A stretch of DNA of 64,000 nt from Paracoccaceae bacterium (lineage in GTDB: Bacteria > Pseudomonadota > Alphaproteobacteria > Rhodobacterales > Rhodobacteraceae). This document shows positions 1 through 64,000 of the stretch, in pieces. The stretch spans positions 1 through 64,000 of the forward strand of contig JASBTX010000018.1 in assembly GCA_030148225.1 (NCBI GenBank). The letters run 5' to 3'. The notes below the pieces were generated by a model. The model did not search any database. It saw only the letters and a program-made list of their open reading frames with translations, and was not told where the DNA came from. The translations under genes were made by a program, and so were the position numbers. Position 1 is the first letter of the stretch, and every line of letters begins with the position of its first letter.

Positions 1-207
1 ATAGGTCCGAGCGCTTTTATCGTAGATCATGTTGTCCGGCGCGAAACCGATGTAGCGGTTCAGATCGGCGGACGCTTGGTTCACCGACAGTCCAAACTGC
101 TCCATCAAATCGCTTCGGTTCACATGCCCCTCCCAAAACAAACGGAACTCGATGAACTCAAGTCGCTGCGCGACTCCCCAACGAAGCTCCGCTTTGGTGT
201 TGTCCAC
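1..207 (-). CDS. BrxR/CapW-like winged-helix regulator, N-terminal part (cut by window edge)
   Basis: This gene is not in the ORF track because it has no stop inside the window. Read on the minus strand from a GTG at 207 it gives 69 residues with no stop. An AAGGAG sits 6 bases before the GTG; an in-frame ATG at 264 has no such site. The visible part carries RWGVAQRLEFIEFRLFWEG and SVNQASADLNRY, then KSARTY. From memory these resemble the N-terminal winged helix of WYL-domain regulators of the BrxR/CapW type, which repress phage-defence operons such as BREX and CBASS. The WYL and C-terminal dimerisation domains would lie outside the window. Family assignment is by recognised motifs only. The genes it would control should lie to the left and cannot be seen. 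Confidence 0.8.
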   Translation of the reverse strand, partial: MDNTKAELRWGVAQRLEFIEFRLFWEGHVNRSDLMEQFGLSVNQASADLNRYIGFAPDNMIYDKSARTY

Positions 208-482
208 GTCGCACTCCTTGTTCGGCGCGATGGAAAAATGTACGCGCCCAATTTTTGTGCTCATTTTGAGGCTAGCTGAGGGGGACAGCGCAAGCAATCG
301 AAATTGCTCGAAATACCATTGATTATTCTGAGGAAATTTTGGTCGTGAAGGCTTGCTGAATGATCGCGCCGCGTCTGCAGCGCGATCCGGAAATTCCGCA
401 GGGCCGTTGATCTACCTTCAACTTCGCAGGTGATTCAGAGCGATCCGGCGCCTCGTTGAAGCCGTCGGCTCTACTCTGGCGT

Positions 483-683
483 TTAGTGCCCGACGTTCCC
501 ATCTGCGATTTCCCGCAGCTCTTGGCGCTCGAATGCTTCGACATCGTCGATACGGTAGATCACCCTTCCGCCAAGCTTCATGAACCTGGGGCCCTCGCCA
601 GTCCATCTCCAACGCTCCAGTGTTCTAGGGCTTATCTTCCACCTTGCGGCAAGTTCGATTTGATTGAGGCAGGTTTCTCGCAT
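483..683 (-). CDS. Small AlpA/excisionase-like helix-turn-helix protein
   Basis: The 66-residue product is almost entirely one MerR-like helix-turn-helix of the HTH_17 type: LAARWKISPRTLERWRW forms the helices and GGRVIYRIDDVEAFE the wing and following helix. Proteins of this size and motif act as excisionases or as transcription regulators of integrative and conjugative elements and prophages. The start has a GGAGAAA just upstream in the minus-strand reading. It is transcribed toward the BrxR/CapW-like gene with about 275 bp between them, in which I see no gene. No integrase is present in the window, so mobility is inferred only. The motif is clear; the exact role is not. Confidence 0.75.
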   Translation of the reverse strand: MRETCLNQIELAARWKISPRTLERWRWTGEGPRFMKLGGRVIYRIDDVEAFERQELREIADGNVGH

Positions 684-1041
684 TATTTCTCCTTTCGCTC
701 GACCAACGTGGTCATGAAAGGACGAATGCGTAGGTGAAAAAGCTATGCAAGTCAGTTGGTTGGGGTTTCGCGCTTCAACTGTCAGGAAATGCGCGGGATA
801 TCGTGGTCGGGCGAAAACCCGCGGACTAAGACTGCTTGAGGGTTGCGGGGGCTTGATTGATCAGGGGCGTATCGCACCACGAAATTTCCGCCAGAAGATC
901 GAAGAAGTCCCAAGGCTGAAGAACAACCTGCAGAGGTCACAGGAGACCACTTGTTTCAAGTGTCACTCCCTCCGCCATAGTTTTCCGAACCCTCCTCAAG
1001 CCATATGAATGTCGCTATGCGACCTCCGGTCGGTCGCCACC
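684..1041. other. Gene-free stretch between HTH gene and LysR gene
   Basis: About 360 bp with no convincing coding region. The ORF at 745-1008 on the plus strand has no family signature and looks fortuitous. The minus strand holds short open runs broken by stops. The stretch contains an inverted repeat at 948-962 (separate entry) and ends in CTCCCTCCGCCA, which resembles a tRNA 3' end but has no T-arm pairing. It may be the scar of an integrated element. Confidence 0.4.
948..962. repeat. Short perfect inverted repeat CACTTG-TTT-CAAGTG
   Basis: Six-base arms pair exactly around a 3-base loop. Just before it GGTC and GACC also pair around ACAGGA. There is no T-run, so this is not a classic terminator. 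It lies 80 bp beyond the 3' end of the LysR gene and may be an end of a vanished element or a weak hairpin. Confidence 0.35.
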
Positions 1042-1932
1042 TCACACCCGACGCCCCTCGAACAGGTCGATGTCAGCGCGGATGGTTTCGCTGACGAAAT
1101 CGGCGAAGAGGCGCAGGCGGCGGGTCTGGCGGGTGTCGGGGTGGTAGATGACCCAGATATCGAATTTGGGGTCGGTAAAGACCGCGCCGTCCAGCCTGAC
1201 AAGCGCGGGGTCGGGATCGGCGGTGTAGCAGGGCAGGATGCTGACACCCAGCCCGGCGCGGACCATGGCCTGCATGGCACCCATGCTGTCCGTACGGTGC
1301 TTGGGCCGGGTGCTGGGCAGGAACGTGCCGTAAAGCATGCGGTTATAGGCCTCGTTCTGCATGCCGATCCACGCCAGTTCTTCGGGATCGGGTGCGGTGT
1401 CGCCTGCAACCGTGCCCGCCGCGGCATAGACAGAATAGGCGACTGTCCCCAGTCGCCGCCCGATGAGCGTTTCCGGGGGTTCTGCGGTGAACCGCACGGC
1501 AATATCAGCCTCGCGTCGGCTGATGCTGAGCGGCGTTTGCGTACAGCTTAGCATCAGGTCAATCTGCGGATGGCGGGCCAGAAATTTCCAGAGATGGGCC
1601 CCGAAATAGCCGTTGATGAAAATGTCGGTGCTGGTCAGGCGCAGAACGCCCGAAACCGCGCTGTCGCGGCCAAGGATATGGCGGTCCGCCTCGTTCAGGA
1701 GGTCCTCCACACGGGCCACGGTGGTAAAGAACTCGGCCCCGACCTCTGTCAGTTCATAGCCGTTGCGGGTGCGTCGGAAAAGCCTCGCGCCAAGTGATTT
1801 CTCGATCGATTCAAGCCGTCGCGAAACCGTGGGCTGACTGACCCCCAAAGCCGCCGCCGCGCGTGTCAGAGAGCGTGTCCGCGCAATGGCCAGAAAATAG
1901 CGATGGTCATCCCATGAGGTGCGATTATTCAT
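1042..1932 (-). CDS. LysR-family transcription regulator
   Basis: The ORF track extends this frame far upstream, but the LysR fold begins at the ATG at 1932 (MNNRTSWDDHRYFLAIAR), giving 296 residues, the usual LysR length. Residues about 5-65 form the DNA-binding helix-turn-helix (SLTRAAAALGVSQPTVSRRLE). The rest is the periplasmic-binding-like effector domain. It is transcribed away from the FAD oxidase at 2026, the standard arrangement for a LysR protein and its target. I infer that it controls that oxidase in response to the oxidase substrate or product. The effector is unknown. Confidence 0.9.
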   Translation of the reverse strand: MNNRTSWDDHRYFLAIARTRSLTRAAAALGVSQPTVSRRLESIEKSLGARLFRRTRNGYELTEVGAEFFTTVARVEDLLNEADRHILGRDSAVSGVLRLTSTDIFINGYFGAHLWKFLARHPQIDLMLSCTQTPLSISRREADIAVRFTAEPPETLIGRRLGTVAYSVYAAAGTVAGDTAPDPEELAWIGMQNEAYNRMLYGTFLPSTRPKHRTDSMGAMQAMVRAGLGVSILPCYTADPDPALVRLDGAVFTDPKFDIWVIYHPDTRQTRRLRLFADFVSETIRADIDLFEGRRV

Positions 1933-2025
1933 ATTTGAATAGTAACTATCAGAAATCTGCCATGGCAATGCAAATTCAGTGCAATAGGCTTGGTGCAACA
2001 AGGACACCAGCGACGGAGCGATCAG
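1933..2025. promoter_or_regulatory. Divergent promoter region between LysR gene and FAD oxidase
   Basis: The 93 bp between the two start codons must hold both promoters. ATTCA-TATT-TGAAT, a perfect 5+5 inverted repeat, covers the LysR start, and TAGTAACTA lies next to it. Either could be part of a LysR binding site, but no unambiguous T-N11-A box stands out. Assignment rests on the divergent layout. Confidence 0.5.
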
Positions 2026-3420
2026 ATGCCGGGGCATCCAGCAACCAACACGACCGAATTCAGGGCATTGCAGGCAGCGTTTGCCGGTCAGCTCATCCTG
2101 CCGTCGGATCCGGAATATGACCGGGCCCGTCAGGTGCATAACGGCATGATAGATCGCAGACCGGCGCTGATCGCAGCCTGCAATGGTACGGCGGACATCG
2201 TCGACGCGCTGGGATTTGCCACCGGGCAGGGCATGGAAATCGCGGTTCGGGGCGGCGGCCACAATGTTGGCGGGCGCGCGGTCTGTGATGACGGGATCAT
2301 GATCGATCTGTCGGGCATGAAGGGTATCTGGGTCGATCCGGCCACCCGGCGTGTCCGGGCCGAGGCCGGGGTGACATGGGGTGAATTCAACCGCGCAACG
2401 CAACTGCATGGTCTTGCCACCACGGGCGGCGCGGTTGGCAGCACGGGCATTGCGGGGCTCACGCTGGGCGGTGGTTTCGGATATCTGATGGGGCGGCACG
2501 GATTGACCATCGACAATCTTACCTCTGCCCGGATGGTCACGAGCGACGGTCGGGTCGTCACGGCGTCAGCGCATGAAAACCCCGAGCTTTTCTGGGGGTT
2601 GCGCGGCGGCGGCGGAAATTTCGGGATCGTGTCCAGCTTTGAATATCAGCTGCATCCGGTCGGTCCGGAAATCGCCGGGGGTCTGATTGCCTTTGATATT
2701 GCCGATATCGGACAGGTTCTTGAATATGCGGCATGGCTGGTCGACAACCCCGACGATGATCTGACGGCGGTGGTCAGCCTGACGCATGCGCCGGACGGGT
2801 CGGGGCGGAAACTCGCCGCGATGCTGGTGGCCCATTTTGGCACAGCCGCACAATCCGACAAGGCGCTCGCGCGGATCCGCGCGCTTGCGCGGCCTGTCAT
2901 TGACCGGCTGGGCCCGATTTCCTACTGCGCGTTGAACGGTTTGCTCGATCCGGGCTTTCCGCGCGGGGCACTGAACTACTGGAAATCGGTCTTTGTCGCC
3001 GATCTGGATGACCGCGTCAGGACGATCCTGGCCGAGCAGTTCCGGGCCTGCCCGTCAGCGATGAGCAAACTGATCGTCGAGCGTCCGCACGGTGCGGCGC
3101 TGCGACAAGCACCCTCGGCCACTGCCTTTCCGCACCGCGCGCCCGGCTACAGCATTCTTGTCCTTGGCCAGTGGGCCGGGGCAGGGGACAGCGAGGAAAA
3201 CATGTTCTGGGTCCGTGAGACCGCCGACAGGCTGCGGGCATATGCCAACGCGGGGGCCTATGGCAATTACCTTGCCGAAGATGAGTTTGATACGCGCCTC
3301 GGCGAAAGCTTTGGCGACAATCTGGGCCGGTTGCGCGCATTGAAAGGCGAATATGATCCGGAAAACATCTTTCACCACAACCTGAATATCGCACCCGAAG
3401 CGCAGCGCGGGCAGGGCTGA
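2026..3420 (+). CDS. FAD-dependent oxidoreductase, berberine-bridge (BBE) type
   Basis: I start at the ATG at 2026 (MPGHPATNTTEF), which has GGAG 7 bases upstream; the ORF-track start 12 codons earlier has none. The product has 464 residues. The FAD-binding domain carries VRGGGHNVGG, whose histidine is the usual covalent FAD attachment point in this family, then GGAVGSTGIAGLTLGGGFGYL and LFWGLRGGGGNFGIV. The C-terminus has the berberine-like segment (YDPENIFHHNLNI). Family members oxidise sugars, alkaloids or other alcohols with O2. There is no clear signal peptide. It sits divergently to the LysR gene. The substrate is unknown. Confidence 0.9.
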   Translation: MPGHPATNTTEFRALQAAFAGQLILPSDPEYDRARQVHNGMIDRRPALIAACNGTADIVDALGFATGQGMEIAVRGGGHNVGGRAVCDDGIMIDLSGMKGIWVDPATRRVRAEAGVTWGEFNRATQLHGLATTGGAVGSTGIAGLTLGGGFGYLMGRHGLTIDNLTSARMVTSDGRVVTASAHENPELFWGLRGGGGNFGIVSSFEYQLHPVGPEIAGGLIAFDIADIGQVLEYAAWLVDNPDDDLTAVVSLTHAPDGSGRKLAAMLVAHFGTAAQSDKALARIRALARPVIDRLGPISYCALNGLLDPGFPRGALNYWKSVFVADLDDRVRTILAEQFRACPSAMSKLIVERPHGAALRQAPSATAFPHRAPGYSILVLGQWAGAGDSEENMFWVRETADRLRAYANAGAYGNYLAEDEFDTRLGESFGDNLGRLRALKGEYDPENIFHHNLNIAPEAQRGQG

Positions 3421-3434
3421 CAGGGGCTGCGCGC

Positions 3435-5261
3435 CTAGTTCCGGTCAGCAGGCAGGTAGCAATAGCAGGCTTCGCGTTCGGGCTCGAGCAGGGCCGCACG
3501 CATGACCTCCAGCTCCTGTTTCGCGAATTCATATTTTCGGATCATTCCCCTCAGATAAGCCTCGGATTCCATATAGGCCGTCGCCTCGATAATGGTTTCG
3601 CGCCAGTCGAACAGATCGTAAGCCTCGCGCAGGGCGATCACGATTTCGACGCCTGACAGGATCAGCGTCAGGACCCCGCTGACCTGACCCAGACCTGTGG
3701 CGAATTCGGCACCCATATAGCGCGTGGCAAGGAGTTTCTGAAACGCGCCATCGCCGAGGCCTTCGATGAACTCGGCCATTTCCTCATTCGGTTCACTCAC
3801 AACCTCGTCCAGCGACTGGATATCCCGGTACTGGTCATTGACCCGTTCAACCCACGCGGTCCGGCGCAGGGTAGTGTCGCTCAGCCAGCGTTCATAGGAA
3901 CGGATACGTTCTTCCAGCACCCTGATCTCGACATCGACCTTGTCGATCTGCTCGCGCTGCCGGGGCCGGTCGCATTGGCGCATGTTCGCGATCTGATGGG
4001 CGGCGTTCGTTGCTGAATACAAACCGCCGGTCAGATTGCCCGTGCCCGCAAAATATTCATCCAGGCCGCGGTTGCGGGCCAGATCGTTGATCAGCGCCGC
4101 GAGGTCACGCGCCCTCGGGTCTGCCGGAATATCTCGTGTTTCGGTATCGGGCGGGATGGGGCCGCGGGTCGGCCCGGGATAGAGACGCCGACCCGGCAAT
4201 CCCTCATCCTGAAGGGCCAGTTCTGTCAGCCGGTCGAAAATACCCCGCAGATTGGCAGGCGGAGACATCAGGTTTCTGACACGCTCCTGATATTCCAGAT
4301 CACATCTGCCGAAATCAAGCGCCCACCAATCCGTCGCTTCATCCTGCCACGCACCGTCGCGCCAGAGCGCAACCGTCACGTCTGCGCGATGGGTGACCAG
4401 CCGCGCGTCCCCGTCAAAGTCAGGCGGCTGCAACAGCAATGAAATCTCGAACGCCTCGGGCCCCCACAATTCGCAGTAGATGGGGCGCCCGGTGGTGCAA
4501 TCGGCCCGTTCCGTCAGAATTTCGACGTCACCCGTCGCGGCAATTTCAAAGCGCACCCTGTCAACCGGGATATCTCCGACGCGCGAAGCCAGGAAACTGA
4601 CCCGGCGATAGGGTTCGGACATGCCGGCCTCACCAAAGCGGAAAGGTGCATTCACGGCGATGCCATTGGGCAGAGGCCGGGCAGAATGCGACAGGGTCAG
4701 ACTGCCCAATCCATCCTGAGAGGGCGAGGGAAGACCGTCAAAGAGGCGGAGCGCGAATATCTCGGCGCGCTCTGCATCTGTCAGGGCGCGCGGCGCGGTT
4801 GAAAACGGATCTGGTCCGGCACCCAGCGGCAAGAGCGGAATGAGCATGGTCAGATATTCGTACTCGGCGATCGGACGTACCGGAAATTCACCATCGCCAT
4901 TGGCCACGATGCGTGCACGCAACCTCTCGAGCGCGCCATAATGATAGTCGAGAAACGCTTTGGCGCCAAAGGCCTCATTCGCGGTGCTGATGCCCTGATA
5001 CCACGGGTTTTAGACAGCGAAAAACGGCCTGAGATAGTCGATCCCCGCCGTCCAGTCCGTCACCCTGAGTGGCTGCGTATCGCCCGCCCGCACGCGCGGC
5101 GCGATGATCATGCCCCCAAGCTCCGGCAGGGGCAATTTCTCGGGCCGCGTGCTGATGACCGGGCCACGCGGCCCCTCGAGGCGCGGAAACTCCAGCTCGT
5201 CCTGCGCCCAGCCACCCGTCGCCAGCGTCAACAGGAATAGGCTGATCAGTAACGGTTTCAT
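3435..5261 (-). pseudogene. Secreted coiled-coil protein gene interrupted by an in-frame TAA
   Basis: The ORF track lists two pieces, 5010-5321 and 3435-4922, but they share one frame. From the ATG at 5261 (GGGAG upstream) the product starts with a signal peptide (MKPLLISLFLLTLATGGWAQ), runs 83 codons to IDYLRPFFAV, hits TAA at 5012-5010, then continues open as NPWYQGISTANEAFGAKAFLDYHYG into the 495-residue ORF. The full frame is 608 codons. The downstream part has a helical, charged middle, a short hydrophobic segment (GVLTLILSGVEIVIAL) and a C-terminal helix ending in CYCYLP. I do not recognise the family. One base change (for example AAA to TAA) would explain the break. It could be a recent pseudogene or a sequencing error; translation restart at the TTG at 4922 would lack a signal peptide. 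Confidence 0.8.
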
Positions 5262-5545
5262 GCGCTGTTTCTCCCATCGCGGCGCGGGACTGTGATAACA
5301 GGAACAGGTGATGCGCCACATCTCACGTCGCCGATGTCACGCCAACGGTTCCCCTTGTGACGAGGTTAGCGATCGTGACCGGTTTTGTCAGTAAATTGCC
5401 AAGGATTGCAAAGTTGCAGTGCAGTGTGCACCTGAGCTAGTCGCCGCACGAAAGATTGTTGACCTGGTCTTCGATAAGCAATCAAAGGATGCGACAGGCC
5501 CGCCACAAAGTAACAGAAAGAGAAAACCGGGTTCTCATCGCCGCG
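5262..5545. other. Intergenic region at the left border of the glycan island
   Basis: Nothing convincing is coded here. The base composition becomes visibly more AT-rich toward 5545, marking the start of the glycan island. It lies upstream of the broken secreted-protein gene (minus strand) and downstream of the nucleotidyltransferase gene, so it should contain the promoter of the former. Confidence 0.5.
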
Positions 5546-6376
5546 TCAGTTCAGGTTCAAATCCAATTTTGCCTGATATTGCATCAACTTGTTGCGCAAT
5601 GTTTTCGATCCGATTGATCTCGGGTCACTGTCTTCGGCTGAATTGACGATCGCCACATCTTTCGGGGTTTCGATCGCAAACCAGAAATCTTCAATCATGC
5701 GACGACCCATCTGGTTGGCTTCAGCCAGCCTGGAAAACAAATCTGCCTCGAGGTTCTCAGTTTCCAGCAAGTTGATTTCATCCAGAACATCAGTGTCGAG
5801 CAGCGTGATACCTCCGTTAATGAAGCCCTGGACAAGGCCAGACTTTGGATCATCAACTTCGAATGACCGGACAGTCGAATCTCTGGTGAACGACACCACT
5901 TCACTGTCGCGCACCAAAACCAAACCAAATTGTGAGATGATTTTGCAAAGCGCAAGCGTGGCCCTGAATGAACCCCGAGCGTGCTCGGCGTAAAGTTCGT
6001 TCACGTCAAAATCAAACAGGCAATCCCCGTTGATCAGCAGGAATTGAGGTTCTGTCAGTAAATGGCGAACAAGGTGGAGGCGTTTGCCGATCGGAGCGTC
6101 AATGCCTGTGTGTATCAGGTCAATACGTGCATTCAACGTGTTGAAATAATTGTCAATATAGGCTTGAATTTGAACGCCGCGATAGCCGAGAGGAAGGATG
6201 AACCGACGAACGCCACAGGAGTAAAGTTGTAGAATTGTATACCAGAGGATAGGAAAGCCGTTCACTTCGACCATTGGTTTTGGCTTGCTTTCCGTGATTG
6301 ATCCCAGCCTGCTACCTCGTCCACCGCACAAGATAACGGCGACAGGATTTACGTCTCTTTCTTCTGGTTCTGACAT
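5546..6376 (-). CDS. Sugar-1-phosphate nucleotidyltransferase (glucose-1-phosphate cytidylyltransferase-like)
   Basis: The 276-residue product has the nucleotidyltransferase signature near the start (VILCGGRGSRLGSITESKPKPMVEV), the substrate-binding PILWYTILQLYSCGV, and GYRGVQIQAYI, which resembles RfbF, the cytidylyltransferase that makes CDP-glucose. NGDCLFDFDVNEL supplies the metal-binding Asp and FINGGI the later sugar-binding motif. I infer it activates a hexose phosphate for the island's deoxysugar. The CDP-glucose-dehydratase-like gene at 9720 supports CDP rather than dTDP or UDP, but nucleotide choice is not proven. It is the last gene of a three-gene minus-strand operon (radical SAM, oxidoreductase, this gene), 17 bp after the previous stop. 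Confidence 0.85.
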   Translation of the reverse strand: MSEPEERDVNPVAVILCGGRGSRLGSITESKPKPMVEVNGFPILWYTILQLYSCGVRRFILPLGYRGVQIQAYIDNYFNTLNARIDLIHTGIDAPIGKRLHLVRHLLTEPQFLLINGDCLFDFDVNELYAEHARGSFRATLALCKIISQFGLVLVRDSEVVSFTRDSTVRSFEVDDPKSGLVQGFINGGITLLDTDVLDEINLLETENLEADLFSRLAEANQMGRRMIEDFWFAIETPKDVAIVNSAEDSDPRSIGSKTLRNKLMQYQAKLDLNLN

Positions 6377-6393
6377 CCGGTTGGCATCCTGCT

Positions 6394-7326
6394 CTAGTGA
6401 ATGAGAATTTCACCCATCAAGGTCATTATATCAATTGTTCGATCGGACGAATTCGGAGGCGCACATCCCGTTTCAAACGCGTCGACAGCACGCGCGATAG
6501 ATGATGCCATCGGATTTGCAATTTCCTGTCGCGTATTTTCGTCGTCGGCCAATTTCAGAAATACCTTGAACCCATCGCCCTCCGCGTTCTGCTCACGGAC
6601 AAAGCGTTGGCCGTTTAGCGTAAAATCGAGCGCCGTTTCGGAGGCTGACTGATCCTGAACAAAGTTGAACACGCAATGCGTTGGGCCCATCGAAAATTTG
6701 GCGCTCCAGGTGCTATGGTCGGATGTGATCGACAACCTCTCCAGTCTTGATTTCGGGACGAATTCCAATAGCAGCGAAAACGCATGAGGCAGCAAATCGA
6801 CCGCGATATGTTCACCTTTGTAGCCGCCGCGGGTCTGATACAGAAATTTGAATGATTGCAGTTCATTGAGCGCCGCCATCTCTCGTGCGGGTCCGGCGAG
6901 TTCGGCGGTGGGATGATTGACCATCAATCTGCCATCGGCAAATGCGAAGATTTCGCGACAGGTCTCCTCAATCCCATTGCGTGTCAGATTATCAGCCCAG
7001 AAAAAAGGTTTCTCGACAAAGGTAAAAACCCCTCGCTCAAGGAGTTCGCGCGACTGATTGAGGTGAAGGTGATTGGGTGTGCAGACCGCCCCAAATTCAA
7101 CATGTGCAGGCAGTTCTGCCAGGCTCGCGGCTGGAAGGATATCGCATTCGTATTTTGAACTTTCCGCAATCGCTAATTCTTCGGAGCTTGCCAGCGAGCT
7201 TGTAACAATGAAGATCTCTTTGAAACCCGCCGCGGCCAGTTCGCGGATATGAACTCTGCCGATGCCCCCGGCTCCGATCACCGCAGCGGAACAGTCAGCG
7301 CAGCGCGGCACCGGTCTTCGTCTCAT
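6394..7326 (-). CDS. Gfo/Idh/MocA-family oxidoreductase
   Basis: The product (310 residues from the ATG at 7326) has an N-terminal Rossmann fold (AAVIGAGGIGRVHIRELAAAG) and the family's VEKPFFW, equivalent to the EKP motif whose lysine takes part in catalysis. The C-terminal part is the alpha/beta substrate domain. Such enzymes oxidise or reduce a hydroxyl/keto pair on sugars, often nucleotide sugars. The start is uncertain: the ORF-track start at 7383 overlaps the radical SAM gene by 89 bp, the ATG used here by 32 bp, and a GTG at the Rossmann motif is also possible. It lies between the radical SAM and nucleotidyltransferase genes, so a role in modifying the activated sugar is likely. Confidence 0.8.
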   Translation of the reverse strand: MRRRPVPRCADCSAAVIGAGGIGRVHIRELAAAGFKEIFIVTSSLASSEELAIAESSKYECDILPAASLAELPAHVEFGAVCTPNHLHLNQSRELLERGVFTFVEKPFFWADNLTRNGIEETCREIFAFADGRLMVNHPTAELAGPAREMAALNELQSFKFLYQTRGGYKGEHIAVDLLPHAFSLLLEFVPKSRLERLSITSDHSTWSAKFSMGPTHCVFNFVQDQSASETALDFTLNGQRFVREQNAEGDGFKVFLKLADDENTRQEIANPMASSIARAVDAFETGCAPPNSSDRTIDIMTLMGEILIH

Positions 7327-8470
7327 AAAGATCGCGGAACATTCGGTTGGTAGTGTGCTCTTTGCGATCACACCGACAATCATTTGCGATCATCTTGTCA
7401 TGCTGGCGATCAAGAAAGCCCCAGAAATCACTGGCGTCGTAGTCGTAAAAAGCATCCCAAAAATCGCGGTGCTGAAGATTGCCAAGGGCCATATTCTTGA
7501 AATGTGCGGCACCGGACTGCGAACAATTGGAAAGATAACCATCATAGGAGATCGCCGGATAAATGAACCGCGCGAAGCAGGGTAGGGTGCGCCGCAAATC
7601 AATCTGATTGTCCCGATCATAGTCCATCAGGATGACGTTGGTGGACGCGCTTTTGTAGGATTCGACAATAGGCAAAATCCGATTGTAAATTTCTTCGACT
7701 TCGGCGCGGGTCGGCATGATTGTGCCGTCAACTGTCTCTGTCCCGCGCGGTAACTGGGGAAAGCTGAACCGGATCGCATCAACCCCGGCCGAGATAAGAT
7801 TTTCGATCCCGTCTGTGATTTCCTTGCTGGAGCAGTTCACCCTTGTAATCAAATAATTTGCCGCGATATCCAGCTGCGTGCCATTTGATTTTCTTTGTTC
7901 GGTGATGCGTTTGATATTCCTGAGCACCCGGGGGTACACGTTCGAGCTGCGGGTAAGGTCGTGGGTTTCGTTATAACTCTCTGATGAGCCGGCATCGACA
8001 CTCACGGTCAGATAACTTGTTTGTGGCGTCTTAACCGATGTCATCAGGTCAACGAGCCGGTTTGAAACCTTGAGCAACTTGGAGTGAAAGCCAACAATCT
8101 GCCGGTTTGAAATGGCGGCCTCTACGATATCATCGATATGCTCGTAGTTCAGCGGGTCGGTTGCATACCCTGCAAAAATTATCTTGTGCACATTCCCGTT
8201 GGGGCCATTGGCCATCTGGTGCATCAGTTCAAGATAGCGGTCAGGTGTCAGCCGTTCGTCTGTATTTTCCGAAGATAAACCATAACAGTATGGGCACTCC
8301 ATCCAGCAAATCTTTTTGCCTTTGATACGGCCCGGCTGAACCTCAACCTGATAAGGTACGACGGACTTGCTCAGAATTTCGCTGAGCAGTTCCTCCGGGC
8401 TATCAAAATATCGATGGCGATAAGATATCCTCTCTGAAAGATCTGTTGCCGAACTATTCAATGCTGTCAC
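7295..8470 (-). CDS. Radical SAM enzyme with a cysteine-containing C-terminal region
   Basis: The 391-residue product contains CWMECPYCYG (Cys55, Cys59, Cys62), the CxxxCxxC motif that binds the 4Fe-4S cluster used to cleave S-adenosylmethionine. The following TIM-barrel-like part has KIIFAGYATDPL near the glycine-rich strand. The C-terminal third has further cysteines (TLPCFARF, YLSNCSQSG, NDCRC) that could hold an auxiliary cluster, as in SPASM or Twitch proteins. The start is GTG at 8470. It is the first gene of the minus-strand operon and probably acts on a sugar intermediate, for example by deoxygenation, deamination or epimerisation, as DesII or AprD4 do. That role is inferred from neighbours only. 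Confidence 0.85.
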   Translation of the reverse strand: MTALNSSATDLSERISYRHRYFDSPEELLSEILSKSVVPYQVEVQPGRIKGKKICWMECPYCYGLSSENTDERLTPDRYLELMHQMANGPNGNVHKIIFAGYATDPLNYEHIDDIVEAAISNRQIVGFHSKLLKVSNRLVDLMTSVKTPQTSYLTVSVDAGSSESYNETHDLTRSSNVYPRVLRNIKRITEQRKSNGTQLDIAANYLITRVNCSSKEITDGIENLISAGVDAIRFSFPQLPRGTETVDGTIMPTRAEVEEIYNRILPIVESYKSASTNVILMDYDRDNQIDLRRTLPCFARFIYPAISYDGYLSNCSQSGAAHFKNMALGNLQHRDFWDAFYDYDASDFWGFLDRQHDKMIANDCRCDRKEHTTNRMFRDLYETKTGAALR

Positions 8471-8656
8471 TTTCTGTCGAACCTGCGTTGTGATCTGCCA
8501 ATGCTTTTGCTCCGTCCGAGCAAGATCTGATCAACGGATCGATACTACGCGAGCAGCAACTTATCCACCAGATTTCAAGAAGACCGAAAATCGCGTTGGG
8601 ATCGTTGCATCCAGAACAGTCCTATCCCATAGCCACAGTTAGCGAAAATAAGGGAA

Positions 8657-9691
8657 ATGAGTCGAAACTTGATGCGGAGCAAAAGACGGCAACACGTACT
8701 TTTATTCGTCGGCCTGTTCATAGCCGCGATCAGTCTATGGCTTATTCTGCGACAAGTCTGCCTGTCCTGTATTGGTGAGGCGCTGATCGGCACCGACTTC
8801 CGATACGCCATTCCAGCGTTTGTAGTATATTTCAGCAATATCTCGTTAAGAGCGTCTAGATGGTCGATAATGTGCTCAGCCCCGAACCGGCGGTATACCG
8901 ACCCAAGATTTCTTAAAATATTGTTGGTGTCCTACGCCGTGAACAACATTTTGCCTGCTCGTTTGGGTGAATTTTTCCGAATTGAATACAATCACCGACT
9001 ATCTGACATGACTCGGGGTGAGAGTTTGGCCAAACAATTGGTTGAACGCCTGTTTGACATGTTTGCTCTGGCTGTAGTGTTTTTAATTGCACTTACGGCA
9101 GTCCGGTTTGATTTGCTCTGGAACAACCAGTTGGCCGAAGTACTTATCTCATTTTTGGTCATTCTGGTCATTCTTGTTTTGCTGGTTCTTACATTGCCGC
9201 GACTGCACACAGGTTTGCTTTCTACGTGGATCAATCGCTGGTTCCGACAACACGCGACGTTGCACAGTATCATGGGTAGGCTTGACGAAGAGCGCGTCGC
9301 AATGATCGCGGGACTACGAAAGTTTGAAGCTGCTGCAATCAGCAGAATTTCCGCGTTAACTGCATTGATTTGGGGGCTTGAAGCATTCGCGCTCTATCTG
9401 GTTTGCAAAGCCGTGGGATTTGAGCTCCAAGCAGGAGGCGTAATGCTCCTTTTGTTTCTGTCCGCACTCAGTACGCTCATTCCGACCGCACCCGGTTATT
9501 TGGGGACGTACCAACTCTCGTTTGTCATTGCATTGCAACCGCTTGGCATCAGCCCGGATACTGCGGTTGCGGCGTCGATAATTCAGCTTATTGCAAATAT
9601 CGGCCTTTCAACACTGATCGGTGGAGCGACATACTTTATCCCCGTTCCCCGGCATTCCAAACTTGACAACTCTGCGCCGAACTCTGACTAG
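8657..9691 (+). CDS. Lysylphosphatidylglycerol-synthase-like / flippase-like integral membrane protein
   Basis: The 344-residue product has about eight hydrophobic segments and the motifs of the LPG_synthase_TM (YbhN/UPF0104) family: VNNILPARLGEFFRI, VERLFDMFAL and LIPTAPGYLGTYQLSF. Members sit in the inner membrane and include proteins proposed to move lipid-linked sugars as well as the flippase domain of MprF. In a glycan island a role in lipid or lipid-linked sugar transport is a reasonable inference. It starts a plus-strand block with the two SDR genes that follow, divergent to the radical SAM gene across a 186-bp AT-rich gap. Confidence 0.85.
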   Translation: MSRNLMRSKRRQHVLLFVGLFIAAISLWLILRQVCLSCIGEALIGTDFRYAIPAFVVYFSNISLRASRWSIMCSAPNRRYTDPRFLKILLVSYAVNNILPARLGEFFRIEYNHRLSDMTRGESLAKQLVERLFDMFALAVVFLIALTAVRFDLLWNNQLAEVLISFLVILVILVLLVLTLPRLHTGLLSTWINRWFRQHATLHSIMGRLDEERVAMIAGLRKFEAAAISRISALTALIWGLEAFALYLVCKAVGFELQAGGVMLLLFLSALSTLIPTAPGYLGTYQLSFVIALQPLGISPDTAVAASIIQLIANIGLSTLIGGATYFIPVPRHSKLDNSAPNSD

Positions 9692-9719
9692 GGTGCGTAA
9701 ATCTTCGACTGGATCGCGT

Positions 9720-10715
9720 ATGAATGGCCTTGGTGTAAACCCTGAATACTGGCGTGGAAAATCCGTTCTGGTTACCGGTGCAACTGGATTTCTCGGCGGT
9801 TGGATCGTCAGGAGGTTGCTCGACTATGGCTCTACGGTGATCGTGGTCGTTCGCGGAGAACGTCCCGAGAGCCAGTATCATCTGGACAATTTGGCACCGC
9901 GCTGTGTTGAGTATCGGGGGTCGGTGCATGATCCGGACCTGATCGCACAGATATTTCGAGAGCATGACATAAGTGCAGTCATTCACACAGCCGCGAATGC
10001 CGATGTAAACAATGCGCTGGACAACCCGGTCGACAATTTCCGAAGCGCAATAGACAGTACGATGCTCCTGTTGGAAGAAGCGCGAAGGCTAGACGGATCA
10101 TGTACGGTTGTTGTGTCTTCTTCGGACAAGGCATACGGGCCGCAACCTACCCCCTACAAAGAATCTGCTGCGCTGAGGCCCTATCATCCCTACGAGGTTG
10201 CAAAAGCATCTCAGGACCTCATGACACAAAGCTATGGCAAGGTATTTGGCCTGCCGGTTGCGGTAACGCGCTGCGGGAATTATTTCGGTGGCTGGGACTT
10301 CAACTGGACTCGCATTATTCCTGGAACAATCCGGAGCGTATTGGATCAGGAAGATATCATTTTGCGATCCGACGGAAAATTTACCCGTGATTTCCTGTAT
10401 ATCGAAGATGCAGTGGATATTCAGCTCGGACTGTCGGAAAAACTTGCTATCGATCCTAAATTGCACGGTGAACCCTACAATTTCTCGCTCGAGGTCGATG
10501 TCGAGATAATCGATCTGGTAAACAAGATCAAAGACAAGATGGATGCCAACTCGCGTGTCGTTGTCAATGCCAATGCGCGCGCAGAGATTGCATTGATGCG
10601 CGTTGATTCAAACAAAGCGCGCAGTCAGTTGGGATGGGTTCCGAGATTTCCTCTCGATGAGGCGCTGTCTCATTCCATCGACTGGTACCGCGACTACCTG
10701 GCGAAAAACAAATAG
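9720..10715 (+). CDS. CDP-glucose 4,6-dehydratase-like extended SDR
   Basis: I start at the ATG at 9720 (MNGLGVNPEYWRGK), 28 bp after the previous stop; the longer ORF overlaps the membrane-protein gene. The product has 331 residues. GATGFLGGWIVRRL binds NAD(P), SSSDKAYG carries the Ser/Thr and the DK typical of CDP-glucose and related dehydratases, and HPYEVAK holds the catalytic YxxxK. GNYFGGWDFNWTRIIPG matches the substrate loop of RfbG-type enzymes. It probably converts a CDP- or other NDP-hexose to the 4-keto-6-deoxy sugar, the entry to deoxysugar synthesis. The epimerase-like gene follows 32 bp downstream. Confidence 0.87.
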   Translation: MNGLGVNPEYWRGKSVLVTGATGFLGGWIVRRLLDYGSTVIVVVRGERPESQYHLDNLAPRCVEYRGSVHDPDLIAQIFREHDISAVIHTAANADVNNALDNPVDNFRSAIDSTMLLLEEARRLDGSCTVVVSSSDKAYGPQPTPYKESAALRPYHPYEVAKASQDLMTQSYGKVFGLPVAVTRCGNYFGGWDFNWTRIIPGTIRSVLDQEDIILRSDGKFTRDFLYIEDAVDIQLGLSEKLAIDPKLHGEPYNFSLEVDVEIIDLVNKIKDKMDANSRVVVNANARAEIALMRVDSNKARSQLGWVPRFPLDEALSHSIDWYRDYLAKNK

Positions 10716-10747
10716 TCCAACCGAAGCTATAGCAAAGGACCGCTCAA

Positions 10748-11785
10748 ATGCGATTTCTTGTAACCGGACATTGCGGCTATATCGGGCCGGTGCTGATCAG
10801 ACTTCTGCACGAAGCCGGGCATTCTGTTGTCGGTTTTGACACAGGGTATTTCCGCGATCTGATCGAGAACGCGCCTGAGTCCTGTTTCCCCGATGAGGAA
10901 ATTCGTAAAGATATTCGCGACATAGAACAAAGTGATTTCAAAGGTATAGATGCTGTTGTTCACCTCGCAGCACTGTCGAATGATCCTTTGGGTGAAATGG
11001 TTGAGAAGCAAACCCACGAGATCAATACCGTCGGAACTATTCGATGTGCGCAGGCGGCCAAATTGGCAGGAGTGGAGAGATTTGTTTTTGCTTCATCCTG
11101 CTCGATTTACGGTGCCTCAGGGGACGCAAAAACACCCTTGGACGAGAATGCGCCGCTGGCGCCCGTTTCGGCATATGCCGTTTCAAAGGTGGATTCTGAA
11201 GCAGCACTTCAACAACTGAAGGACGACAGCTTTTTCCCGGTCATGCTCAGAAACGCAACGGCCTACGGCGTTAGCCCGCGCATGCGCCTTGATTTGGTGG
11301 TCGCCAATCTTATGGCTTCGGGCTATGCAACGGGTACGATCAAAGTTCTGTCGGATGGCACGCCTTGGCGCCCGCTTGTTCATATCGAAGACATTTCGCG
11401 GGCTGCGCATTGCGCAGGAACCGCTGATCGAAATCTTTTTGAACATAACGTGTTCAATATCGGTGCGCGTGATTGCAACTATACAGTTGCAGACATCGCC
11501 AAAGCCGTCGCCGCTGAACTCCCCGGATGCAAAACCGAAATTACCGGCGAGGCGGGAAATGACCCCAGGTCCTACAGGGTTGATTTTTCGCGAGCGTTGA
11601 ACGGGTTGCCCGCATTTGAGCCTCAATGGAACGTGGAAAAAGGCGCGAAAGAGACGCTTGAATGGTTAAAGGCACACCCGGCTGATCTGGAACGACTTTT
11701 CGGACCTGATTTCATTCGTTTGAAACATCTTCGCAAGCTTTCTGACAACGGTCAGATCGACGAGGAATTCAGATGGGCTGTCTGA
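10748..11785 (+). CDS. NAD-dependent epimerase/dehydratase family protein (extended SDR)
   Basis: The 345-residue product starts directly with the Rossmann motif (MRFLVTGHCGYIGPVLIRLL). SSCSIYG and YAVSKVDSE give the Ser and YxxxK of the active site. GDPRSYRVDFSRA near the end is typical of the C-terminal substrate domain of sugar epimerases and reductases. AAAGGA lies about 9 bases before the ATG. It probably acts after the dehydratase, reducing or epimerising the 4-keto sugar. The exact reaction cannot be assigned. It is the last gene of the plus-strand block and ends 20 bp before the convergent membrane-protein gene. Confidence 0.85.
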   Translation: MRFLVTGHCGYIGPVLIRLLHEAGHSVVGFDTGYFRDLIENAPESCFPDEEIRKDIRDIEQSDFKGIDAVVHLAALSNDPLGEMVEKQTHEINTVGTIRCAQAAKLAGVERFVFASSCSIYGASGDAKTPLDENAPLAPVSAYAVSKVDSEAALQQLKDDSFFPVMLRNATAYGVSPRMRLDLVVANLMASGYATGTIKVLSDGTPWRPLVHIEDISRAAHCAGTADRNLFEHNVFNIGARDCNYTVADIAKAVAAELPGCKTEITGEAGNDPRSYRVDFSRALNGLPAFEPQWNVEKGAKETLEWLKAHPADLERLFGPDFIRLKHLRKLSDNGQIDEEFRWAV

Positions 11786-11805
11786 GTCTGAAAAACAGGT
11801 ATCGA

Positions 11806-13899
11806 TTAATATAGGGTCGGACGCTGATATAGCATTTCAAAGCTCTCCACCCCTTTTGGAACAAATACGACGACCTGCCCGAGATTGGCGGCGGCCCATT
11901 CAAGCGATTGCCCGCCCGATGCAGTTACTGACCACCATGGAAGGGGCGGGGCGTTGACAATAATCGCGCCGCCTGTTGCGACAGGAATATCAATCTGAAA
12001 CCCATCTGGTATCAGTGCAGTTGCAAGTGAACCCGCATCGATCGAATTTGGTGCAATAGCATCATCGGGCATTGTCGTGCGAATGGCCGCGTCCCCAAGC
12101 GGGGCGTTTTCGCGGATGTGATCTACAAATTCGTCGAAATTTGAATCAGCTGCAAAGGACGTCACGCTTGTTGCAGGATATGCACGTGGAAAAGGGTTTG
12201 GAAGTTCGTAGACAAAAATGTCCGGAGCCTTCCCGATTGCGGATATTGGCTGCTGAACCTGCGGTCCAGAGATTTTTGCAAGACCGTTTGTTTCAAGCTG
12301 CTTGAAACTCAGAATATAGCCAACGTTCGCGACCCTGAGCATATCCAGATTCAAATCGCGAGATATATCGTAGGCTTCGCAACAGGTGTTGAATTCGGCG
12401 CGAAACGGCAGGCCCGGGTTGTAGGCATGTGCCGGCATGTCCGTTTCGAGGATGAGTTCGCGCCAAAATTCGTAGGTCGACTTTGGGACAATCGTCGAAA
12501 TGCCATCAAAGCTTGATAATCCATAAGACACAGAGCTGTTGGGATCATAGCCGGTCGGAATGCCGACGACACGCGCATTCCGATTTTCGAACCAGTCCGG
12601 GTTTTGGAGATTGGAAATCTGTTCAAGGCGCGACAGGTTCCCGCGCGTTTTCATGTGCAGAACGGTATTCACCTTGAAAACGAACACCATTGCCAGCGCG
12701 ACGGAAATGCAGATTGCCGCTGGCAAATGCCCGTTGTCGGTGCGGACATCCATTCGAAGGCAAGCGGCAGCGGCGGCCGAAAGCATGACCATCGCGAAAG
12801 CACAATATTCCACATACCAACGGTAAGAGGTAAGAAAATCAAGTCCAATCTCACCCCATGGCACGGCCACAAGAAACGGCGTAATTATGCCCATTATCAA
12901 CGACATGGACCCTGCAATAAATATTTGCCGGTTCTTGAATCGTGTCGCCTGAACGAACGTGTAGATCAGCGGGACAAAGTAGGGCCAGCTTCCTGCATTG
13001 TAGGTCATCCGGAAGTTGAACATCCACTGTAGCTGGAATTTCAGATATCCGGCAAAATCGCCAAACATCGCAACTGATGGCGCGTCTGGTCGGCTGCTTT
13101 GCGGAACCATTTGAACCATGCCGACAATTGCCTCGGCAAAATTGGCGACCCATAGGATCGACATCAAAACGAGACCAAGAAAATACAAAACTACGTTGTT
13201 CGGTCTATGCCACACTGCCAGTGAAATTGCCGAAATCCACAGCCCGATCAGCCAGAAGAATGGATCGGCAAACAAAATGTAAAACAAGGCCACAAGGAAA
13301 AAAATGATGATGGGCCTTGCCTTAAATTCAAGGCGACAAAGGGCAAGCAAGACCAGGGGGATCGCGGCAATGGACACCCCGTAAAGGAATGTTAGGGACG
13401 TCGTGACATCAAAGCCTGCTGAAAAAAGCGCGCCAAATCCGAATGCGGCAAGGCGCGGCGTATGAAATCTTTTTCTGGCAAAGAGATATACTGACCACAG
13501 CGCAACAGACGTCACCAATATGCGCATCAGCACCACAACGAGCCAAAGCGGCATGACTTCAGACATCCAAAGCCGCCCAGAATAAATCGCGCCGCCTATT
13601 CGCCCCAGCGAGTACCGATCAACACCGCCCATCAATTCATGCAGAAAGAGCGCGTCCCGGTTATCCGCAAGATACGGGAAATAGCCAAGGAACATGAACT
13701 CGCCATCACCCCACTCCAACCGACTGAACGGGCCGAGCAGAATGCTGTCGCCCTGAACAACGAATATCCATAGTATCGACAGAATAGTGATGAAGTTCTT
13801 GCTGTCAGGAATGCTCATCGATCTGGAGACAATCGACAAGGAAAGATAGGCCGCAACAAGAACTATGTAGGGCGCCCAACCGAGCGCGAATGCGATCAC
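11806..13899 (-). CDS. Large polytopic membrane protein, GT-C/YfhO-like
   Basis: The 697-residue product (GTG start at 13899, AGGA upstream) has roughly ten or more hydrophobic segments in its first 430 residues, followed by a soluble C-terminal part. That part contains LRVANVGYILSF and NPFPRAYPAT, which resemble the periplasmic domain of YfhO-type glycosyltransferases. WGDGEFMF early in the first loop has acidic residues where GT-C enzymes carry a catalytic Asp. I infer a glycosyltransferase using a polyprenyl-linked sugar on the periplasmic side. It is the last gene of a four-gene minus-strand operon, 25 bp after the C-methyltransferase. Confidence 0.75.
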   Translation of the reverse strand: MIAFALGWAPYIVLVAAYLSLSIVSRSMSIPDSKNFITILSILWIFVVQGDSILLGPFSRLEWGDGEFMFLGYFPYLADNRDALFLHELMGGVDRYSLGRIGGAIYSGRLWMSEVMPLWLVVVLMRILVTSVALWSVYLFARKRFHTPRLAAFGFGALFSAGFDVTTSLTFLYGVSIAAIPLVLLALCRLEFKARPIIIFFLVALFYILFADPFFWLIGLWISAISLAVWHRPNNVVLYFLGLVLMSILWVANFAEAIVGMVQMVPQSSRPDAPSVAMFGDFAGYLKFQLQWMFNFRMTYNAGSWPYFVPLIYTFVQATRFKNRQIFIAGSMSLIMGIITPFLVAVPWGEIGLDFLTSYRWYVEYCAFAMVMLSAAAAACLRMDVRTDNGHLPAAICISVALAMVFVFKVNTVLHMKTRGNLSRLEQISNLQNPDWFENRNARVVGIPTGYDPNSSVSYGLSSFDGISTIVPKSTYEFWRELILETDMPAHAYNPGLPFRAEFNTCCEAYDISRDLNLDMLRVANVGYILSFKQLETNGLAKISGPQVQQPISAIGKAPDIFVYELPNPFPRAYPATSVTSFAADSNFDEFVDHIRENAPLGDAAIRTTMPDDAIAPNSIDAGSLATALIPDGFQIDIPVATGGAIIVNAPPLPWWSVTASGGQSLEWAAANLGQVVVFVPKGVESFEMLYQRPTLY

Positions 13900-13924
13900 A
13901 TCCCAATCCTCGATGCCATCGACA

Positions 13925-15187
13925 TCAGGGCTCCAATATTTTTATTTCCGGAAGTGGGAGCACGAATTTCGAGGTCAGTCCGCGTGAGCGCAGGTCCTGG
14001 CTGATCGGTTCCCAGTAGTGCCATGCGAGAAGCAGAACATAGTCGGGTTGTTCAGAAAACAAGATCGCGTTGTCGACCACAGGTTGGTGCAATCCAGGCA
14101 AATGCCGCCCCAGTTTGAGCGAGGTCGGTTGCTCGGCAAGATAGGGCATGAGATCCTTACCGAGACCGACGAAGTTCAACAAGGTGCTGGCGCGACCCGG
14201 GCAGGAATTGCCGACGAATCTCTGGCCGTTTTTCTCGGCAGTAAGCGCGAGATTGTATAGATCGCGTTTGCACTGGATGGCTTTCTGCCGGAACCTGTCA
14301 TAAACAGCGCCTTCATAAAGCCCGGCACTGCGCTCCTCGGCGATCAGATTTAATAGGTTCTGGGACACGGACGATGCATTTTTTCTGGCGACATACATCC
14401 TCACTGAGCCGCCATAGCTGGCAACACGATGTGCGTCGACGACTTCGAGACCGTAGTAATTGAAAAGCTTCACAACCGGTTTGATCGAGTAAGATCTCAG
14501 GTGCTCATGGTATATTGAATCGAATTGCACACCTTCGACAATGTCCAGTAGATAATGGTTTTCGAGGACAAAGACACCGTCTTCGTCCAACAGCTTTTCG
14601 ACGCCCCGGGTGATATCACCCAGATTGGCCGTATGCGCGAACATATTTGTGGCCGTTATGATCTTCGCCTTGCCATGCTGTGCAACGATTTCTTCGGCGA
14701 CCCTTTCGGAAAAGAAATCCTGAACCGAGTCTATATTATCCTGTATGGCGATCTGGGCGATATTTGTCGGTTCTACACCCAGGACGCGCATGCCCTGCCT
14801 TTTGAAACCTTTCAGGAGTGTTCCATCGTTTGAGCCGATATCGACGACAAGCGAATCTTTTGGTGTACTTTGTCGCTCAACGACATCAACAGACAGACGC
14901 TGAAGATGGTTGAACAGCTCTCGGGTGATCCCGCTGCGATAGGGGTATTCGGGATAATAAACGACATCGCCCGGAACGACGTAGTCCAGCTGCACAAGAC
15001 TGCAATCCAGACAACGCACAAGATGGAGTGGGTATGATGTTTCGGGCTCTTTTAACTGCTCGGGTGTTAACAACGAGTCGCAAAGCGGCTGATGACCCAG
15101 ATCGATAACCGAAGCAAGGTTTCTTGATCCACAAATCTGGCATTCTTCGATCCAGCCCGGGGAAAGATCATGATTGGGAATGTCCAT
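13925..15187 (-). CDS. SAM-dependent sugar C-methyltransferase (TylCIII-like)
   Basis: I start at the ATG at 15187 (MDIPNHDLSPGW) because GGAGG lies 5 bases upstream; the track start is a TTG overlapping that site. The product has 420 residues. The N-terminal zinc-binding part has CQICG and CLDC, the middle has the SAM site (VVDIGSNDGTLL, then GVEPTNIAQ), and FDSIYHEHLRSYS and GRASTLLNFVG match NDP-hexose 3-C-methyltransferases. Such enzymes add a branch methyl to a keto deoxysugar. Together with the dehydratase and nucleotidyltransferase it suggests a branched-chain deoxysugar. The gene is third in the minus-strand operon that starts with the GT2 at 17229. Confidence 0.87.
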   Translation of the reverse strand: MDIPNHDLSPGWIEECQICGSRNLASVIDLGHQPLCDSLLTPEQLKEPETSYPLHLVRCLDCSLVQLDYVVPGDVVYYPEYPYRSGITRELFNHLQRLSVDVVERQSTPKDSLVVDIGSNDGTLLKGFKRQGMRVLGVEPTNIAQIAIQDNIDSVQDFFSERVAEEIVAQHGKAKIITATNMFAHTANLGDITRGVEKLLDEDGVFVLENHYLLDIVEGVQFDSIYHEHLRSYSIKPVVKLFNYYGLEVVDAHRVASYGGSVRMYVARKNASSVSQNLLNLIAEERSAGLYEGAVYDRFRQKAIQCKRDLYNLALTAEKNGQRFVGNSCPGRASTLLNFVGLGKDLMPYLAEQPTSLKLGRHLPGLHQPVVDNAILFSEQPDYVLLLAWHYWEPISQDLRSRGLTSKFVLPLPEIKILEP

Positions 15188-15223
15188 AGCTGCCTCCAAT
15201 TTCCCGCAAACAAAATCGTGCTC

Positions 15224-16243
15224 TTACGGGTGCGATATTTCCGATATTTTGTTCAGTAGTTGCTGTACCTTCAACCCCTCGGAAAATGAAGGTTTCATTT
15301 CTGTTCCCGAGCGAATTGAATCGATAAAACGTTGTGCCAATCTGGATACAGGGGCAACCCGTTGATCTGTTTCTGCATTCAGTTTCGGCAGGTCACATTC
15401 GTAGGCGACATGTTCCTCCCGATCAGAGCCTGATCTGCATAGTGACAACTCGAAACCCATGTAACCTTTGTTTGCATTGACCAGAGAAATCCGACCCTGT
15501 TCACAATAGAAATCCAGTCGATGTCCAATTCCGGCTGCTGTGTCGTTCGAAAGGATCGCGGCACCGACCGCGCCGTTTTCAAATTCGAAAGAGATATTGG
15601 CAAAAGTTTCACCGGGGGCAAAATGTCCTTCCCGTCGTGTCAGATTGGCCGAAGTGATCGTAAACGGGCCACAAAACCACTCCAGATAATGAAGACTATG
15701 CGAACCAAAATGTGAAACCACGCCTCCGCCATGCGCAGAATTTGTTTTCCAGCCCGTGATGCTTCGCGCATTGTCAAAACTCTGACCAGTCCACGTGACA
15801 ACAACATAACTGATCTTTCCCAGTTCGTGCTGGTGCAAAAGCGCCTTGCATTTGCGCCAGGCAGGGTGTTCCGGAAACTGGAAGTCCACTGCGGTCACTA
15901 CCGAATTGGTTTTGGCAATGAGAGAGAGTTCTTCTGCGGCATCCAGATCAACTGCAAGCGGTTTTTCGGCAAATACCGGCAAGCCGCTCTTCAGGCAGGA
16001 CAAAGCGATGGTTTGCTGTGCAAGGGGCGGGACCGCCAGCACAGCAATATCGAACTCGTCAGAACCGAGCGCGGCCCGCCAGTCTTCAAACCTGTTCCTG
16101 ACACCGTATTTTTGCGCGGCCGCCGCCAGCCGTTCGGATGATGTGGCCGTGATCGAGGTAACTTCCACCCCTTCAGCCAGTTGAAAAGCGGGGATGAGGC
16201 AGTATGCGCCGTAGCCTGCGCCGAACACTCCGACGCGCGTCAT
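15224..16243 (-). CDS. Gfo/Idh/MocA-family oxidoreductase (second copy)
   Basis: The 339-residue product has the N-terminal NAD(P) site (VGVFGAGYGAYCLIPAF), FAEKPLAVDLDAAEEL with the EKP motif, and HGGGVVSHFGSHSLHYLEW, a loop often seen in family members with sugar or imine substrates. It starts at an ATG overlapping the GT2 stop by 4 bases (ATGA), so the two are translationally coupled. I infer a keto-sugar reductase or dehydrogenase in the same pathway as the C-methyltransferase. It is clearly distinct in sequence from the copy at 6394. Confidence 0.85.
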   Translation of the reverse strand: MTRVGVFGAGYGAYCLIPAFQLAEGVEVTSITATSSERLAAAAQKYGVRNRFEDWRAALGSDEFDIAVLAVPPLAQQTIALSCLKSGLPVFAEKPLAVDLDAAEELSLIAKTNSVVTAVDFQFPEHPAWRKCKALLHQHELGKISYVVVTWTGQSFDNARSITGWKTNSAHGGGVVSHFGSHSLHYLEWFCGPFTITSANLTRREGHFAPGETFANISFEFENGAVGAAILSNDTAAGIGHRLDFYCEQGRISLVNANKGYMGFELSLCRSGSDREEHVAYECDLPKLNAETDQRVAPVSRLAQRFIDSIRSGTEMKPSFSEGLKVQQLLNKISEISHP

Positions 16244-17229
16244 GCCTTTGAGCGGCTCTTTGTCCGCTTTGTCTTTTCGGTCGATTTGTCAAAGTTTAGA
16301 CGCTTGGCTTCAAGTACTTTTGATCCAAAGCGGACCTGCCCGTGGATGGAAAGAATGTACTCTCCCAAAATGCCGAGAAACAGAAACTGAACCCCTGAAA
16401 AGAGAAAGAAAGCGACGATCAGAGTTGAGATTCCGGGCTGCAGTGATGGATTGTCGCTCAAAAGTATCAGCAACATGTTTACGATACCGTACAAAATACT
16501 GCCGATCGACAGCATGAGGCCAAAAACGGTCATCAGTCGGATCGGCGTTGTGGTGAACGTGAACAATCCGTTCAGCGCAATATCCACCAGCGTCAGAAAC
16601 CGATTTTTGGAGAATCCTGTTTTACGTGCACGGACGAAGTAGGGAACACTATATGGTCGATGGCCGGCGTATGCGATGAGGCCTCGGATATACGGATCGT
16701 GATCATCATATGCGATCAGCGCCTCCACGACAGAAATGTCAACAAGCTGAAATTCTCCGACATCAACCGGAATATCAATGTTTGAGACTAGCTTTACCGA
16801 ACGGTAAAAAAGCCGTCTGAGATTGTGAAACACAAAACCTTCGTCGCGATTTTCCCGAACGCCCTGCACCACTTTGTGGCCTTTTTCCCAATGCATTACG
16901 AACTCGGCGATCAATTCTGGCGGATCCTGTAGATCAACGGCCATCATCACGAGCACTGCATCGCCAGTTGCCGACTTGAGCGCATTGTATACTGATCGCA
17001 ATGGTCCCACGTTGCGTGCATTCACGATCACGCGGACATTGGGATCTTCAGCTGCAATTTGCTCCAGAATTTGCGGCGTGTCATCGGTGGAGGCATTGTC
17101 AGCAAAGATATGCTCCAAATCGTAGCCAGGGAGTTTTTCTTCAAATACCCGGGCCACCGCCTCGTGGCATATTTCGACATTGCTACCTTCATTGAAACAA
17201 GGTGAAATTACGGTGATTTTCTTTTTCAT
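16240..17229 (-). CDS. Family 2 glycosyltransferase, DPM1/GtrB-like, with two C-terminal membrane helices
   Basis: The 329-residue product has a GT-A domain (VISPCFNEGSNVEICHEAV, FADNASTDDT, MMAVDLQDPPELI with the DxD-like motif) and two hydrophobic segments near 230-300, as in GtrB/ArnC-type polyprenyl-phosphate glycosyltransferases. These load a sugar on undecaprenyl phosphate for later transfer outside, which fits the GT-C-like protein in the same operon. The C-terminus is strongly basic (KTKRTKSRSKA). It is the first gene of its operon, and 258 bp separate it from the VWA gene. Confidence 0.9.
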   Translation of the reverse strand: MKKKITVISPCFNEGSNVEICHEAVARVFEEKLPGYDLEHIFADNASTDDTPQILEQIAAEDPNVRVIVNARNVGPLRSVYNALKSATGDAVLVMMAVDLQDPPELIAEFVMHWEKGHKVVQGVRENRDEGFVFHNLRRLFYRSVKLVSNIDIPVDVGEFQLVDISVVEALIAYDDHDPYIRGLIAYAGHRPYSVPYFVRARKTGFSKNRFLTLVDIALNGLFTFTTTPIRLMTVFGLMLSIGSILYGIVNMLLILLSDNPSLQPGISTLIVAFFLFSGVQFLFLGILGEYILSIHGQVRFGSKVLEAKRLNFDKSTEKTKRTKSRSKA

Positions 17230-17487
17230 TTCCTGCGACTTTCAAGCCGGATGCATTCGTTGTCGGTTAAGAAAAATTGACCGGACCAATTGCAAACAAT
17301 TGGCAAATTCTTCGCATCATTTACCACTAGCATCAAGAGTGCCGGGCGGGACAGGACGCGCATAATGGCCCATCGGGGATGACACGAATCGATGTGTTGC
17401 GTAAGCTTGGCCTCACGGGGCTCGGAATTCGGGCATGCCGGGTCCAGCCTGAAATATCGCGATCTGCTCGTGATAAGGAGTGCTGCC
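17230..17487. promoter_or_regulatory. Divergent intergenic region between glycan island and secreted-protein operon
   Basis: This 258-bp gap separates the GT2 gene (minus) from the VWA gene (plus), so promoters for both operons should lie here. The base composition shifts from AT-rich to GC-rich across it. I see no clear palindrome or promoter pair. Confidence 0.4.
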
Positions 17488-18870
17488 ATGACCAGAACCT
17501 TGTTTTCCATTTGTGCTGTGATGTCACTGGCCATTGCCGGGCCGGTGAAAGCCCAGTCAAATCTGTTATTTATCGTCGACAGCTCAAACTCCATGTGGGG
17601 GCAGATCGACGGTGCGGCCAAGATAGACACCGCCAAATCGGTGTTGCGCGAAACGTTGGACACGCTCCCGCCCGAGGTTTCGGTCGGCATGCTGGCCTAT
17701 GGTCACCGGCGCAAAGGGGATTGTGGCGATGTGGAACTGGTCTCGCCCATCGGTTCGGATGCCGCGCAGCTTCGCGCGGTGGTTGGGCGGCTGACACCGC
17801 GGGGAAAGACGCCCATCGCCGCCTCGCTTCAGGCGGCGGCAGGGGCCTTTGACGGGCGACTGGAGCAGACCAACAACATCCTCCTGATATCGGACGGCAT
17901 AGAGACCTGCAGTGGCAATCCCTGCGCCGTGGCCGAAGAACTTGCCAAAAGGAACATAGACCTGAAGGTTCATGTCGTCGGGTTCAATGTCGATGCTGCG
18001 ACACGGGCACAGTTGCAATGCATCGCCGACAAGGGCCGTGGCCAGTATTTCGATGCCAGAAACGCGGCAGAATTCAGCGCGGCGCTGCAGCAGACACAGG
18101 AAATCGTGGCCGTCGTGGAGCCTGAGCCGGAACCTGCGCCCGCCCCTGAACCCGTACCCGAACCTGACCCCGCGCCGGTGATCTATTTCGAGGACGAGTT
18201 CGATGGCGATGATCTGGGCCCTGAATGGGTTCTGGCCAATCCCGACCCCGACAATTATCTGGTGGAAAACGGCGTTCTGACGCTGGTATCGCGCGACGGA
18301 ACCGAGGCCGGGCTGGCCGCCGGGCGCAACATCCTCACACTCGATATGCCTATCCCCAAGGGTGACTGGACGGCCACGGCGCGGCTGCTGGTCACACCCC
18401 AGACTATGGGTGAGATCATGCGCCTTGGTGTGGTGCGTGACGAGGCTAACGGCCTCTTCAGCTCGCTCATTCTTGAAAGCTACAACTATGCGCTGACCGA
18501 GATATTCGTCAGTGGTGACAAGCGCGCACGGGGAGAGGCCACGGGATTTCGTCGGGAAATCATGGAAATCACCGACCGCAACGTGGCGTTGCGCGCCGCG
18601 CAGTTCACCAGCCAGGTCGCCGCGGTGGAAATCAGGCTGGAAAAATCCGGGCGCAAATACACCGCCTTTGCCCGGCTTGAACCCGTCAACCCCGATGCCG
18701 AAGGCGCACCGGATGGCGAATGGCTCTCTGTTCAGGAATTGTCATCGCTCAAAGCACCGGGCGATGCATTTGCCCTGATTTTTGGCAGCACCAGCAACGG
18801 GTACACCGCCGCCGAGGGCGAAGGGGTGATCGAAATCGACTGGTTCAGGATCGAGGTCCCCGCCGGGTAA
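17488..18870 (+). CDS. Secreted VWA-domain protein with C-terminal lectin-like (ConA-like) domain
   Basis: I start at the ATG at 17488, which has AAGGAG 7 bases upstream; the track start is 32 codons earlier. The 460-residue product has a signal peptide (MTRTLFSICAVMSLAIAGPVKA), a von Willebrand A domain with an intact metal site (D31-S-S-N-S, then LISDGIETC), a Pro-Glu repeat linker near residue 210 (EPEPEPAPAPEPVPEP), and a C-terminal domain of about 225 residues opening YFEDEFDGDDLGPEW. That opening resembles laminin/ConA-like sandwich domains. The next gene encodes the same C-terminal domain alone. VWA domains bind proteins or ligands through a metal ion. I infer an extracytoplasmic binding role. 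Confidence 0.85.
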   Translation: MTRTLFSICAVMSLAIAGPVKAQSNLLFIVDSSNSMWGQIDGAAKIDTAKSVLRETLDTLPPEVSVGMLAYGHRRKGDCGDVELVSPIGSDAAQLRAVVGRLTPRGKTPIAASLQAAAGAFDGRLEQTNNILLISDGIETCSGNPCAVAEELAKRNIDLKVHVVGFNVDAATRAQLQCIADKGRGQYFDARNAAEFSAALQQTQEIVAVVEPEPEPAPAPEPVPEPDPAPVIYFEDEFDGDDLGPEWVLANPDPDNYLVENGVLTLVSRDGTEAGLAAGRNILTLDMPIPKGDWTATARLLVTPQTMGEIMRLGVVRDEANGLFSSLILESYNYALTEIFVSGDKRARGEATGFRREIMEITDRNVALRAAQFTSQVAAVEIRLEKSGRKYTAFARLEPVNPDAEGAPDGEWLSVQELSSLKAPGDAFALIFGSTSNGYTAAEGEGVIEIDWFRIEVPAG

Positions 18871-18931
18871 TCGTATGACGGGCAGGATGATTGCCCGTAT
18901 CAGCAGCCCCTATCAGAAGGAGGAGGAGCAT

Positions 18932-19687
18932 ATGACCATACGCACGATTCTGGGGGCGGCAGCACTTGCGCTTTCCGCCGGCCCGCTTCTGGCCCAGACG
19001 GTCTATTTTGAAGACGGGTTTGATGGCGATGATCTCTCGGCGGACTGGGAATTGCTAAACCCTGATCCGGATGCCTATCTTGTCGAGGCGGGTCAGCTTA
19101 TCCTGCTGACCGCCGACGGTGTACCGGCCGCGTATGATGCGGCGACGAATGTATTGCGCCTGACCCGGCCCGTGCCCAAGGGCGACTGGACCATGACCGC
19201 GCGGTTCAACATGGCGCCGCAGACTATGGGCGAGGCGTTGCGCATTGGTGTGGCGCGGGATGGGCAGAACGGGCTTTTTTCGTCATTCGTGCTCGAGGCC
19301 TATAATTATGCGTTGACCAATATCCGGGTCGATGCGGATAAGCTGGCCAAAGGCGAAGTTACCGCGTTCCGCCGCACCGCGATGGGGATCGAGGAGCGTG
19401 ATATAGAACTCCGCTCGGGCCAGTTCAGCGATCGTGTGGCAGCCGTCGAGCTGCGGCTTGAGAAGGTGGGGCGCAAGTACCAGTCGTCGATCCGGTTTGA
19501 GCCGGTCAATCCCGGAGCCGATGACGCCCCGTCGGGTGAATGGATCGGCGTTCAGAAACTCACCTCGCTCAGAAGTCCCGGTGATGCGTTTGTCCTGATC
19601 TTCGGCAGCGCCAGCAACGGCTATACGCCTGATGGCGGCGAGGCACTGGTCGAGGTCGATTTCGTCAGGATCGACGTGGCGGAATAA
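18932..19687 (+). CDS. Secreted stand-alone ConA-like domain protein, paralog of the VWA protein C-terminus
   Basis: The start at 18932 has a very strong ribosome site (AAGGAGGAGGAG). The 251-residue product has a signal peptide ending ALAQ and then one domain that aligns almost without gaps to the C-terminal half of the previous protein: YFEDGFDGDDL, PVPKGDWTMTARF, APQTMGEALRIGVARD, NGLFSSFVLEAYNYALT, SPGDAFVLIFGS. The two copies share roughly half their residues by eye. The fold guess (glycoside-hydrolase-associated ConA-like sandwich) rests on the FDGDDL...W opening. It lies 61 bp after the VWA gene and 5 bp before the next gene. Confidence 0.85.
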   Translation: MTIRTILGAAALALSAGPLLAQTVYFEDGFDGDDLSADWELLNPDPDAYLVEAGQLILLTADGVPAAYDAATNVLRLTRPVPKGDWTMTARFNMAPQTMGEALRIGVARDGQNGLFSSFVLEAYNYALTNIRVDADKLAKGEVTAFRRTAMGIEERDIELRSGQFSDRVAAVELRLEKVGRKYQSSIRFEPVNPGADDAPSGEWIGVQKLTSLRSPGDAFVLIFGSASNGYTPDGGEALVEVDFVRIDVAE

Positions 19688-19692
19688 CGGCG

Positions 19693-21219
19693 ATGTCGCG
19701 ATCCGGGCAAGGCGTTTCTGGGTTGCGGGCAGGGCAATTGTCATTCGCGGTGATCTGCCTTGCGGCAGCCGCAGCGCCGGTACGTGCCGAGGTGCCGCCG
19801 CATCTGGCAAGCATGGCCCGGATGCTGGTCACGCAATCGGCCGGAGTTTTCGCAGCTGTGGACCCCGATACGCCTGAAGGCTGGGCCGAAACCACGCTGG
19901 AACAGACCATCCGTAGCGCGGGTGTTCAGCGCTGGAGCGCGCGCAACCTGCCGGAATGGACAGGGCAGGAGGCACTGAACAAGGCGCTTGCGGCGGATAG
20001 TGAGACGCCGGTTGATGCAGCTGCGCTGGTGACGGCAGCGCGCAAAACAGGGTTACGTCAGGCGGTTGCGGATTATCTGGATGACAGCGGGCAGGAGGTG
20101 CCGCCTGATTCAGCGCTTGCCCGGGTCACCGCCGATGTCGGGGCGGCACTTGTCAGCGGTTATCAGGACCTTGCCCGGTCCTATGTTCTCGAAGGAACCG
20201 AAGGGCCGGATCTCGAGCTTGACTGGACGCCTGAGGCCGGCCTTTTCCGGTTGCAGATCGCACCGCCCGGTGACGCCTATACCGAGCCTTTCCTGACCGC
20301 ATTGTCAGGTTCGGTTCTGCCAGCCGTAGAAGGTTCTGAGGATCTGATCACGGGTACTGTCGCTGAGGGTGACCAGCCACAGGATGGCAGGGCCGCCACC
20401 GCATTGATGCTGTTACCCTTACCTGATCCGCTGAAAACTCTTGATGCAGAAGACCTGAGAGAGATCAGGCGCTCGGTCTTTGGGGAATGGGCGGCCGATG
20501 ACGGTGCGATCTGGTACATACATCCCACCGGCAGCCGGACGTCTGAGCCTGACACGGATGAGACCCCGCAAGAAAACAAGACCGCCTCGGCGCTACAGCG
20601 CCTGAACGCAGCATTGGCCGAGCTGGAAAGCCTTCAGGGCGACAAGCGCTATGTCTGGGTCAATACCGAGACGGGCGAGCGCGATGAACAGGAGAAATTT
20701 CGCCGCAAGAAAGATCCCTGGGACTATGCCGGAGAAGAACTCTCTGGGGCTGGCACACCCGACGAAATCAACGCACTGACTGCTGAAATTTCCCGCCTCA
20801 AGGCCACGCTCGAACAACGGGGCGAGGTGCAGCAACCGCCAGAGCTGGATGAACCCACCGCAGATGGACGGGTTGTCGCGCTCGATCTGTCCTATACCCG
20901 CACTGATGGCTCACTCGCGCGGTTTAATCAGGCCCGGCTTGCCGGTAATTCACTGACCGGCACCAGAACCCTGCGCGAAGCCGCCGATATCACCGATCTG
21001 CCTGCAACCGTCGTGAGCCAGCTGATTTCAGGATGGTCACCGCCCGAATGGGTCGAGTTTGAGCTTGAGGTTGATGAAACCGGCAATCTTTACGTCACAG
21101 GCAGCGTCTTTCGCCTGCATGTGACCTATAATGCCGATACGCGCGTTGTATCGTCGATCCATACCGCCTATGCGCGCCCGGTTCGCCTGACGCGCGATCC
21201 CGACAAAAAGGCACCCTGA
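19693..21219 (+). CDS. Secreted protein of unknown function
   Basis: The 508-residue product has an N-terminal hydrophobic stretch ending AAPVRAE that looks like a signal peptide. The rest is acidic and rich in Thr, Asp and Glu. Between about 295 and 390 there are short helical segments with heptad-like spacing (LQRLNAALAELESLQ, INALTAEISRLKATLEQ) around a charged WVNTETGERDEQEKF motif. The C-terminal part looks beta-rich (FELEVDETGNLYVTGSVFRLHV). I do not recognise the family. Its stop overlaps the next start by one base, so it is co-translated with the coiled-coil protein. Confidence 0.75.
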   Translation: MSRSGQGVSGLRAGQLSFAVICLAAAAAPVRAEVPPHLASMARMLVTQSAGVFAAVDPDTPEGWAETTLEQTIRSAGVQRWSARNLPEWTGQEALNKALAADSETPVDAAALVTAARKTGLRQAVADYLDDSGQEVPPDSALARVTADVGAALVSGYQDLARSYVLEGTEGPDLELDWTPEAGLFRLQIAPPGDAYTEPFLTALSGSVLPAVEGSEDLITGTVAEGDQPQDGRAATALMLLPLPDPLKTLDAEDLREIRRSVFGEWAADDGAIWYIHPTGSRTSEPDTDETPQENKTASALQRLNAALAELESLQGDKRYVWVNTETGERDEQEKFRRKKDPWDYAGEELSGAGTPDEINALTAEISRLKATLEQRGEVQQPPELDEPTADGRVVALDLSYTRTDGSLARFNQARLAGNSLTGTRTLREAADITDLPATVVSQLISGWSPPEWVEFELEVDETGNLYVTGSVFRLHVTYNADTRVVSSIHTAYARPVRLTRDPDKKAP

Positions 21220-24110
21220 TGCTGGTCGATGTGATCATTGCCGCGCAGCGCATCCGGCGCATGGCCCTGGCCGGACTGGCTGCCCTTTGCATGCTGCTGT
21301 CGGTCTGGTTGCCGTCTGCGGGTATGGCGCAGACCCCTGATTTGGGGGGGATCTGGCAGGTGTCGGGATATACGCGCGCCTTCGGCAATCTTGATTTCCT
21401 CGTCCGGATCACCCGAACGGGTGAAAACGAGTGGGAGGCCGAGAAACTCAGCAGTTCGCGCTATGTGCCCACCGGGCGTACGCATTTCCGCGCCCGCGTC
21501 GAGGGGGATATGCTCAGGGCCACCGTTCAGGTCGCCTTTCCCGGATTTGCAGAACCGGAATGGGAACGTCATCAGTTCAGCATCGAAACCGATGATGATG
21601 GCGCAGTCCGCAGCATCACGCTGGCCACCGGAGAGCAGCATTTTCTGGATGAGACCGGTGAAAACTCGGTCACGGATACATGGACATATACGCCCTGGCC
21701 CGAAGATCAGCTTTTGCTGAGTGCACCAAGGTTGAGCTGGAACGGTTATGCGGCCGAGCGGACGCTGGCACGTCGGCAGTTGCAGGCGGCCGAAGGCGAT
21801 CTGGAACATTGGCAGTCCCGGCGCGAGAGCGAGGCCGAAGGACTGGAGCGGTTGTTGCGCGATCAGGCGGCCACCCTTGGCCATAGCGCGGTACTTGCTG
21901 CCCGTTACGAGGAGGCCTGGCGTCGTCTGGCCGATGCCGCCACGCCCGAAGGTGATCCCCCGCCCGACCGCACTGAACTGCCTGAGCGATTGCGCGTTCT
22001 ATATGATCAGCAGACCGCCGCGCAGGATGAAATCGAACGTCTGGAACAGATCCTGCTTGATCACTCGAGTGGCAGGGCCACGCAATCGGATGACACAATC
22101 GCGGACCTCTTTTCGCGTATCGATCAGTCCCGCGCCTTTATCGAACGGCTGTCGCGCACCATCAGCCGCCTTCGGGATGAGATGGGTCTGGGCCCAGAGC
22201 CTGACCCGGCCGCAAATCGTGACGACCGTGTCAGCGATGCAGAAGCCGCCTTTGAAGAGGCCGGTGATGCCTATTTCGATGCGCGCCGCGAAGTTGCCCG
22301 TCTGGCCAGCGATATCGGCGTTGCCGAGGGTCAGATCGCGCTTGCCGCTGAAGAAATTGCGGATGCAGAGGAGCGGGCGGCAAATGCGCGGGCGCGCCTG
22401 AAATTTCTGTCGCAATCATCATCCCTGCAAAAGGTTGAAATCTATACAAGCGGGGATGAACCACGTCTGGTATTCGAAGCGATCCCCAGCGGGCTTGATG
22501 CGGAACTGCGGGACCTGCAGGCTATTCTTGACGAGATATTGGCGCTCGTTGAACGCGCCGAAGACACGCGCGAGCGTTTCCGCGCGGCCCATGCCGACGC
22601 CTTTTATCGGGGTACACTTCTGCGGACGCGGCTCGAACGTGTCATCTATGAAAACGCGGCCTTGATGGCTTATGGTGCTGCGCATGTTCGCGTGGGTGAG
22701 CTACTGCTGTCTTATGCTACCGGCGGACCGATCGGTGTCCTCATCGACATAGTCACTTCGATCATCTTCCAGTTTGTCGCCTATGAAGACGGTGCCGTCT
22801 TCTCGAATTTCGACGAGGCCGATATCAGTCGCGAGTTTCGTGCCCGGATTGCCCAGAATGAAGATGCCGAGCCGGACCCGGCCGAGATCTGTGCGGGCCT
22901 GGACCTCGAGATATCGCAATCGGTGCAGGCGCTGTTGCGGACGCGCACATCGCAGAACATGCAGGCCTATTTCGATGCGCGCGCCGCCGGGGGCGGGATC
23001 GATCCGGTCACGGGCGAGGTCACTGGAAACACCTATCAGCGCATTCAGCCCAATCTCCTGAATTACTTTGCCATGGCGGGGCAAAGCGCGGGCAATGATG
23101 CGGTGGGGGCATCCATTGGCGAGCGAATTGCCAAGAGCGATGATCTGGCGCGCGCCAATGCCGAACATTCCGCCCGCGTGGTGCAAAGGGCGGCACAATG
23201 GGCGGTCTACGCGGTGGATGATCATCGCATGATTGATGTTGCCACCACGCCCGCGCGGCGCGCCGCCGCCGCTGAAGCCCGCACCGCCGCATTGCGCAGT
23301 TATGCCGCGCAATATCCCGAACTTGCCGATGATATCGCCCGCAATATCGAATGGACCAATGCCCGCCTGCAGGCCTTCGAAGAGGCGCTGATCGTACGCG
23401 AAGGCGGCGCGGCCTCGGTCGAGGCGGGTGTTCTGCGTGCTCAGGAAATCGGGGCCGAGGTCGCGCGCGCCCAGCGCGAACTGCGTGAAGTTATCGGATC
23501 AAGCCTGCCCCAGATTGACTTTAACCAGACGCTTAGCCAGCAACGCGTGCTCTGGCAGCGACTGTCGGCCAGGCTTGAAACTCTAAATGCCGTCCAACGC
23601 CAGTTTGCCCGCTGGGGCCTGAGTGGCCGGGGCAAATCGGCCAACATCAAGGCGGGGGCGCTGAATATCATCTATAGCGTGGGCATGGGATTTATGCTGG
23701 ATCAGCTAATGGTGTCGCTGCAAGAACGGGAGTTTGACATCTGGATGGACATTTTCGCCGCCGAGGCCGAGCAGAACATGATGTATCGGGGCTGGCAGGC
23801 CGCGCGCTGCATACATTGGGCCTTTCTGGATCAGCGGGACGCGCTGCAGCGCGACTATGCATTGCTCTATGACGTCTATGACCCCGAAGCAGAATTGCAG
23901 GTTTTGCGGTCCGAGCCATTTGGCAATCACAATGGCCTGCGCATGGACCTGATCTTTGATCCGCCCGCCGGATTTGCCATGCAGGCGCAGATCGCAGGTG
24001 TACCCTGCGCGAAAAGCGCGCGCTCATCCTGCCGCATCCCCCAGGGCGGGCTGGCCGTAACCAGCACCACGATCCTGCCCGTCGATGTCGATCTTGGCCC
24101 GCCGGATTAG
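21219..24110 (+). CDS. Large secreted coiled-coil protein of unknown function
   Basis: The 963-residue product starts at an ATG sharing a base with the previous stop (AAAGG upstream). A signal peptide (GLAALCMLLSVWLPSAGMAQ) is followed by a beta-type domain near 40-170 (LGGIWQVSGYTR). Then come long Ala/Glu/Arg-rich coiled coils (about 175-410), a hydrophobic segment (LLLSYATGGPIGVLIDIVTSIIFQFV, about 500-525), a second helical block and a C-terminal region with GLRMDLIF and CAKSARSSCR. It does not match a family I know. It may form an extended periplasmic or outer-surface assembly with the three upstream products. The broken gene at 3435-5261 has a loosely similar plan (signal peptide, helical middle, late hydrophobic stretch). 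Confidence 0.75.
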   Translation: MLVDVIIAAQRIRRMALAGLAALCMLLSVWLPSAGMAQTPDLGGIWQVSGYTRAFGNLDFLVRITRTGENEWEAEKLSSSRYVPTGRTHFRARVEGDMLRATVQVAFPGFAEPEWERHQFSIETDDDGAVRSITLATGEQHFLDETGENSVTDTWTYTPWPEDQLLLSAPRLSWNGYAAERTLARRQLQAAEGDLEHWQSRRESEAEGLERLLRDQAATLGHSAVLAARYEEAWRRLADAATPEGDPPPDRTELPERLRVLYDQQTAAQDEIERLEQILLDHSSGRATQSDDTIADLFSRIDQSRAFIERLSRTISRLRDEMGLGPEPDPAANRDDRVSDAEAAFEEAGDAYFDARREVARLASDIGVAEGQIALAAEEIADAEERAANARARLKFLSQSSSLQKVEIYTSGDEPRLVFEAIPSGLDAELRDLQAILDEILALVERAEDTRERFRAAHADAFYRGTLLRTRLERVIYENAALMAYGAAHVRVGELLLSYATGGPIGVLIDIVTSIIFQFVAYEDGAVFSNFDEADISREFRARIAQNEDAEPDPAEICAGLDLEISQSVQALLRTRTSQNMQAYFDARAAGGGIDPVTGEVTGNTYQRIQPNLLNYFAMAGQSAGNDAVGASIGERIAKSDDLARANAEHSARVVQRAAQWAVYAVDDHRMIDVATTPARRAAAAEARTAALRSYAAQYPELADDIARNIEWTNARLQAFEEALIVREGGAASVEAGVLRAQEIGAEVARAQRELREVIGSSLPQIDFNQTLSQQRVLWQRLSARLETLNAVQRQFARWGLSGRGKSANIKAGALNIIYSVGMGFMLDQLMVSLQEREFDIWMDIFAAEAEQNMMYRGWQAARCIHWAFLDQRDALQRDYALLYDVYDPEAELQVLRSEPFGNHNGLRMDLIFDPPAGFAMQAQIAGVPCAKSARSSCRIPQGGLAVTSTTILPVDVDLGPPD

Positions 24111-24170
24111 GAGCATTCCAGCAGATCGGGGCAGGGGTCGAAGAGATGGCGGCGGATGATCCCTGCGACC

Positions 24171-25295
24171 TCAGGTGGCCCAAAAGTCCGGGTCCAGCGG
24201 AAAGTCGAAGTCGCGCGCCTGATCGACAAAATTTACCGTATCCGGCGGGTGTTCGGGCACGGGTGAGCGGCCTTCGGCATGTGCCTCCACGATCATGGGC
24301 AATGGACGTGTCAGGGTAACCGACCCCCGAAAGGCATCAAATTTCAGTTCATCCACGCCCGAACCAATGTAATGACGCACTAGCTTATTGAAGTTTTCGG
24401 TGAAATTGCGGCGGTCAAAAACGAGCTTCTCTGCGACCCGACGCCGGATATGCCACGGATCGAGATTGCGGGATATCAGGTCCTGTACCGCGTGCGCGAC
24501 CTGCACGGGATCGTCGCCGGCCCAGATCGCAGTTTGACCGTCGAGATATCTGTTTCTGCCACCGACCGAGTTGGTGGTCACTACCGGAAGGCCGGCCATG
24601 AGGTATTGCATGGTCGATCTCGAACCACCTTCAGCTTCGCTCAGAGTCAGACCCACCCTTGCATGGCCCAGATAGGCATTGACCTGTTGCAGCGATAGTT
24701 GAACAAACTGCCCCTGGCGCATGCGATCATTGGCAAAATAAGCGTGCCGTAGGCGAGGTTGAACCCGTTGGACGTAAGGGTCAGCCATATCCATAGGTGT
24801 CGAGTAGATCAGCATCAGATCATCAATTCCGGATGCCAGTTCGATGCGTTTTTCCGATGATATGCGGGCGTTGTAGACCGCGTCGAATACCGGCAATTGC
24901 GGCAGAAACGGCGCGCGCGGGTACCAGATCCGCTCATCCTCGAACATGGTGGGCTGCGCCATGAGCGCCGGGATGCCATCACCGGCAAGGCGGTTCATTT
25001 CCTGCTCATTGGCGGCGCAGATAATGAAATCGTGGTTTGGGAATACTTCCTTGGCGGCCCAATAGGCGTCGGGAAAATTATAGCTGTGCCCGGATTCCAC
25101 CGTCCAGTGCAGGACGATGAAATGAAGGCCGTTATCCCGGTCGAAAAGCTGTGGCATCAGTTCGCCGTAACGTGCAATCGCAAGATAGGCACCGGGGCTG
25201 GAGGATATGGTGATCAGCGGGTCCGTCGACAGGACCTTGATGGCGCAATAGACCTGTTCGTCACGGCCGAAATGCGCGCTTTCCCATTCGTCCAT
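24171..25295 (-). CDS. Glycosyltransferase (GT4-like), paralog of the next gene upstream
   Basis: I start at the ATG at 25295 (MDEWESAHFGRDEQ), 11 bp after the previous stop; the long N-terminal extension in the ORF track overlaps the upstream gene and has no family features. The product has 374 residues. LTLSEAEGGSRSTMQYLMAGLPVVTTNSVGGR is the donor-binding region of GT-B enzymes, with the E-x7-E type acidic residues. It shares DPLITI near the start, FDAVYNAR and a C-terminal DPDFW with its neighbour, so the pair arose by duplication. It is the last gene of the minus-strand surface-glycan block. Confidence 0.82.
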   Translation of the reverse strand: MDEWESAHFGRDEQVYCAIKVLSTDPLITISSSPGAYLAIARYGELMPQLFDRDNGLHFIVLHWTVESGHSYNFPDAYWAAKEVFPNHDFIICAANEQEMNRLAGDGIPALMAQPTMFEDERIWYPRAPFLPQLPVFDAVYNARISSEKRIELASGIDDLMLIYSTPMDMADPYVQRVQPRLRHAYFANDRMRQGQFVQLSLQQVNAYLGHARVGLTLSEAEGGSRSTMQYLMAGLPVVTTNSVGGRNRYLDGQTAIWAGDDPVQVAHAVQDLISRNLDPWHIRRRVAEKLVFDRRNFTENFNKLVRHYIGSGVDELKFDAFRGSVTLTRPLPMIVEAHAEGRSPVPEHPPDTVNFVDQARDFDFPLDPDFWAT

Positions 25296-25306
25296 ATAGT
25301 CGCGTC

Positions 25307-26401
25307 TCAACTCGGCCACCAATAGTTCGGGTCGGGATCGGATGGAAAGCCGGCCGGCGTGATGGCATCGGGTTTGGACGGCGCGTGATAGGCTTGCAGT
25401 TGCTGGCCGTGCAGCGCGATCGTGTCGTCCAGCGAAGGCGTTCCGATTATCGCCCCGCGCATCTGATGAAATGGCAAAAACGGTGCATCGCCCCCCAGCA
25501 GATGGTCCAATGTGCGGTTTAACTGACGTTCCATGATGGCGCGCTCGTGGGCCAGATAGCGCCCGGTCTGGGCGCGGATGGCCGCCCGTGGCAATCGCGC
25601 CCGTTTCAATTCCCTGACTGCCGCCCAAACCGCATCCGGATCAGGCGCCGTGATACGCGAATAGGCGGGATCATAGTATCGCGTCCGACTGCCCAGCGCT
25701 TCGGTGCTGACAACCGGGCATCCGCAAAGCAACGCCTCGATCGACGTCCGCATATACCCCTCGCGCGCAGACAGCGCGAGGGCGGCGGCGGCATTGGCAT
25801 GGGCCTGATTGATCTGGTCCGGCATCAGATAGTTGTACCGACCAGAGGCGTCGAAATTTTCGATATTCGCCTTGGGCAGTTTCCTGCGAACTTCTGCTAT
25901 CTCCCGGTTGAATTCAGGGGAATATTTGCCGGTTGTGATCAGGTTTAGCCGGGGAATGGCCGAGGCGAGCTCGTGCCGCTTCGTCAGATCGGGGCGGGCA
26001 TTGTAGATCGCGTCAAAGGATCGAAATCGCGAAACGGAGGGTTTGACCACCCGGTTGCGCGTCTCGTCGATCAGGATCGATCCGTTGCAGGTGATCGCGG
26101 TCAGGCCACGTGCCGACAGAAGGGCTGTTTCCCATTCATTCAGTGTCAGGAACACAGCATGATGATGCGGCAGGTCTTTGGCAAACTGCGAAACGGCGGC
26201 TTCAAATTCTTCAAGCGATACATCTTCAATTGTCACAAAAAAGCCAATAAAATGAACGGCTTGTTTGGCTTCGGCGATACGGGGCAGGAAATCCAAAGCC
26301 TCACCCAGATAGAGGCGCGGCGGTTCGGTTTCGGTCAGTGTAATCAATGGATCCTCGGACAGGATCGACAGTGGCATGCCGAATTGGGGGCGTTTCTTCA
26401 T
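25307..26401 (-). CDS. Glycosyltransferase (GT4-like)
   Basis: The 364-residue product has LALSAREGYMRTSIEALLCGCPVVST, the C-terminal donor-binding helix-loop of GT-B glycosyltransferases, and FDAIYNARPDLTKRHELAS in the linker region, which the paralog at 24171 also has. The N-terminal domain (LSEDPLITLTETEPPRLYLG) is likewise shared. The C-terminus ends DPDPNYWWPS. The start overlaps the sulfotransferase stop by 4 bases (ATGA). Donor and acceptor are unknown. A role in building a sulfated surface glycan is inferred from the neighbour. Confidence 0.82.
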   Translation of the reverse strand: MKKRPQFGMPLSILSEDPLITLTETEPPRLYLGEALDFLPRIAEAKQAVHFIGFFVTIEDVSLEEFEAAVSQFAKDLPHHHAVFLTLNEWETALLSARGLTAITCNGSILIDETRNRVVKPSVSRFRSFDAIYNARPDLTKRHELASAIPRLNLITTGKYSPEFNREIAEVRRKLPKANIENFDASGRYNYLMPDQINQAHANAAAALALSAREGYMRTSIEALLCGCPVVSTEALGSRTRYYDPAYSRITAPDPDAVWAAVRELKRARLPRAAIRAQTGRYLAHERAIMERQLNRTLDHLLGGDAPFLPFHQMRGAIIGTPSLDDTIALHGQQLQAYHAPSKPDAITPAGFPSDPDPNYWWPS

Positions 26402-27291
26402 ATATCGCTGGTCAGAAGCTCGGGGGCATTTTCCTGGAAATAGTCGAATATTTCAGTGATATTGCCAACCCGTTCCGCTGAGCCCTGTCGTTGAAGTTTC
26501 ACATCCAATTTGCCTTGAGGATCGAGGTAAATCCCCAGCGCCGTGGCAACCCGCGCCAGCGTCCGCTGCGCACGAAGCCCCGCGATATCTTCGTAGAAAG
26601 CGGGTATGACTGGCCCGGAATACCCGCTGAGATAGCTGTCGAACTGGCGCTGCAGTGCAAAGGCCGCCCGTGCCTCTTGCAGGACATCCGCCGGGTGCAG
26701 AAACACGATTTCGGGCCGGTGTTCCAGATGCGCCCGGTCATCGGTCACCTGATTGCCCTCTGGCGTCTTTGCCCATTCGCCGGTCTGCAACAGAACCTGA
26801 TGCGACACGGCAAGATGAAAGATGCTGTTGCGCTTAAGATGCAGAAGCGGCATCTGCCATTCCGCCAATAGCTCAAGCAGCCGCGGCATCGGCACCGAAG
26901 CCTGATCCGGTACGCCAAAGCGGTAAGCGTCGACATATTTGACATCCAGCACGAGCCGCGCGTTGCGGGGCATCCCGTCGAGCAGAAAGCCGAAAAAGGC
27001 ACGTATCACCTTTTCCAGATCGTCGATCTCCTGATCAACCTCGGGGCATGTCCGGCGAAATTCAGCAAAGCTGCGCGGGATGTCGACGCCGTCGAAACGG
27101 TGAAACACCTCGCCTTCGCAGGAAATACCATCCAGCGTTTTCAGCATGTCCTTGAACAGATGCGAACCCGAACGATAATGCGACAGCAACAGGATGAACC
27201 GCGCGCGGTCCTCGTCGCGGAACATTTCGCAATAATCTGCAAAGCTGCGAAAGGCCGGTCTGCTGGCACCGGCCATCACATCATCGGGCAT
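26398..27291 (-). CDS. Sulfotransferase, LPS/NodH-like
   Basis: The 297-residue product carries LLLSHYRSGSHLFKDMLKTL, the P-loop-like 5'-phosphosulfate-binding motif of PAPS-dependent sulfotransferases related to NodH and Stf0, and later LLHLKRNSIFHLAVSHQV with the Arg/Ser of the 3'-phosphate-binding part. CEGEVFHRF fits the family's substrate loop. It probably transfers sulfate from PAPS to a glycan made by the adjacent glycosyltransferases. It lies 7 bp after the frameshifted outer-membrane gene and overlaps the next glycosyltransferase by 4 bases. Confidence 0.85.
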   Translation of the reverse strand: MPDDVMAGASRPAFRSFADYCEMFRDEDRARFILLLSHYRSGSHLFKDMLKTLDGISCEGEVFHRFDGVDIPRSFAEFRRTCPEVDQEIDDLEKVIRAFFGFLLDGMPRNARLVLDVKYVDAYRFGVPDQASVPMPRLLELLAEWQMPLLHLKRNSIFHLAVSHQVLLQTGEWAKTPEGNQVTDDRAHLEHRPEIVFLHPADVLQEARAAFALQRQFDSYLSGYSGPVIPAFYEDIAGLRAQRTLARVATALGIYLDPQGKLDVKLQRQGSAERVGNITEIFDYFQENAPELLTSDI

Positions 27292-27298
27292 GTTCTGA

Positions 27299-27985
27299 TC
27301 AGAATTCCGAGCGGAGCTGCAACTCGAATGTTGTCAGGTTGGACTTGGTGCCGACACTTGTCTGGTTGCCGCGCGTCAGGGTTGCGGTCAGATCTGCGCC
27401 CGATCCCAGAAAATAGGTGGCGCGCAATCCTACCATGTCACGTTCATATGTCGGTTCGCGAACGGCATTGAATGCAGGACCAAGCTTGATGTTGCCACCT
27501 GTGTTGAACAGGTAATGCCCACCCACGAATGTGCCTTCGCTGGCATCTGTATATTCTACCAGACCGACAATACTGTCGCCATTGGCGAAATCGCCATCAT
27601 ATTCGAGCATGGCAAATGCGCCGGATTTATTGAAATCCGTCGCTGCCGCAGGGGTGTTGGTGACTTCGACATTGGCGACACCCAGCGCAACGGTCAGAGA
27701 ACCCGGTCCGGCGGTCATGTTATAGGCACCCGACAATCTGACAGCGGTGTTCACGCCAGAGCCGCCCGTGTAGGTATAGGTTGCGCGACCCACACCAAAG
27801 CGCAGTGCGATACCGTCATCAAGGTTGCCGGTAATTGCCTGACGCAGATCAAGCTGCGCATAACCGCTGCTATCGCTGCTGGAATTGCCCAGAACTGAGG
27901 ATTTCGGTTCTGTGGCCATCAGCCAGTGCGGGCGCGGCTGCCGTCGTCAGTGCGAGAGCAAGTGCGGAGATAGTGAACGGCTCAT
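27299..27985 (-). pseudogene. Outer-membrane beta-barrel (porin-like) gene with frameshifted signal peptide
   Basis: The 206-residue ORF from 27919 is a repeating amphipathic beta pattern ending LQLRSEF, the C-terminal Phe signature of outer-membrane barrels, but has no signal peptide. Upstream, an ATG at 27985 has an excellent AGGAGG site but stops after 12 codons. Read one frame over, the same DNA gives FTISALALALTTAAAPALADGH, a perfect signal peptide with its cleavage site. The initiating ATG and the barrel are in one frame and the signal peptide in another. One base lost near codon 3 and one gained near the cleavage site would restore the gene. It may be a decayed gene or a sequencing artefact. 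Confidence 0.7.
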
Positions 27986-28021
27986 CGAAGCCTCCTGAAG
28001 TTTCGGTAGGTTTCTTTGAGG

Positions 28022-28339
28022 TTATGACGCTACAAAAATTACGCCCTGACCTTCCAGCAGGCTGGAGGTGCTGCGCGGCATCTTGAGACCGTAAAGCGCG
28101 ACTGCATCGATCCCGTCCGTTGCGTTCTGCCGGATACGTTCCTGAGCGATTGAGGTGTATTTGCTCTCGGGGAATTCGAGCAGGAACTCGGTGTAAGCCT
28201 CGACAGATCCGGCCTTTTCAACCTCGGCCCATTTGACATCGACCGGCATCATCTGATCGCCGGACGGAACCGCCGCGCTCGCCCCAGAGGCGATTCCGAT
28301 TGCCGAGAGGTTGGCCAGCAGTATTTTCATTATTTTCAT
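28022..28339 (-). CDS. Small secreted protein with a TPR-like helical segment
   Basis: I start at the ATG at 28339 (MKIMKILLANLSAIGIASGASA), which has GGGAG 8 bases upstream. The product has 105 residues, a signal peptide cut near SGASA, and VEAYTEFLLEFPESKYTSIAQERI, which resembles one helical hairpin of periplasmic TPR proteins such as YbgF. The C-terminus (LEGQGVIFVAS) is hydrophobic. I do not recognise the family. It lies between the barrel gene and the large GT2 gene in the same direction. Confidence 0.65.
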   Translation of the reverse strand: MKIMKILLANLSAIGIASGASAAVPSGDQMMPVDVKWAEVEKAGSVEAYTEFLLEFPESKYTSIAQERIRQNATDGIDAVALYGLKMPRSTSSLLEGQGVIFVAS

Positions 28340-28406
28340 GATCGATCTCCCAGATTCGCCCACAGAATACAGTATCTTGCACGATACGAAAGTGCGTGTG
28401 GTGATA

Positions 28407-30686
28407 CTAATTCCATTCCTGCCATTTGTTGCCCGAATTCAACAATCCGAGGTCAAGCAATTGTTGTGTTGATTCATAGGCAACGGAATATTCAGATATC
28501 AGGCTCGGGGCGGTCTGCGTCTCCATTCCCGATGATAACGCACGATAAAAGCGTGCGCCCATGAAATGCTCGCTCCGTTCAATTGCTTCCTGAACACGTC
28601 CCGACATGTCGCCGACAAATTTGTAGTGCAACAGCGCCGTCGTGGTTTCGTCGACAACGGCGTGAGAATGGAAATGGTTGTTCAGCACATACACCAGATC
28701 GGGCCGCATCCTGACCAAAGGCGCCTTGGTCAGCAGAATGTTCTGATCGGCCATCCGGCAGCGGATGCCGCCGCTGACGAACTGAAACGGCGGCATTTCG
28801 AACGGGATGAAGGTATAGTCCCGGTCGATATATGTGCTGGCACCGAATTTGTTGTCGGTCGGCTGTGACAGGCGCTCGGGATAGATATCCAGCATGTAGG
28901 ACATCACGGATTCGCTGCCATTCTTGTCCAGATAGGCCAGAAAATCAGATAGCTTGCGCCCTTCATCCATATGGGGAAAGACAAAAAGCTCGTCCATATC
29001 GACGTGAAAGCACCAGTGCCCGACGCCGAAACGCTGCATCAGCTCATTGGTCCAGTAGATGCCGAAATGCGCCTCGGCGAAACTGTTTTGATTGAGAAAC
29101 AACGAAACATCGGGCTGCGCTTCGAGATATTCGAATGTCCCGTCATCCGAGCCGTTATCGGTGATAAAAAAGTGATCAACGCCCAATGCCCGATAACTGT
29201 CGAGCAGCCACTCCGCATACTCGATGCCGTTGAAGATGGTCAGAAAGAGCAAAACCGCCCCCGGTGTTTCGCGGTAGCGGAGCCTGACCTCAAGGGGACG
29301 CGTCGATTTGGCGTTGAGACCCAGCATGGCCGAGGACACGAGATGAGACCGCCAGATGGCGCGTGCGCGCGGCTGGTCACCGTCGAGCTGGGCAAAATAG
29401 GCGTCACACGGAGCAAGATCATTGAGTGATTTCAATCCCTTGGGGAGGGATGCAAGCGTGCTCCGCGCATCGTCGACATCCCCCGCTGCCAGCTGCATAC
29501 GGATGTTCAGCATCCAGTATGGCGGGACCATACCCTGCGTCTTTGCCTTGGGTGCGATGATTTTCAGACATTCGACAAAGCGCTCTTGCGAGGGGCGGTT
29601 GTGAAAACGATTGCCCGCGTAAATCATCTCGGGTCCGCCGTGATCGATACCGGCTTCCAGACATTCCCTGAATCTGACTTCGATGTCATCTTCTTGCTGG
29701 TTGAACGCCGCGATGTTTAACAGCGAACTCCGGTAATACCAGTCGCCAAGGGCGCGCATACCGGGCAGCATATTCTGGGCTTCCTCGATTTCGGATGTTG
29801 CGATCAGCCACAAGAGGCGGGTGTAGTAAACCTGTCCTTTTGTCGGGTGTTTGATCCAGGCTGCCTCAACCAGTTTTTCAACGCTCTTGGTCTGACTGCC
29901 CTGAAAGATCAGGCCGATCAAAAAACCGAATAGCTGAGGATTGTCACTGCCGTATTCAAGGCCCGCCTCGATCTCCTGAATGCATTCAAGTCCCCGCCCC
30001 GCCAAAAGGGCGATATGCGCGCGCAGCTGATGTGCGACCTCAGGTGTCGATGTGAAGGCGGATTTCACCTCGTCCAAGGCATCCAACGCACCGCGCCGTC
30101 CCTCTATTGACAGGATCAGTTTCACATATTGCTGCGCGATATCAATGTTATTGCCGTGTAAGCTCATCCAATGTTCGCAACAGTTCCGGGCGCGGTCATA
30201 GGCCCTTGCCATATGCAGCTTTTCAACCAGACCGGCGGCTGTTTTGGTTACATCCTCCCGGTCCGTGCCTTCGTGCCGCGCAAAAATCTCCAGTGCGTTA
30301 TCAAAATGCTGCCCGGCGGCCAGCACCTGAACATGCAGGAGGTCATGATCGATCTCGGGCATTGCCCGGCGCCTGAGGCTGCTGAACCATGCCGCCGCTT
30401 CGTCCCCACGCCCCAGCGCAGAGAGTTGTATGATATGCTCGATCAACAGTTTCTGCTGCAATCCGCACTCCAGAAGTGCACCTCGGGTTTTCAGCACCCA
30501 TCTGTCATCCTGAACGCTGCGCGCGCGCCGCAGCAACTCCTCCAGTACGGCGCGATCGGGTTCGGCATCGATCATCTCGTTCAGTTCCGCAGCCCGGACA
30601 CCCAACGCGCCGACTGGGCCCTGCCGTTCCGCGAGGATCTGGCTGAGTTCGCTTTCGCCCGATCTGAGCAGCCTGAGAAAATTCAT
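28407..30686 (-). CDS. Large family 2 glycosyltransferase with an N-terminal helical-repeat region
   Basis: The 759-residue product has two parts. Residues up to about 460 form repeating helices with TPR-like spacing. The C-terminal 300 residues are a GT2 domain of the Glyco_tranf_2_4 type: FLTIFNGIEYAEWLLDSYRALGVDHFFITDNGSDDGT, then WCFHVDMDELFVFPH with the metal-binding DxD, and NNHFHSHAVV near the end. There is no signal peptide, so it is cytoplasmic. The start overlaps the upstream GT32-like gene by 4 bases (ATGA). Helical repeats on a glycosyltransferase may recognise a protein or long glycan acceptor; that is an inference. Confidence 0.85.
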   Translation of the reverse strand: MNFLRLLRSGESELSQILAERQGPVGALGVRAAELNEMIDAEPDRAVLEELLRRARSVQDDRWVLKTRGALLECGLQQKLLIEHIIQLSALGRGDEAAAWFSSLRRRAMPEIDHDLLHVQVLAAGQHFDNALEIFARHEGTDREDVTKTAAGLVEKLHMARAYDRARNCCEHWMSLHGNNIDIAQQYVKLILSIEGRRGALDALDEVKSAFTSTPEVAHQLRAHIALLAGRGLECIQEIEAGLEYGSDNPQLFGFLIGLIFQGSQTKSVEKLVEAAWIKHPTKGQVYYTRLLWLIATSEIEEAQNMLPGMRALGDWYYRSSLLNIAAFNQQEDDIEVRFRECLEAGIDHGGPEMIYAGNRFHNRPSQERFVECLKIIAPKAKTQGMVPPYWMLNIRMQLAAGDVDDARSTLASLPKGLKSLNDLAPCDAYFAQLDGDQPRARAIWRSHLVSSAMLGLNAKSTRPLEVRLRYRETPGAVLLFLTIFNGIEYAEWLLDSYRALGVDHFFITDNGSDDGTFEYLEAQPDVSLFLNQNSFAEAHFGIYWTNELMQRFGVGHWCFHVDMDELFVFPHMDEGRKLSDFLAYLDKNGSESVMSYMLDIYPERLSQPTDNKFGASTYIDRDYTFIPFEMPPFQFVSGGIRCRMADQNILLTKAPLVRMRPDLVYVLNNHFHSHAVVDETTTALLHYKFVGDMSGRVQEAIERSEHFMGARFYRALSSGMETQTAPSLISEYSVAYESTQQLLDLGLLNSGNKWQEWN

Positions 30687-32587
30687 GCCATTTCCACTTG
30701 TTCCACGCTGCGCGCGGGCAGGTTCAGCAAACCGGCCACCGTATCGGGGCCGCGCGTGTCACCTGCGGTTTCAATGCGGTGTCTGAGCTGACCCATGAAA
30801 CAGGAATTGGAGGGCGGTTTCAGAAAGTCCACGCCCATCAGACGCCATGTTTCCGTGTAGGCATGGATATTCATCGCATCCCTGAACCTGGCTTGATCGA
30901 AATCCGGGGTATCGGTGTCAAAAAACGATGCGGTTTCGCACCACGATACCGGGTTCAGAAAACCGGTATTCATCACATCAAAGCCTGACAAGCCCGCCTT
31001 GCCAATCACCTCCGCCAGCAGATGCGGACCTACCCGGCCAAAAACGACCTCGTCCCGTGCGATCAGGCTTTGCGTGCGGTCGAGGCATGTTTTGATGATC
31101 GGGTTTTCGGGCTCTGCCGCTATCATGGCACCGTTCAAACCCGGAAATCCCGCTGTGGTCTCTTCGCTGGCAACAAAGTGGCGGCCCTCGGGTTCGAAGG
31201 CCCGCAGGTTGATCACATCCGTATCAGACCAAAGCCCGCCCCGCAGATGGATGAGGGCGTATCGAAACAGATCCGAAAAAGCCCCCAGCGAGCCACGATG
31301 CGCGCCCGATTTCTGACTTTCGGCAAAAAGATATCGCTCGGGCAGGATGCTCGACGCCGCCCTCAGTTCGACACCTTCGGGAAGGTTATCCGGCGGTTCA
31401 TAGACATAGAGATGATAGCGCCAGCCGTTGAGAAGGAATGAGCGCATCGAAAGTTGCTCGATCCACCTTAGGGACTTGCCGTGCCAGAACGCCTGAACCA
31501 GCGGGCGGCCCGTGCGCGGCGGCTCAAGGATTGAGGGGGCTTCGTCAAAACCGTGCCCGGTTTCCGTGCGCAGTTTCAACTCGACACCCAGCGCGGCAGC
31601 GCGTGAGCGCAGATACCATGGCACGGCGGGCGACAGGTTCAGAAACGGCAGCCGCGCGCCGGACCGGTCACCCAGCCTGAGTTCAGCGGCCTCGGCAACG
31701 ATCAGGGCCTCCGCCCCCAGTTCGGGATGCAAGACCAACGCCGCGATTGTTTCCTGCGCCTTTTCATTCTCACCTTTGGCCAGCGCGATTCGCGCATCAA
31801 AGAGTTGCTGGTCGGCCTCGGCCTCACCCCCCATCTTTTTTCTCAGCAGATCGACCGCCGGACGCGCGGTTTCCAGTTGAGAGCATGTCATGGGACGGGT
31901 CGTGATCAGGCGCAGCACCTCACGCCTGTCATCTGTGTCGTCAAGATTAGCGATATTAGCCGCTATGGATTGCCATGGATGTTGGACAACGATCCCGGCA
32001 AATATCGCGTAGGCAGGGGCACGATCTGCGCGCCCGATCCGGGTCAGAGCCTCTCGGAACCATGTGACGGGATCATCATACCCCAGTGCGATGATGGATT
32101 GCACAAGGCTTTGCGTGAACCAGAGATTGCCGCGATATGCGTCGAGTGAGCGAAGCTGCAACTCCCAGAATGCCAGCGCCTGTTCATGCAGACCTGCATT
32201 GTATAGCAGTTCGATAATCATCTCGGTCTGCCATATCTTGCGTGATGACAGGAGCGGATTGTAACGACCGGTCAGGAGGCCCGCCATGATGATGGGTGGC
32301 GTGTCGTCAAAACCTTTTTGTGTCAGGTAGCTGCTCAGATCCAGTCGATTGCCCAGAAAGTCGAGCCGCATCAGAAACCGATGCGCCGCCGCCTTGGAGC
32401 TGTCTTCCGGATCACGATAGAACTGTTTGGTGATTGCGGTCTGCCAAACCGTGGACAACAGCCCCTGTTCAACATCGCTGCGCTTGCCGAAGGGATCGAT
32501 TTGCGCAAGCGAGGCAATGGCGCTTGGATAGTCGTTTCCGTCCAGTGCCCTGGCTGCGTGACGCAGACCTTCCTTGACATCTATCAT
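30683..32587 (-). CDS. Large GT32-like (DXD sugar-binding) glycosyltransferase with helical N-terminal region
   Basis: The 634-residue product carries FSDLFRYALIHLRGGLWSDTDV, the DXD motif region of the Gly_transf_sug/GT32 family, and NGAMIAAEPENPII, a second family motif. The first 370 residues are helical, resembling the N-terminal region of the following GT2 protein. It is the first gene of the minus-strand glycan block, divergent to the beta-propeller gene at 32760. Coupling to the GT2 gene by ATGA suggests both act on one product. The substrate is unknown. Confidence 0.83.
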   Translation of the reverse strand: MIDVKEGLRHAARALDGNDYPSAIASLAQIDPFGKRSDVEQGLLSTVWQTAITKQFYRDPEDSSKAAAHRFLMRLDFLGNRLDLSSYLTQKGFDDTPPIIMAGLLTGRYNPLLSSRKIWQTEMIIELLYNAGLHEQALAFWELQLRSLDAYRGNLWFTQSLVQSIIALGYDDPVTWFREALTRIGRADRAPAYAIFAGIVVQHPWQSIAANIANLDDTDDRREVLRLITTRPMTCSQLETARPAVDLLRKKMGGEAEADQQLFDARIALAKGENEKAQETIAALVLHPELGAEALIVAEAAELRLGDRSGARLPFLNLSPAVPWYLRSRAAALGVELKLRTETGHGFDEAPSILEPPRTGRPLVQAFWHGKSLRWIEQLSMRSFLLNGWRYHLYVYEPPDNLPEGVELRAASSILPERYLFAESQKSGAHRGSLGAFSDLFRYALIHLRGGLWSDTDVINLRAFEPEGRHFVASEETTAGFPGLNGAMIAAEPENPIIKTCLDRTQSLIARDEVVFGRVGPHLLAEVIGKAGLSGFDVMNTGFLNPVSWCETASFFDTDTPDFDQARFRDAMNIHAYTETWRLMGVDFLKPPSNSCFMGQLRHRIETAGDTRGPDTVAGLLNLPARSVEQVEMA

Positions 32588-32759
32588 GACTTTCCGTTCC
32601 CGCGCCTTCGGTCAGCCACCGATACCATCCGGCAGCCGCGTCAGAAATGGACGGTTTGCACCGTGATGTCCACATCGACAACGATATCAAATTCTGACGT
32701 TGCATCGGGCAAGGCGGAATGTCACTAACCGGCTGAATTTCCGGCAGGATGATGGTCAT
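32588..32759. promoter_or_regulatory. Divergent promoter region
   Basis: The 172 bp between the GT32-like gene and the beta-propeller gene must hold both promoters. I see no strong palindrome or sigma-70 pair. Confidence 0.35.
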
Positions 32760-34310
32760 ATGAACCGAGTGCGAGACACATTCAAAGCAATCGCTGTAGC
32801 GACAGGCGCTTTGCTCTGGTGGGCGGCGCAGAGCGCATTCGCGGCAGAAGATACGGATTTCATGCGCAAAACGCTCATTGTCGAGGGGCTGGCCACACCC
32901 ACATCGCTGCAATTCGGGCCGGACGGATACCTCTACATCGCGCAGATGGATGGACGTCTTCTCAGGCTTTTGCCGGTGCGCGACAGGCGCGGAAATTATG
33001 GTGTTCTGGAGCGTGAGGTCATCGACCTGGTCGCCCGCATTCCCAACCACGATGATGACGGCCAACGGTCAGATGTTTCGGGGCGGCTTGTTACCGGCAT
33101 TCTGGTCGCCGGGACCCGGGAAAACCCGGTGATCTATGTCTCATCCTCGGATCCGCGCATCGGAGCTGGGCCTGAACTGGGTGATATCGGCCTTGATACC
33201 AATTCAGGAATGGTTTCGCGGCTGCGCCCTGTGCCGGGAAGTGATGCGTGGGACAAGGTTGATCTGGTGCGCGGTCTTCCCCGTTCCGAACACAATCACA
33301 GTGTCAATGGGATGGCGCTCAGCGATGATGGCAACACGCTCTATTTGGCCGTTGGCGGCAACACCAATGCCGGGCGGGCATCGGCAGAGTTTGCGTTTCT
33401 GAACGAATATGCGTTAAGCGCGGCGGTACTGGCTATCGATCTGGCGGCGCTGGATAACATGCCGGTATTGGGTGCCGGCCCGCACAAATACGTGCTGGAC
33501 CTGCCGACGTTGAACGATCCCACCCGGCCTGACGCGTCGCAAGGCATTGATGTCGGCGATCCGTTCGGCGGCAATGACGGTTTGAATCAGGCCAGGCTGA
33601 CCCCGGGTGGCCCTGTCACCATCTACGCCTCCGGGTTTCGCAATCCCTATGATCTGCTGATAACTGAATCGGGCCTGATGCTGACGATCGACAATGGCGG
33701 CGATCCGAATTGGGGCGGGCCTGTCGTCACGGACGATGCGGGGGCCTGCCGCGCGGATTTGGCGCAAGGTCCCGCCCGGGACACGCTGAATGAGGACGGG
33801 CTGCATGTTGTGACGGCGGGCTACTATGCGGGCCATCCGAACCCGATCAGGGGCAATCCTACGGGGGCCGGGCTGTTGCTGGGTGAGAAGGGTGAAACCT
33901 TTCTTGCCCCCGGATCAGGCACTCTGCCAGAGGACTGGCCGCCCGTGCCACCTGAACTGGCCGATCTGCGCCAGTGTCGCTATCTTGAACCCGGACGAGA
34001 GGACGCCGCGCTTGCCACGTGGGGCGGGTCGACCAACGGGCTGACCGAATATACCGCGGGCAACCTGTCCGGCAAATACCGCGGGCAGATACTGTCGGCG
34101 AATTTGCTGGGCGACATCGTCTCGTTTACTTTGGATCAGGGTGGGGGTGAGGTGGTGATGGGCCGCTCGGGTTACTTTGCAAGCGAGGTCGCCATTGCTC
34201 CGCTGGATATTGTCGCCCAGCCGGATAACGGCCCGTTTCCGGGCACTGTCTGGGTGGCGGCGATAGGTGACGCCTCGATCACTGTGTTCGAGCCCAAAGA
34301 CTATGAGTAA
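32760..34310 (+). CDS. Secreted PQQ-dependent sugar-dehydrogenase-like (GSDH) beta-propeller protein
   Basis: I start at the ATG at 32760 (MNRVRDTFKAIAVATGALLW), which opens a signal peptide ending QSAFAAED; the track start has no ribosome site. The product has 516 residues. LATPTSLQFGPDGYLYIAQMDG, HNHSVNGMALSDDGNTLYLAVGG and ASGFRNPYDLLITESG are blade motifs of the glucose/sorbosone dehydrogenase propeller, with a histidine where soluble glucose dehydrogenases place the catalytic base. It probably acts in the periplasm. The oxidised sugar and PQQ dependence are family-based guesses. It stands alone, convergent with the RraA-like gene. Confidence 0.8.
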   Translation: MNRVRDTFKAIAVATGALLWWAAQSAFAAEDTDFMRKTLIVEGLATPTSLQFGPDGYLYIAQMDGRLLRLLPVRDRRGNYGVLEREVIDLVARIPNHDDDGQRSDVSGRLVTGILVAGTRENPVIYVSSSDPRIGAGPELGDIGLDTNSGMVSRLRPVPGSDAWDKVDLVRGLPRSEHNHSVNGMALSDDGNTLYLAVGGNTNAGRASAEFAFLNEYALSAAVLAIDLAALDNMPVLGAGPHKYVLDLPTLNDPTRPDASQGIDVGDPFGGNDGLNQARLTPGGPVTIYASGFRNPYDLLITESGLMLTIDNGGDPNWGGPVVTDDAGACRADLAQGPARDTLNEDGLHVVTAGYYAGHPNPIRGNPTGAGLLLGEKGETFLAPGSGTLPEDWPPVPPELADLRQCRYLEPGREDAALATWGGSTNGLTEYTAGNLSGKYRGQILSANLLGDIVSFTLDQGGGEVVMGRSGYFASEVAIAPLDIVAQPDNGPFPGTVWVAAIGDASITVFEPKDYE

Positions 34311-34337
34311 GGTGCGGGCGGAAAACCCACCCGCGCC
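34311..34337. terminator. Hairpin between convergent genes, likely bidirectional terminator
   Basis: GGTGCGGGCGG and CCCACCCGCGCC pair around AAAA with one mismatch and one wobble. The hairpin sits exactly between the stop of the beta-propeller gene and the stop of the RraA-like gene. There is no long T-run on either strand, so termination strength is uncertain. Confidence 0.45.
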
Positions 34338-35033
34338 TCAGGTGCGGGCCTGCTCAAATGCCTGCCACGCGGCCTCGAACCGGGCATAGTCGAAATCGGG
34401 GTCGCGGGCAGCCTCCAGCACGATATTCTCGGTGGCCTGCAGCTTGGCGATGGCGCTTTCCAGTTCGGCGGCATAGCCGTCGGGGATGATCAGCGCGCCG
34501 TGCCGGTCGGCATGGATCAGGTCGCCGTCGCAAATGCTTAGCCCGAATATCGTCACGTCGCCCGCGATTTCGCGCACATGCACAAAGCCGTGGCTGGGCC
34601 CGACCGATCGGGCGATGACCGGAAAACCTTCGGGCAGATCGCCCAGATCCCGCATGACGCCATTGGTCAGCGCCCCCGAAAGGCCAAAGCCCTTGTGCAC
34701 GGATGTGTTGATCTCCCCCCAGAACGCGCCCACCGCACCGTCGCCATCCATATCCTCGACCACGGCGATGGCCGGTCTGGGGCCGTCGGCCATGTGCCGG
34801 TAATAGGCCATGCGGCGTGCGCGGATCATTTCGGCGGGCTCATCGGGCGGGGCAAGGGCGGCGATGCGCGCGGTTTTGGCGTGACCGACCAGTGCCGGCG
34901 CGGTCGGGTCACTGGACAGTACCGTACCACGGGTAAACCGGTCAAAACCGCGTTTACCCTCGATGACTTCGATGGCGTTGCAGACGGTGGGGGTGTCGAC
35001 CGATCTGAGCAGAGAGAGGAGGGCAGGTGTCAT
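34338..35033 (-). CDS. RraA-like protein (HMG aldolase / demethylmenaquinone-methyltransferase-like fold)
   Basis: I start at the ATG at 35033 (MTPALLSLLRSVDTP), which overlaps the previous stop as ATGA; the longer ORF runs back into the MetE-like gene. The 231-residue product has VKYG-type features of the RraA fold: GFGLSGALTNGVMRDLGDL holds the conserved Arg-Asp of the metal site, followed by HADRHGALIIP. Catabolic members are class II aldolases for 4-hydroxy-4-methyl-2-oxoglutarate or oxaloacetate decarboxylases. As the last gene of the large catabolic operon it may cleave a late pathway intermediate. Confidence 0.85.
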   Translation of the reverse strand: MTPALLSLLRSVDTPTVCNAIEVIEGKRGFDRFTRGTVLSSDPTAPALVGHAKTARIAALAPPDEPAEMIRARRMAYYRHMADGPRPAIAVVEDMDGDGAVGAFWGEINTSVHKGFGLSGALTNGVMRDLGDLPEGFPVIARSVGPSHGFVHVREIAGDVTIFGLSICDGDLIHADRHGALIIPDGYAAELESAIAKLQATENIVLEAARDPDFDYARFEAAWQAFEQART

Positions 35034-36151
35034 ACCCGCGCTGCCCCCTCGGTAAGCGCGCCAAGCTTGGCATAGGCGATATCGGGATCGACCGCGCCGA
35101 AACCGGCGAATGTGCCAAAGCCGCAATCGCTGCCCGCGATGACGCGTTCGCGCCCGACAATATCGACAAAGCGCGCGATCCGCTCGGCCACGAGATCGGG
35201 ATGCTCGACAAAATTCGTCGTCGTGTCGACAACCCCGGGCACCAGCACCTTGTCATCTGGAATATCGGCCTTGCGGTCGCGGAACACCGTCCATTCATGT
35301 CCGTGACGCGGGTTCGAGGTCTCGAACAGGACATAGCGCGCATGGGTCGACATCAGCGTGTCGAACATCTTGGCCATCGGGATGTCACAGACATGCGGGC
35401 CCTCGTAATTGCCCCAGCAGATATGCACGCGCACTTTCTCGGCGGGTATCCCTTCCAGCGCGTGGTTCAGCGCCGCGACATGCGCATTGGCGATGGCGAT
35501 AAACTCGTCATCAGAGAGATCATTAAACAGCATGTGCCGCGACAGCGCCAGATCGGGGCAGTCCAGCTGCAGATCAAGCCCCGCGTCAACGATGGTGCGG
35601 TATTCCTCGCGCATGACATCGGCCAGCGCCGCCAGATAGGCCTCGCGCGAGGGGTAGTGGTCGTTTTGCAGGAAGAGCGAGATCACGCCGGGCGAGGCGG
35701 CATTCATGAAGCCGCGCGCGACACCCGCATCGGCCATGGCCGATTTCAGGTTGGCGATGTCTTTCTCCAGCTCGCCATTATTCTTGCTGCGAATCTCACC
35801 CACGCACATGGGCCTTGCATATTTCGGCGTGCCGCCATCATCGGCAAGCCGCGCCAGAAAGCTTGGGAATTGCTTCAGATCGGCGGGCGCGTTACGCGGG
35901 CTGTCGCCGTCAAAGCCGGTATAGCGGTCTTTGACATAGGTGGCATATGAAATCTTAGAGGTTTCACCATCCGACACGATGTCGACGCCGGCAGATTTCT
36001 GCCGCGCCACCGTGTCCGCGACCGCACGGGTCATGCAGGCATCAAACGCCGCCTGATCAAAGGGTTTTTCATGCTCGCGCGCAAAGATGAAATCCACCAC
36101 CTCCTGCGTGCGGGGCAGGCTGCCGACATGGGTTGTATTGATCCGGGTCAT
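35030..36151 (-). CDS. MetE C-terminal-like enzyme (cobalamin-independent methionine synthase II / EaCoMT family)
   Basis: The 373-residue product matches the C-terminal catalytic domain of MetE alone. It opens TTHVGSLPR, and carries the zinc ligands as VRVHICWGNYEGPH (His-x-Cys) and IAGSDCGFGTFAG (Cys). The MetE N-terminal domain is absent, so this is not methionine synthase in the usual sense. Stand-alone members include epoxyalkane:coenzyme M transferase and other enzymes that make or break C-S or C-C bonds using a zinc-activated thiol. It is coupled by ATGA overlaps to the cupin gene upstream and the RraA-like gene downstream. The substrate is unknown. Confidence 0.87.
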   Translation of the reverse strand: MTRINTTHVGSLPRTQEVVDFIFAREHEKPFDQAAFDACMTRAVADTVARQKSAGVDIVSDGETSKISYATYVKDRYTGFDGDSPRNAPADLKQFPSFLARLADDGGTPKYARPMCVGEIRSKNNGELEKDIANLKSAMADAGVARGFMNAASPGVISLFLQNDHYPSREAYLAALADVMREEYRTIVDAGLDLQLDCPDLALSRHMLFNDLSDDEFIAIANAHVAALNHALEGIPAEKVRVHICWGNYEGPHVCDIPMAKMFDTLMSTHARYVLFETSNPRHGHEWTVFRDRKADIPDDKVLVPGVVDTTTNFVEHPDLVAERIARFVDIVGRERVIAGSDCGFGTFAGFGAVDPDIAYAKLGALTEGAARV

Positions 36152-37113
36152 GAATGTCCTCCTGTAAATCCCTGCGTCAGGCCTGCAGCGTCGTCATTGC
36201 CGCGTATCCGGTAAATCGCGGCCTCTCCGGTCATCGCAGGGGTCAGGCTGCGCGACATGCCGGGTGGAACCAGAACGGTATCGCCGGGGGCGATGGTGGT
36301 ATCGCCGTCATCGGTGCTCAGATTCCAGTGCCCGGTCATTCCCATCAGAACTTCATGCCTGTCAAAGGTATAAGGGTCATCCTTAATGGAATTTCTCGAC
36401 AGGAAATGAATGTCGAAACCGGGCTTGTCCTGCAAGATCGCCCCATCGCCGACGATATGTGCAGGGCCGTCTGCCGACATGGCCATCATGTCCCAGTACC
36501 GCGCCACATAGCCGGGAATGACATCGCGCGCGGAGGGTTCGGGAAAGGCGGCCAGCGCCGCATCATCCAAAAGCGGCATCGGCCTGACCCCGTCGGGCAA
36601 CGCCTCGCCCTTTTTCGTGTCGAAAAGCTTGCCCGTTTCTGAGAGGACCAGCCCGTGATCGGCGGCGTCCTCGATCACCTGCGGTGCCCAGACGACACCG
36701 CCACCGGCATCGTCGCCACCCAGTATCGCCATGATCATCCCGTAATCGGTGCCGATATTTTCAAACCCCCGGAATATGCCGGTAGGAATGTTGAAAATAT
36801 CGCCCGGTTCCAGCACGACCTCGCCCGCGGTCCCCCAGCGCCCCCAGAAAAAGCGCCAGCGCCCGGAAAGAACGAAAAACACCTCGGCCGTGCGGTGGGA
36901 ATGCAGGCTGTTGCGGCATTTGGGCGGCTGTCCGGCGGCACCGATATTGAAGCCGGGGGTCTCGGCGATATGCACGTGCTGATCGGGGCTTTCCGATACC
37001 CCGCCACCGATGATGGTAAAGTTTTCCTTTTGATCGCTTCCCGGCGTGTGGGCGTCGATAAACGCGGTTTTGCAGGGGACGAGTTCGCCATAGCGAACGA
37101 TCTGAACACTCAT
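36148..37113 (-). CDS. Bicupin protein
   Basis: The 321-residue product has two cupin barrels. The first has SLHSHRTAEVFFVLSGRWRFFWG and GDIFNIPTGIFRGFEN, with the His-x-His and Glu metal ligands. The second has DRHEVLMGMTGHWNL and PGDTVLVPPGMSRSL, with one His and a Glu. Bicupins include dioxygenases, decarboxylases and isomerases of small acids or sugars. It is in the middle of the catabolic operon, 9 bp after the SnoaL-like gene and overlapping the MetE-like gene by 4 bases. A metabolic enzyme rather than a regulator is likely, as there is no DNA-binding part. Confidence 0.85.
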   Translation of the reverse strand: MSVQIVRYGELVPCKTAFIDAHTPGSDQKENFTIIGGGVSESPDQHVHIAETPGFNIGAAGQPPKCRNSLHSHRTAEVFFVLSGRWRFFWGRWGTAGEVVLEPGDIFNIPTGIFRGFENIGTDYGMIMAILGGDDAGGGVVWAPQVIEDAADHGLVLSETGKLFDTKKGEALPDGVRPMPLLDDAALAAFPEPSARDVIPGYVARYWDMMAMSADGPAHIVGDGAILQDKPGFDIHFLSRNSIKDDPYTFDRHEVLMGMTGHWNLSTDDGDTTIAPGDTVLVPPGMSRSLTPAMTGEAAIYRIRGNDDAAGLTQGFTGGHS

Positions 37114-37122
37114 TTGTGCCTC

Positions 37123-38091
37123 TTACATGTTGGCCAGCAGGATCTGTTTCCAGACGGCGGTTTCATCGAAAAGCGTGTATTCACGGCGCAGGCCCCAGGG
37201 GCCGAACTCGGCATGGGTGGCCCCCATCACATGCACCTCGGCCCCCGTGGGCGCGCCAAAGCTGCCCCAGCCTTCGTGTTTGCCCGTCAGGCCCCAGCGT
37301 ATCGCGGCGCGGGGGGGCATCATCGGGTCCTCGCGCCCGATCTGGTGATCGATCGTGAAACGGGCATTGGGAAAGCTTGCGCGCAGGCCCATCCAGAACT
37401 CATCGGCATCGCCATGGCTCAGCCCCGACATTCCGCCGGGATATTCCAGCGCGCAGGCCCTGTCATAGGCCTCGGGGATCACGGCCATATCCGCGCCCAT
37501 GATCCGGTTCAGGATATCGGCCAGCCGCACGCCCCATTCATTATCATTGCCCCGCCCGGTATAGGGTCCGGCGATATCGGTGTCGGGGCTGAAAGGGCGG
37601 GCGCATTTTTCCGGGCCGCCCTCGGTCTCGATCTGATCGGCGGCATAGTCGCGCGGTTCCCATCCCAGCTGGCGCACGATGGCGCCCTGATCACGGATCA
37701 GCCATTCGTCGTTGATCTGGTTGGCGATGGCATGACAATCGGCGATGATCCGGTATTGCAGCGGCGTTCCGCTCGCCTCTCCATAGACACCGCTGCCGGC
37801 ATGGGTGGCCGTGGAATGCAGACGGTGCGAACTCAACATGCCGTCTTCGGGGCTGCCCGACCAGATCACATCCTCACCGTAAAGGGTGCGGTCGGGAAAC
37901 TCGGCCAGTGTCGCCATGGTGGCGGCGATCACCCCCTGATTGCCCACCACAACCGATGCCGGAGAGCGCACGACGATATCGCTGGCATAATAATCATGCA
38001 GGCTGGCGATGCGCCGGTCTTCCCAGATTTCCTTGGTAATTCCGATGATATAGTCGGGGAAATCCCTGAATTTGGGGTCAAAACCCTTCAT
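37123..38091 (-). CDS. SnoaL/NTF2-like double-domain protein (divergent copy)
   Basis: I start at the ATG at 38091 (MKGFDPKFRDFPDY), which overlaps the LacI stop as ATGA; the ATG three codons earlier has no room for a ribosome site. The product has 322 residues and two SnoaL-like halves, the first near RRIASLHDYYASDIVVRSP, the second near DADEFWMGLRASFPNARFTID and HEGWGSFGAPTGAEVHVMG. It is the most divergent of the five such proteins in the cluster, lacking the C-terminal ENWV signature of the other four. SnoaL-fold proteins act as cyclases, dehydratases, isomerases or hydrolases on small molecules. Confidence 0.83.
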   Translation of the reverse strand: MKGFDPKFRDFPDYIIGITKEIWEDRRIASLHDYYASDIVVRSPASVVVGNQGVIAATMATLAEFPDRTLYGEDVIWSGSPEDGMLSSHRLHSTATHAGSGVYGEASGTPLQYRIIADCHAIANQINDEWLIRDQGAIVRQLGWEPRDYAADQIETEGGPEKCARPFSPDTDIAGPYTGRGNDNEWGVRLADILNRIMGADMAVIPEAYDRACALEYPGGMSGLSHGDADEFWMGLRASFPNARFTIDHQIGREDPMMPPRAAIRWGLTGKHEGWGSFGAPTGAEVHVMGATHAEFGPWGLRREYTLFDETAVWKQILLANM

Positions 38092-39110
38092 GTGCTCCAT
38101 CCTTTGGGAATGCGGGCTGATTGGCGGATGATCAGCGGGCCGTCGATTTCTATGCGCCGGGGCGATGTTTCGTGGCCCTCGATCTGGTCCATCAGCGTGG
38201 CCACGGTTTCGGTCACCATGCGGTTGGCGGGCTGGCGGACGGTGGTCAGGCCATAGGCAGGCCAGCCCGCGGTTGTCACATCATCGTAACCCACGACCGA
38301 CACATCATCCGGAACCTGCAGACCGCGTTCGTATCGCAGATAATCCATCACCGCGAAGGCCATGTGATCATTGGCCACAAACACGGCATCGGGATGGTCC
38401 GGCCCTTCAAACATGCGCGCGGCGGCGGCACGGGCGTTGTCCATCCGGAAATTCCCGGCCTCGCGCGCAATGAGCGTGGCACCACCGGCCTCGAGCCCGG
38501 CACGGAACCCTAATTCGCGGTCGCGCTGGGTCGATGCGCCCTCCCATCCGGCGATATAGCCGATGCGTTCATGCCCGCCCGCCAGCAGGAACTCGGCAAC
38601 CTTGCGCCCGCCCGCGACATTTGCCGATGTCACCGCCGAGAGCGTTTTGTCATCCTGCGACCGGTTGAAAAGCACCACCGGCACCCCGGCAGACCGGCAC
38701 CGCGCCGAAAGCTCGGATGACATCGCCACGGATGCGGCGACGATGCCATCAACCTGATAATCCAGAATTTCCTCGAGCACATTGTCGATTGTGCCGCTTT
38801 GGGTATTGGCCATGAAGATCAGCACATGATAGCCGCGTTCCTGCAACGCGTTCGAGAGACGTTCCAGCGCATCGGGATAGAACTGGTTTTCCAGATAGGC
38901 CACCACAAGCCCGATGATCCGGCTTTTGCCGCTGACCATGGCGCGCGCCAGCGTATTGGGCCGGTAGCCCAGCTCGGACGCTGCCTTGCGCACCTTTTCG
39001 GTCGTCTTGGCCGATGCCGAGGCACCCGGGGTAAAAACCCGGCTGACAGCCGACTGGCTGACACCTGCGCGCCGCGCAACCTCGAGCGAAGTGATCTTGG
39101 GCGCACTCAT
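38088..39110 (-). CDS. LacI-family transcription repressor
   Basis: The 340-residue product has the N-terminal LacI helix-turn-helix (TSLEVARRAGVSQSAVSRVF) and hinge helix (YRPNTLARAMVSGKSR), then a sugar-binding-type effector domain ending in the dimerisation part. It lies inside the catabolic operon, overlapping both neighbours. LacI members usually bind 14-20 bp palindromes with a central CG; two such sites lie in the 48133-48264 promoter region (separate entries). I infer that it represses the divergent operons, including its own, until the pathway substrate or an intermediate binds. Confidence 0.92.
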   Translation of the reverse strand: MSAPKITSLEVARRAGVSQSAVSRVFTPGASASAKTTEKVRKAASELGYRPNTLARAMVSGKSRIIGLVVAYLENQFYPDALERLSNALQERGYHVLIFMANTQSGTIDNVLEEILDYQVDGIVAASVAMSSELSARCRSAGVPVVLFNRSQDDKTLSAVTSANVAGGRKVAEFLLAGGHERIGYIAGWEGASTQRDRELGFRAGLEAGGATLIAREAGNFRMDNARAAAARMFEGPDHPDAVFVANDHMAFAVMDYLRYERGLQVPDDVSVVGYDDVTTAGWPAYGLTTVRQPANRMVTETVATLMDQIEGHETSPRRIEIDGPLIIRQSARIPKGWST

Positions 39111-39877
39111 CAGTCGGCCGTCCAGCCCCCGTCGATCAAAAGTGCGGTGCCCGTGACCAGCGCCGCCGCGTCCGAGGCGAGATAGACCACAGCGCCCATG
39201 ATATCCTCGACCTCGCCCACACGGCCCAGCTTGATTTTATCCTCGATCCACGCACGGCGCGCGGGATTGGCAAATGTCGGCTCGGTCAGCGGTGTGCGGA
39301 TGAAGGTGGGGCAGATCGTGTTGATCCGGATACCCTTCGGGCCCCATTCGATCGCCATGGATTTGACCATGCCCTCGATCCCGTGTTTCGAGGCCGCATA
39401 GACAGACCGGTCGATGCCGCCGACATGGCCCATCTGGCTGGAAATATGCATGATCGATCCGCCGCGTCCTGCGTCGATCATCGCTTTTGCCGTGGTCTGG
39501 CTCAGGAAATGGGCGGCGCGCATATTGACGCCCATCACCGCGTCATAATCATCCGGCTGCGTTTCGGTTGCAGGGGAATGCCGTGCCAGACCGGCAGAAT
39601 TTACAACAATATCAAATATCTGACCGCCGACCTTCGCGTCAATCATCTCCAGATCAGCGATATCGAGGACCAGCGCCTCTGCCGACATGCCCGCATCTGT
39701 CATCGCGCCGACTGCGTCATCCAGCCGCCCGGCACCGCGCGCGGCACAGATCACATGCGCCCCTGCCTCGGCCAGGGCAACAGCGCAGCCAAGACCAATC
39801 CCCGAACTGGCCCCGGTCACCAGCGCGTGGCGGCCATCGAGGCGGAATGAAGGGGTGCGGGGAAGGGTAAGTGTCAT
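39110..39877 (-). CDS. Classical short-chain dehydrogenase/reductase
   Basis: The 255-residue product has the cofactor site ALVTGASSGIGLGCAVAL, NSAGLARHSP (the NAG-like motif), the active-site Ser at MHISSQMG, YAASKHG (YxxxK), and a C-terminal LLIDGGWTAD. This is a complete classical SDR, probably NAD(H)-linked and acting on a sugar-like or polyol hydroxyl. Its start overlaps the SnoaL-like gene stop (ATGA) and its stop overlaps the LacI start by one base. It probably supplies one of the oxidation steps of the catabolic operon. Confidence 0.9.
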   Translation of the reverse strand: MTLTLPRTPSFRLDGRHALVTGASSGIGLGCAVALAEAGAHVICAARGAGRLDDAVGAMTDAGMSAEALVLDIADLEMIDAKVGGQIFDIVVNSAGLARHSPATETQPDDYDAVMGVNMRAAHFLSQTTAKAMIDAGRGGSIMHISSQMGHVGGIDRSVYAASKHGIEGMVKSMAIEWGPKGIRINTICPTFIRTPLTEPTFANPARRAWIEDKIKLGRVGEVEDIMGAVVYLASDAAALVTGTALLIDGGWTAD

Positions 39878-40923
39878 GCCGCGTCTCCGATGCCAGTGAT
39901 TGGCCCGGTCGGGCGTGCCTTGTTGAACTCGCGCAGCCGCGCCATGACATCGACGCCCAGTTGCCGGTAGACATGCAAAAGGTCCACCATCACCCAGTTT
40001 TCGCGGATGCGTCCGTCCGGCCCGCGCCGCCAGAAATCAAGCGAACGCATCTCGAGCGGCTGACCGGCGGGCGCGATTCCCATCCAGCCATCATGGGTCA
40101 ATGTCTGCTTCATGTCCGGCCAGCCGGTGACGCCCGCATAATCGCCATCCCCGAAGAAATGATGGGTGATCGCCTCGGCATGCTGCCCCCGGTCCGGCAT
40201 GGCGCGCAGAAACGGGATCTGGTGCCAGTTGCGAAATCCGGCGATGCCGCGGGCCGAGCCGATGCCCGAAGGCCCGTACCAGTTCATGCGCTCGTGCCAG
40301 TAGCGCGGCATTTCCATCGCCTCGGCAGGTTCCCGGGGGTGGCGCGTCATCGCCTTCAGCATGTCGATAATGTGCTGGCGCGTCTCGCGAGAGCGCGCCG
40401 GGTCGCCTGCCGCGGGCTGAAGCCCGTCCAGTGTCATCGGGGCAGGGGGGCACCACTCGCGCCCCAGCGACGGCGCCATGGGCCATGCGTGGGCCTGCAT
40501 CATCACCTCGGGCAGATCCCAGATCATCTGCGTCTCGACGACCCGGCCATCCTCGAAACGGTAGAACTCGTGAAACCGCATATGCGCCAGATGGCCCGTT
40601 GGCGGAATATCCAGAAACGGCGCGGCAAAGGTGCCGCAATAGAAACCGCCGGCACCCAGCCAGAGATGTCCGTGCTCGTCTTCGCCCGCGATCACGATAT
40701 AGTCGCGCCGTTCGGCATCGGGCATGGCCGCTGCCAGCGGCATCATCAGCACGTCCCAATACCCTTGCGCACCGGTCGCCGCATCAAACGGATGGCAAAG
40801 GCGCAGCTCGGCATCCGGCGCGATCACCGCATCCAGCGCGCGCCTCGCCCCGTCCGAAATGCCATCGGCCAGGGCCGCGCGCAGCGGCTGAAAGGCGGAT
40901 TTGGCATCGGTGGCTGGGTTCAT
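39874..40923 (-). CDS. SnoaL/NTF2-like double-domain protein
   Basis: I start at the ATG at 40923 ([14 protein letters not shown]), which overlaps the previous stop as ATGA; the track's extension runs into that gene. The 349-residue product has two SnoaL-like halves. The first holds [20 protein letters not shown] and [18 protein letters not shown], the second ends [23 protein letters not shown]. Both motifs recur in the proteins at 42785 and 48265, so these are paralogs. The conserved His, Glu and Asp residues in these stretches may be catalytic. It lies between the histidinol-dehydrogenase-like and SDR genes. Confidence 0.85.
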
Positions 40924-42248
40924 TCCGCCGCCTCGCGGTGGGGTGCGGCCTGACCATAGGGCAGGTTGATACCGCCATAGCGGCGCACGCGGATATTGCA
41001 TTGCTCGGCATGGCCCACGAACCCTTCCAGCATGCAAAGGCGAGAGCCGTATTCGCCGATCAGCGTCGCGGCCTCGTCGGTCGTGACCTTCTGATAGCTG
41101 TGGGTCTTGAGGAACTTGCCCACCCAGAGCCCGCCGGTATAGCGCCCGGCCTTTTTCGTGGGCAGCGTGTGATTGGTGCCGATCACCTTGTCACCATTGG
41201 CCACGTTGGTGCGCGGCCCCAGAAACAGCGCGCCATAGCTGTGCATGTTTTCCAGAAACCAGTCATCGCGGTCGGTCATGACCTGCACATGTTCGTAGGC
41301 CATGTCATTGGCAACGCTCAGCATTTCGTCATAGGTATCGCACAGGACGATATCGCCGTAGTCAAGCCAGCTGGCCTCGGCGGTTTCGCGTGTCGGAAGG
41401 ATTTCCAGCAGGCGCGTGATCTCGTCCATCGTGGCCTCGGCCAGTGACCGGGAATTGGTGATCAGGCAGGCGGGCGAGTTATAGCCATGCTCTGCCTGCC
41501 CCAGAAGGTCGGTCGCGCAAAGCTCGCTGTCAACGCTGTCATCGGCGATCACCATCGTCTCGGTCGGGCCCGCAAAAAGGTCGATACCGACCTTGCCGTA
41601 AAGCTGCCGCTTGGCCTCGGCGACAAAGGCGTTGCCGGGGCCGACCAGCATATGCACAGGCTCAATGCTTTCGGTGCCCAGCGCCATGGCACCCACCGCC
41701 TGAATGCCGCCCAGGCAGTAAATCTCGTGCGCGCCGCCCAGATGCATCGCGGCCACGATGGCGGGGTGCGGTTCTCCGTTCTGGGGGGGGGCGGCGGCGA
41801 TGATGCGCGGCACACCCGCGACATTGGCCGTCAGCACCGACATATGCGCGCTGGCGACCATTGGAAACTTACCGCCCGGGACATAGCAACCGACCGACTG
41901 CACCGGAATATTACGATGCCCGAGGATCACGCCGGGCAGGGTTTCGACCTCGATATCCGTCATCGACGCGCGCTGCGCCTCGGCGAACCGGCGGATCTGA
42001 TCCTGGGCAAAGCGGATATCGGCCATGTCGCCGGGCGAGACCTTTTGCATGGCCGCCGCAATCTCGCTGTCGCTCAGGCGAAAGCTGGCCGGCGCGTAAT
42101 TGTCGAATTTCTGCGACAGATCACGCACCGCCGCGTCGCCGCGCGCGGCAATATCGGCCAGTGTCCCTTCGACGACCTGACGCACCTTGGCGTCATCTTC
42201 CGCCTTCTCGGCTTCGGGTTTGCTTTGCTTCAGAAATTGAATTGCCAT
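40920..42248 (-). CDS. Histidinol-dehydrogenase-family enzyme, catabolic paralog
   Basis: The 442-residue product has the HisD fold with [52 protein letters not shown] and [17 protein letters not shown], which includes the Gln-His zinc-ligand region. No other histidine gene is near, so it is unlikely to make histidine. Catabolic members such as HpsN, which oxidises dihydroxypropanesulfonate to the carboxylate, use the same two-step alcohol-to-acid chemistry. I infer an alcohol-to-acid oxidation in this pathway; HpsN identity is not claimed. It is coupled by ATGA to the next SnoaL-like gene. Confidence 0.88.
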
Positions 42249-42257
42249 CCTGCTTAC

Positions 42258-42788
42258 TCACTCTTGCGGACGCGGGGCGGTTGCCTCCCCGCGGTCATAT
42301 TTTTCCCATCCATGGCCCTGGAACACGTCAACGCCAAGCTGGGCCAGAACATGCGGAAAATCCACCATGACCCAATTGTCCGATATGCGGCCATCTTCGA
42401 CCTTCCAGAAATCCATGTACCTGATTTCGATGCGTTTTCCGGTTGGGGCGACCCCCATGAACTCACCCGTATGGCTGGCCTCCTGACGGCCAAAGGCAGC
42501 GGCCCATTCCCCCATGTAAAGCCGCGCTTCATCCACACAGACCTTGTCGGAAAACGCCGCCTGAAACGGGCGCTGCCAATTGTCCTGAAATTCGCGCAGC
42601 CCGGTTTTTGTCCCGCAGCCCTGATTGCCCATCCAGCGAAAACTCTCGGCAAAGAACTGACCGATATCATCGATACGGTGATCGTTCAGCCCGTCGACCA
42701 TGCCCTCGATCACGGCGCGGGTTTCCCCGGTTCTTGACATATCCGTGTCGCGGCTCAGAACAGCCTGTTCAGGACGGGAACCTTTCAC
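42258..42788 (-). CDS. SnoaL/NTF2-like single-domain protein
   Basis: The product of 176 residues starts at a GTG that overlaps the previous stop (GTGA); an ATG 16 codons later is possible. It corresponds to one SnoaL domain, the second half of its longer neighbours, ending DGRISDNWVMVDFPHVLAQLGVDVF. FRWMGNQGCGTKTGLREFQDNWQRPF matches the opening of the second half in the others. It could pair with another chain to form the two-domain arrangement. It lies 9 bp before the histidinol-dehydrogenase-like gene. Confidence 0.83.
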   Translation of the reverse strand: MKGSRPEQAVLSRDTDMSRTGETRAVIEGMVDGLNDHRIDDIGQFFAESFRWMGNQGCGTKTGLREFQDNWQRPFQAAFSDKVCVDEARLYMGEWAAAFGRQEASHTGEFMGVAPTGKRIEIRYMDFWKVEDGRISDNWVMVDFPHVLAQLGVDVFQGHGWEKYDRGEATAPRPQE

Positions 42789-43780
42789 GTCGCACTCCTT
42801 TCAGCGGCAAAAAGGTCGTATCCCATCTGCAAAAGCACATGCGGGATATCGACAAAAACCCAGTTCTCCGCCAGCCGGTCACCTTCGCGCCGCCACCAGT
42901 CCGACACGCGCATATAAAGCCGCTTGCCGGTGGAGGGTTGATCAAGGAAGGGTTTGGCCTGAACGGCATTCAGCGACGGCCAACCGCCCGAGCAGATGAA
43001 ATCGCCATCGGCAAACCGGGTGAAATGCTGTGTTTCGCTGCCGGGGACGGCGCCGCCGATCCATTCGCTGAAGGTGTTTTCAAAGGGGACCTGAAAACCG
43101 GCGAAATCCTCGATCCCGATAAAGCTGCCAAAGGCTGCGGGCCCGTACCAGATCATGTTGTCATGCCAGAAGGGGCGCCATGCCTCATCGCGCGTGGCGA
43201 GCTGGCGCAGCATTTCCGTCACCAATGCCACCGAATCCGCCGAATGGGCCGGATCACTTTCATCCCAACGCAGCCCGTCCTGACCAAGCGGGCCGGGCAG
43301 GTAGCCGGTAAAGCCGCGCGCGTGCCCCGGGCTGGTTTTGATCGGCCATTGCCCGGCGGCGATCATCAGTTCCGGGATGTCGAGATAGATATAGCTTTCG
43401 ACGGCACGCCCGGCCTCCATCCGGTGAAACTCGCCAAAGCGCAGATGGGCAAGGGCGCCCGTTGGCCGGATGCCGAGCCATGGCTGGCTGAAACGCCCGC
43501 TGTAATAGCCCGTGGCCGTCACCCAGCCCTGGCCCGCATAGCTGCCGCCGAAGGCGATGTAATCACTGCGCTGAAGGCCCGTGAAACTTGCCCGCAAATC
43601 ATCAAGGAACCGCGCGCGATAGGCCCGCCCGCCGGTGACCGGTTCAAATGGATGGACAAGATTGATCTTGCCGTCCTCGGCAAAAAACGCATCGATCGCG
43701 GCATCCGTGTCGGTCGCCTGCATGCGTCTTTGCGCCTCGGCAAAGCGTTTCAAAGCGGCCTTGTTGGCGGACATGCCCAT
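42785..43780 (-). CDS. SnoaL/NTF2-like double-domain protein
   Basis: I start at the ATG at 43780 (MGMSANKAALKRF), 4 bp after the permease stop; the track start overlaps that gene. The 331-residue product has two SnoaL halves: QPWLGIRPTGALAHLRFGEFHRM with AVESYIYLDIPELMI in the first, and IWYGPAAFGSFIGIEDFAGFQ with RLAENWVFVDIPHVLLQMGYD in the second. It is a paralog of the proteins at 39874 and 48265. It is the first enzyme gene after the transporter genes, which suggests it may act early in the pathway, though order is weak evidence. Confidence 0.85.
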   Translation of the reverse strand: MGMSANKAALKRFAEAQRRMQATDTDAAIDAFFAEDGKINLVHPFEPVTGGRAYRARFLDDLRASFTGLQRSDYIAFGGSYAGQGWVTATGYYSGRFSQPWLGIRPTGALAHLRFGEFHRMEAGRAVESYIYLDIPELMIAAGQWPIKTSPGHARGFTGYLPGPLGQDGLRWDESDPAHSADSVALVTEMLRQLATRDEAWRPFWHDNMIWYGPAAFGSFIGIEDFAGFQVPFENTFSEWIGGAVPGSETQHFTRFADGDFICSGGWPSLNAVQAKPFLDQPSTGKRLYMRVSDWWRREGDRLAENWVFVDIPHVLLQMGYDLFAAERSAT

Positions 43781-43784
43781 CGAT

Positions 43785-44666
43785 CTAACCCTTGACCGCA
43801 CCCGCCGTCAGGCCGCTGACGATCTGACGCTGGAAGAACATCACAAGGATAAAGAGCGGCACGGTCGCCGAGACCACGGCGGCAACGGCAAACATCACGT
43901 TGCCTTCGGTATAGGTCGTGCCCAGATAGGCCGCGATTTCGGGGATCATCGTGCGGTTTTCTTCGGACAAGAGCATCGCCGTTACCGCAAAGTCGTTATA
44001 GGCCAGCAGAAAGCTGAAGAGCCCGGTCGTGATCACGCCCGGCCACATCACCGGAATGATCACGTGACGAAAGGCCTGAAACTGGGTGCAGCCATCGACC
44101 TTGGCGCTTTCGTCCAGTTCCTTGGGAATGTTCTGAAAGAACGAATGCAGCATCCAGAGGGTGAAGGGCTGGTTGATCGCCACCAGCACGATGATCGTTG
44201 TCGGCAGGATGCCCCAGAGGTTCCATTCAAAGAACGGCAGCAGATAGCCCGAGACCAGCGTGATCGGCGGCATGGCGCGAAAAATCAGCGCCGTGATCAG
44301 CAGCCAGAACGTGTATTTATGCCCCGAGCGCGACAGGGCGTAGCCCCCCAGCGTGCCGAATGTCAGCGAAGTGCAGACAACGAAGAAACAGACGATGAAG
44401 GTGTTGATGACGTTGCGCCAGAATTCTTCCTGTATCCAGGCACCGCGATAGCCGGCCTCGGTAAAGGCGCTGCCATATTCGGCCTTGGTCCGCTCACCCG
44501 TCAGCGCATAGGTCCAGTCCGCGATGGAAAAGAAATCCAGCTCGACCTTGAAGCTGCCCCATGCCGTCCAGATAAAGGGAAAGGCCGCGGCGATCAGCCA
44601 GATAATGGCAAAGCCATAGATCGTGATCCTGAGGCCCAGCGGTTTTCGTTGCGCAGCGCTTGCCAT
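43785..44666 (-). CDS. ABC sugar-type importer permease, MalG/UgpE-like
   Basis: The 293-residue product has about six membrane segments and the inner loop ELDESAKVDGCTQFQAFRHVIIPVMWPG, the EAA motif that contacts the ATPase. It pairs with the permease 3 bp upstream. The large periplasmic loop between the first two helices (about residues 40-90) is longer than in typical MalG. Family members import sugars, polyols or glycerophosphodiesters; the substrate here should be that of the catabolic operon. Confidence 0.9.
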   Translation of the reverse strand: MASAAQRKPLGLRITIYGFAIIWLIAAAFPFIWTAWGSFKVELDFFSIADWTYALTGERTKAEYGSAFTEAGYRGAWIQEEFWRNVINTFIVCFFVVCTSLTFGTLGGYALSRSGHKYTFWLLITALIFRAMPPITLVSGYLLPFFEWNLWGILPTTIIVLVAINQPFTLWMLHSFFQNIPKELDESAKVDGCTQFQAFRHVIIPVMWPGVITTGLFSFLLAYNDFAVTAMLLSEENRTMIPEIAAYLGTTYTEGNVMFAVAAVVSATVPLFILVMFFQRQIVSGLTAGAVKG

Positions 44667-44669
44667 GGG

Positions 44670-45698
44670 TCAGACCTTTCCCTTGAAATCGCGCCACGTG
44701 CGCACCAGCACCGGCGAAAGCAGAATGGCCACACCGATGATTGTCAGAACCGACGAGGCCGATGCCGACGAAAGCTGCCGGGTCTCGCCCCCAAGGTCGT
44801 TGAAGATGAACCAGCTGAGCGTCTGGGCATGCGCCTGCGCGTTGAAGCCGACGATCGGCTCGAAGACGCGGAAATTATCCATCAGCTGGATGAGCGCAAC
44901 AAAGGTCACAAGCGGCATCAGGTGCGGCACGATCACGTAGCGAACCTGCTGCAGGCGCGTGGCACCGTCGATCTGTGCGGCCTCTACCTGATCCTGTGGA
45001 AGGGTCTGCAGACCCGCGTAAAAGATGACAAAGGCGAAGGGCGCGGCATGCCAGACCCCGTAGACAATGATCGACACCCACATCAGCCCGGTCGACGCCT
45101 TGAGCGAAAGTGACGGATCACCGGCCAGAAACTGTATGAAACTGCCCAATATGCCCCGGCTGTCGATCATCCAGAACAGCACCAGCGACCCGATCAGCGG
45201 GGTTACCACGAAAGGCAGGAGTGAGAAAAAGATCACCAGCCCGCGCAAACGTTCGTTCAGCGCGTTGACTGTCAATGCAATGATCAGACCCAGCAGAATG
45301 ACCAGCGGCGAGACCACGAAAGTAAATGTCAGCGTAAAGGCCATGGCCCGGTAAAAGGGCAGGTTGCCCAGCTTGTCGAAATATTCGCCCCAGCTTTGCG
45401 AGCTTGACCAGGCCTCGCGGGCCTCGGTGATGGCAAGATGCCCCCGGTCAAAGAAGATTTCCAGTCCGACGAAACGCCCCAGCGGTTCGCGTTCGCGCAA
45501 TTCCCGCGTGGCGTCCTGATCGATGGTGGTTTCGGTGGTACACCCGACCAGCGGCGTGCAGTTTTCTACCTCGATCAGTACCGCCGGATGCGGCGCATAG
45601 ATCGACTGCAACACGACCGAGACCAGCGGAAAGGCGATAAAAAGCAGCATCGCCGCACCGGTCGGCAGAAAAAACCAGAAAAAGGTACTGTGTCGCAT
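44670..45698 (-). CDS. ABC sugar-type importer permease, MalF/UgpA-like
   Basis: The 342-residue product has about six to seven membrane segments and the EAA loop DQVEAAQIDGATRLQQVRYVIVPHLMP. It has an unusually long first periplasmic loop with two cysteines (VENCTPLVGCTTE) that could form a disulfide. It lies downstream of the binding-protein gene, separated from it by a strong hairpin (45729-45754), and 3 bp before the partner permease. Confidence 0.9.
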   Translation of the reverse strand: MRHSTFFWFFLPTGAAMLLFIAFPLVSVVLQSIYAPHPAVLIEVENCTPLVGCTTETTIDQDATRELREREPLGRFVGLEIFFDRGHLAITEAREAWSSSQSWGEYFDKLGNLPFYRAMAFTLTFTFVVSPLVILLGLIIALTVNALNERLRGLVIFFSLLPFVVTPLIGSLVLFWMIDSRGILGSFIQFLAGDPSLSLKASTGLMWVSIIVYGVWHAAPFAFVIFYAGLQTLPQDQVEAAQIDGATRLQQVRYVIVPHLMPLVTFVALIQLMDNFRVFEPIVGFNAQAHAQTLSWFIFNDLGGETRQLSSASASSVLTIIGVAILLSPVLVRTWRDFKGKV

Positions 45699-45728
45699 GA
45701 TGGCCTGTCCGGACGGTTTGGGTGGTGT

Positions 45729-45754
45729 GGCGGGGGCACGCAGGCGCCCCCGCC
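45729..45754 (-). promoter_or_regulatory. Strong intercistronic hairpin after the binding-protein gene
   Basis: GGCGGGGGC and GCCCCCGCC pair perfectly (9 bp) around an 8-base loop, 11 bases past the binding-protein stop, with no T-run. Hairpins at this place in importer operons commonly protect the upstream message and raise binding-protein levels above those of the membrane parts. That role is inferred from position. Confidence 0.6.
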
Positions 45755-45764
45755 GGATCAGAAC

Positions 45765-46994
45765 TTACTGAAGGAAGCCCTTTTCCTTGGCCGCGGCGAC
45801 ATAGGCCGCCTCGACATCGGCAAGCGCCTGTTCAGCCGATTCCTTGCCCTGCATGAAATCCGCCAGCTCGTTGCCAAGCGCGGTATGCATCAGACCCATA
45901 TAGGGCAGCATCGGATAAGGCGTGGTGCCCATCTTGGCCGCTTCGAACACGCCCACGGCGGCCTCGGTTGGCTGGTAGCCTTCGATCAGCCAGACCGCCT
46001 GCTTGGCGACCTCGGGGTCCTGCAGAATGTCAGGACGGATGCCGTTCATCATCGCAACAAAGGTCGCTTCGGCCTCTTCATCGCTGATATTCTTGGCAAC
46101 GGTCCAGCCGTCCCACCAAAGCGTCGATGCCGGCGTGTCGCCACCACCAACGGTCATCGGTCCCGCTACGGCATGGCCGGCCTTAACGGCATCAGTGACA
46201 CCCTCGGCGGTGGTCTGCGTGGCCGCGCGTGACCCCCACATGTTCAGGAGTGCGATATTGCCCGCGCGGTATTCCGCGTTGGTTGCGTTGGAGTCATGCG
46301 TCAGGAAATCGGGGTTCATGTATTCCGACAGCGCCTTCATCATGTTCAGCGCGTTGATGCCGGCCTCTGAGTTCACATTTGGCTCTGCCGTGCCGGGCTT
46401 GAAATGCGCGCCACCGTAGCCCAGGAACATGTTGTTGAATTCCTGCGCGAGGTTCCAGCCCGCCGCATAGGCACCGCCGATCGGGTTTTCCATGATGCCC
46501 TTGTCGCGGATCATCTTGGCGATATCGAGCATTTCCTCGTAGGTTTTCGGCGGCTCGACACCCAGATCGGCCAGAATGTCCTTGCGGTACATCAGGTGCT
46601 GGGCGTTGGCCATGAAGGCCACGGCCATGATATTGCCGTTGATGGTGATCAGCTGCGATTTCTGCAGACCGCCGCCATATTTCGCCACCAGATCATCCAG
46701 CGGGCGGATCACATCCTCGTTCATCAGTGCCACGATGGACGAGTTCGCGATGATCGCCGAGGTATATTCCGCCGGGTTGCCCTGCATGCCGGGAACATTG
46801 ATTTTCTGGTGGTCGGCAGTCAGGTTGGTCGTCACTTCGGCGCCCGAGCATTCTTGTGCACCCGCGCCGACCGTCTGGATCGCCGGGAATTCATTGCCCA
46901 CGATGCTGACGCGCGCCCCGATCTCGCAGGCATAGGCCGTGGTCGATGCCAGTGCGGCAAACGTCCCGGCTAGTGCAATTTTCTTCAAAAACAT
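45765..46994 (-). CDS. ABC importer periplasmic substrate-binding protein (family 1)
   Basis: I start at the ATG at 46994 (MFLKKIALAGTFAALASTTAYA), which has GGGAG 6 bases upstream and opens a signal peptide. The 409-residue product is a family 1 binding protein of the MalE/UgpB type: YTSAIIANSSIVALMNEDVIRPLDDL, MYRKDILADLGVEPPKTYEEML and NIALLNMWGSRA are typical. Its ligand defines the substrate of the whole cluster but cannot be deduced from sequence. It lies between the ATPase gene and the permeases. Confidence 0.9.
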   Translation of the reverse strand: MFLKKIALAGTFAALASTTAYACEIGARVSIVGNEFPAIQTVGAGAQECSGAEVTTNLTADHQKINVPGMQGNPAEYTSAIIANSSIVALMNEDVIRPLDDLVAKYGGGLQKSQLITINGNIMAVAFMANAQHLMYRKDILADLGVEPPKTYEEMLDIAKMIRDKGIMENPIGGAYAAGWNLAQEFNNMFLGYGGAHFKPGTAEPNVNSEAGINALNMMKALSEYMNPDFLTHDSNATNAEYRAGNIALLNMWGSRAATQTTAEGVTDAVKAGHAVAGPMTVGGGDTPASTLWWDGWTVAKNISDEEAEATFVAMMNGIRPDILQDPEVAKQAVWLIEGYQPTEAAVGVFEAAKMGTTPYPMLPYMGLMHTALGNELADFMQGKESAEQALADVEAAYVAAAKEKGFLQ

Positions 46995-47079
46995 TCTGTT
47001 CTCCCTGATAAGACAAGATGCGTCTTGCAAGCCCGCATCCCTGTAAACCCGCCTGAATGACGGGATCTCAAACGGGGCC

Positions 47080-48132
47080 TCAGGCCCCTATTCGCGCACC
47101 CGAAGCGGTATCGAACAGGTGGCAAATTTCGGTTGGTACCCGGATCGAGACCATATCCTCGATCTCGGCGCGGAATGACTTGTCGGCCTTGACGCTGATC
47201 AGTGTGCCGCCGATGCGGACCGTCACCATCGTCGCATCCCCCAAAAGCTCGAGCGTATAGATCGGCGCGTTGATCTGCCCGCTGCCATCCGGGGCAATCG
47301 ATGCATCCTCGGCGCGGAACCCCAGTGTGACCTGGCCGTCGGGTGCGGAAATCCCCTCGATGCGCACATGTTCCGCGTCAAAGGCACCGCCGCCGGCGGT
47401 CCCTTCGATCAGGTTCATTGCCGGGTTGCCGATAAAGCCGGCGACAAAAACATTGGCCGGGGCATCGTAAATCTCGGTCGGGCTGCCGACCTGCTGAACG
47501 ACGCCCTGTTTCATGACAACAACCCGGTCGGCCAACGTCATCGCTTCGATCTGGTCATGGGTGACGTAGACCGTGGTGACCGCCAGTTCATGGCTCAGGT
47601 TCTTGATCTGCGCCCGGGTTGAGACCCGCAGTTTCGCATCAAGGTTCGACAGGGGTTCATCCATCAGAAACACGTTCGGCTCGCGCACGATGGCGCGGGC
47701 CAGTGCCACCCGCTGACGCTGACCGCCCGACAGTTCGGCCGGTTTGCGGTGCAGGAAATCATCCAGTTCGACCATGGCCGAGGCGCGGCGCACCTTGTCG
47801 TCATGCGTGCCCGAGGCGATGCCGCGCACCTTGAGCGGAAAGCGGATATTGTCGTAAACGGTCATGTTCGGATAGAGCGCGTAGGACTGGAACACCATCG
47901 CGATATCGCGATCCTTTGGCTCCAGATCATTGACGACCTTGCCGTCGATCAGGATATCGCCCTCGGTCGCATCCTCGAGCCCGGCGATCATGCGCATCGT
48001 TGTGGTCTTGCCGCAGCCGGACGGCCCCAGAAGCACCAGGAACTCCTTGTCCGCGATGGTCAGATCAAAATTGTCGACGCCGACAAAGGATCCCCAGCGC
48101 TTGGAAATGTTGCGAAGCTGTATTTCTGCCAA
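47080..48132 (-). CDS. ABC importer ATPase, UgpC/MalK-like
   Basis: I start at a TTG at 48132 (then AEIQLRNISKRWGSF), preceded by AGGGGA at suitable spacing. The ATG at 48156 has no ribosome site, and the track start at 48243 would place coding sequence across the operators. The 350-residue product has Walker A (GPSGCGKTT), Q-loop (AMVFQSYALYP), signature (LSGGQRQRVALARA), Walker B (VFLMDEP) and a C-terminal TOBE domain of about 110 residues as in MalK. It energises uptake by the two permeases and is first in the minus-strand operon, directly under the LacI-type operators. Confidence 0.88.
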   Translation of the reverse strand: MAEIQLRNISKRWGSFVGVDNFDLTIADKEFLVLLGPSGCGKTTTMRMIAGLEDATEGDILIDGKVVNDLEPKDRDIAMVFQSYALYPNMTVYDNIRFPLKVRGIASGTHDDKVRRASAMVELDDFLHRKPAELSGGQRQRVALARAIVREPNVFLMDEPLSNLDAKLRVSTRAQIKNLSHELAVTTVYVTHDQIEAMTLADRVVVMKQGVVQQVGSPTEIYDAPANVFVAGFIGNPAMNLIEGTAGGGAFDAEHVRIEGISAPDGQVTLGFRAEDASIAPDGSGQINAPIYTLELLGDATMVTVRIGGTLISVKADKSFRAEIEDMVSIRVPTEICHLFDTASGARIGA

Positions 48133-48161
48133 TGTGAATATCCCCTGAACGCGCATTATTT

Positions 48162-48177
48162 TTGCAAACGTATGCAA
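48162..48177. promoter_or_regulatory. LacI-type operator 1, TTGCAAACGTATGCAA
   Basis: A 16-bp near-perfect palindrome with central CG, typical of LacI-family sites. It lies 30 bp before the ATPase start. An exact reverse-complement copy lies at 48217-48232, with centres 55 bp apart, about five helical turns. Such paired sites allow cooperative or looped repression. The likely binder is the LacI protein encoded in the operon. Confidence 0.8.
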
Positions 48178-48216
48178 AAAGGCTAGTCTTGGAAGGGCGC
48201 TTATGGCAAGGATTAT

Positions 48217-48232
48217 TTGCATACGTTTGCAA
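48217..48232. promoter_or_regulatory. LacI-type operator 2, TTGCATACGTTTGCAA
   Basis: This is the exact reverse complement of operator 1, 33 bp before the ATG of the SnoaL-like gene at 48265. Each divergent operon thus has one copy close to its start. An AT-rich stretch between and beyond the sites should hold the two promoters. Confidence 0.8.
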
Positions 48233-48264
48233 TTTATCTGCAAGCCGATGAAAAAAGGTGATAA

Positions 48265-49269
48265 ATGTCATTTCAGGCTGAAAAGGAAGTGGTCCGGGCC
48301 TTGTACGCTGACCTCGCCGAGGCCATCGACCCGGCAGAAGCGATTCTGAGCCGCCACATAGTACCAGAGGGGATATGGCGCGGCTATCATCCCTTCGGAG
48401 AACTCGAAGGCCCCGAGATCGTCGCGCGCGAGTTCTGGACACCGCTCAGGAGCGCGCTTAGCCACCTGCAACGCCGCGAGGACATCTTTTTTGCCGGCGC
48501 GAACGAGATTGATGGTGGCGCATCTGTCTGGGTCGTGTCGATGGGCCACCTGATGGGGCTTTTTGACCGGCCTTGGCTGGGCATTCCGCCCACCGGCAAG
48601 ATGGCGTTCCTGCGCTATTGCGAATTCAACCGTGTCCATGATGGCCGGATCCACGAAACCGCCATGTATTTTGACCTGCCGCATCTGATGGTGCAGGCGG
48701 GGCTGAACCCCTTTCCGCCACAGACGGCGGCGCATCTGGTCCAGCCCGGGCCGCAGACTCATGACGGGCTGCTTTATGCCGAAACCGACCCTGAAGAGGG
48801 GCGGAAAACGCTTGCTGCCATCAACGCCATGATCAGCGATCTGGGCCAGTGGCAAAGTGGTCTGCCGCTCGAGGAAGAGCTGCGCCGGACATGGGCCGAA
48901 GACATGATCTGGTGGGGCCCCGAAGGCATCGGTGCTACCTATACCATTCCCCGCTATGCCGCCCAGCATGCCGGACCGTTTCGCGCCGGGTTTGCCGAGC
49001 GTGGCCAGACGCGCCATATCTGCCGTCTGGCCGAGGGGCACTATGGCGGCTTTTTCGGCTGGCCCAATTTCACCGCCCGGCCCACCGGCGGTTTCATGGG
49101 GATGCCCGCCACCGGTAAGAAAGGCGAGTTTCGCGTGATCGACATCTACCGCCGGTCCGACGACAAACTGGCCGAGAACTGGGTCTTCATCGACCTCCTG
49201 CATTTCTGGAACCAGCAGGGGGTCGACATCCTGCAACGCATGAACGGACTGAAACATCATGAAAATTGA
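48265..49269 (+). CDS. SnoaL/NTF2-like double-domain protein, divergent member of the cluster
   Basis: The 334-residue product (AAGG upstream of the ATG) has RPWLGIPPTGKMAFLRYCEFNRV and RIHETAMYFDLPHLMVQAG in its first half, and IWWGPEGIGATYTIPRY with KLAENWVFIDLLHFWNQQGVDI in its second, so it is a paralog of the proteins at 39874 and 42785. It opens the plus-strand side of the cluster under operator 2 and overlaps the amidohydrolase gene by 11 bases. Confidence 0.86.
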   Translation: MSFQAEKEVVRALYADLAEAIDPAEAILSRHIVPEGIWRGYHPFGELEGPEIVAREFWTPLRSALSHLQRREDIFFAGANEIDGGASVWVVSMGHLMGLFDRPWLGIPPTGKMAFLRYCEFNRVHDGRIHETAMYFDLPHLMVQAGLNPFPPQTAAHLVQPGPQTHDGLLYAETDPEEGRKTLAAINAMISDLGQWQSGLPLEEELRRTWAEDMIWWGPEGIGATYTIPRYAAQHAGPFRAGFAERGQTRHICRLAEGHYGGFFGWPNFTARPTGGFMGMPATGKKGEFRVIDIYRRSDDKLAENWVFIDLLHFWNQQGVDILQRMNGLKHHEN

Positions 49270-50131
49270 CGCCCATCATCATCTCTGGGATCTCGGCGCG
49301 GTCGAATATCCATGGCTCATGCAGACAGGCGCGCCGCGGTTTTTCGGCGATCCGACACCCATTCAGCGGGATTTCCTGATCGATGAATTCAGTGCGATGG
49401 CCCGGGCCGAGGGGTTTGGCGGCTCGGTCCATATTCAGGTAGGTGCGGCCGATCCCTGGGCCGAGGCCTGCTGGGTTCAGTCGGTGGCCGATTCCCATCC
49501 TGAATGGCCGATGGCGCAGGTGGTGTTCTGCGATCTGACGGCCCCCGACCGCTCGGCCCAACTGGCGCGGTACAAAACGCTGCCGTCCGTGCGCGGTGTG
49601 CGCCAGATCATCGGGCGCGCGCCGGGTGAGGATGCGGTTACCGGCACCAACGCGCTCTTGGGTGATCCGGCCTTTCTGGAAGGTCTGCAGGAGGCAGGCG
49701 AATTGGGGCTCAGCTTTGATCTGCAGCTTATCCCCGAACTGATGGTGCAGACCGCCGCGGTGCTGGCGGCGGCACCCGGAACCGCTGTCGCGCTCTGCCA
49801 TGCAGGCTCGCCCCATGACCGCAGCGCCGCCGGGCTCGCGGAATGGACGGCACTGTTGCGCAATCTTTCCACGCTGGATCATGTCAGTTGCAAACTGTCG
49901 GGGCTGGGCATGTTTCAGCATGACTGGGTGACGGATGATTTCGCACCCATCGTCGACACCTGCCTCGCGGAATTTGGCGCGGACCGCTCTATGTTCGGTT
50001 CCAACTTTCCGGTCGACAGCCTCTATTCAGACTACGCGCGCCTGTCGCAATGCTTTCACGACCTCGTGCCCGACGCCGATCACCACGCCGTCTTTGGCGG
50101 CACAGCATCACGGTTCTATCACATGAGCTGA
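49259..50131 (+). CDS. Amidohydrolase family 2 protein (lactonase-like metal-dependent hydrolase)
   Basis: The 290-residue product starts MKIDAHHHLWDLG, the HxH metal site of amidohydrolase 2 TIM barrels, with ALCHAGSP and MFGSNFPVDSL supplying the later His and Asp region. Members of this group hydrolyse sugar lactones (for example fuconolactonase or L-rhamnono-lactonase types) or dicarboxylate lactones. Next to sugar-type dehydrogenases a lactonase step after oxidation is plausible. It overlaps the SnoaL-like gene and is followed by a 221-bp gap before the TRAP genes. Confidence 0.88.
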   Translation: MKIDAHHHLWDLGAVEYPWLMQTGAPRFFGDPTPIQRDFLIDEFSAMARAEGFGGSVHIQVGAADPWAEACWVQSVADSHPEWPMAQVVFCDLTAPDRSAQLARYKTLPSVRGVRQIIGRAPGEDAVTGTNALLGDPAFLEGLQEAGELGLSFDLQLIPELMVQTAAVLAAAPGTAVALCHAGSPHDRSAAGLAEWTALLRNLSTLDHVSCKLSGLGMFQHDWVTDDFAPIVDTCLAEFGADRSMFGSNFPVDSLYSDYARLSQCFHDLVPDADHHAVFGGTASRFYHMS

Positions 50132-50179
50132 ACGATGGGGTAGGAGGCTTATATCGGCAGACCTGCGATGGAAAATGAA

Positions 50180-50200
50180 TTGTACCGACTGCCGGTACAA
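50180..50200. promoter_or_regulatory. 21-bp palindrome before the TRAP operon, TTGTACCG-N5-CGGTACAA
   Basis: Eight-base arms match perfectly around ACTGC, in the 221-bp gap between the amidohydrolase stop and the TRAP binding-protein start. The sequence differs from the LacI-type operators, so another regulator, perhaps of the GntR type, may control the TRAP genes. That regulator is not in the window. A terminator role is less likely because no T-run follows. Confidence 0.55.
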
Positions 50201-50352
50201 ATTTGCATGATGCCGGGTTTCGGCGGCGAAGTGGAACGAATTCGCCCGCAGAAAAATCGATTTTTCTTGTGACGAATCCAAAAAACCCTAACCTTTGATC
50301 CCATGTCAATCCCGATGGCGCAGCGCGCGATCGGAGGTATCTGGGAGGAGAC

Positions 50353-51399
50353 ATGAAACCATTTGCGCAACTGACCGCCGTGATAACCGCTGCCCTGCTG
50401 GCAAGCGGCGCACAGGCTCAACAGAACCTGACCGCTGAAACGGCGGCCCCGTCCAGCGGGCCGGGCGTGGCCGTGCTGTCGCTGGGCGAGGCCGCCGCCA
50501 AGGCCGGCGTCGCCAACATTCAGGTGACAACGGGCCAGACCCTGACCAACTCGGTCCAGAACGTGGCCGAGGGCAAGACCGATATCGCATCGGCCCCCTT
50601 CATACTGCCGTTTCTGATGTCGCGTGCGGTTGGCCCTTACGCCAAGCTGGGCAAGGAAGAGGGCGCAGCGCTGGCCGCGAAACTCGCCGTGCTCTATACA
50701 TACCGGATTTCGGTGCAGGGGCTTTATGCCTATGACAGCGCGAATTTCCCCGGCTGGGACGGGATCGAGGGCGCCACGATCTATAACGGCCCGCCGCGCG
50801 GTGCGGCGCTGACCAATGCGCGCCTGCTGATCAAGCTGAATACCGGCCTCGAGGAAGGCAACGGATATACCGGTGTGCAGGTGAACTGGGGACAGGCGGT
50901 CAAAACGATTCAGGACGGATCGGCCGATGCCTTTGTTCTGCCGATGAGCTTTCCCGATGGTCGTCTGACCGCCGCGCTTTCGTCGGGCAACATGACCATC
51001 TGGTCGCTGCCCCTGGACGTCTACAACGGCGAGGCCTTTGCCAATGTCACCAAGATCCCCGGCACCGTTCCCGTCGAACTGCCGATCTCGGAAATGGGCT
51101 ATAACGAAGGGGTGACGGTCGTCTCTGAGGATGACATGTTCCGGGGTCCCGGCACCGTGGGCGGCGAGGTTGTCAATGTCGCGATGGATGAAGAGACGGC
51201 TTATAACCTGACCAAGGCGTTTCTTGACAATATCGACTCTGTCTACATGGCCAAGGCGCCCTTTGTCGCCAATGCATGGTTTGGTGAAACGGATATCGCG
51301 CTGACCAATATGTGCGGCGGAAACCCGATGAAATATCATCCCGGTGCCGTGCGTGCATGGGAAGAGGCGGGCTATACCATTCCCGACTGCGCCAAGTAG
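50353..51399 (+). CDS. TRAP transporter TAXI-family periplasmic binding protein
   Basis: The 348-residue product follows a strong GGGAGGAG site and has a signal peptide (TAVITAALLASGAQAQQ). QVNWGQAVKTIQDGSADAFVLPMSFP is characteristic of the TAXI family of TRAP solute receptors, and the C-terminal NMCGGNPMKYHPGAVRAWEEAGY is also typical. TAXI systems import small acids or other solutes using an ion gradient. The ligand is unknown. It is followed by a perfect 10-bp hairpin and then the fused permease. Confidence 0.9.
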   Translation: MKPFAQLTAVITAALLASGAQAQQNLTAETAAPSSGPGVAVLSLGEAAAKAGVANIQVTTGQTLTNSVQNVAEGKTDIASAPFILPFLMSRAVGPYAKLGKEEGAALAAKLAVLYTYRISVQGLYAYDSANFPGWDGIEGATIYNGPPRGAALTNARLLIKLNTGLEEGNGYTGVQVNWGQAVKTIQDGSADAFVLPMSFPDGRLTAALSSGNMTIWSLPLDVYNGEAFANVTKIPGTVPVELPISEMGYNEGVTVVSEDDMFRGPGTVGGEVVNVAMDEETAYNLTKAFLDNIDSVYMAKAPFVANAWFGETDIALTNMCGGNPMKYHPGAVRAWEEAGYTIPDCAK

Positions 51400-51411
51400 A
51401 ACTTAAACCAG

Positions 51412-51437
51412 ACTGCGGGCCCGATGCGGCCCGCAGT
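51412..51437 (+). promoter_or_regulatory. Perfect 10-bp intercistronic hairpin after the TRAP binding-protein gene
   Basis: ACTGCGGGCC and GGCCCGCAGT pair exactly around CGATGC, 12 bases past the receptor stop. The track's ATG for the permease lies inside the loop, which argues for a later start. Placement after a receptor gene matches the hairpin in the ABC operon and suggests message protection or reduced read-through. Confidence 0.6.
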
Positions 51438-51459
51438 ACCCCGCCCGAAAGCACCCGCC

Positions 51460-53808
51460 ATGGCCGACGACCAAGCGCCCGCAGAGCCGCGTCCCGATCT
51501 GGGGCAAAGAGTGGTTTTTGTGCTGGCGATCATCATGGTGCTGATCGGGCTGATCAACTCGACCCCGGGCATCCCGGGATATGATGACGCCGCGGCGCGA
51601 CTGCTCGGACAATCGGGCGCGACCTTCCGCAAATTCCCGTTCGAGTGGTTCTATCCCGCTTTCTTTGCCCTGATGATGATCATCGTCGCCCTCAGGCATT
51701 CGATGTGGCGCGACTGGAAGGACAGGGGCAGATACCGCCGTGGCTTCGGCCTTTTTCTGGATATCGCGCTGGTTGTGATGGCGCTGGTGATCGCGCTGAC
51801 CTATGTCATCGAGATCGAGGCGATCTGCCTGATCGACCAGATCACCGGCGACCGTGCACGACTGATCGAAGAGAGCCTGAAAACCGAGGCCGAGTTCGCC
51901 GCCTCACTTGGGCTGAGCCCGCCGACCACGGTCGACGATCCCAAATGCGTCAGCACGACGGGCGGCTGGCTGGTGCTGATCGTCGGCCTCGCCGTGATCG
52001 TGTTCCTGTCCTACAACGTCAAGGTCTGGGGCCTGCCGCTGGTTCTGGTGGCGATCCTGATCTCGGCATATACGATCATCACGGTGCTGGTCTGGTATGT
52101 CTATGGCGCCGATGACATCAACAAGTACTTCATGACCAAACTCGCCGGTGAACCGCGATTGCTGTCGGACGGGCGACCGCGTGTGCATGATATTCTGGTC
52201 AACAATTCCTCGGGGCTGCTGGGCCGGTTCATGGATATCATCCTGAACACGATCTTTCCCTATCTGGTGCTCGGCTCTCTTTTTGGCACTTCGGCTGGGG
52301 GGCAGTCGCTGATCAAGCTGGCCTTCCGATGGACCCGCAAGCTCAGGGGCGGGCCGGCCCATGCCGCCATCGTCTCGTCGGCCATGTTCGGCACGATTTC
52401 GGGCGGGCCCATCGTCAACGTGCTCTCGACCGGGGTGCTGACCATCCCGATGATGATCCGGCGCGGCTTTTCCAAGGTCTTCGCCGGCGGGATGGAGGCG
52501 GCGGCGTCCTCCGGCGGTTCGATCATGCCGCCGGTGATGGGTGTGGCGGCCTTTGTGCTGGCCGCGCTGACCGGCATTCCCTATTCCAGCGTCGTCATCG
52601 CCGCCATCATTCCCGCCATGGCCTATTTCTTCTGCCTGTTTCTGTCGGCGATATTCCAGTCGCGCAAACAGGGGATCGAGGCGATTGGTGAACTGACCGA
52701 AGAGATGCGCTTTGACCGTCAGGACATCCTGAACCTGATCATGATCTTTGGCCCGATCCTCTTGATCCTTGTCCTGCTGCTGACTCCGAAAGAGGCGGTG
52801 GGCTGTGGCCCCATCGGGTTCATCCTGGGCGTGGAGGCGGCGTTTCAGTACGGGGTCTGCCGGGCGGGCGATCTGCCTTGGATATTGCAGGCGGTGCAGA
52901 ATTCGGCCGGGGATGCGGGTTCGGCCGGCTGGTGGGCCGTCATGCTTTTGATCATCCTCTTGTTCCTTGACCCCGAGATGCGGGCAAAACCGTCGAAACT
53001 GCTGACCGCCTTTTCCAATGCCGGGACGCTAATCGCGACACTCTATCTGATGTTTCTCGCGGTCTCGATCATCGATTTCTGCCTGTCCTTTACCGGTCTG
53101 CCGGTCTTTATCTCGCTGGATGTGCTGCAATGGCTGAACGGGCTTAACCTTGGGCAGGGCGGGCCGGTGCTCTTTCAGTTCGTGGCACTTCTGGCGACGA
53201 TGTTGCTGGCCGTGATCCTGGGCATGGGCATGCCGGCGGTGCCTGCCTATATCAACGCGGCCCTTCTGATGGGGCCGGTACTGGCCGGGCTGGGGCTGTC
53301 GATCTTTACTGCCAACATGTTCATCTTCTATTTTGCCGTCGCCTCGGCCATCACCCCGCCCGTGGCGCTCGCGGCCTTTGCCGCAGCCTCGATCACCAAG
53401 GCCGAGCCGATGGCCACCGGCCTTTCGGCTGTCCGCTCGGGCATCGTGATCTTTGTCATACCCTTCGTCTTTGCGATGTATCCCGAACTTCTTCTGATTG
53501 ACGCTGCGGTGTTCGATCCCAACGCCCCGGCGGGTTCGCAAAGCTATCTGCCGGGTTATGACGGCCAGATTCACTGGGGACCGTTGGCAGGGCTGCTCGC
53601 GCGGCTTGTGCTCGCGCTCTACCTGTTGGCCAGCGCGCTGGCGCGGTTTGACCGGCGGGCGCTCGACTGGTGGGAATGGCCGCTCAGGCTGGCACTGGCC
53701 GCGCTGGTGATGGCGGGCACGCCGCTGATCTATGGCACCGCATCCGCGATTGCCATCGCGGTGCTGGCCCTCCACGCCCTCCGGTCGCGCGCACCAGACC
53801 CCGCCTAG
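51460..53808 (+). CDS. TRAP transporter fused permease (4TM-12TM)
   Basis: I prefer the ATG at 51460 (MADDQAPAEPRPDLG) because the track ATG at 51424 sits in the loop of a strong hairpin, although the ribosome site here is weak. The 782-residue product has many membrane segments and the DctQ-DctM fusion typical of TAXI systems: GPIVNVLSTGVLTIPMMIRRGF, MEAAASSGGSIMPPVMGVAAF, GMGMPAVPAYINAALLMGP and ASAITPPVALAAFAAASITKAEP are DctM motifs. A cysteine-bearing periplasmic insert near residues 440-470 (KEAVGCGPIGFILGVEAAFQYGVC) is notable. It works with the upstream receptor. Confidence 0.9.
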   Translation: MADDQAPAEPRPDLGQRVVFVLAIIMVLIGLINSTPGIPGYDDAAARLLGQSGATFRKFPFEWFYPAFFALMMIIVALRHSMWRDWKDRGRYRRGFGLFLDIALVVMALVIALTYVIEIEAICLIDQITGDRARLIEESLKTEAEFAASLGLSPPTTVDDPKCVSTTGGWLVLIVGLAVIVFLSYNVKVWGLPLVLVAILISAYTIITVLVWYVYGADDINKYFMTKLAGEPRLLSDGRPRVHDILVNNSSGLLGRFMDIILNTIFPYLVLGSLFGTSAGGQSLIKLAFRWTRKLRGGPAHAAIVSSAMFGTISGGPIVNVLSTGVLTIPMMIRRGFSKVFAGGMEAAASSGGSIMPPVMGVAAFVLAALTGIPYSSVVIAAIIPAMAYFFCLFLSAIFQSRKQGIEAIGELTEEMRFDRQDILNLIMIFGPILLILVLLLTPKEAVGCGPIGFILGVEAAFQYGVCRAGDLPWILQAVQNSAGDAGSAGWWAVMLLIILLFLDPEMRAKPSKLLTAFSNAGTLIATLYLMFLAVSIIDFCLSFTGLPVFISLDVLQWLNGLNLGQGGPVLFQFVALLATMLLAVILGMGMPAVPAYINAALLMGPVLAGLGLSIFTANMFIFYFAVASAITPPVALAAFAAASITKAEPMATGLSAVRSGIVIFVIPFVFAMYPELLLIDAAVFDPNAPAGSQSYLPGYDGQIHWGPLAGLLARLVLALYLLASALARFDRRALDWWEWPLRLALAALVMAGTPLIYGTASAIAIAVLALHALRSRAPDPA

Positions 53809-53845
53809 GATCAGAACCCTCAGGTGTCTCTGACCGTGTTCCGGG

Positions 53846-55384
53846 TCAGGCCAGCAATGTCGGGAACGGGCTCGTGTCAGTGGCGCGCATCATCTCGTCG
53901 ACCATGCGCCTTGTCAGCGCGGCGCGCGTGGCGGCATGGGCCGGATCGTCCCAGAGGTTATGCGTCTCATCCGGGTCGGTGGCGAGGTGAACGAGGTCGC
54001 CCCAGTTCTCACCGGCATAGAGGCTCAGCCGGTAATCATCGGTCAGAAGGGTCCTCAGATTTGCCGGTCTCTCGGTGAAATGCAGCTTGATCCGGGCGTT
54101 ATCCTCGTGCTCGATCAGCAGCGCCTCGCGCCGTTCCCCATTCCAGAGTGAGCGGCCCTGAATGCCGTTATAGGGCTTGAGCCCCGCCGCCTCGATCAGC
54201 GTGGGCGCGATATCAAGCGATGAACAGAGGTCATCCCGCAAACCGGCCTCTGCACCCGGTGCGCGCCAGATAAAGGGCACGCGGTTGATCGAATGGTGCT
54301 GAAACGGCCCTTTGAGCAAAAGCGAAAAGGCCCCGAGGTAATCGCCGTGATCAGAGTTGAAGATGACAATCGTGTTGTCCCAGAGCCCGCCGGATTTCAG
54401 CGCCGTCACCACCCGACCCACCGCATCGTCCACCATGGTGATCATCCCGGCGGTCAGCGCCATCGCCTCCTGCAACTGGCGTTCCGACGCCATAAAAAGC
54501 TTTTGCCTGCCGGTCTCGGCGCTTCCATCCGCATATTGCGTATGTGCGGCCCGCAAAATGGGATTGGGATTGCGATGTGCCGTGTAGGGCAGATCAACCG
54601 AGAATTCCGCCGGGTCATACATGTCCCAGTAACGCCCGGGCGGATTGAAGGGGTGATGCGGATCGGGAAAGCTGACAAAGGCAAAAAACGGCTGATCCGG
54701 GCTTTGTTCGCTCAGAAAAGCCTCGGCCCGCTCGGTCACGAAGCTGGTGGGATACAGCGCTTCGGGCAGAGGGGTGCGATAGGCCTGCGGGCAGGAATAA
54801 TTATGCGCCAGCCGGTTGGCAGGGTCTCTGAGTGTTTCCCAGTCATCGGGGCGGCGTTCTTTTAGCCAGGCGATATAATGTCCCCCGCGCGGTGCCGCCC
54901 CGTGCCCGCCGACCAGTTCAACATGGTCGAACCCGTAATAGGGCCGGGGCACCTCGTGCGGCGATCCCATGGGGCGTTCATCACGGTAGGGCCCCGCGTC
55001 CTTGTTGGCCTCGGCAATCGGGCCGGTATCGGGCGCACTGCCCCGGCGCTGCGGTGTATCGGTAAAGGTCTGAAGGTGGCTCTTGCCGATCATCGCCGTA
55101 CTGTAGCCGCCGGCGCGCAGCACCTCGGCAAAGGTGGCCTGGTTCCGGGGCAGGTTCAGCCCGTTATGCCTGAGCCCGTGCACTGACGGATAGCGCCCCG
55201 TCATGATCGAGGCGCGATTTGGCTGACAGACAGGTGTGGCCACGTTGAAATTGGTGAACCGTGTCCCTTCCGCTGCCAGCGCATCGATATGGGGGGTTTT
55301 CAACACCGGGTGGCCCGCGCATCCCAGCCAGTCCGCCCGCTGCTGATCGGTCATGATCAGCACGATATTCGGTTTTTTCTGCAT
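53846..55384 (-). CDS. Sulfatase (formylglycine type)
   Basis: I start at the ATG at 55384 (MQKKPNIVLIMTDQQRADWLG), the natural sulfatase beginning. The 512-residue product has the metal-binding TDQQR, the CxPxR maturation motif as C53-QPNR-ASIMTGRYPSVHG, and VIFNSDHGDYLG for the second metal. There is no signal peptide, so it is cytoplasmic or exported another way. Cys53 must be converted to formylglycine by a maturase that is not in the window. It probably hydrolyses a sulfate ester imported by a transporter. It is convergent to the TRAP permease gene. Confidence 0.9.
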   Translation of the reverse strand: MQKKPNIVLIMTDQQRADWLGCAGHPVLKTPHIDALAAEGTRFTNFNVATPVCQPNRASIMTGRYPSVHGLRHNGLNLPRNQATFAEVLRAGGYSTAMIGKSHLQTFTDTPQRRGSAPDTGPIAEANKDAGPYRDERPMGSPHEVPRPYYGFDHVELVGGHGAAPRGGHYIAWLKERRPDDWETLRDPANRLAHNYSCPQAYRTPLPEALYPTSFVTERAEAFLSEQSPDQPFFAFVSFPDPHHPFNPPGRYWDMYDPAEFSVDLPYTAHRNPNPILRAAHTQYADGSAETGRQKLFMASERQLQEAMALTAGMITMVDDAVGRVVTALKSGGLWDNTIVIFNSDHGDYLGAFSLLLKGPFQHHSINRVPFIWRAPGAEAGLRDDLCSSLDIAPTLIEAAGLKPYNGIQGRSLWNGERREALLIEHEDNARIKLHFTERPANLRTLLTDDYRLSLYAGENWGDLVHLATDPDETHNLWDDPAHAATRAALTRRMVDEMMRATDTSPFPTLLA

Positions 55385-55595
55385 CCTTGCCGCCCTGCCA
55401 TCCGGGGCCGAGTTAAGATCATTGCGCCGCCAATGCCAAGCCACCGGCACCGGGTATCCTTGGCCGGGTTGTGTATTTCATGCCACGTGGCTTCACGATG
55501 CGGACATGGCCTGTGGATAAATTCTTGCATCCCGCCCCGGCAGGCCGCAGAACGGTAGCCATAATAACAAACCAGAAACTATCGGGTATAAGACA

Positions 55596-56420
55596 GTGGG
55601 AAAATTTGACAGGGGGCTGTCGACAGCTCTGGAATCGCATGCCGAGCTGTTGGTGCGCACCATCTCGAACACGATCTATCTTGATCCGCCACAGAATCCG
55701 CGCCGCCCGGCGCAGTTTCACCAGCTTTTTCGCGGCATGAATGCTGAATCGCCCGAACAGCGCGAGGCGCGGATGTCGCGGCGGCTCTCGGGGCGCGACT
55801 GGCCCGTATTTGCCCACAGCATGGCCGGTTATGAACGCCTGAGAAACCTCGCCAATTGTGTGCTGGATGTATTCGAGAACGAGGTCGAGGGCCATTTCAT
55901 CGAAACCGGCGTCTGGCGGGGCGGGGCCTGTATCCTGATGCAGGGTCTTTGCCGCGCCGCGGGCGAGGCTGGCCGCAAGGTTTTCGTGGCGGATTCGTTC
56001 GAGGGCCTCCCGCCGCCCAATGCCGAAGAGTTCCCCGCAGATGAGGGCGACAAGCACCACACCAAGGATGCGCTGGCGATCTCGCTCGAGACCGTGCAGG
56101 ACAACTTCCGCTCTTATGGGCTCTTGGATGACAATGTCGTCTTCATGAAGGGCTGGTTCAAGGACACGCTGCCGACGCTGGGTGACGAGAAATTCGGGAT
56201 CATCCGGCTGGATGGCGACATGTACGAAAGCACCATACAGGCGATCGAGATCCTCTACCCCAAACTATCGGTCGGGGGCTATATCATCGTCGATGATTTT
56301 GGCGCCGTGCGCGCCTGCCGCAAGGCCATTGGCGACTATCGCAAGGCCCATGGCATCGAAGAGCCCATCGAACAGGTCGACTGGACCGGCGCCTACTGGA
56401 AAAAGACGCGGGATATCTGA
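55596..56420 (+). CDS. TylF/MycF-like O-methyltransferase
   Basis: The 274-residue product (GTG start) has HFIETGVWRGGACILMQGL for SAM binding, VADSFEGLPPPNAEEFPADEGD, and the metal-binding IIRLDGDMYESTIQAIEILYPKL with IIVDDFGAVRACRKAI. This matches macrocin O-methyltransferases TylF and MycF, which methylate sugar hydroxyls on natural products; many environmental homologs serve glycan or unknown acceptors. It stands alone, 211 bp from the divergent sulfatase gene. Confidence 0.88.
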   Translation: MGKFDRGLSTALESHAELLVRTISNTIYLDPPQNPRRPAQFHQLFRGMNAESPEQREARMSRRLSGRDWPVFAHSMAGYERLRNLANCVLDVFENEVEGHFIETGVWRGGACILMQGLCRAAGEAGRKVFVADSFEGLPPPNAEEFPADEGDKHHTKDALAISLETVQDNFRSYGLLDDNVVFMKGWFKDTLPTLGDEKFGIIRLDGDMYESTIQAIEILYPKLSVGGYIIVDDFGAVRACRKAIGDYRKAHGIEEPIEQVDWTGAYWKKTRDI

Positions 56421-56602
56421 GGGATCGATGGCGCAATGAGAGGCGCGGGCGTTCTGCCCGCGTTTTGCTCAGGTCTCTTCGGTCGAATTGCCATCGGGAT
56501 AGCACGACGCGTCATTGGGGCATGCGAGTTGCGCCAAACCCTCTTGCGCCCAATCCACCCACGATAGACATTGCAGCGATACCAAGACAGGGAGTTTGAT
56601 CG

Positions 56603-57493
56603 ATGTCAGATGAGACCATCGGATTTGTCGGCGTGGGCCTGATGGGCCACGGTATGGCCCGGAACTTGATCGGGGCCGGATATCGCCTGACCATCATCGC
56701 GCATCGCAACCGGGCGCCGGTCGATGATCTGGTCGGACTGGGTGCGGTTGAAGCCGAGAGCCTTGCCGAACTGGCCGCCACCTCATCGGTCATTCATATC
56801 TGCGCCCCGGGCTCGCCCCAGGTCGAAGCGATTGTTACCGAAATGCTGCCCGTGCTGAAACCCGACAGCGTCATCGTCGATTGCTCTACCTCCAACCCTA
56901 CATCCACCATCGCGCTGGCAGCGCGCCTGCGCGAGGCGGGCTGCCATATGGCCGACGCCCCGCTGGGCGGCACGCCCGTACAGGCCGAAAGCGGGGAACT
57001 CAGCACCATGATCGGCGCGGACGATGCGGTTTTCGCGCGGCTCAGGCCGGTGATTGGTGCATGGGCCGCCACGATTGTCCATCTCGGCGCCAGCGGTACG
57101 GGCCACAAGATGAAGCTTTTGAACAATTTCCTGTCGCTCGGCTATGGCGCGCTTTATTCCGAGGCGCTGGCCCTTGCGGAAAAGGTGGGCATTTCCACCG
57201 CCCAGTTCGATTCCGTCATTCGCGGGAGCCGGATGGATTGCGGATTTTACCAGACCTTCATGGGCTATGCCATTGATGGCAATCGTGAATCGCACAAATT
57301 CACGCTGACCAACGCGCTCAAGGATATGACCTATCTCGAAACCATGGCCGACGACGCCGCAACCGCCAACCCGATCGGCAATGCCGTCAAGAACAGCTAT
57401 GCCATGGCCGTTTCAGCAAACGGGGACGGGGCCGAGGATTACGTACCGCATATGGTCGATTTCGTGAAACGGCGCAACGGCATCGCGACCTGA
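56603..57493 (+). CDS. Beta-hydroxyacid dehydrogenase (3-hydroxyisobutyrate-dehydrogenase family)
   Basis: The 296-residue product has IGFVGVGLMGHGMARNLIGAG for NAD(P), VDCSTSNPTSTIALAARL, DAPLGGTPVQAESGEL (substrate loop) and GTGHKMKLLNNFLSLGY with the catalytic lysine. The family oxidises 3-hydroxy acids such as 3-hydroxyisobutyrate, tartronate semialdehyde partners or sulfolactaldehyde-type compounds. The gene ends 2 bp before the convergent SDR stop. A link to the catabolic cluster is possible but not shown. Confidence 0.88.
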   Translation: MSDETIGFVGVGLMGHGMARNLIGAGYRLTIIAHRNRAPVDDLVGLGAVEAESLAELAATSSVIHICAPGSPQVEAIVTEMLPVLKPDSVIVDCSTSNPTSTIALAARLREAGCHMADAPLGGTPVQAESGELSTMIGADDAVFARLRPVIGAWAATIVHLGASGTGHKMKLLNNFLSLGYGALYSEALALAEKVGISTAQFDSVIRGSRMDCGFYQTFMGYAIDGNRESHKFTLTNALKDMTYLETMADDAATANPIGNAVKNSYAMAVSANGDGAEDYVPHMVDFVKRRNGIAT

Positions 57494-57495
57494 GA

Positions 57496-58386
57496 CTAAG
57501 GCGTCAGGTAGTCGCGCCAGTCATGGCGGGGTGCGAACCCCAGCAGGGCCTTTGCCCGGGCATTGGTGTAAAAGCTCTCATCCTCGGCCATGTCCCGTCG
57601 CAGCGGCACGCCCTGATAATATCGCGAACAGAGTTCTGACGTGCCAAGCGCCACCGAGTGATTGTCATTGGCCACGTTGAAGACCTGATAGCCCAGCCCG
57701 TCCACGGCAAGGCAGCGATCCACCATCTGGCCAAGATCACGCGCATCGATATAGGCAAAGATATTGCGCAGGCGCAGCGTTGGATCCTGCATGTATTTCG
57801 GGAAATCCTGTTCATATTCATGCGGTTCAATGACGTTGTTGATCCGCAGGCCATAAATGTCGAAACCGCTGCGGCGCTGAAAACTGCGCGCCGTCGCCTC
57901 GTTGACCACCTTGGACATGGCATAGCTGTCCTCGGGCAAGGTCGGATGATCTTCGTCAATCGGCAGATAGTCCGGTTTGCGCTCGCCGTCGGCGAAACAG
58001 ATACCATAGCTGGTCTCGGATGAGGCGAAAACGATCTTGCGCACGCCGAATTTCACGGCAGCATCAATGACATTATAGGTGCCTATCGTGTTGACGCGGA
58101 AACACTCGTTGTCGGGTTTCAGGAGGATGCGCGGCACGGCGGCAAAATGGACCACGGCGTCGAAGCGCGGTGTGCCGGTGCCGGGCTCAAGCTCATCAAA
58201 GCCCGCATAGCTCAGCATCGTATCATAGACCTGTCCCGCATCGGTGATATCGACGATACGGTCGTCGACCCCGTCCATGCCCAGCGGGGTCAGATCGATA
58301 TTCAGAACGCGGTGCCCCTGCGAGGTCAGATAGGCCACGGCATGACGCCCTGCCTTGCCGCTGCCACCGGTGAACAATATCCGCAT
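57496..58386 (-). CDS. NAD(P)-dependent extended SDR (epimerase-like)
   Basis: I start at the ATG at 58386 (MRILFTGGSGKAGRHAV), with GAGGAGG 4 bases upstream; the longer ORF is spurious. The 296-residue product has the GxxGxxG cofactor site, FASSETSYG with the catalytic Ser, and YAMSKVVNE with YxxxK. The SxxTSYGI and DYLPIDEDHP features resemble uronate-dehydrogenase-like and epimerase-like enzymes acting on sugars. The substrate is not assignable. The upstream 260 bp carry no gene. Confidence 0.87.
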   Translation of the reverse strand: MRILFTGGSGKAGRHAVAYLTSQGHRVLNIDLTPLGMDGVDDRIVDITDAGQVYDTMLSYAGFDELEPGTGTPRFDAVVHFAAVPRILLKPDNECFRVNTIGTYNVIDAAVKFGVRKIVFASSETSYGICFADGERKPDYLPIDEDHPTLPEDSYAMSKVVNEATARSFQRRSGFDIYGLRINNVIEPHEYEQDFPKYMQDPTLRLRNIFAYIDARDLGQMVDRCLAVDGLGYQVFNVANDNHSVALGTSELCSRYYQGVPLRRDMAEDESFYTNARAKALLGFAPRHDWRDYLTP

Positions 58387-58646
58387 GATGCCTCCTCTTC
58401 GGTTGTTGCGCACCTTGTGGCACAAGGGTTCCGGACGGGTCCAGATGGCCCGCCGTCGCACAGACGGGATCGGCCACTGATCTGTCCATCCCGGTACCAC
58501 CGCGTTCCCGGGCAGACAGCACGTTAAAGAATTACCCGGACGCTTCTCATTTCATTGCCATGGCGCACATCCGCCCCTAGGCTTCATGCCAACGTGGCGG
58601 GCAACTGCCCGTTGCAGTCAGGCCATGCCAAAACAAGGAAAATTCT

Positions 58647-59363
58647 GTGAATCAGGTTGGATGGATTTTCTACAGTCACTGGACGTTCGACAAGAAATAT
58701 TCCCACAACGAACTCGCACCACCAGCACCAGCTGACAGCGCGCTTTGGCTTTGCGGCCCCGACAGCGCATGGGATCCGGTTGCCGTGCGCAGCCGCGAGG
58801 GCGCGTCATGGGCCGGGGCCAGTTTTCACGCGGACCGCGCAAGTGCAGAGGCCGCATTTGATCGCGCAGAGACACATTTTGCCACGCTCCCGGCCTATCA
58901 CGAGGTCTGGCACGCCATCCTGAGGCCCTACAGGTTTTCCGGTGTGACAAACTGGTTTTCCGCGCGCCAGCTTGACTTGGTGCTTGCGCCCGACGATCCG
59001 GGCGGGCCGCTCGCGATCATGACCTCTGCCGGCTATGACACTGAAAACCAGAACGATCTGCCGCGCATTCTGGACTTTACGTCAAAGGTGGACGAAGTGC
59101 GCAACTGGTACGGTACGCTGGATGAAAACATCATCCACGGCAATTTTCAGCACCAGCATGACGATATTGACGGGATGACCTTTTCCATCTGGAAATCCGA
59201 TCAGGCCATGATGAAGGCGGCCTATGGCACCGGCACGCACCGGACATATCTGGACCAGCAGAAATCACAAAAACTGGCCGACCGGACATGCTATCTGCGT
59301 AACCGCATCATCGCCAGCAAAGGCACGTGGCAGGGCGGCAATCCCGTGGACCTGACGGGCTAG
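58647..59363 (+). CDS. Hypothetical protein with CrtA-like C-terminus
   Basis: The 238-residue product starts at a GTG with AAGGA upstream. There is no signal peptide. The C-terminal third (MTFSIWKSDQAMMKAAYG, then GTHRTYLDQQ, and ending GTWQGGNPVDL) resembles the end of spheroidene monooxygenase CrtA, which has the same order of SIW, a short helix, and a closing W-x-G-x-x-P. The N-terminal part (GWIFYSHWTFDKKYSHNEL) does not match well. No carotenoid genes are nearby. A ferredoxin-like dimeric alpha/beta-barrel fold is likely; function is unknown. Confidence 0.8.
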   Translation: MNQVGWIFYSHWTFDKKYSHNELAPPAPADSALWLCGPDSAWDPVAVRSREGASWAGASFHADRASAEAAFDRAETHFATLPAYHEVWHAILRPYRFSGVTNWFSARQLDLVLAPDDPGGPLAIMTSAGYDTENQNDLPRILDFTSKVDEVRNWYGTLDENIIHGNFQHQHDDIDGMTFSIWKSDQAMMKAAYGTGTHRTYLDQQKSQKLADRTCYLRNRIIASKGTWQGGNPVDLTG

Positions 59364-59499
59364 GCGCTGTTCCTTCGCGCAAAGTTGGCTGGGGAGATGA
59401 CCGCAGGAAAAGCGATGAATTGGTAAATTCAGCGATTATAAGTCACGCTCCAGCCGTGCAGGCTATGCACGCTGGGCAAAATCCGAAGATTGTCTGAAT

Positions 59500-59826
59500 T
59501 TAGTCTGGTCGGCCAAACCCGAAATCATCCCGGAAGCGGCCGATCTGGTGCATCCTCTCGTGCAGGATTGTCACGATCCCGATGTCGCCATTCGAGAGAT
59601 AGCGCCAATAAACGAAATGGCGCTCGTAGCGAAAAAAGAACCCCTCGACACCAAACTCGGCCGGGACGGGTTTCGAAGCGACACCGTGCGCCGCGATCTT
59701 TTCAAGAGCAGCGAACAGACCGGTGATGTATTTCTCGGCCTGATCCTCGCCCCACCGGACGCATGAGTGGAGGTAGATGTCATCAAGGCGGCGAGAAGCC
59801 GCTTCCTGTATGCGGATGTCCGGCAC
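59500..59826 (-). CDS. ParE/RelE-family toxin
   Basis: The 108-residue product (GTG start, 4 bp after the antitoxin stop) has IRIQEAASRRLDDIYLHSCVRWGEDQAEKYITGLF and VYWRYLSNGDIGIVTILHERM, the helix pair and C-terminal strand of ParE toxins, which poison DNA gyrase. It is encoded after its antitoxin in the usual operon order. Homology rests on recognised pattern only. Confidence 0.87.
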   Translation of the reverse strand: MPDIRIQEAASRRLDDIYLHSCVRWGEDQAEKYITGLFAALEKIAAHGVASKPVPAEFGVEGFFFRYERHFVYWRYLSNGDIGIVTILHERMHQIGRFRDDFGFGRPD

Positions 59827-59830
59827 CAGT

Positions 59831-60085
59831 TCAGGACCGGTTCCGCGCGATCACATCGCTCGCCGTCAGCGGCTGATAGCTCTCCTCGGTTGCGTCAAAC
59901 GCGTGGGTCAGTTCGGCCTTCAGACGGTCGAATGCTTCCGCCTCCACCCTTTCCTTGTCCCGCCGGATCAGGTCCCGGATATACTCGCTGACATTTTCAT
60001 AGACACCATCATCGCCCGTATTTGCCGCGACGAAATCGCTAAGCGCACCGCTGACGCGTACCGTCATTGTGGTTGTTTTCGACAT
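59831..60085 (-). CDS. ParD-like ribbon-helix-helix antitoxin
   Basis: The 84-residue product begins TTTMTVRVSGALSDFVAANTG, a ribbon-helix-helix DNA-binding fold, followed by VYENVSEYIRDLIRRDKERVE and a flexible tail that would bind the toxin. It should repress its own operon from the upstream AT-rich region. It is 4 bp before the toxin start. Confidence 0.88.
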   Translation of the reverse strand: MSKTTTMTVRVSGALSDFVAANTGDDGVYENVSEYIRDLIRRDKERVEAEAFDRLKAELTHAFDATEESYQPLTASDVIARNRS

Positions 60086-60338
60086 GATGTTTTCCTAACG
60101 CCCACTACGTATTCAATATAACTATAAAAGAATACACATCAAGCGGCCGTAAAGCTGGCCGAGCCATGCAACGATTTCCTGTAGATGTAGGCCATTTTGA
60201 TAAAAAATCCCAAACGTCAGCAAATCGCGCCGCCTATGAACTGAAACAATAACCAGGTAGAAAATCAGTTCCAAAAAACCTGAGCAACAGGGTTGAATCG
60301 ATGATCGACCGAGCTGGCAGAAATTCGCCTGAGGAAAG
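60086..60338. other. AT-rich intergenic region upstream of the toxin-antitoxin pair
   Basis: It holds the parD-like promoter, probably within the AT-rich 60101-60140 stretch. No gene is seen; the ORF at 60122-60385 overlaps the tRNA and is rejected. Confidence 0.4.
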
Positions 60339-60428
60339 TGGCGGAGAGACAGGGATTCGAACCCTGGGTGGGCTTGCACCCACAACGGTTTTCGAGACCG
60401 CCCCGTTCGACCACTCCGGCACCTCTCC
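60339..60428 (-). tRNA. tRNA-Ser (anticodon CGA)
   Basis: The minus-strand sequence folds as a class II tRNA: acceptor GGAGAGG pairs with TCTCTCC, the anticodon loop is CTCGAAA (anticodon CGA, codon UCG), there is a long variable arm (GTGGGTGCAAGCCCAC), the T-arm holds GGGTTCGAATCCC, and CCA is encoded. This is a tRNA-Ser of normal length (90 nt with CCA). tRNA-Ser genes are common integration sites; no repeat of its 3' end was found nearby. Confidence 0.95.
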
Positions 60429-60571
60429 GCGTCCGGGCTGAGTAAGAGGTTTGCGCGGCTGCCGCAAGGGGTAATCAGGGGGAAAGTTGCCTGCCTTTGA
60501 GACGCGGGGTATTTCGCCGGTCCAGTGGGAGCTTTCTGGCCAATCGCGTGCGCTCCGGCTAGGAAGGGCGC

Positions 60572-61417
60572 ATGAAAACCAGCCCGAGGATTGCCATGCG
60601 CCGCTTTCTGTCCCTGATCGTCATTCTGGTAACGCTACCCTTGCAGGCCACTGCCCAACGGGCGGATGTCGCGACCCTTTTCGATGTGATGCGCATCGAC
60701 GAGATGTTGGCGGTGATGAGCGAGGAGGGCATCGGCTTTGGCGGCGATATCCAGCGCGACATGTTCCCGCAGAACAACGATCCGGCCTGGATGGAAGAGG
60801 TGCGCGCCATTTATGACCCGAGCCGCCTGCAGGAGATTTTTGCCGAGGGTTTCGGCGATGATCCGTCGCCTGCGATGGTGGGCCGGATCACGGCGTTCTT
60901 TCAGTCCGATCTGGGCCAGCGCCTGACCGAGGCTGAACTGGTGGCGCGGAAGGAGTTTCTGAAACCCGGTCTGGAAGAAGCCGCCATGCAGGCAGGGCTA
61001 GACCTGCGCGCCGCGGGCGGAGCAAGGCTGGCGTTGTTGACCAAATTTGTAACGGTCAATGATCTGGTATCGGAAAACGTTGTTGGGGGGCTGAATTCCA
61101 ACCTCGCTTTTTTCAGGGGCATGAACACGGGCGGTGCCTTTGGCGAGGCGATCCCGGAAGAAGAGCTGTTGCGCGATGTCTGGGCGCAGGAGCCAGATTT
61201 GCGCGCCGATACCGAGGATTGGGTCTATGGTTTTGTTCTCGCGGCCTATGGCGGGTTCAGCGATGACGAGATAAAGGCCTATATCGATATCTCGGCCAGC
61301 GATGCCGGGCAGGCGTTCAACCGGCATCTCTTTGCCGCCTTTGACGCGCTTTTCGATGATGTTTCCTTTGCATTGGGGTTTGCCGCGGCAAAATATGTTT
61401 CGGGCGAAGATATCTGA
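60572..61417 (+). CDS. Secreted DUF2059-like protein
   Basis: The 281-residue product has a signal peptide (RFLSLIVILVTLPLQATAQ) and an otherwise helical sequence. ITAFFQSDLGQRLTEAELVARKEFL and IKAYIDISASDAGQAFNRHLFAAFD match the helical periplasmic DUF2059 family, whose role is unknown. AGGAAGGG precedes the ATG. It lies between tRNA-Ser and the rplU promoter and is probably its own transcription unit. Confidence 0.83.
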   Translation: MKTSPRIAMRRFLSLIVILVTLPLQATAQRADVATLFDVMRIDEMLAVMSEEGIGFGGDIQRDMFPQNNDPAWMEEVRAIYDPSRLQEIFAEGFGDDPSPAMVGRITAFFQSDLGQRLTEAELVARKEFLKPGLEEAAMQAGLDLRAAGGARLALLTKFVTVNDLVSENVVGGLNSNLAFFRGMNTGGAFGEAIPEEELLRDVWAQEPDLRADTEDWVYGFVLAAYGGFSDDEIKAYIDISASDAGQAFNRHLFAAFDALFDDVSFALGFAAAKYVSGEDI

Positions 61418-61437
61418 AAGAGGCACCGGGTTTTGCG

Positions 61438-61466
61438 TTGACTCTTGGTTCGCGCGCGCTCATAAG
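61438..61466 (+). promoter_or_regulatory. Sigma-70 type promoter for rplU-rpmA
   Basis: TTGACT (-35, 61438-61443) and CATAAG (-10, 61461-61466) are separated by exactly 17 bases. Both lie just past the DUF2059 stop and upstream of the L21 gene, leaving a leader of about 130 bases. Confidence 0.65.
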
Positions 61467-61479
61467 CCCGATCTGTGAT

Positions 61480-61495
61480 GCGGGCCGGTGCCCGC
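61480..61495 (+). promoter_or_regulatory. Leader hairpin upstream of rplU
   Basis: GCGGGC and GCCCGC pair around CGGT early in the long rplU leader. Leaders of L21 operons often carry a structure that senses free L21. A regulatory role here is inferred; the rest of the leader has further GC-rich stretches but no clear fold. Confidence 0.4.
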
Positions 61496-61601
61496 TTCTG
61501 TTGTTTAATACCGCCCTGACGGGGCGCGCTGTCCGGGGCGGGATGCTCCCCAACGCCTGCAAAGCAGGGGCCGAAGGACGCGGAAGCAAAGGAAAACGCA
61601 T

Positions 61602-62297
61602 ATGTTTGCGGTGCTGAAGACCGGCGGCAAGCAATACCGTGTACAGGATGGCGACGTCCTGAAGGTAGAAAAGCTGGCTGCAGAGGCGGGTGAGACCGTC
61701 CAATTCAACGACATCATGATGCTGGGCGGCGACAAGACCGTGATCGGCACGCCCCAGGTGGACGGTGCAGCCGTTCAGGCCGAGGTGATCGATCAGATCA
61801 AGGGCGACAAGGTCATCCATTTCGTCAAGCGCCGGCGCAAGCATTCGTCCAAGCGCACCAAGGGCCACCGCCAGCAGCTGACGCTGTTGCGGGTCACATC
61901 GATCCTGGCCTCGGGCGGTGACAAATCCGGCGTCAAGGCCGCCATCGGCGCAGGCGCGGCAGGGGTTGCAGCCGTTGTCGCGGCGGACAAGCCCAAGAAA
62001 GCGGCACCCAAGAAAGCCGCCGCACCCAAGGCCGGGGCAAAGCCCAAAGCCGAAGCGAAACCCAAACCCGCCAAGAAGGCCGATGCGCCTGCGGCGGGCG
62101 CGGATGATCTTAAGGAATTGTCCGGTGTCGGCCCGGCGCTGGAGAAAAAACTGCACGCCGCCGGTGTGACGTCTTTTGCCCAGATCGCGGCATGGGGCGC
62201 CGACGACATTGCCGAGTTCGATGACAAACTGTCCTTTAAGGGCCGGATCGAACGCGAAGGCTGGGTCGCGCAGGCCAAAGCGAAACTTGAAGGGTAA
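61602..62297 (+). CDS. rplU: 50S ribosomal protein L21 with long C-terminal extension
   Basis: Residues 1-103 are ordinary L21 ([44 protein letters not shown]). The remaining 128 residues comprise an Ala/Lys/Pro tract ([18 protein letters not shown]) and a compact helical domain with [20 protein letters not shown], a helix-hairpin-helix motif like that found in DNA- or RNA-binding proteins. L21 is usually about 100 residues; extended forms occur in Rhodobacteraceae. It is followed 11 bp later by rpmA. Confidence 0.95.
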
Positions 62298-62308
62298 GGA
62301 GAGAACAG

Positions 62309-62578
62309 ATGGCACATAAGAAAGCTGGTGGTTCATCCCGTAACGGTCGCGATTCCGACGGCCGCCGCCTTGGCGTCAAGAAATTCGGTGGCGAGCATGT
62401 GCTTGCCGGCAACATCATCGTGCGCCAGCGCGGCAACAAATGGTGGCCGGGCGACAATGTCGGTCAGGGCAAGGATCACACGCTCTTTGCGACTGCCGAA
62501 GGTCACGTGAGTTTCCGCAAGGGCTTCAAGGGCCGTACCTATATTTCCGTGCTTCCGGCAGCGGAGGCCGCTGAATAA
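62309..62578 (+). CDS. rpmA: 50S ribosomal protein L27
   Basis: The 89-residue product has the full L27 sequence pattern: [28 protein letters not shown] and [15 protein letters not shown]. Its N-terminal tail reaches the peptidyl-transferase centre. It follows rplU, the standard bacterial order, and is followed by a terminator. Confidence 0.97.
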
Positions 62579-62605
62579 GCCGAACCTCAACGGGTAAAAG
62601 ATGCA

Positions 62606-62639
62606 AAGGGGATCGGCGACAGGCCGGTCCCTTTTTTTA
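62606..62639 (+). terminator. Rho-independent terminator after rpmA
   Basis: GGGATCGGC and GCCGGTCCC pair (one G-T) around GACAG and are followed by a run of seven T. It ends the rplU-rpmA transcript 28 bp or so past the stop. Confidence 0.85.
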
Positions 62640-62706
62640 TGTTGCCGCCTCCGGCAGGAGTATTTGGACAAAGAAGAAGGAGGAGGCGCGCAAGCGTCTG
62701 AGAGAG

Positions 62707-63309
62707 ATGTCTGTTGCAGCCGGATCACTCGTGATATTTGCCGCCAGTCAGGTGGGCACGCCCGGACCGGCCAATCTGGCGCTGATGGCGGCGGGCGCGC
62801 GCTATGGTCTGGTGCCGGTTCTGCCTTTCGTGGCGGGGGTCGCGCTTGGCAAGCAGCTGATCATCTGGCCGGTCGGTTTCGGGCTGATGAGCTATGCGGT
62901 GCGCTATCCCTGGCTTTTTGAAGCGCTGAAATGGGCATCCGTCCTCTATATCCTCTGGCTGGCATGGCGGATCGTCAATCTGCGCCTGTCCGAACGCGAG
63001 GGTCCTGCCAGCGTGCCGGGTTTTTCGGCCGGTCTGCCGGTCCATCCGCTGAACCCCAAGGCATGGGCAATGGTCACAGCGGCCTTTACCGGCTTTGTCA
63101 CGCCGGACACACCCGCCCTGACGGCGACAGCGCTGATCGCGGTGATATTTCTGGGGCTGCAGGTGCTGCTGCATCCGTTTTGGGCGCTGGCGGGCGCGCG
63201 GATCGCCCGGCAGGTGGCGGGCAGGCAGGGCGAGCGCGTTCTGATGTGGGGGCTGGCCGCAGCGACGGTGGCCAGTGTTTTTTACGCTGTTTTCGCGGGA
63301 GGCCGTTGA
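62707..63309 (+). CDS. LysE-family amino-acid/metabolite exporter
   Basis: The 200-residue product has about five to six membrane segments and the family's TPGPANLALMAAGARYG near the start, then HPLNPKAWAMVTAAFTGF in the middle. LysE/RhtB proteins export amino acids or similar compounds across the inner membrane. Its stop overlaps the next start by one base (TGATG). Confidence 0.88.
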   Translation: MSVAAGSLVIFAASQVGTPGPANLALMAAGARYGLVPVLPFVAGVALGKQLIIWPVGFGLMSYAVRYPWLFEALKWASVLYILWLAWRIVNLRLSEREGPASVPGFSAGLPVHPLNPKAWAMVTAAFTGFVTPDTPALTATALIAVIFLGLQVLLHPFWALAGARIARQVAGRQGERVLMWGLAAATVASVFYAVFAGGR

Positions 63310-63851
63310 TGGAGATCGTGCGTTTTGACACCCAGCCTGTCATCCGGGGCGCGCGGCTGACGCTGCGCCCGGTCAGCATGTCCGATGCCGGGGCGATCGC
63401 GCTTTATGCCGGGGATCAGCGCGTGGCCGAATGGACACGCTCGATCCCGCACCCGATGCCACCCGGCGCGGCTGAGGCCTTTATCCGCCAGGTACAGGCG
63501 CCGGAGCGGAGCGAGGATGTCTGGGTGATCGAGGGGCATGAAGGCGGGCTGCGCGGTGTGCTGGGCCTGATGGGGCTGGAGCGGATGGATCGCGGGCAGT
63601 CGGAAATCAAGTATTGGGTGGCACCGCAATTCTGGCGGGCCGGGATCGCGTCTGAGGCGGTGATGACGCTGATCGGGGCCAATCCGCATCATGCGCGCAC
63701 CATCTTTGCCGAGGTGTTTCAGGGCAACCATGCCTCGGCGCGGGTGCTGTCGCATGCCGGTTTTGATTATCTGGGCGATGCTGAGGCGTACTCGGTGGCG
63801 CGCAACAGCAGGGTGGCGACATGGACCTATCTGCGCAGGATGGGCAGGTGA
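63309..63851 (+). CDS. GNAT N-acetyltransferase (RimJ/RimL-like)
   Basis: I start at the ATG at 63309 overlapping the LysE stop; the track start is out in that gene. The 180-residue product has LTLRPVSMSDAGAIALYAGD, KYWVAPQFWRAGIASEAVM (acetyl-CoA binding) and FAEVFQGNHASARVLSHAGFDYLG, the RimJ/RimL type pattern. The substrate is unknown. It is co-translated with the exporter. Confidence 0.88.
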   Translation: MEIVRFDTQPVIRGARLTLRPVSMSDAGAIALYAGDQRVAEWTRSIPHPMPPGAAEAFIRQVQAPERSEDVWVIEGHEGGLRGVLGLMGLERMDRGQSEIKYWVAPQFWRAGIASEAVMTLIGANPHHARTIFAEVFQGNHASARVLSHAGFDYLGDAEAYSVARNSRVATWTYLRRMGR

Positions 63852-64000
63852 GCGCGGCGTTGGTCCGGACCAAACGGTTGGTGCTGCGCAACATGGTGGC
63901 GGCGGATGCCGAGGCGCTTTGCCGGATCGTCACCCATCCTGAGGTCGGGCCGATGCTCCTCAGGTTTCCGCCCGACTGGACGCCCGGCGCGGCGCGCGAA
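63821..64000 (+). CDS. Second GNAT N-acetyltransferase, N-terminal part (cut by window edge)
   Basis: Not in the ORF track as it runs off the right edge. The frame gives MDLSAQDGQVSAALVRTKR, then LVLRNMVAADAEALCRIVTHPEV, the beginning of a RimJ/RimL-like GNAT. The ATG at 63821 overlaps the previous gene by 31 bases; a GTG at 63848 overlapping the stop as GTGA is an equally possible start. It continues the LysE-GNAT operon. Confidence 0.75.
   Translation, partial: MDLSAQDGQVSAALVRTKRLVLRNMVAADAEALCRIVTHPEVGPMLLRFPPDWTPGAARE

Follow-up and report, generated by a model that had tools for sequence, protein, structure and literature searches.

A rare and apparently undescribed gene cluster coding for a predicted exported VWA–lectin-like protein and its partners

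Described VWA systems and organization of the cluster

The literature on VWA relatives of the present cluster covers CglB and the DUF1194 proteins near T11SS genes (PMC12282271), as well as the MoxR-vWA systems (PMC7159879); the cluster itself is not found there. CglB is a VWA surface adhesin of gliding myxobacteria, whose VWA domain is thought to act in adhesion (PMC12282271). Both CglB and the product of gene 1 are exported VWA proteins with a MIDAS. However, gene 1 reaches only 16.9 bits against the CglB model NF033757 (NCBIfam, cut-off 200), and it differs from CglB by its lectin-like domain, by genes 3 and 4 alongside and by having no lipoprotein signal that could be seen. DUF1194 VWA-like proteins, which are mostly Sec-exported and Rossmann-type with a MIDAS, are encoded near T11SS genes in Rhodobacteraceae and have no known function (PMC12282271). 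Gene 1 comes from the same bacterial family and is likewise exported with a MIDAS, but PF06707 (DUF1194) is absent from its Pfam matches at E ≤ 1. In the MoxR-vWA ternary conflict systems, which are NTP-dependent and chiefly intracellular, VWA proteins act with variable partners (PMC7159879). A VWA protein coupled to variable partners is also the picture here, although all components look exported. Neither a T11SS-type gene nor a MoxR/AAA ATPase is present among the annotated neighbours at 5.5-17.2 kb and 24.2-32.6 kb of the window (the whole stretch of 64,000 nucleotides that was analysed).

Gene 1 itself falls in the VWA subfamily of the alphaproteobacterial "YGHR" exported proteins, which carry the generic name "VWA domain-containing protein". 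Matches to this subfamily occur in 47 of 148 relatives. Unlike the cluster, most of these proteins have no second lectin-like copy, gene 3 or large partner. No named system matched the cluster, and a limited search of open-licence papers gave no description of it, in line with the initial annotation, which had called it not described. The cluster is genuine and rare, and apparently undescribed. It consists of four ORFs with the following features:

17488..18870, +: gene 1, 460 aa; signal-peptide-like N-terminus, VWA domain, linker and lectin-like domain
Gene 1, residues ~24-200: VWA domain with complete MIDAS
Gene 1, residues ~208-228: Pro/Glu-rich linker
18172..18861, +: lectin-like (possibly LamG/ConA-like) domain fused to the VWA domain, gene 1 residues ~229-457
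18932..19687, +: gene 2, 251 aa; signal-peptide-like N-terminus and free-standing second lectin-like copy
19693..21219, +: gene 3, 508 aa; new exported family with seven members
Gene 3 motifs: conserved G-x-W at ~264-266; W-N...R helical hairpin with beta tip at ~296-375; WSPPEW-type motif at ~448-453
21219..24110, +: gene 4, 963 aa; exported large partner
Gene 4 parts: N-terminal beta region ~40-160; partly coiled-coil middle, 171-463 and 714-761; Cys-containing C-terminus
Gene 4, residues 503-521: hydrophobic segment, not conserved as such in the homologue from L046 (see below)

The coordinates and lengths, and the spacing of 61 bp, 5 bp and then a 1-base overlap, are as initially annotated. 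By hydropathy, each of the four products has a single N-terminal hydrophobic segment of the signal-peptide type, as had also been claimed. Neither a lipobox nor an outer-membrane barrel was noticed among the products. The RBS quality is good for genes 1 and 2: the ATG of gene 1 is preceded by an RBS-like AAGGAG, and gene 2 has a strong RBS (AAGGAGGAGG). For genes 3 and 4, translational coupling seems likely, and the reading frames of both are real, as they align over the full length with homologues in another order. A pattern scan of the cluster region for promoters and terminators gave a site count not above that of shuffled sequence, and the "operon" label thus rests on spacing and conservation. 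On this basis, the single operon proposed earlier stands as an operon-like unit of exported proteins, all four of which recur in L046.

The cluster is embedded in a polysaccharide-biosynthesis region (window positions 5546-17229 and 24171-32587), with genes for glycosyltransferases, a C-methyltransferase, GFO/IDH oxidoreductases, an epimerase, a nucleotidyltransferase and a flippase-like LPG_synthase_TM protein. The GC content is 0.61 in the cluster, 0.506 in the left flank (6.0-17.2 kb), 0.568 immediately to the right and again 0.61 past 32.6 kb; in the polysaccharide region, it falls to 0.50 at 6-16 kb. This region is probably a horizontally acquired surface-glycan island. The polysaccharide setting is probably incidental, given that the neighbouring genes vary from locus to locus and that the other loci examined lack such surroundings. 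Three long ORFs of the window have no Pfam match at E 1e-4: 11806-13899 (-, 697 aa), 30683-32587 (-, 634 aa) and 32700-34310 (+, 536 aa).

The VWA–lectin-like protein and the gene 3 family

Gene 1 scores above the Pfam cut-offs for VWA domains (PF13519, E 1.4e-13, 51.9 bits against 27; PF00092, 41.1 bits against 23.8). Its full MIDAS, made of D31-x-S33-x-S35, T108 and D136, is invariant across 13 aligned VWA relatives, and so are its four Cys. These features agree with the metal-dependent binding domain that the initial annotation had predicted. Its "two copies of one ConA-like domain" hold as far as the two copies are concerned, gene 2 being 60% identical to residues ~229-457 of gene 1 across 229 aa. 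The ConA-like label itself is plausible but weak, with hits that are sub-threshold in Pfam (GH43_C2, E 0.06 and 0.015) and no match of the domain to PDB sequences. At another locus, an exported caspase (Peptidase_C14, E 4e-39) is fused to the same lectin-like domain (L051:761-2710), which indicates that the domain was shuffled between VWA and caspase proteins.

A profile of the lectin-like domain has matches in 14 of 397 genomes of the family, and strong ones with both copies in three only. Scanning the genome collection with the lectin-like alignment yielded nine loci. In L046, an Afifella MAG from another order, each of the four genes has a homologue, and these homologues lie side by side on the same strand. 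They are ordered as VWA–lectin-like gene, lectin-like gene, gene 4 homologue, gene 3 homologue and a small Cys-rich exported protein, genes 3 and 4 being swapped relative to the window. In L052, a gammaproteobacterial MAG, a VWA–lectin-like gene is found with a 1216-aa exported protein and a gene 3 homologue. On plasmids, tblastn with the relatives' genes gave generic VWA matches only.

Genes 3 and 4 have no convincing match in Pfam, NCBIfam, PADLOC or PDB sequences, which bears out the remark that two of the four products lack a recognised family. Single-sequence searches with gene 3 found nothing in the plasmid collection, or in 148 relatives apart from the window's own genome, and a scan of viral contigs gave no match either. 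Its AF2 model is poor overall (pLDDT 46); the helical hairpin with its beta tip reaches ~80, and the remainder is low. Fold searches with the models of genes 3 and 4 returned nothing at E ≤ 0.001.

Homologues of gene 3 are now present in seven genomes, i.e., the window, L046, L052, L074, L075, L085 and L086. Two of these, L074 and L075, belong to the same family as the window and were added by scanning already-collected loci. A gene 3 profile gave two new loci (L085 and L086) in 298 genomes of the order of L046, and only L052 itself in 274 gammaproteobacterial genomes. The window's gene 3 is 42% identical to its L046 homologue and 22-25% to those of L074 and L075. In all seven genomes, gene 3 is clustered with a VWA–lectin-like gene, at most about two genes apart, and in L085 and L086 it lies directly downstream of it. 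This adjacency is partly ascertained, as five of the seven loci were reached through the VWA or lectin-like route; L085 and L086 (2/7) came from the gene 3 profile alone, an unbiased route. The cluster is conserved: the VWA–lectin-like gene and gene 3 stay together in 7/7, and the full set recurs in L046. The set of four is not fixed, however, since gene 2 is missing at most gene 3 loci, and its domain was duplicated or homogenised separately by lineage.

Large partners and inheritance of the cluster

The description of gene 4 as a 963-residue coiled coil was overstated: residues ~40-160 are predicted as beta structure, and heptad patterns occur in five stretches only (171-242, 284-324, 331-405, 424-463 and 714-761). 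These stretches sum to 276 residues, compared to a mean of 145 and a maximum of 258 after shuffling. The one homologue of gene 4 that was found, L046:11703-14609, is full-length and 38% identical. Single-sequence searches detected none in 148 relatives outside the window's genome, 385 class members or the plasmid collection, and scans of the genome collection and of viral contigs were equally without match. The AF2 model of gene 4 is poor (pLDDT 41). A calycin/lipocalin-like barrel, which would be closed and 8-stranded, was considered for the N-terminal beta region; in this low-confidence model, the region has a weak likeness to beta barrels of small size, at TMt about 0.5-0.58 and E ≥ 0.037. 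Matches of gene 4 to colicin and SMC folds were rejected as chance helical similarity. Model confidence for genes 3 and 4 does not suffice to assign a fold.

At the other loci, different large exported proteins are found. A protein of the gene 4 type is present in the window and L046, one of 1210-1216 aa in L052, L074 and L075, and one of 761 aa in L086; in L085, a coiled coil is fused to gene 3 and a 378-aa protein is added. In the sister lineage, where gene 3 is missing, the VWA–lectin-like pair is followed by an exported giant of ~2900 aa (L048-L050) or by no large protein at all (L047 and L072). The positions are as follows:

L048:10718-19459, L049:10718-17938 (ORF cut) and L050:2881-11721: ~2900-aa exported giants behind the VWA–lectin-like pair, no Pfam family
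L074:4555-8187 (-), L075:11941-15573 and L052:2471-6121: 1210-1216-aa exported partners

The 1210-1216-aa partners are a related pair of types, with a common N-terminal region and a divergent C-terminus. By eye, kinase-like motifs can be seen in the large proteins of L074 and L075, papain-like ones in that of L052 and a nucleotidyltransferase-like GSxxxxSDYDL stretch in the giants of L048 and L050; none of the three was confirmed by profiles. Domain searches of the large partners gave no enzyme, toxin or secretion domain at a useful E-value. Homology of all large proteins was considered, and profile–profile comparison between the types (most profiles holding 1-3 sequences) gave no similarity. 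A calycin-like G-x-W barrel common to them has no sequence support. The suggestion that the products are parts of one assembly therefore stands for an exported unit that is kept together, but not for a fixed one, the large protein being replaced in most relatives.

The trees of gene 3 and of the VWA domain are compatible, joining the window with L046, L085 with L086 and L074 with L075, so that the two are inherited jointly. In the VWA tree, the gene 3 carriers come out with a single nested clade in which gene 3 is missing. The window groups with L046 although the two belong to different orders, and L074 and L075, from its own family, are far more divergent. This pattern fits a cassette moved by horizontal transfer. 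A phage origin of the cluster has no support. In the window, L046 and L053, the two lectin-like copies cluster genome by genome; in L047-L050 and L072, they form separate old clades. A constraint joining the VWA-fused lectin-like copies of the window and L046 was rejected (AU p 0.00035). According to these trees, the tandem pair originated, or became homogenised, on more than one occasion.

Possible roles of the cluster

The adjacency of genes 1-4 is by itself no proof of a complex. It is nevertheless highly improbable that an orphan VWA–lectin-like pair merely lies beside two unrelated orphan genes. The single-sequence searches, which missed genes 3 and 4 in the 148 relatives and gene 4 in the 385 class members, would agree with such chance neighbours. 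The whole set in L046, the position of gene 3 beside VWA–lectin-like genes in all seven genomes and the compatibility of the two trees argue against chance neighbours, which are refuted for genes 1 and 3, and for gene 4 by L046 only. A passive surface or matrix structure is conceivable, if doubtful. The cluster would encode an adhesin or lectin bound to the cell's own polysaccharide, with coiled-coil spacers drifting so fast that their homology is lost. The polysaccharide-biosynthesis region around the window's cluster, the lectin-like domains and the heptad-rich helices point this way. Against it, such a setting is missing at the other loci examined, the large protein of L075 is not heptad-rich compared to shuffles, and gene order and extra genes vary.

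Delivery in a conflict or toxin system, with the large protein as an exported effector (a pore-former or enzyme) that the VWA–lectin-like protein and gene 3 target, load or restrain, seems rather unlikely. It would account for the fact that large proteins without sequence relationship occupy one slot, for the patchy distribution and for the relatedness across orders, and the motifs seen by eye would fit. SUKH proteins are frequently toxin immunity proteins, and a SMI1/KNR4 (SUKH)-like gene (L085:7912-8739; E 4.7e-5, slightly short of the Pfam cut-off) is located ~500 bp upstream of the VWA–lectin-like gene of L085. However, neither gene 4 nor the large proteins of the relatives show a toxin, immunity or secretion domain at a useful E-value, and the window's cluster has no immunity-like gene, unlike a polymorphic toxin. 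Mostly, whole proteins vary rather than C-terminal tips behind a conserved N-terminus. Among anti-phage defence models (PADLOC), genes 1-4 gave only LmuB (E 0.012), on a helical stretch of gene 4, which is unconvincing.

Our main reading, to which we give a probability of roughly 50%, is that genes 1-4 encode a modular device of the envelope or cell surface, made of exported proteins. Sec export would place all four products in the periplasm or beyond. The VWA–lectin-like protein is expected to bind in a Mg2+-dependent manner, with an envelope polymer, a glycan or a partner protein as the probable ligand. The free lectin-like copy (gene 2) may pair with the fused copy or broaden its binding. 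Gene 3 could be the adaptor coupling this binding module (genes 1 and 2) to the large protein; besides the VWA–lectin-like protein, it is the one component kept across all these lineages. The large protein, here gene 4, would then be the lineage-specific working or spanning part. More tentatively, the device might swap partners, with a constant Mg2+-dependent VWA–lectin-like receptor and gene 3 adaptor serving interchangeable, unrelated large proteins. Such a system would resemble conflict systems with a constant receptor and a variable effector in its logic, but would act wholly outside the cytoplasm. Modular systems for conflict or surface display would thus have an extracytoplasmic equivalent.

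Genes 3 and 4 define at least two new families of exported proteins that are tied to a MIDAS-bearing VWA protein, in a cassette that appears to be carried between orders of Alphaproteobacteria and is also present in a gammaproteobacterial MAG. More examples can be sought by a simple rule, i.e., gene 3 beside a VWA–lectin-like gene, with a variable large partner. A Cys-rich fifth gene was not found in the window's genome (89% complete; searched without a positive control). Such a gene, for a small exported protein of 138-140 aa, ends the cluster in L046 (16163-16585; no Pfam match) and L086 (6473-6889, -), and the two proteins are strongly homologous (phmmer 3e-50).
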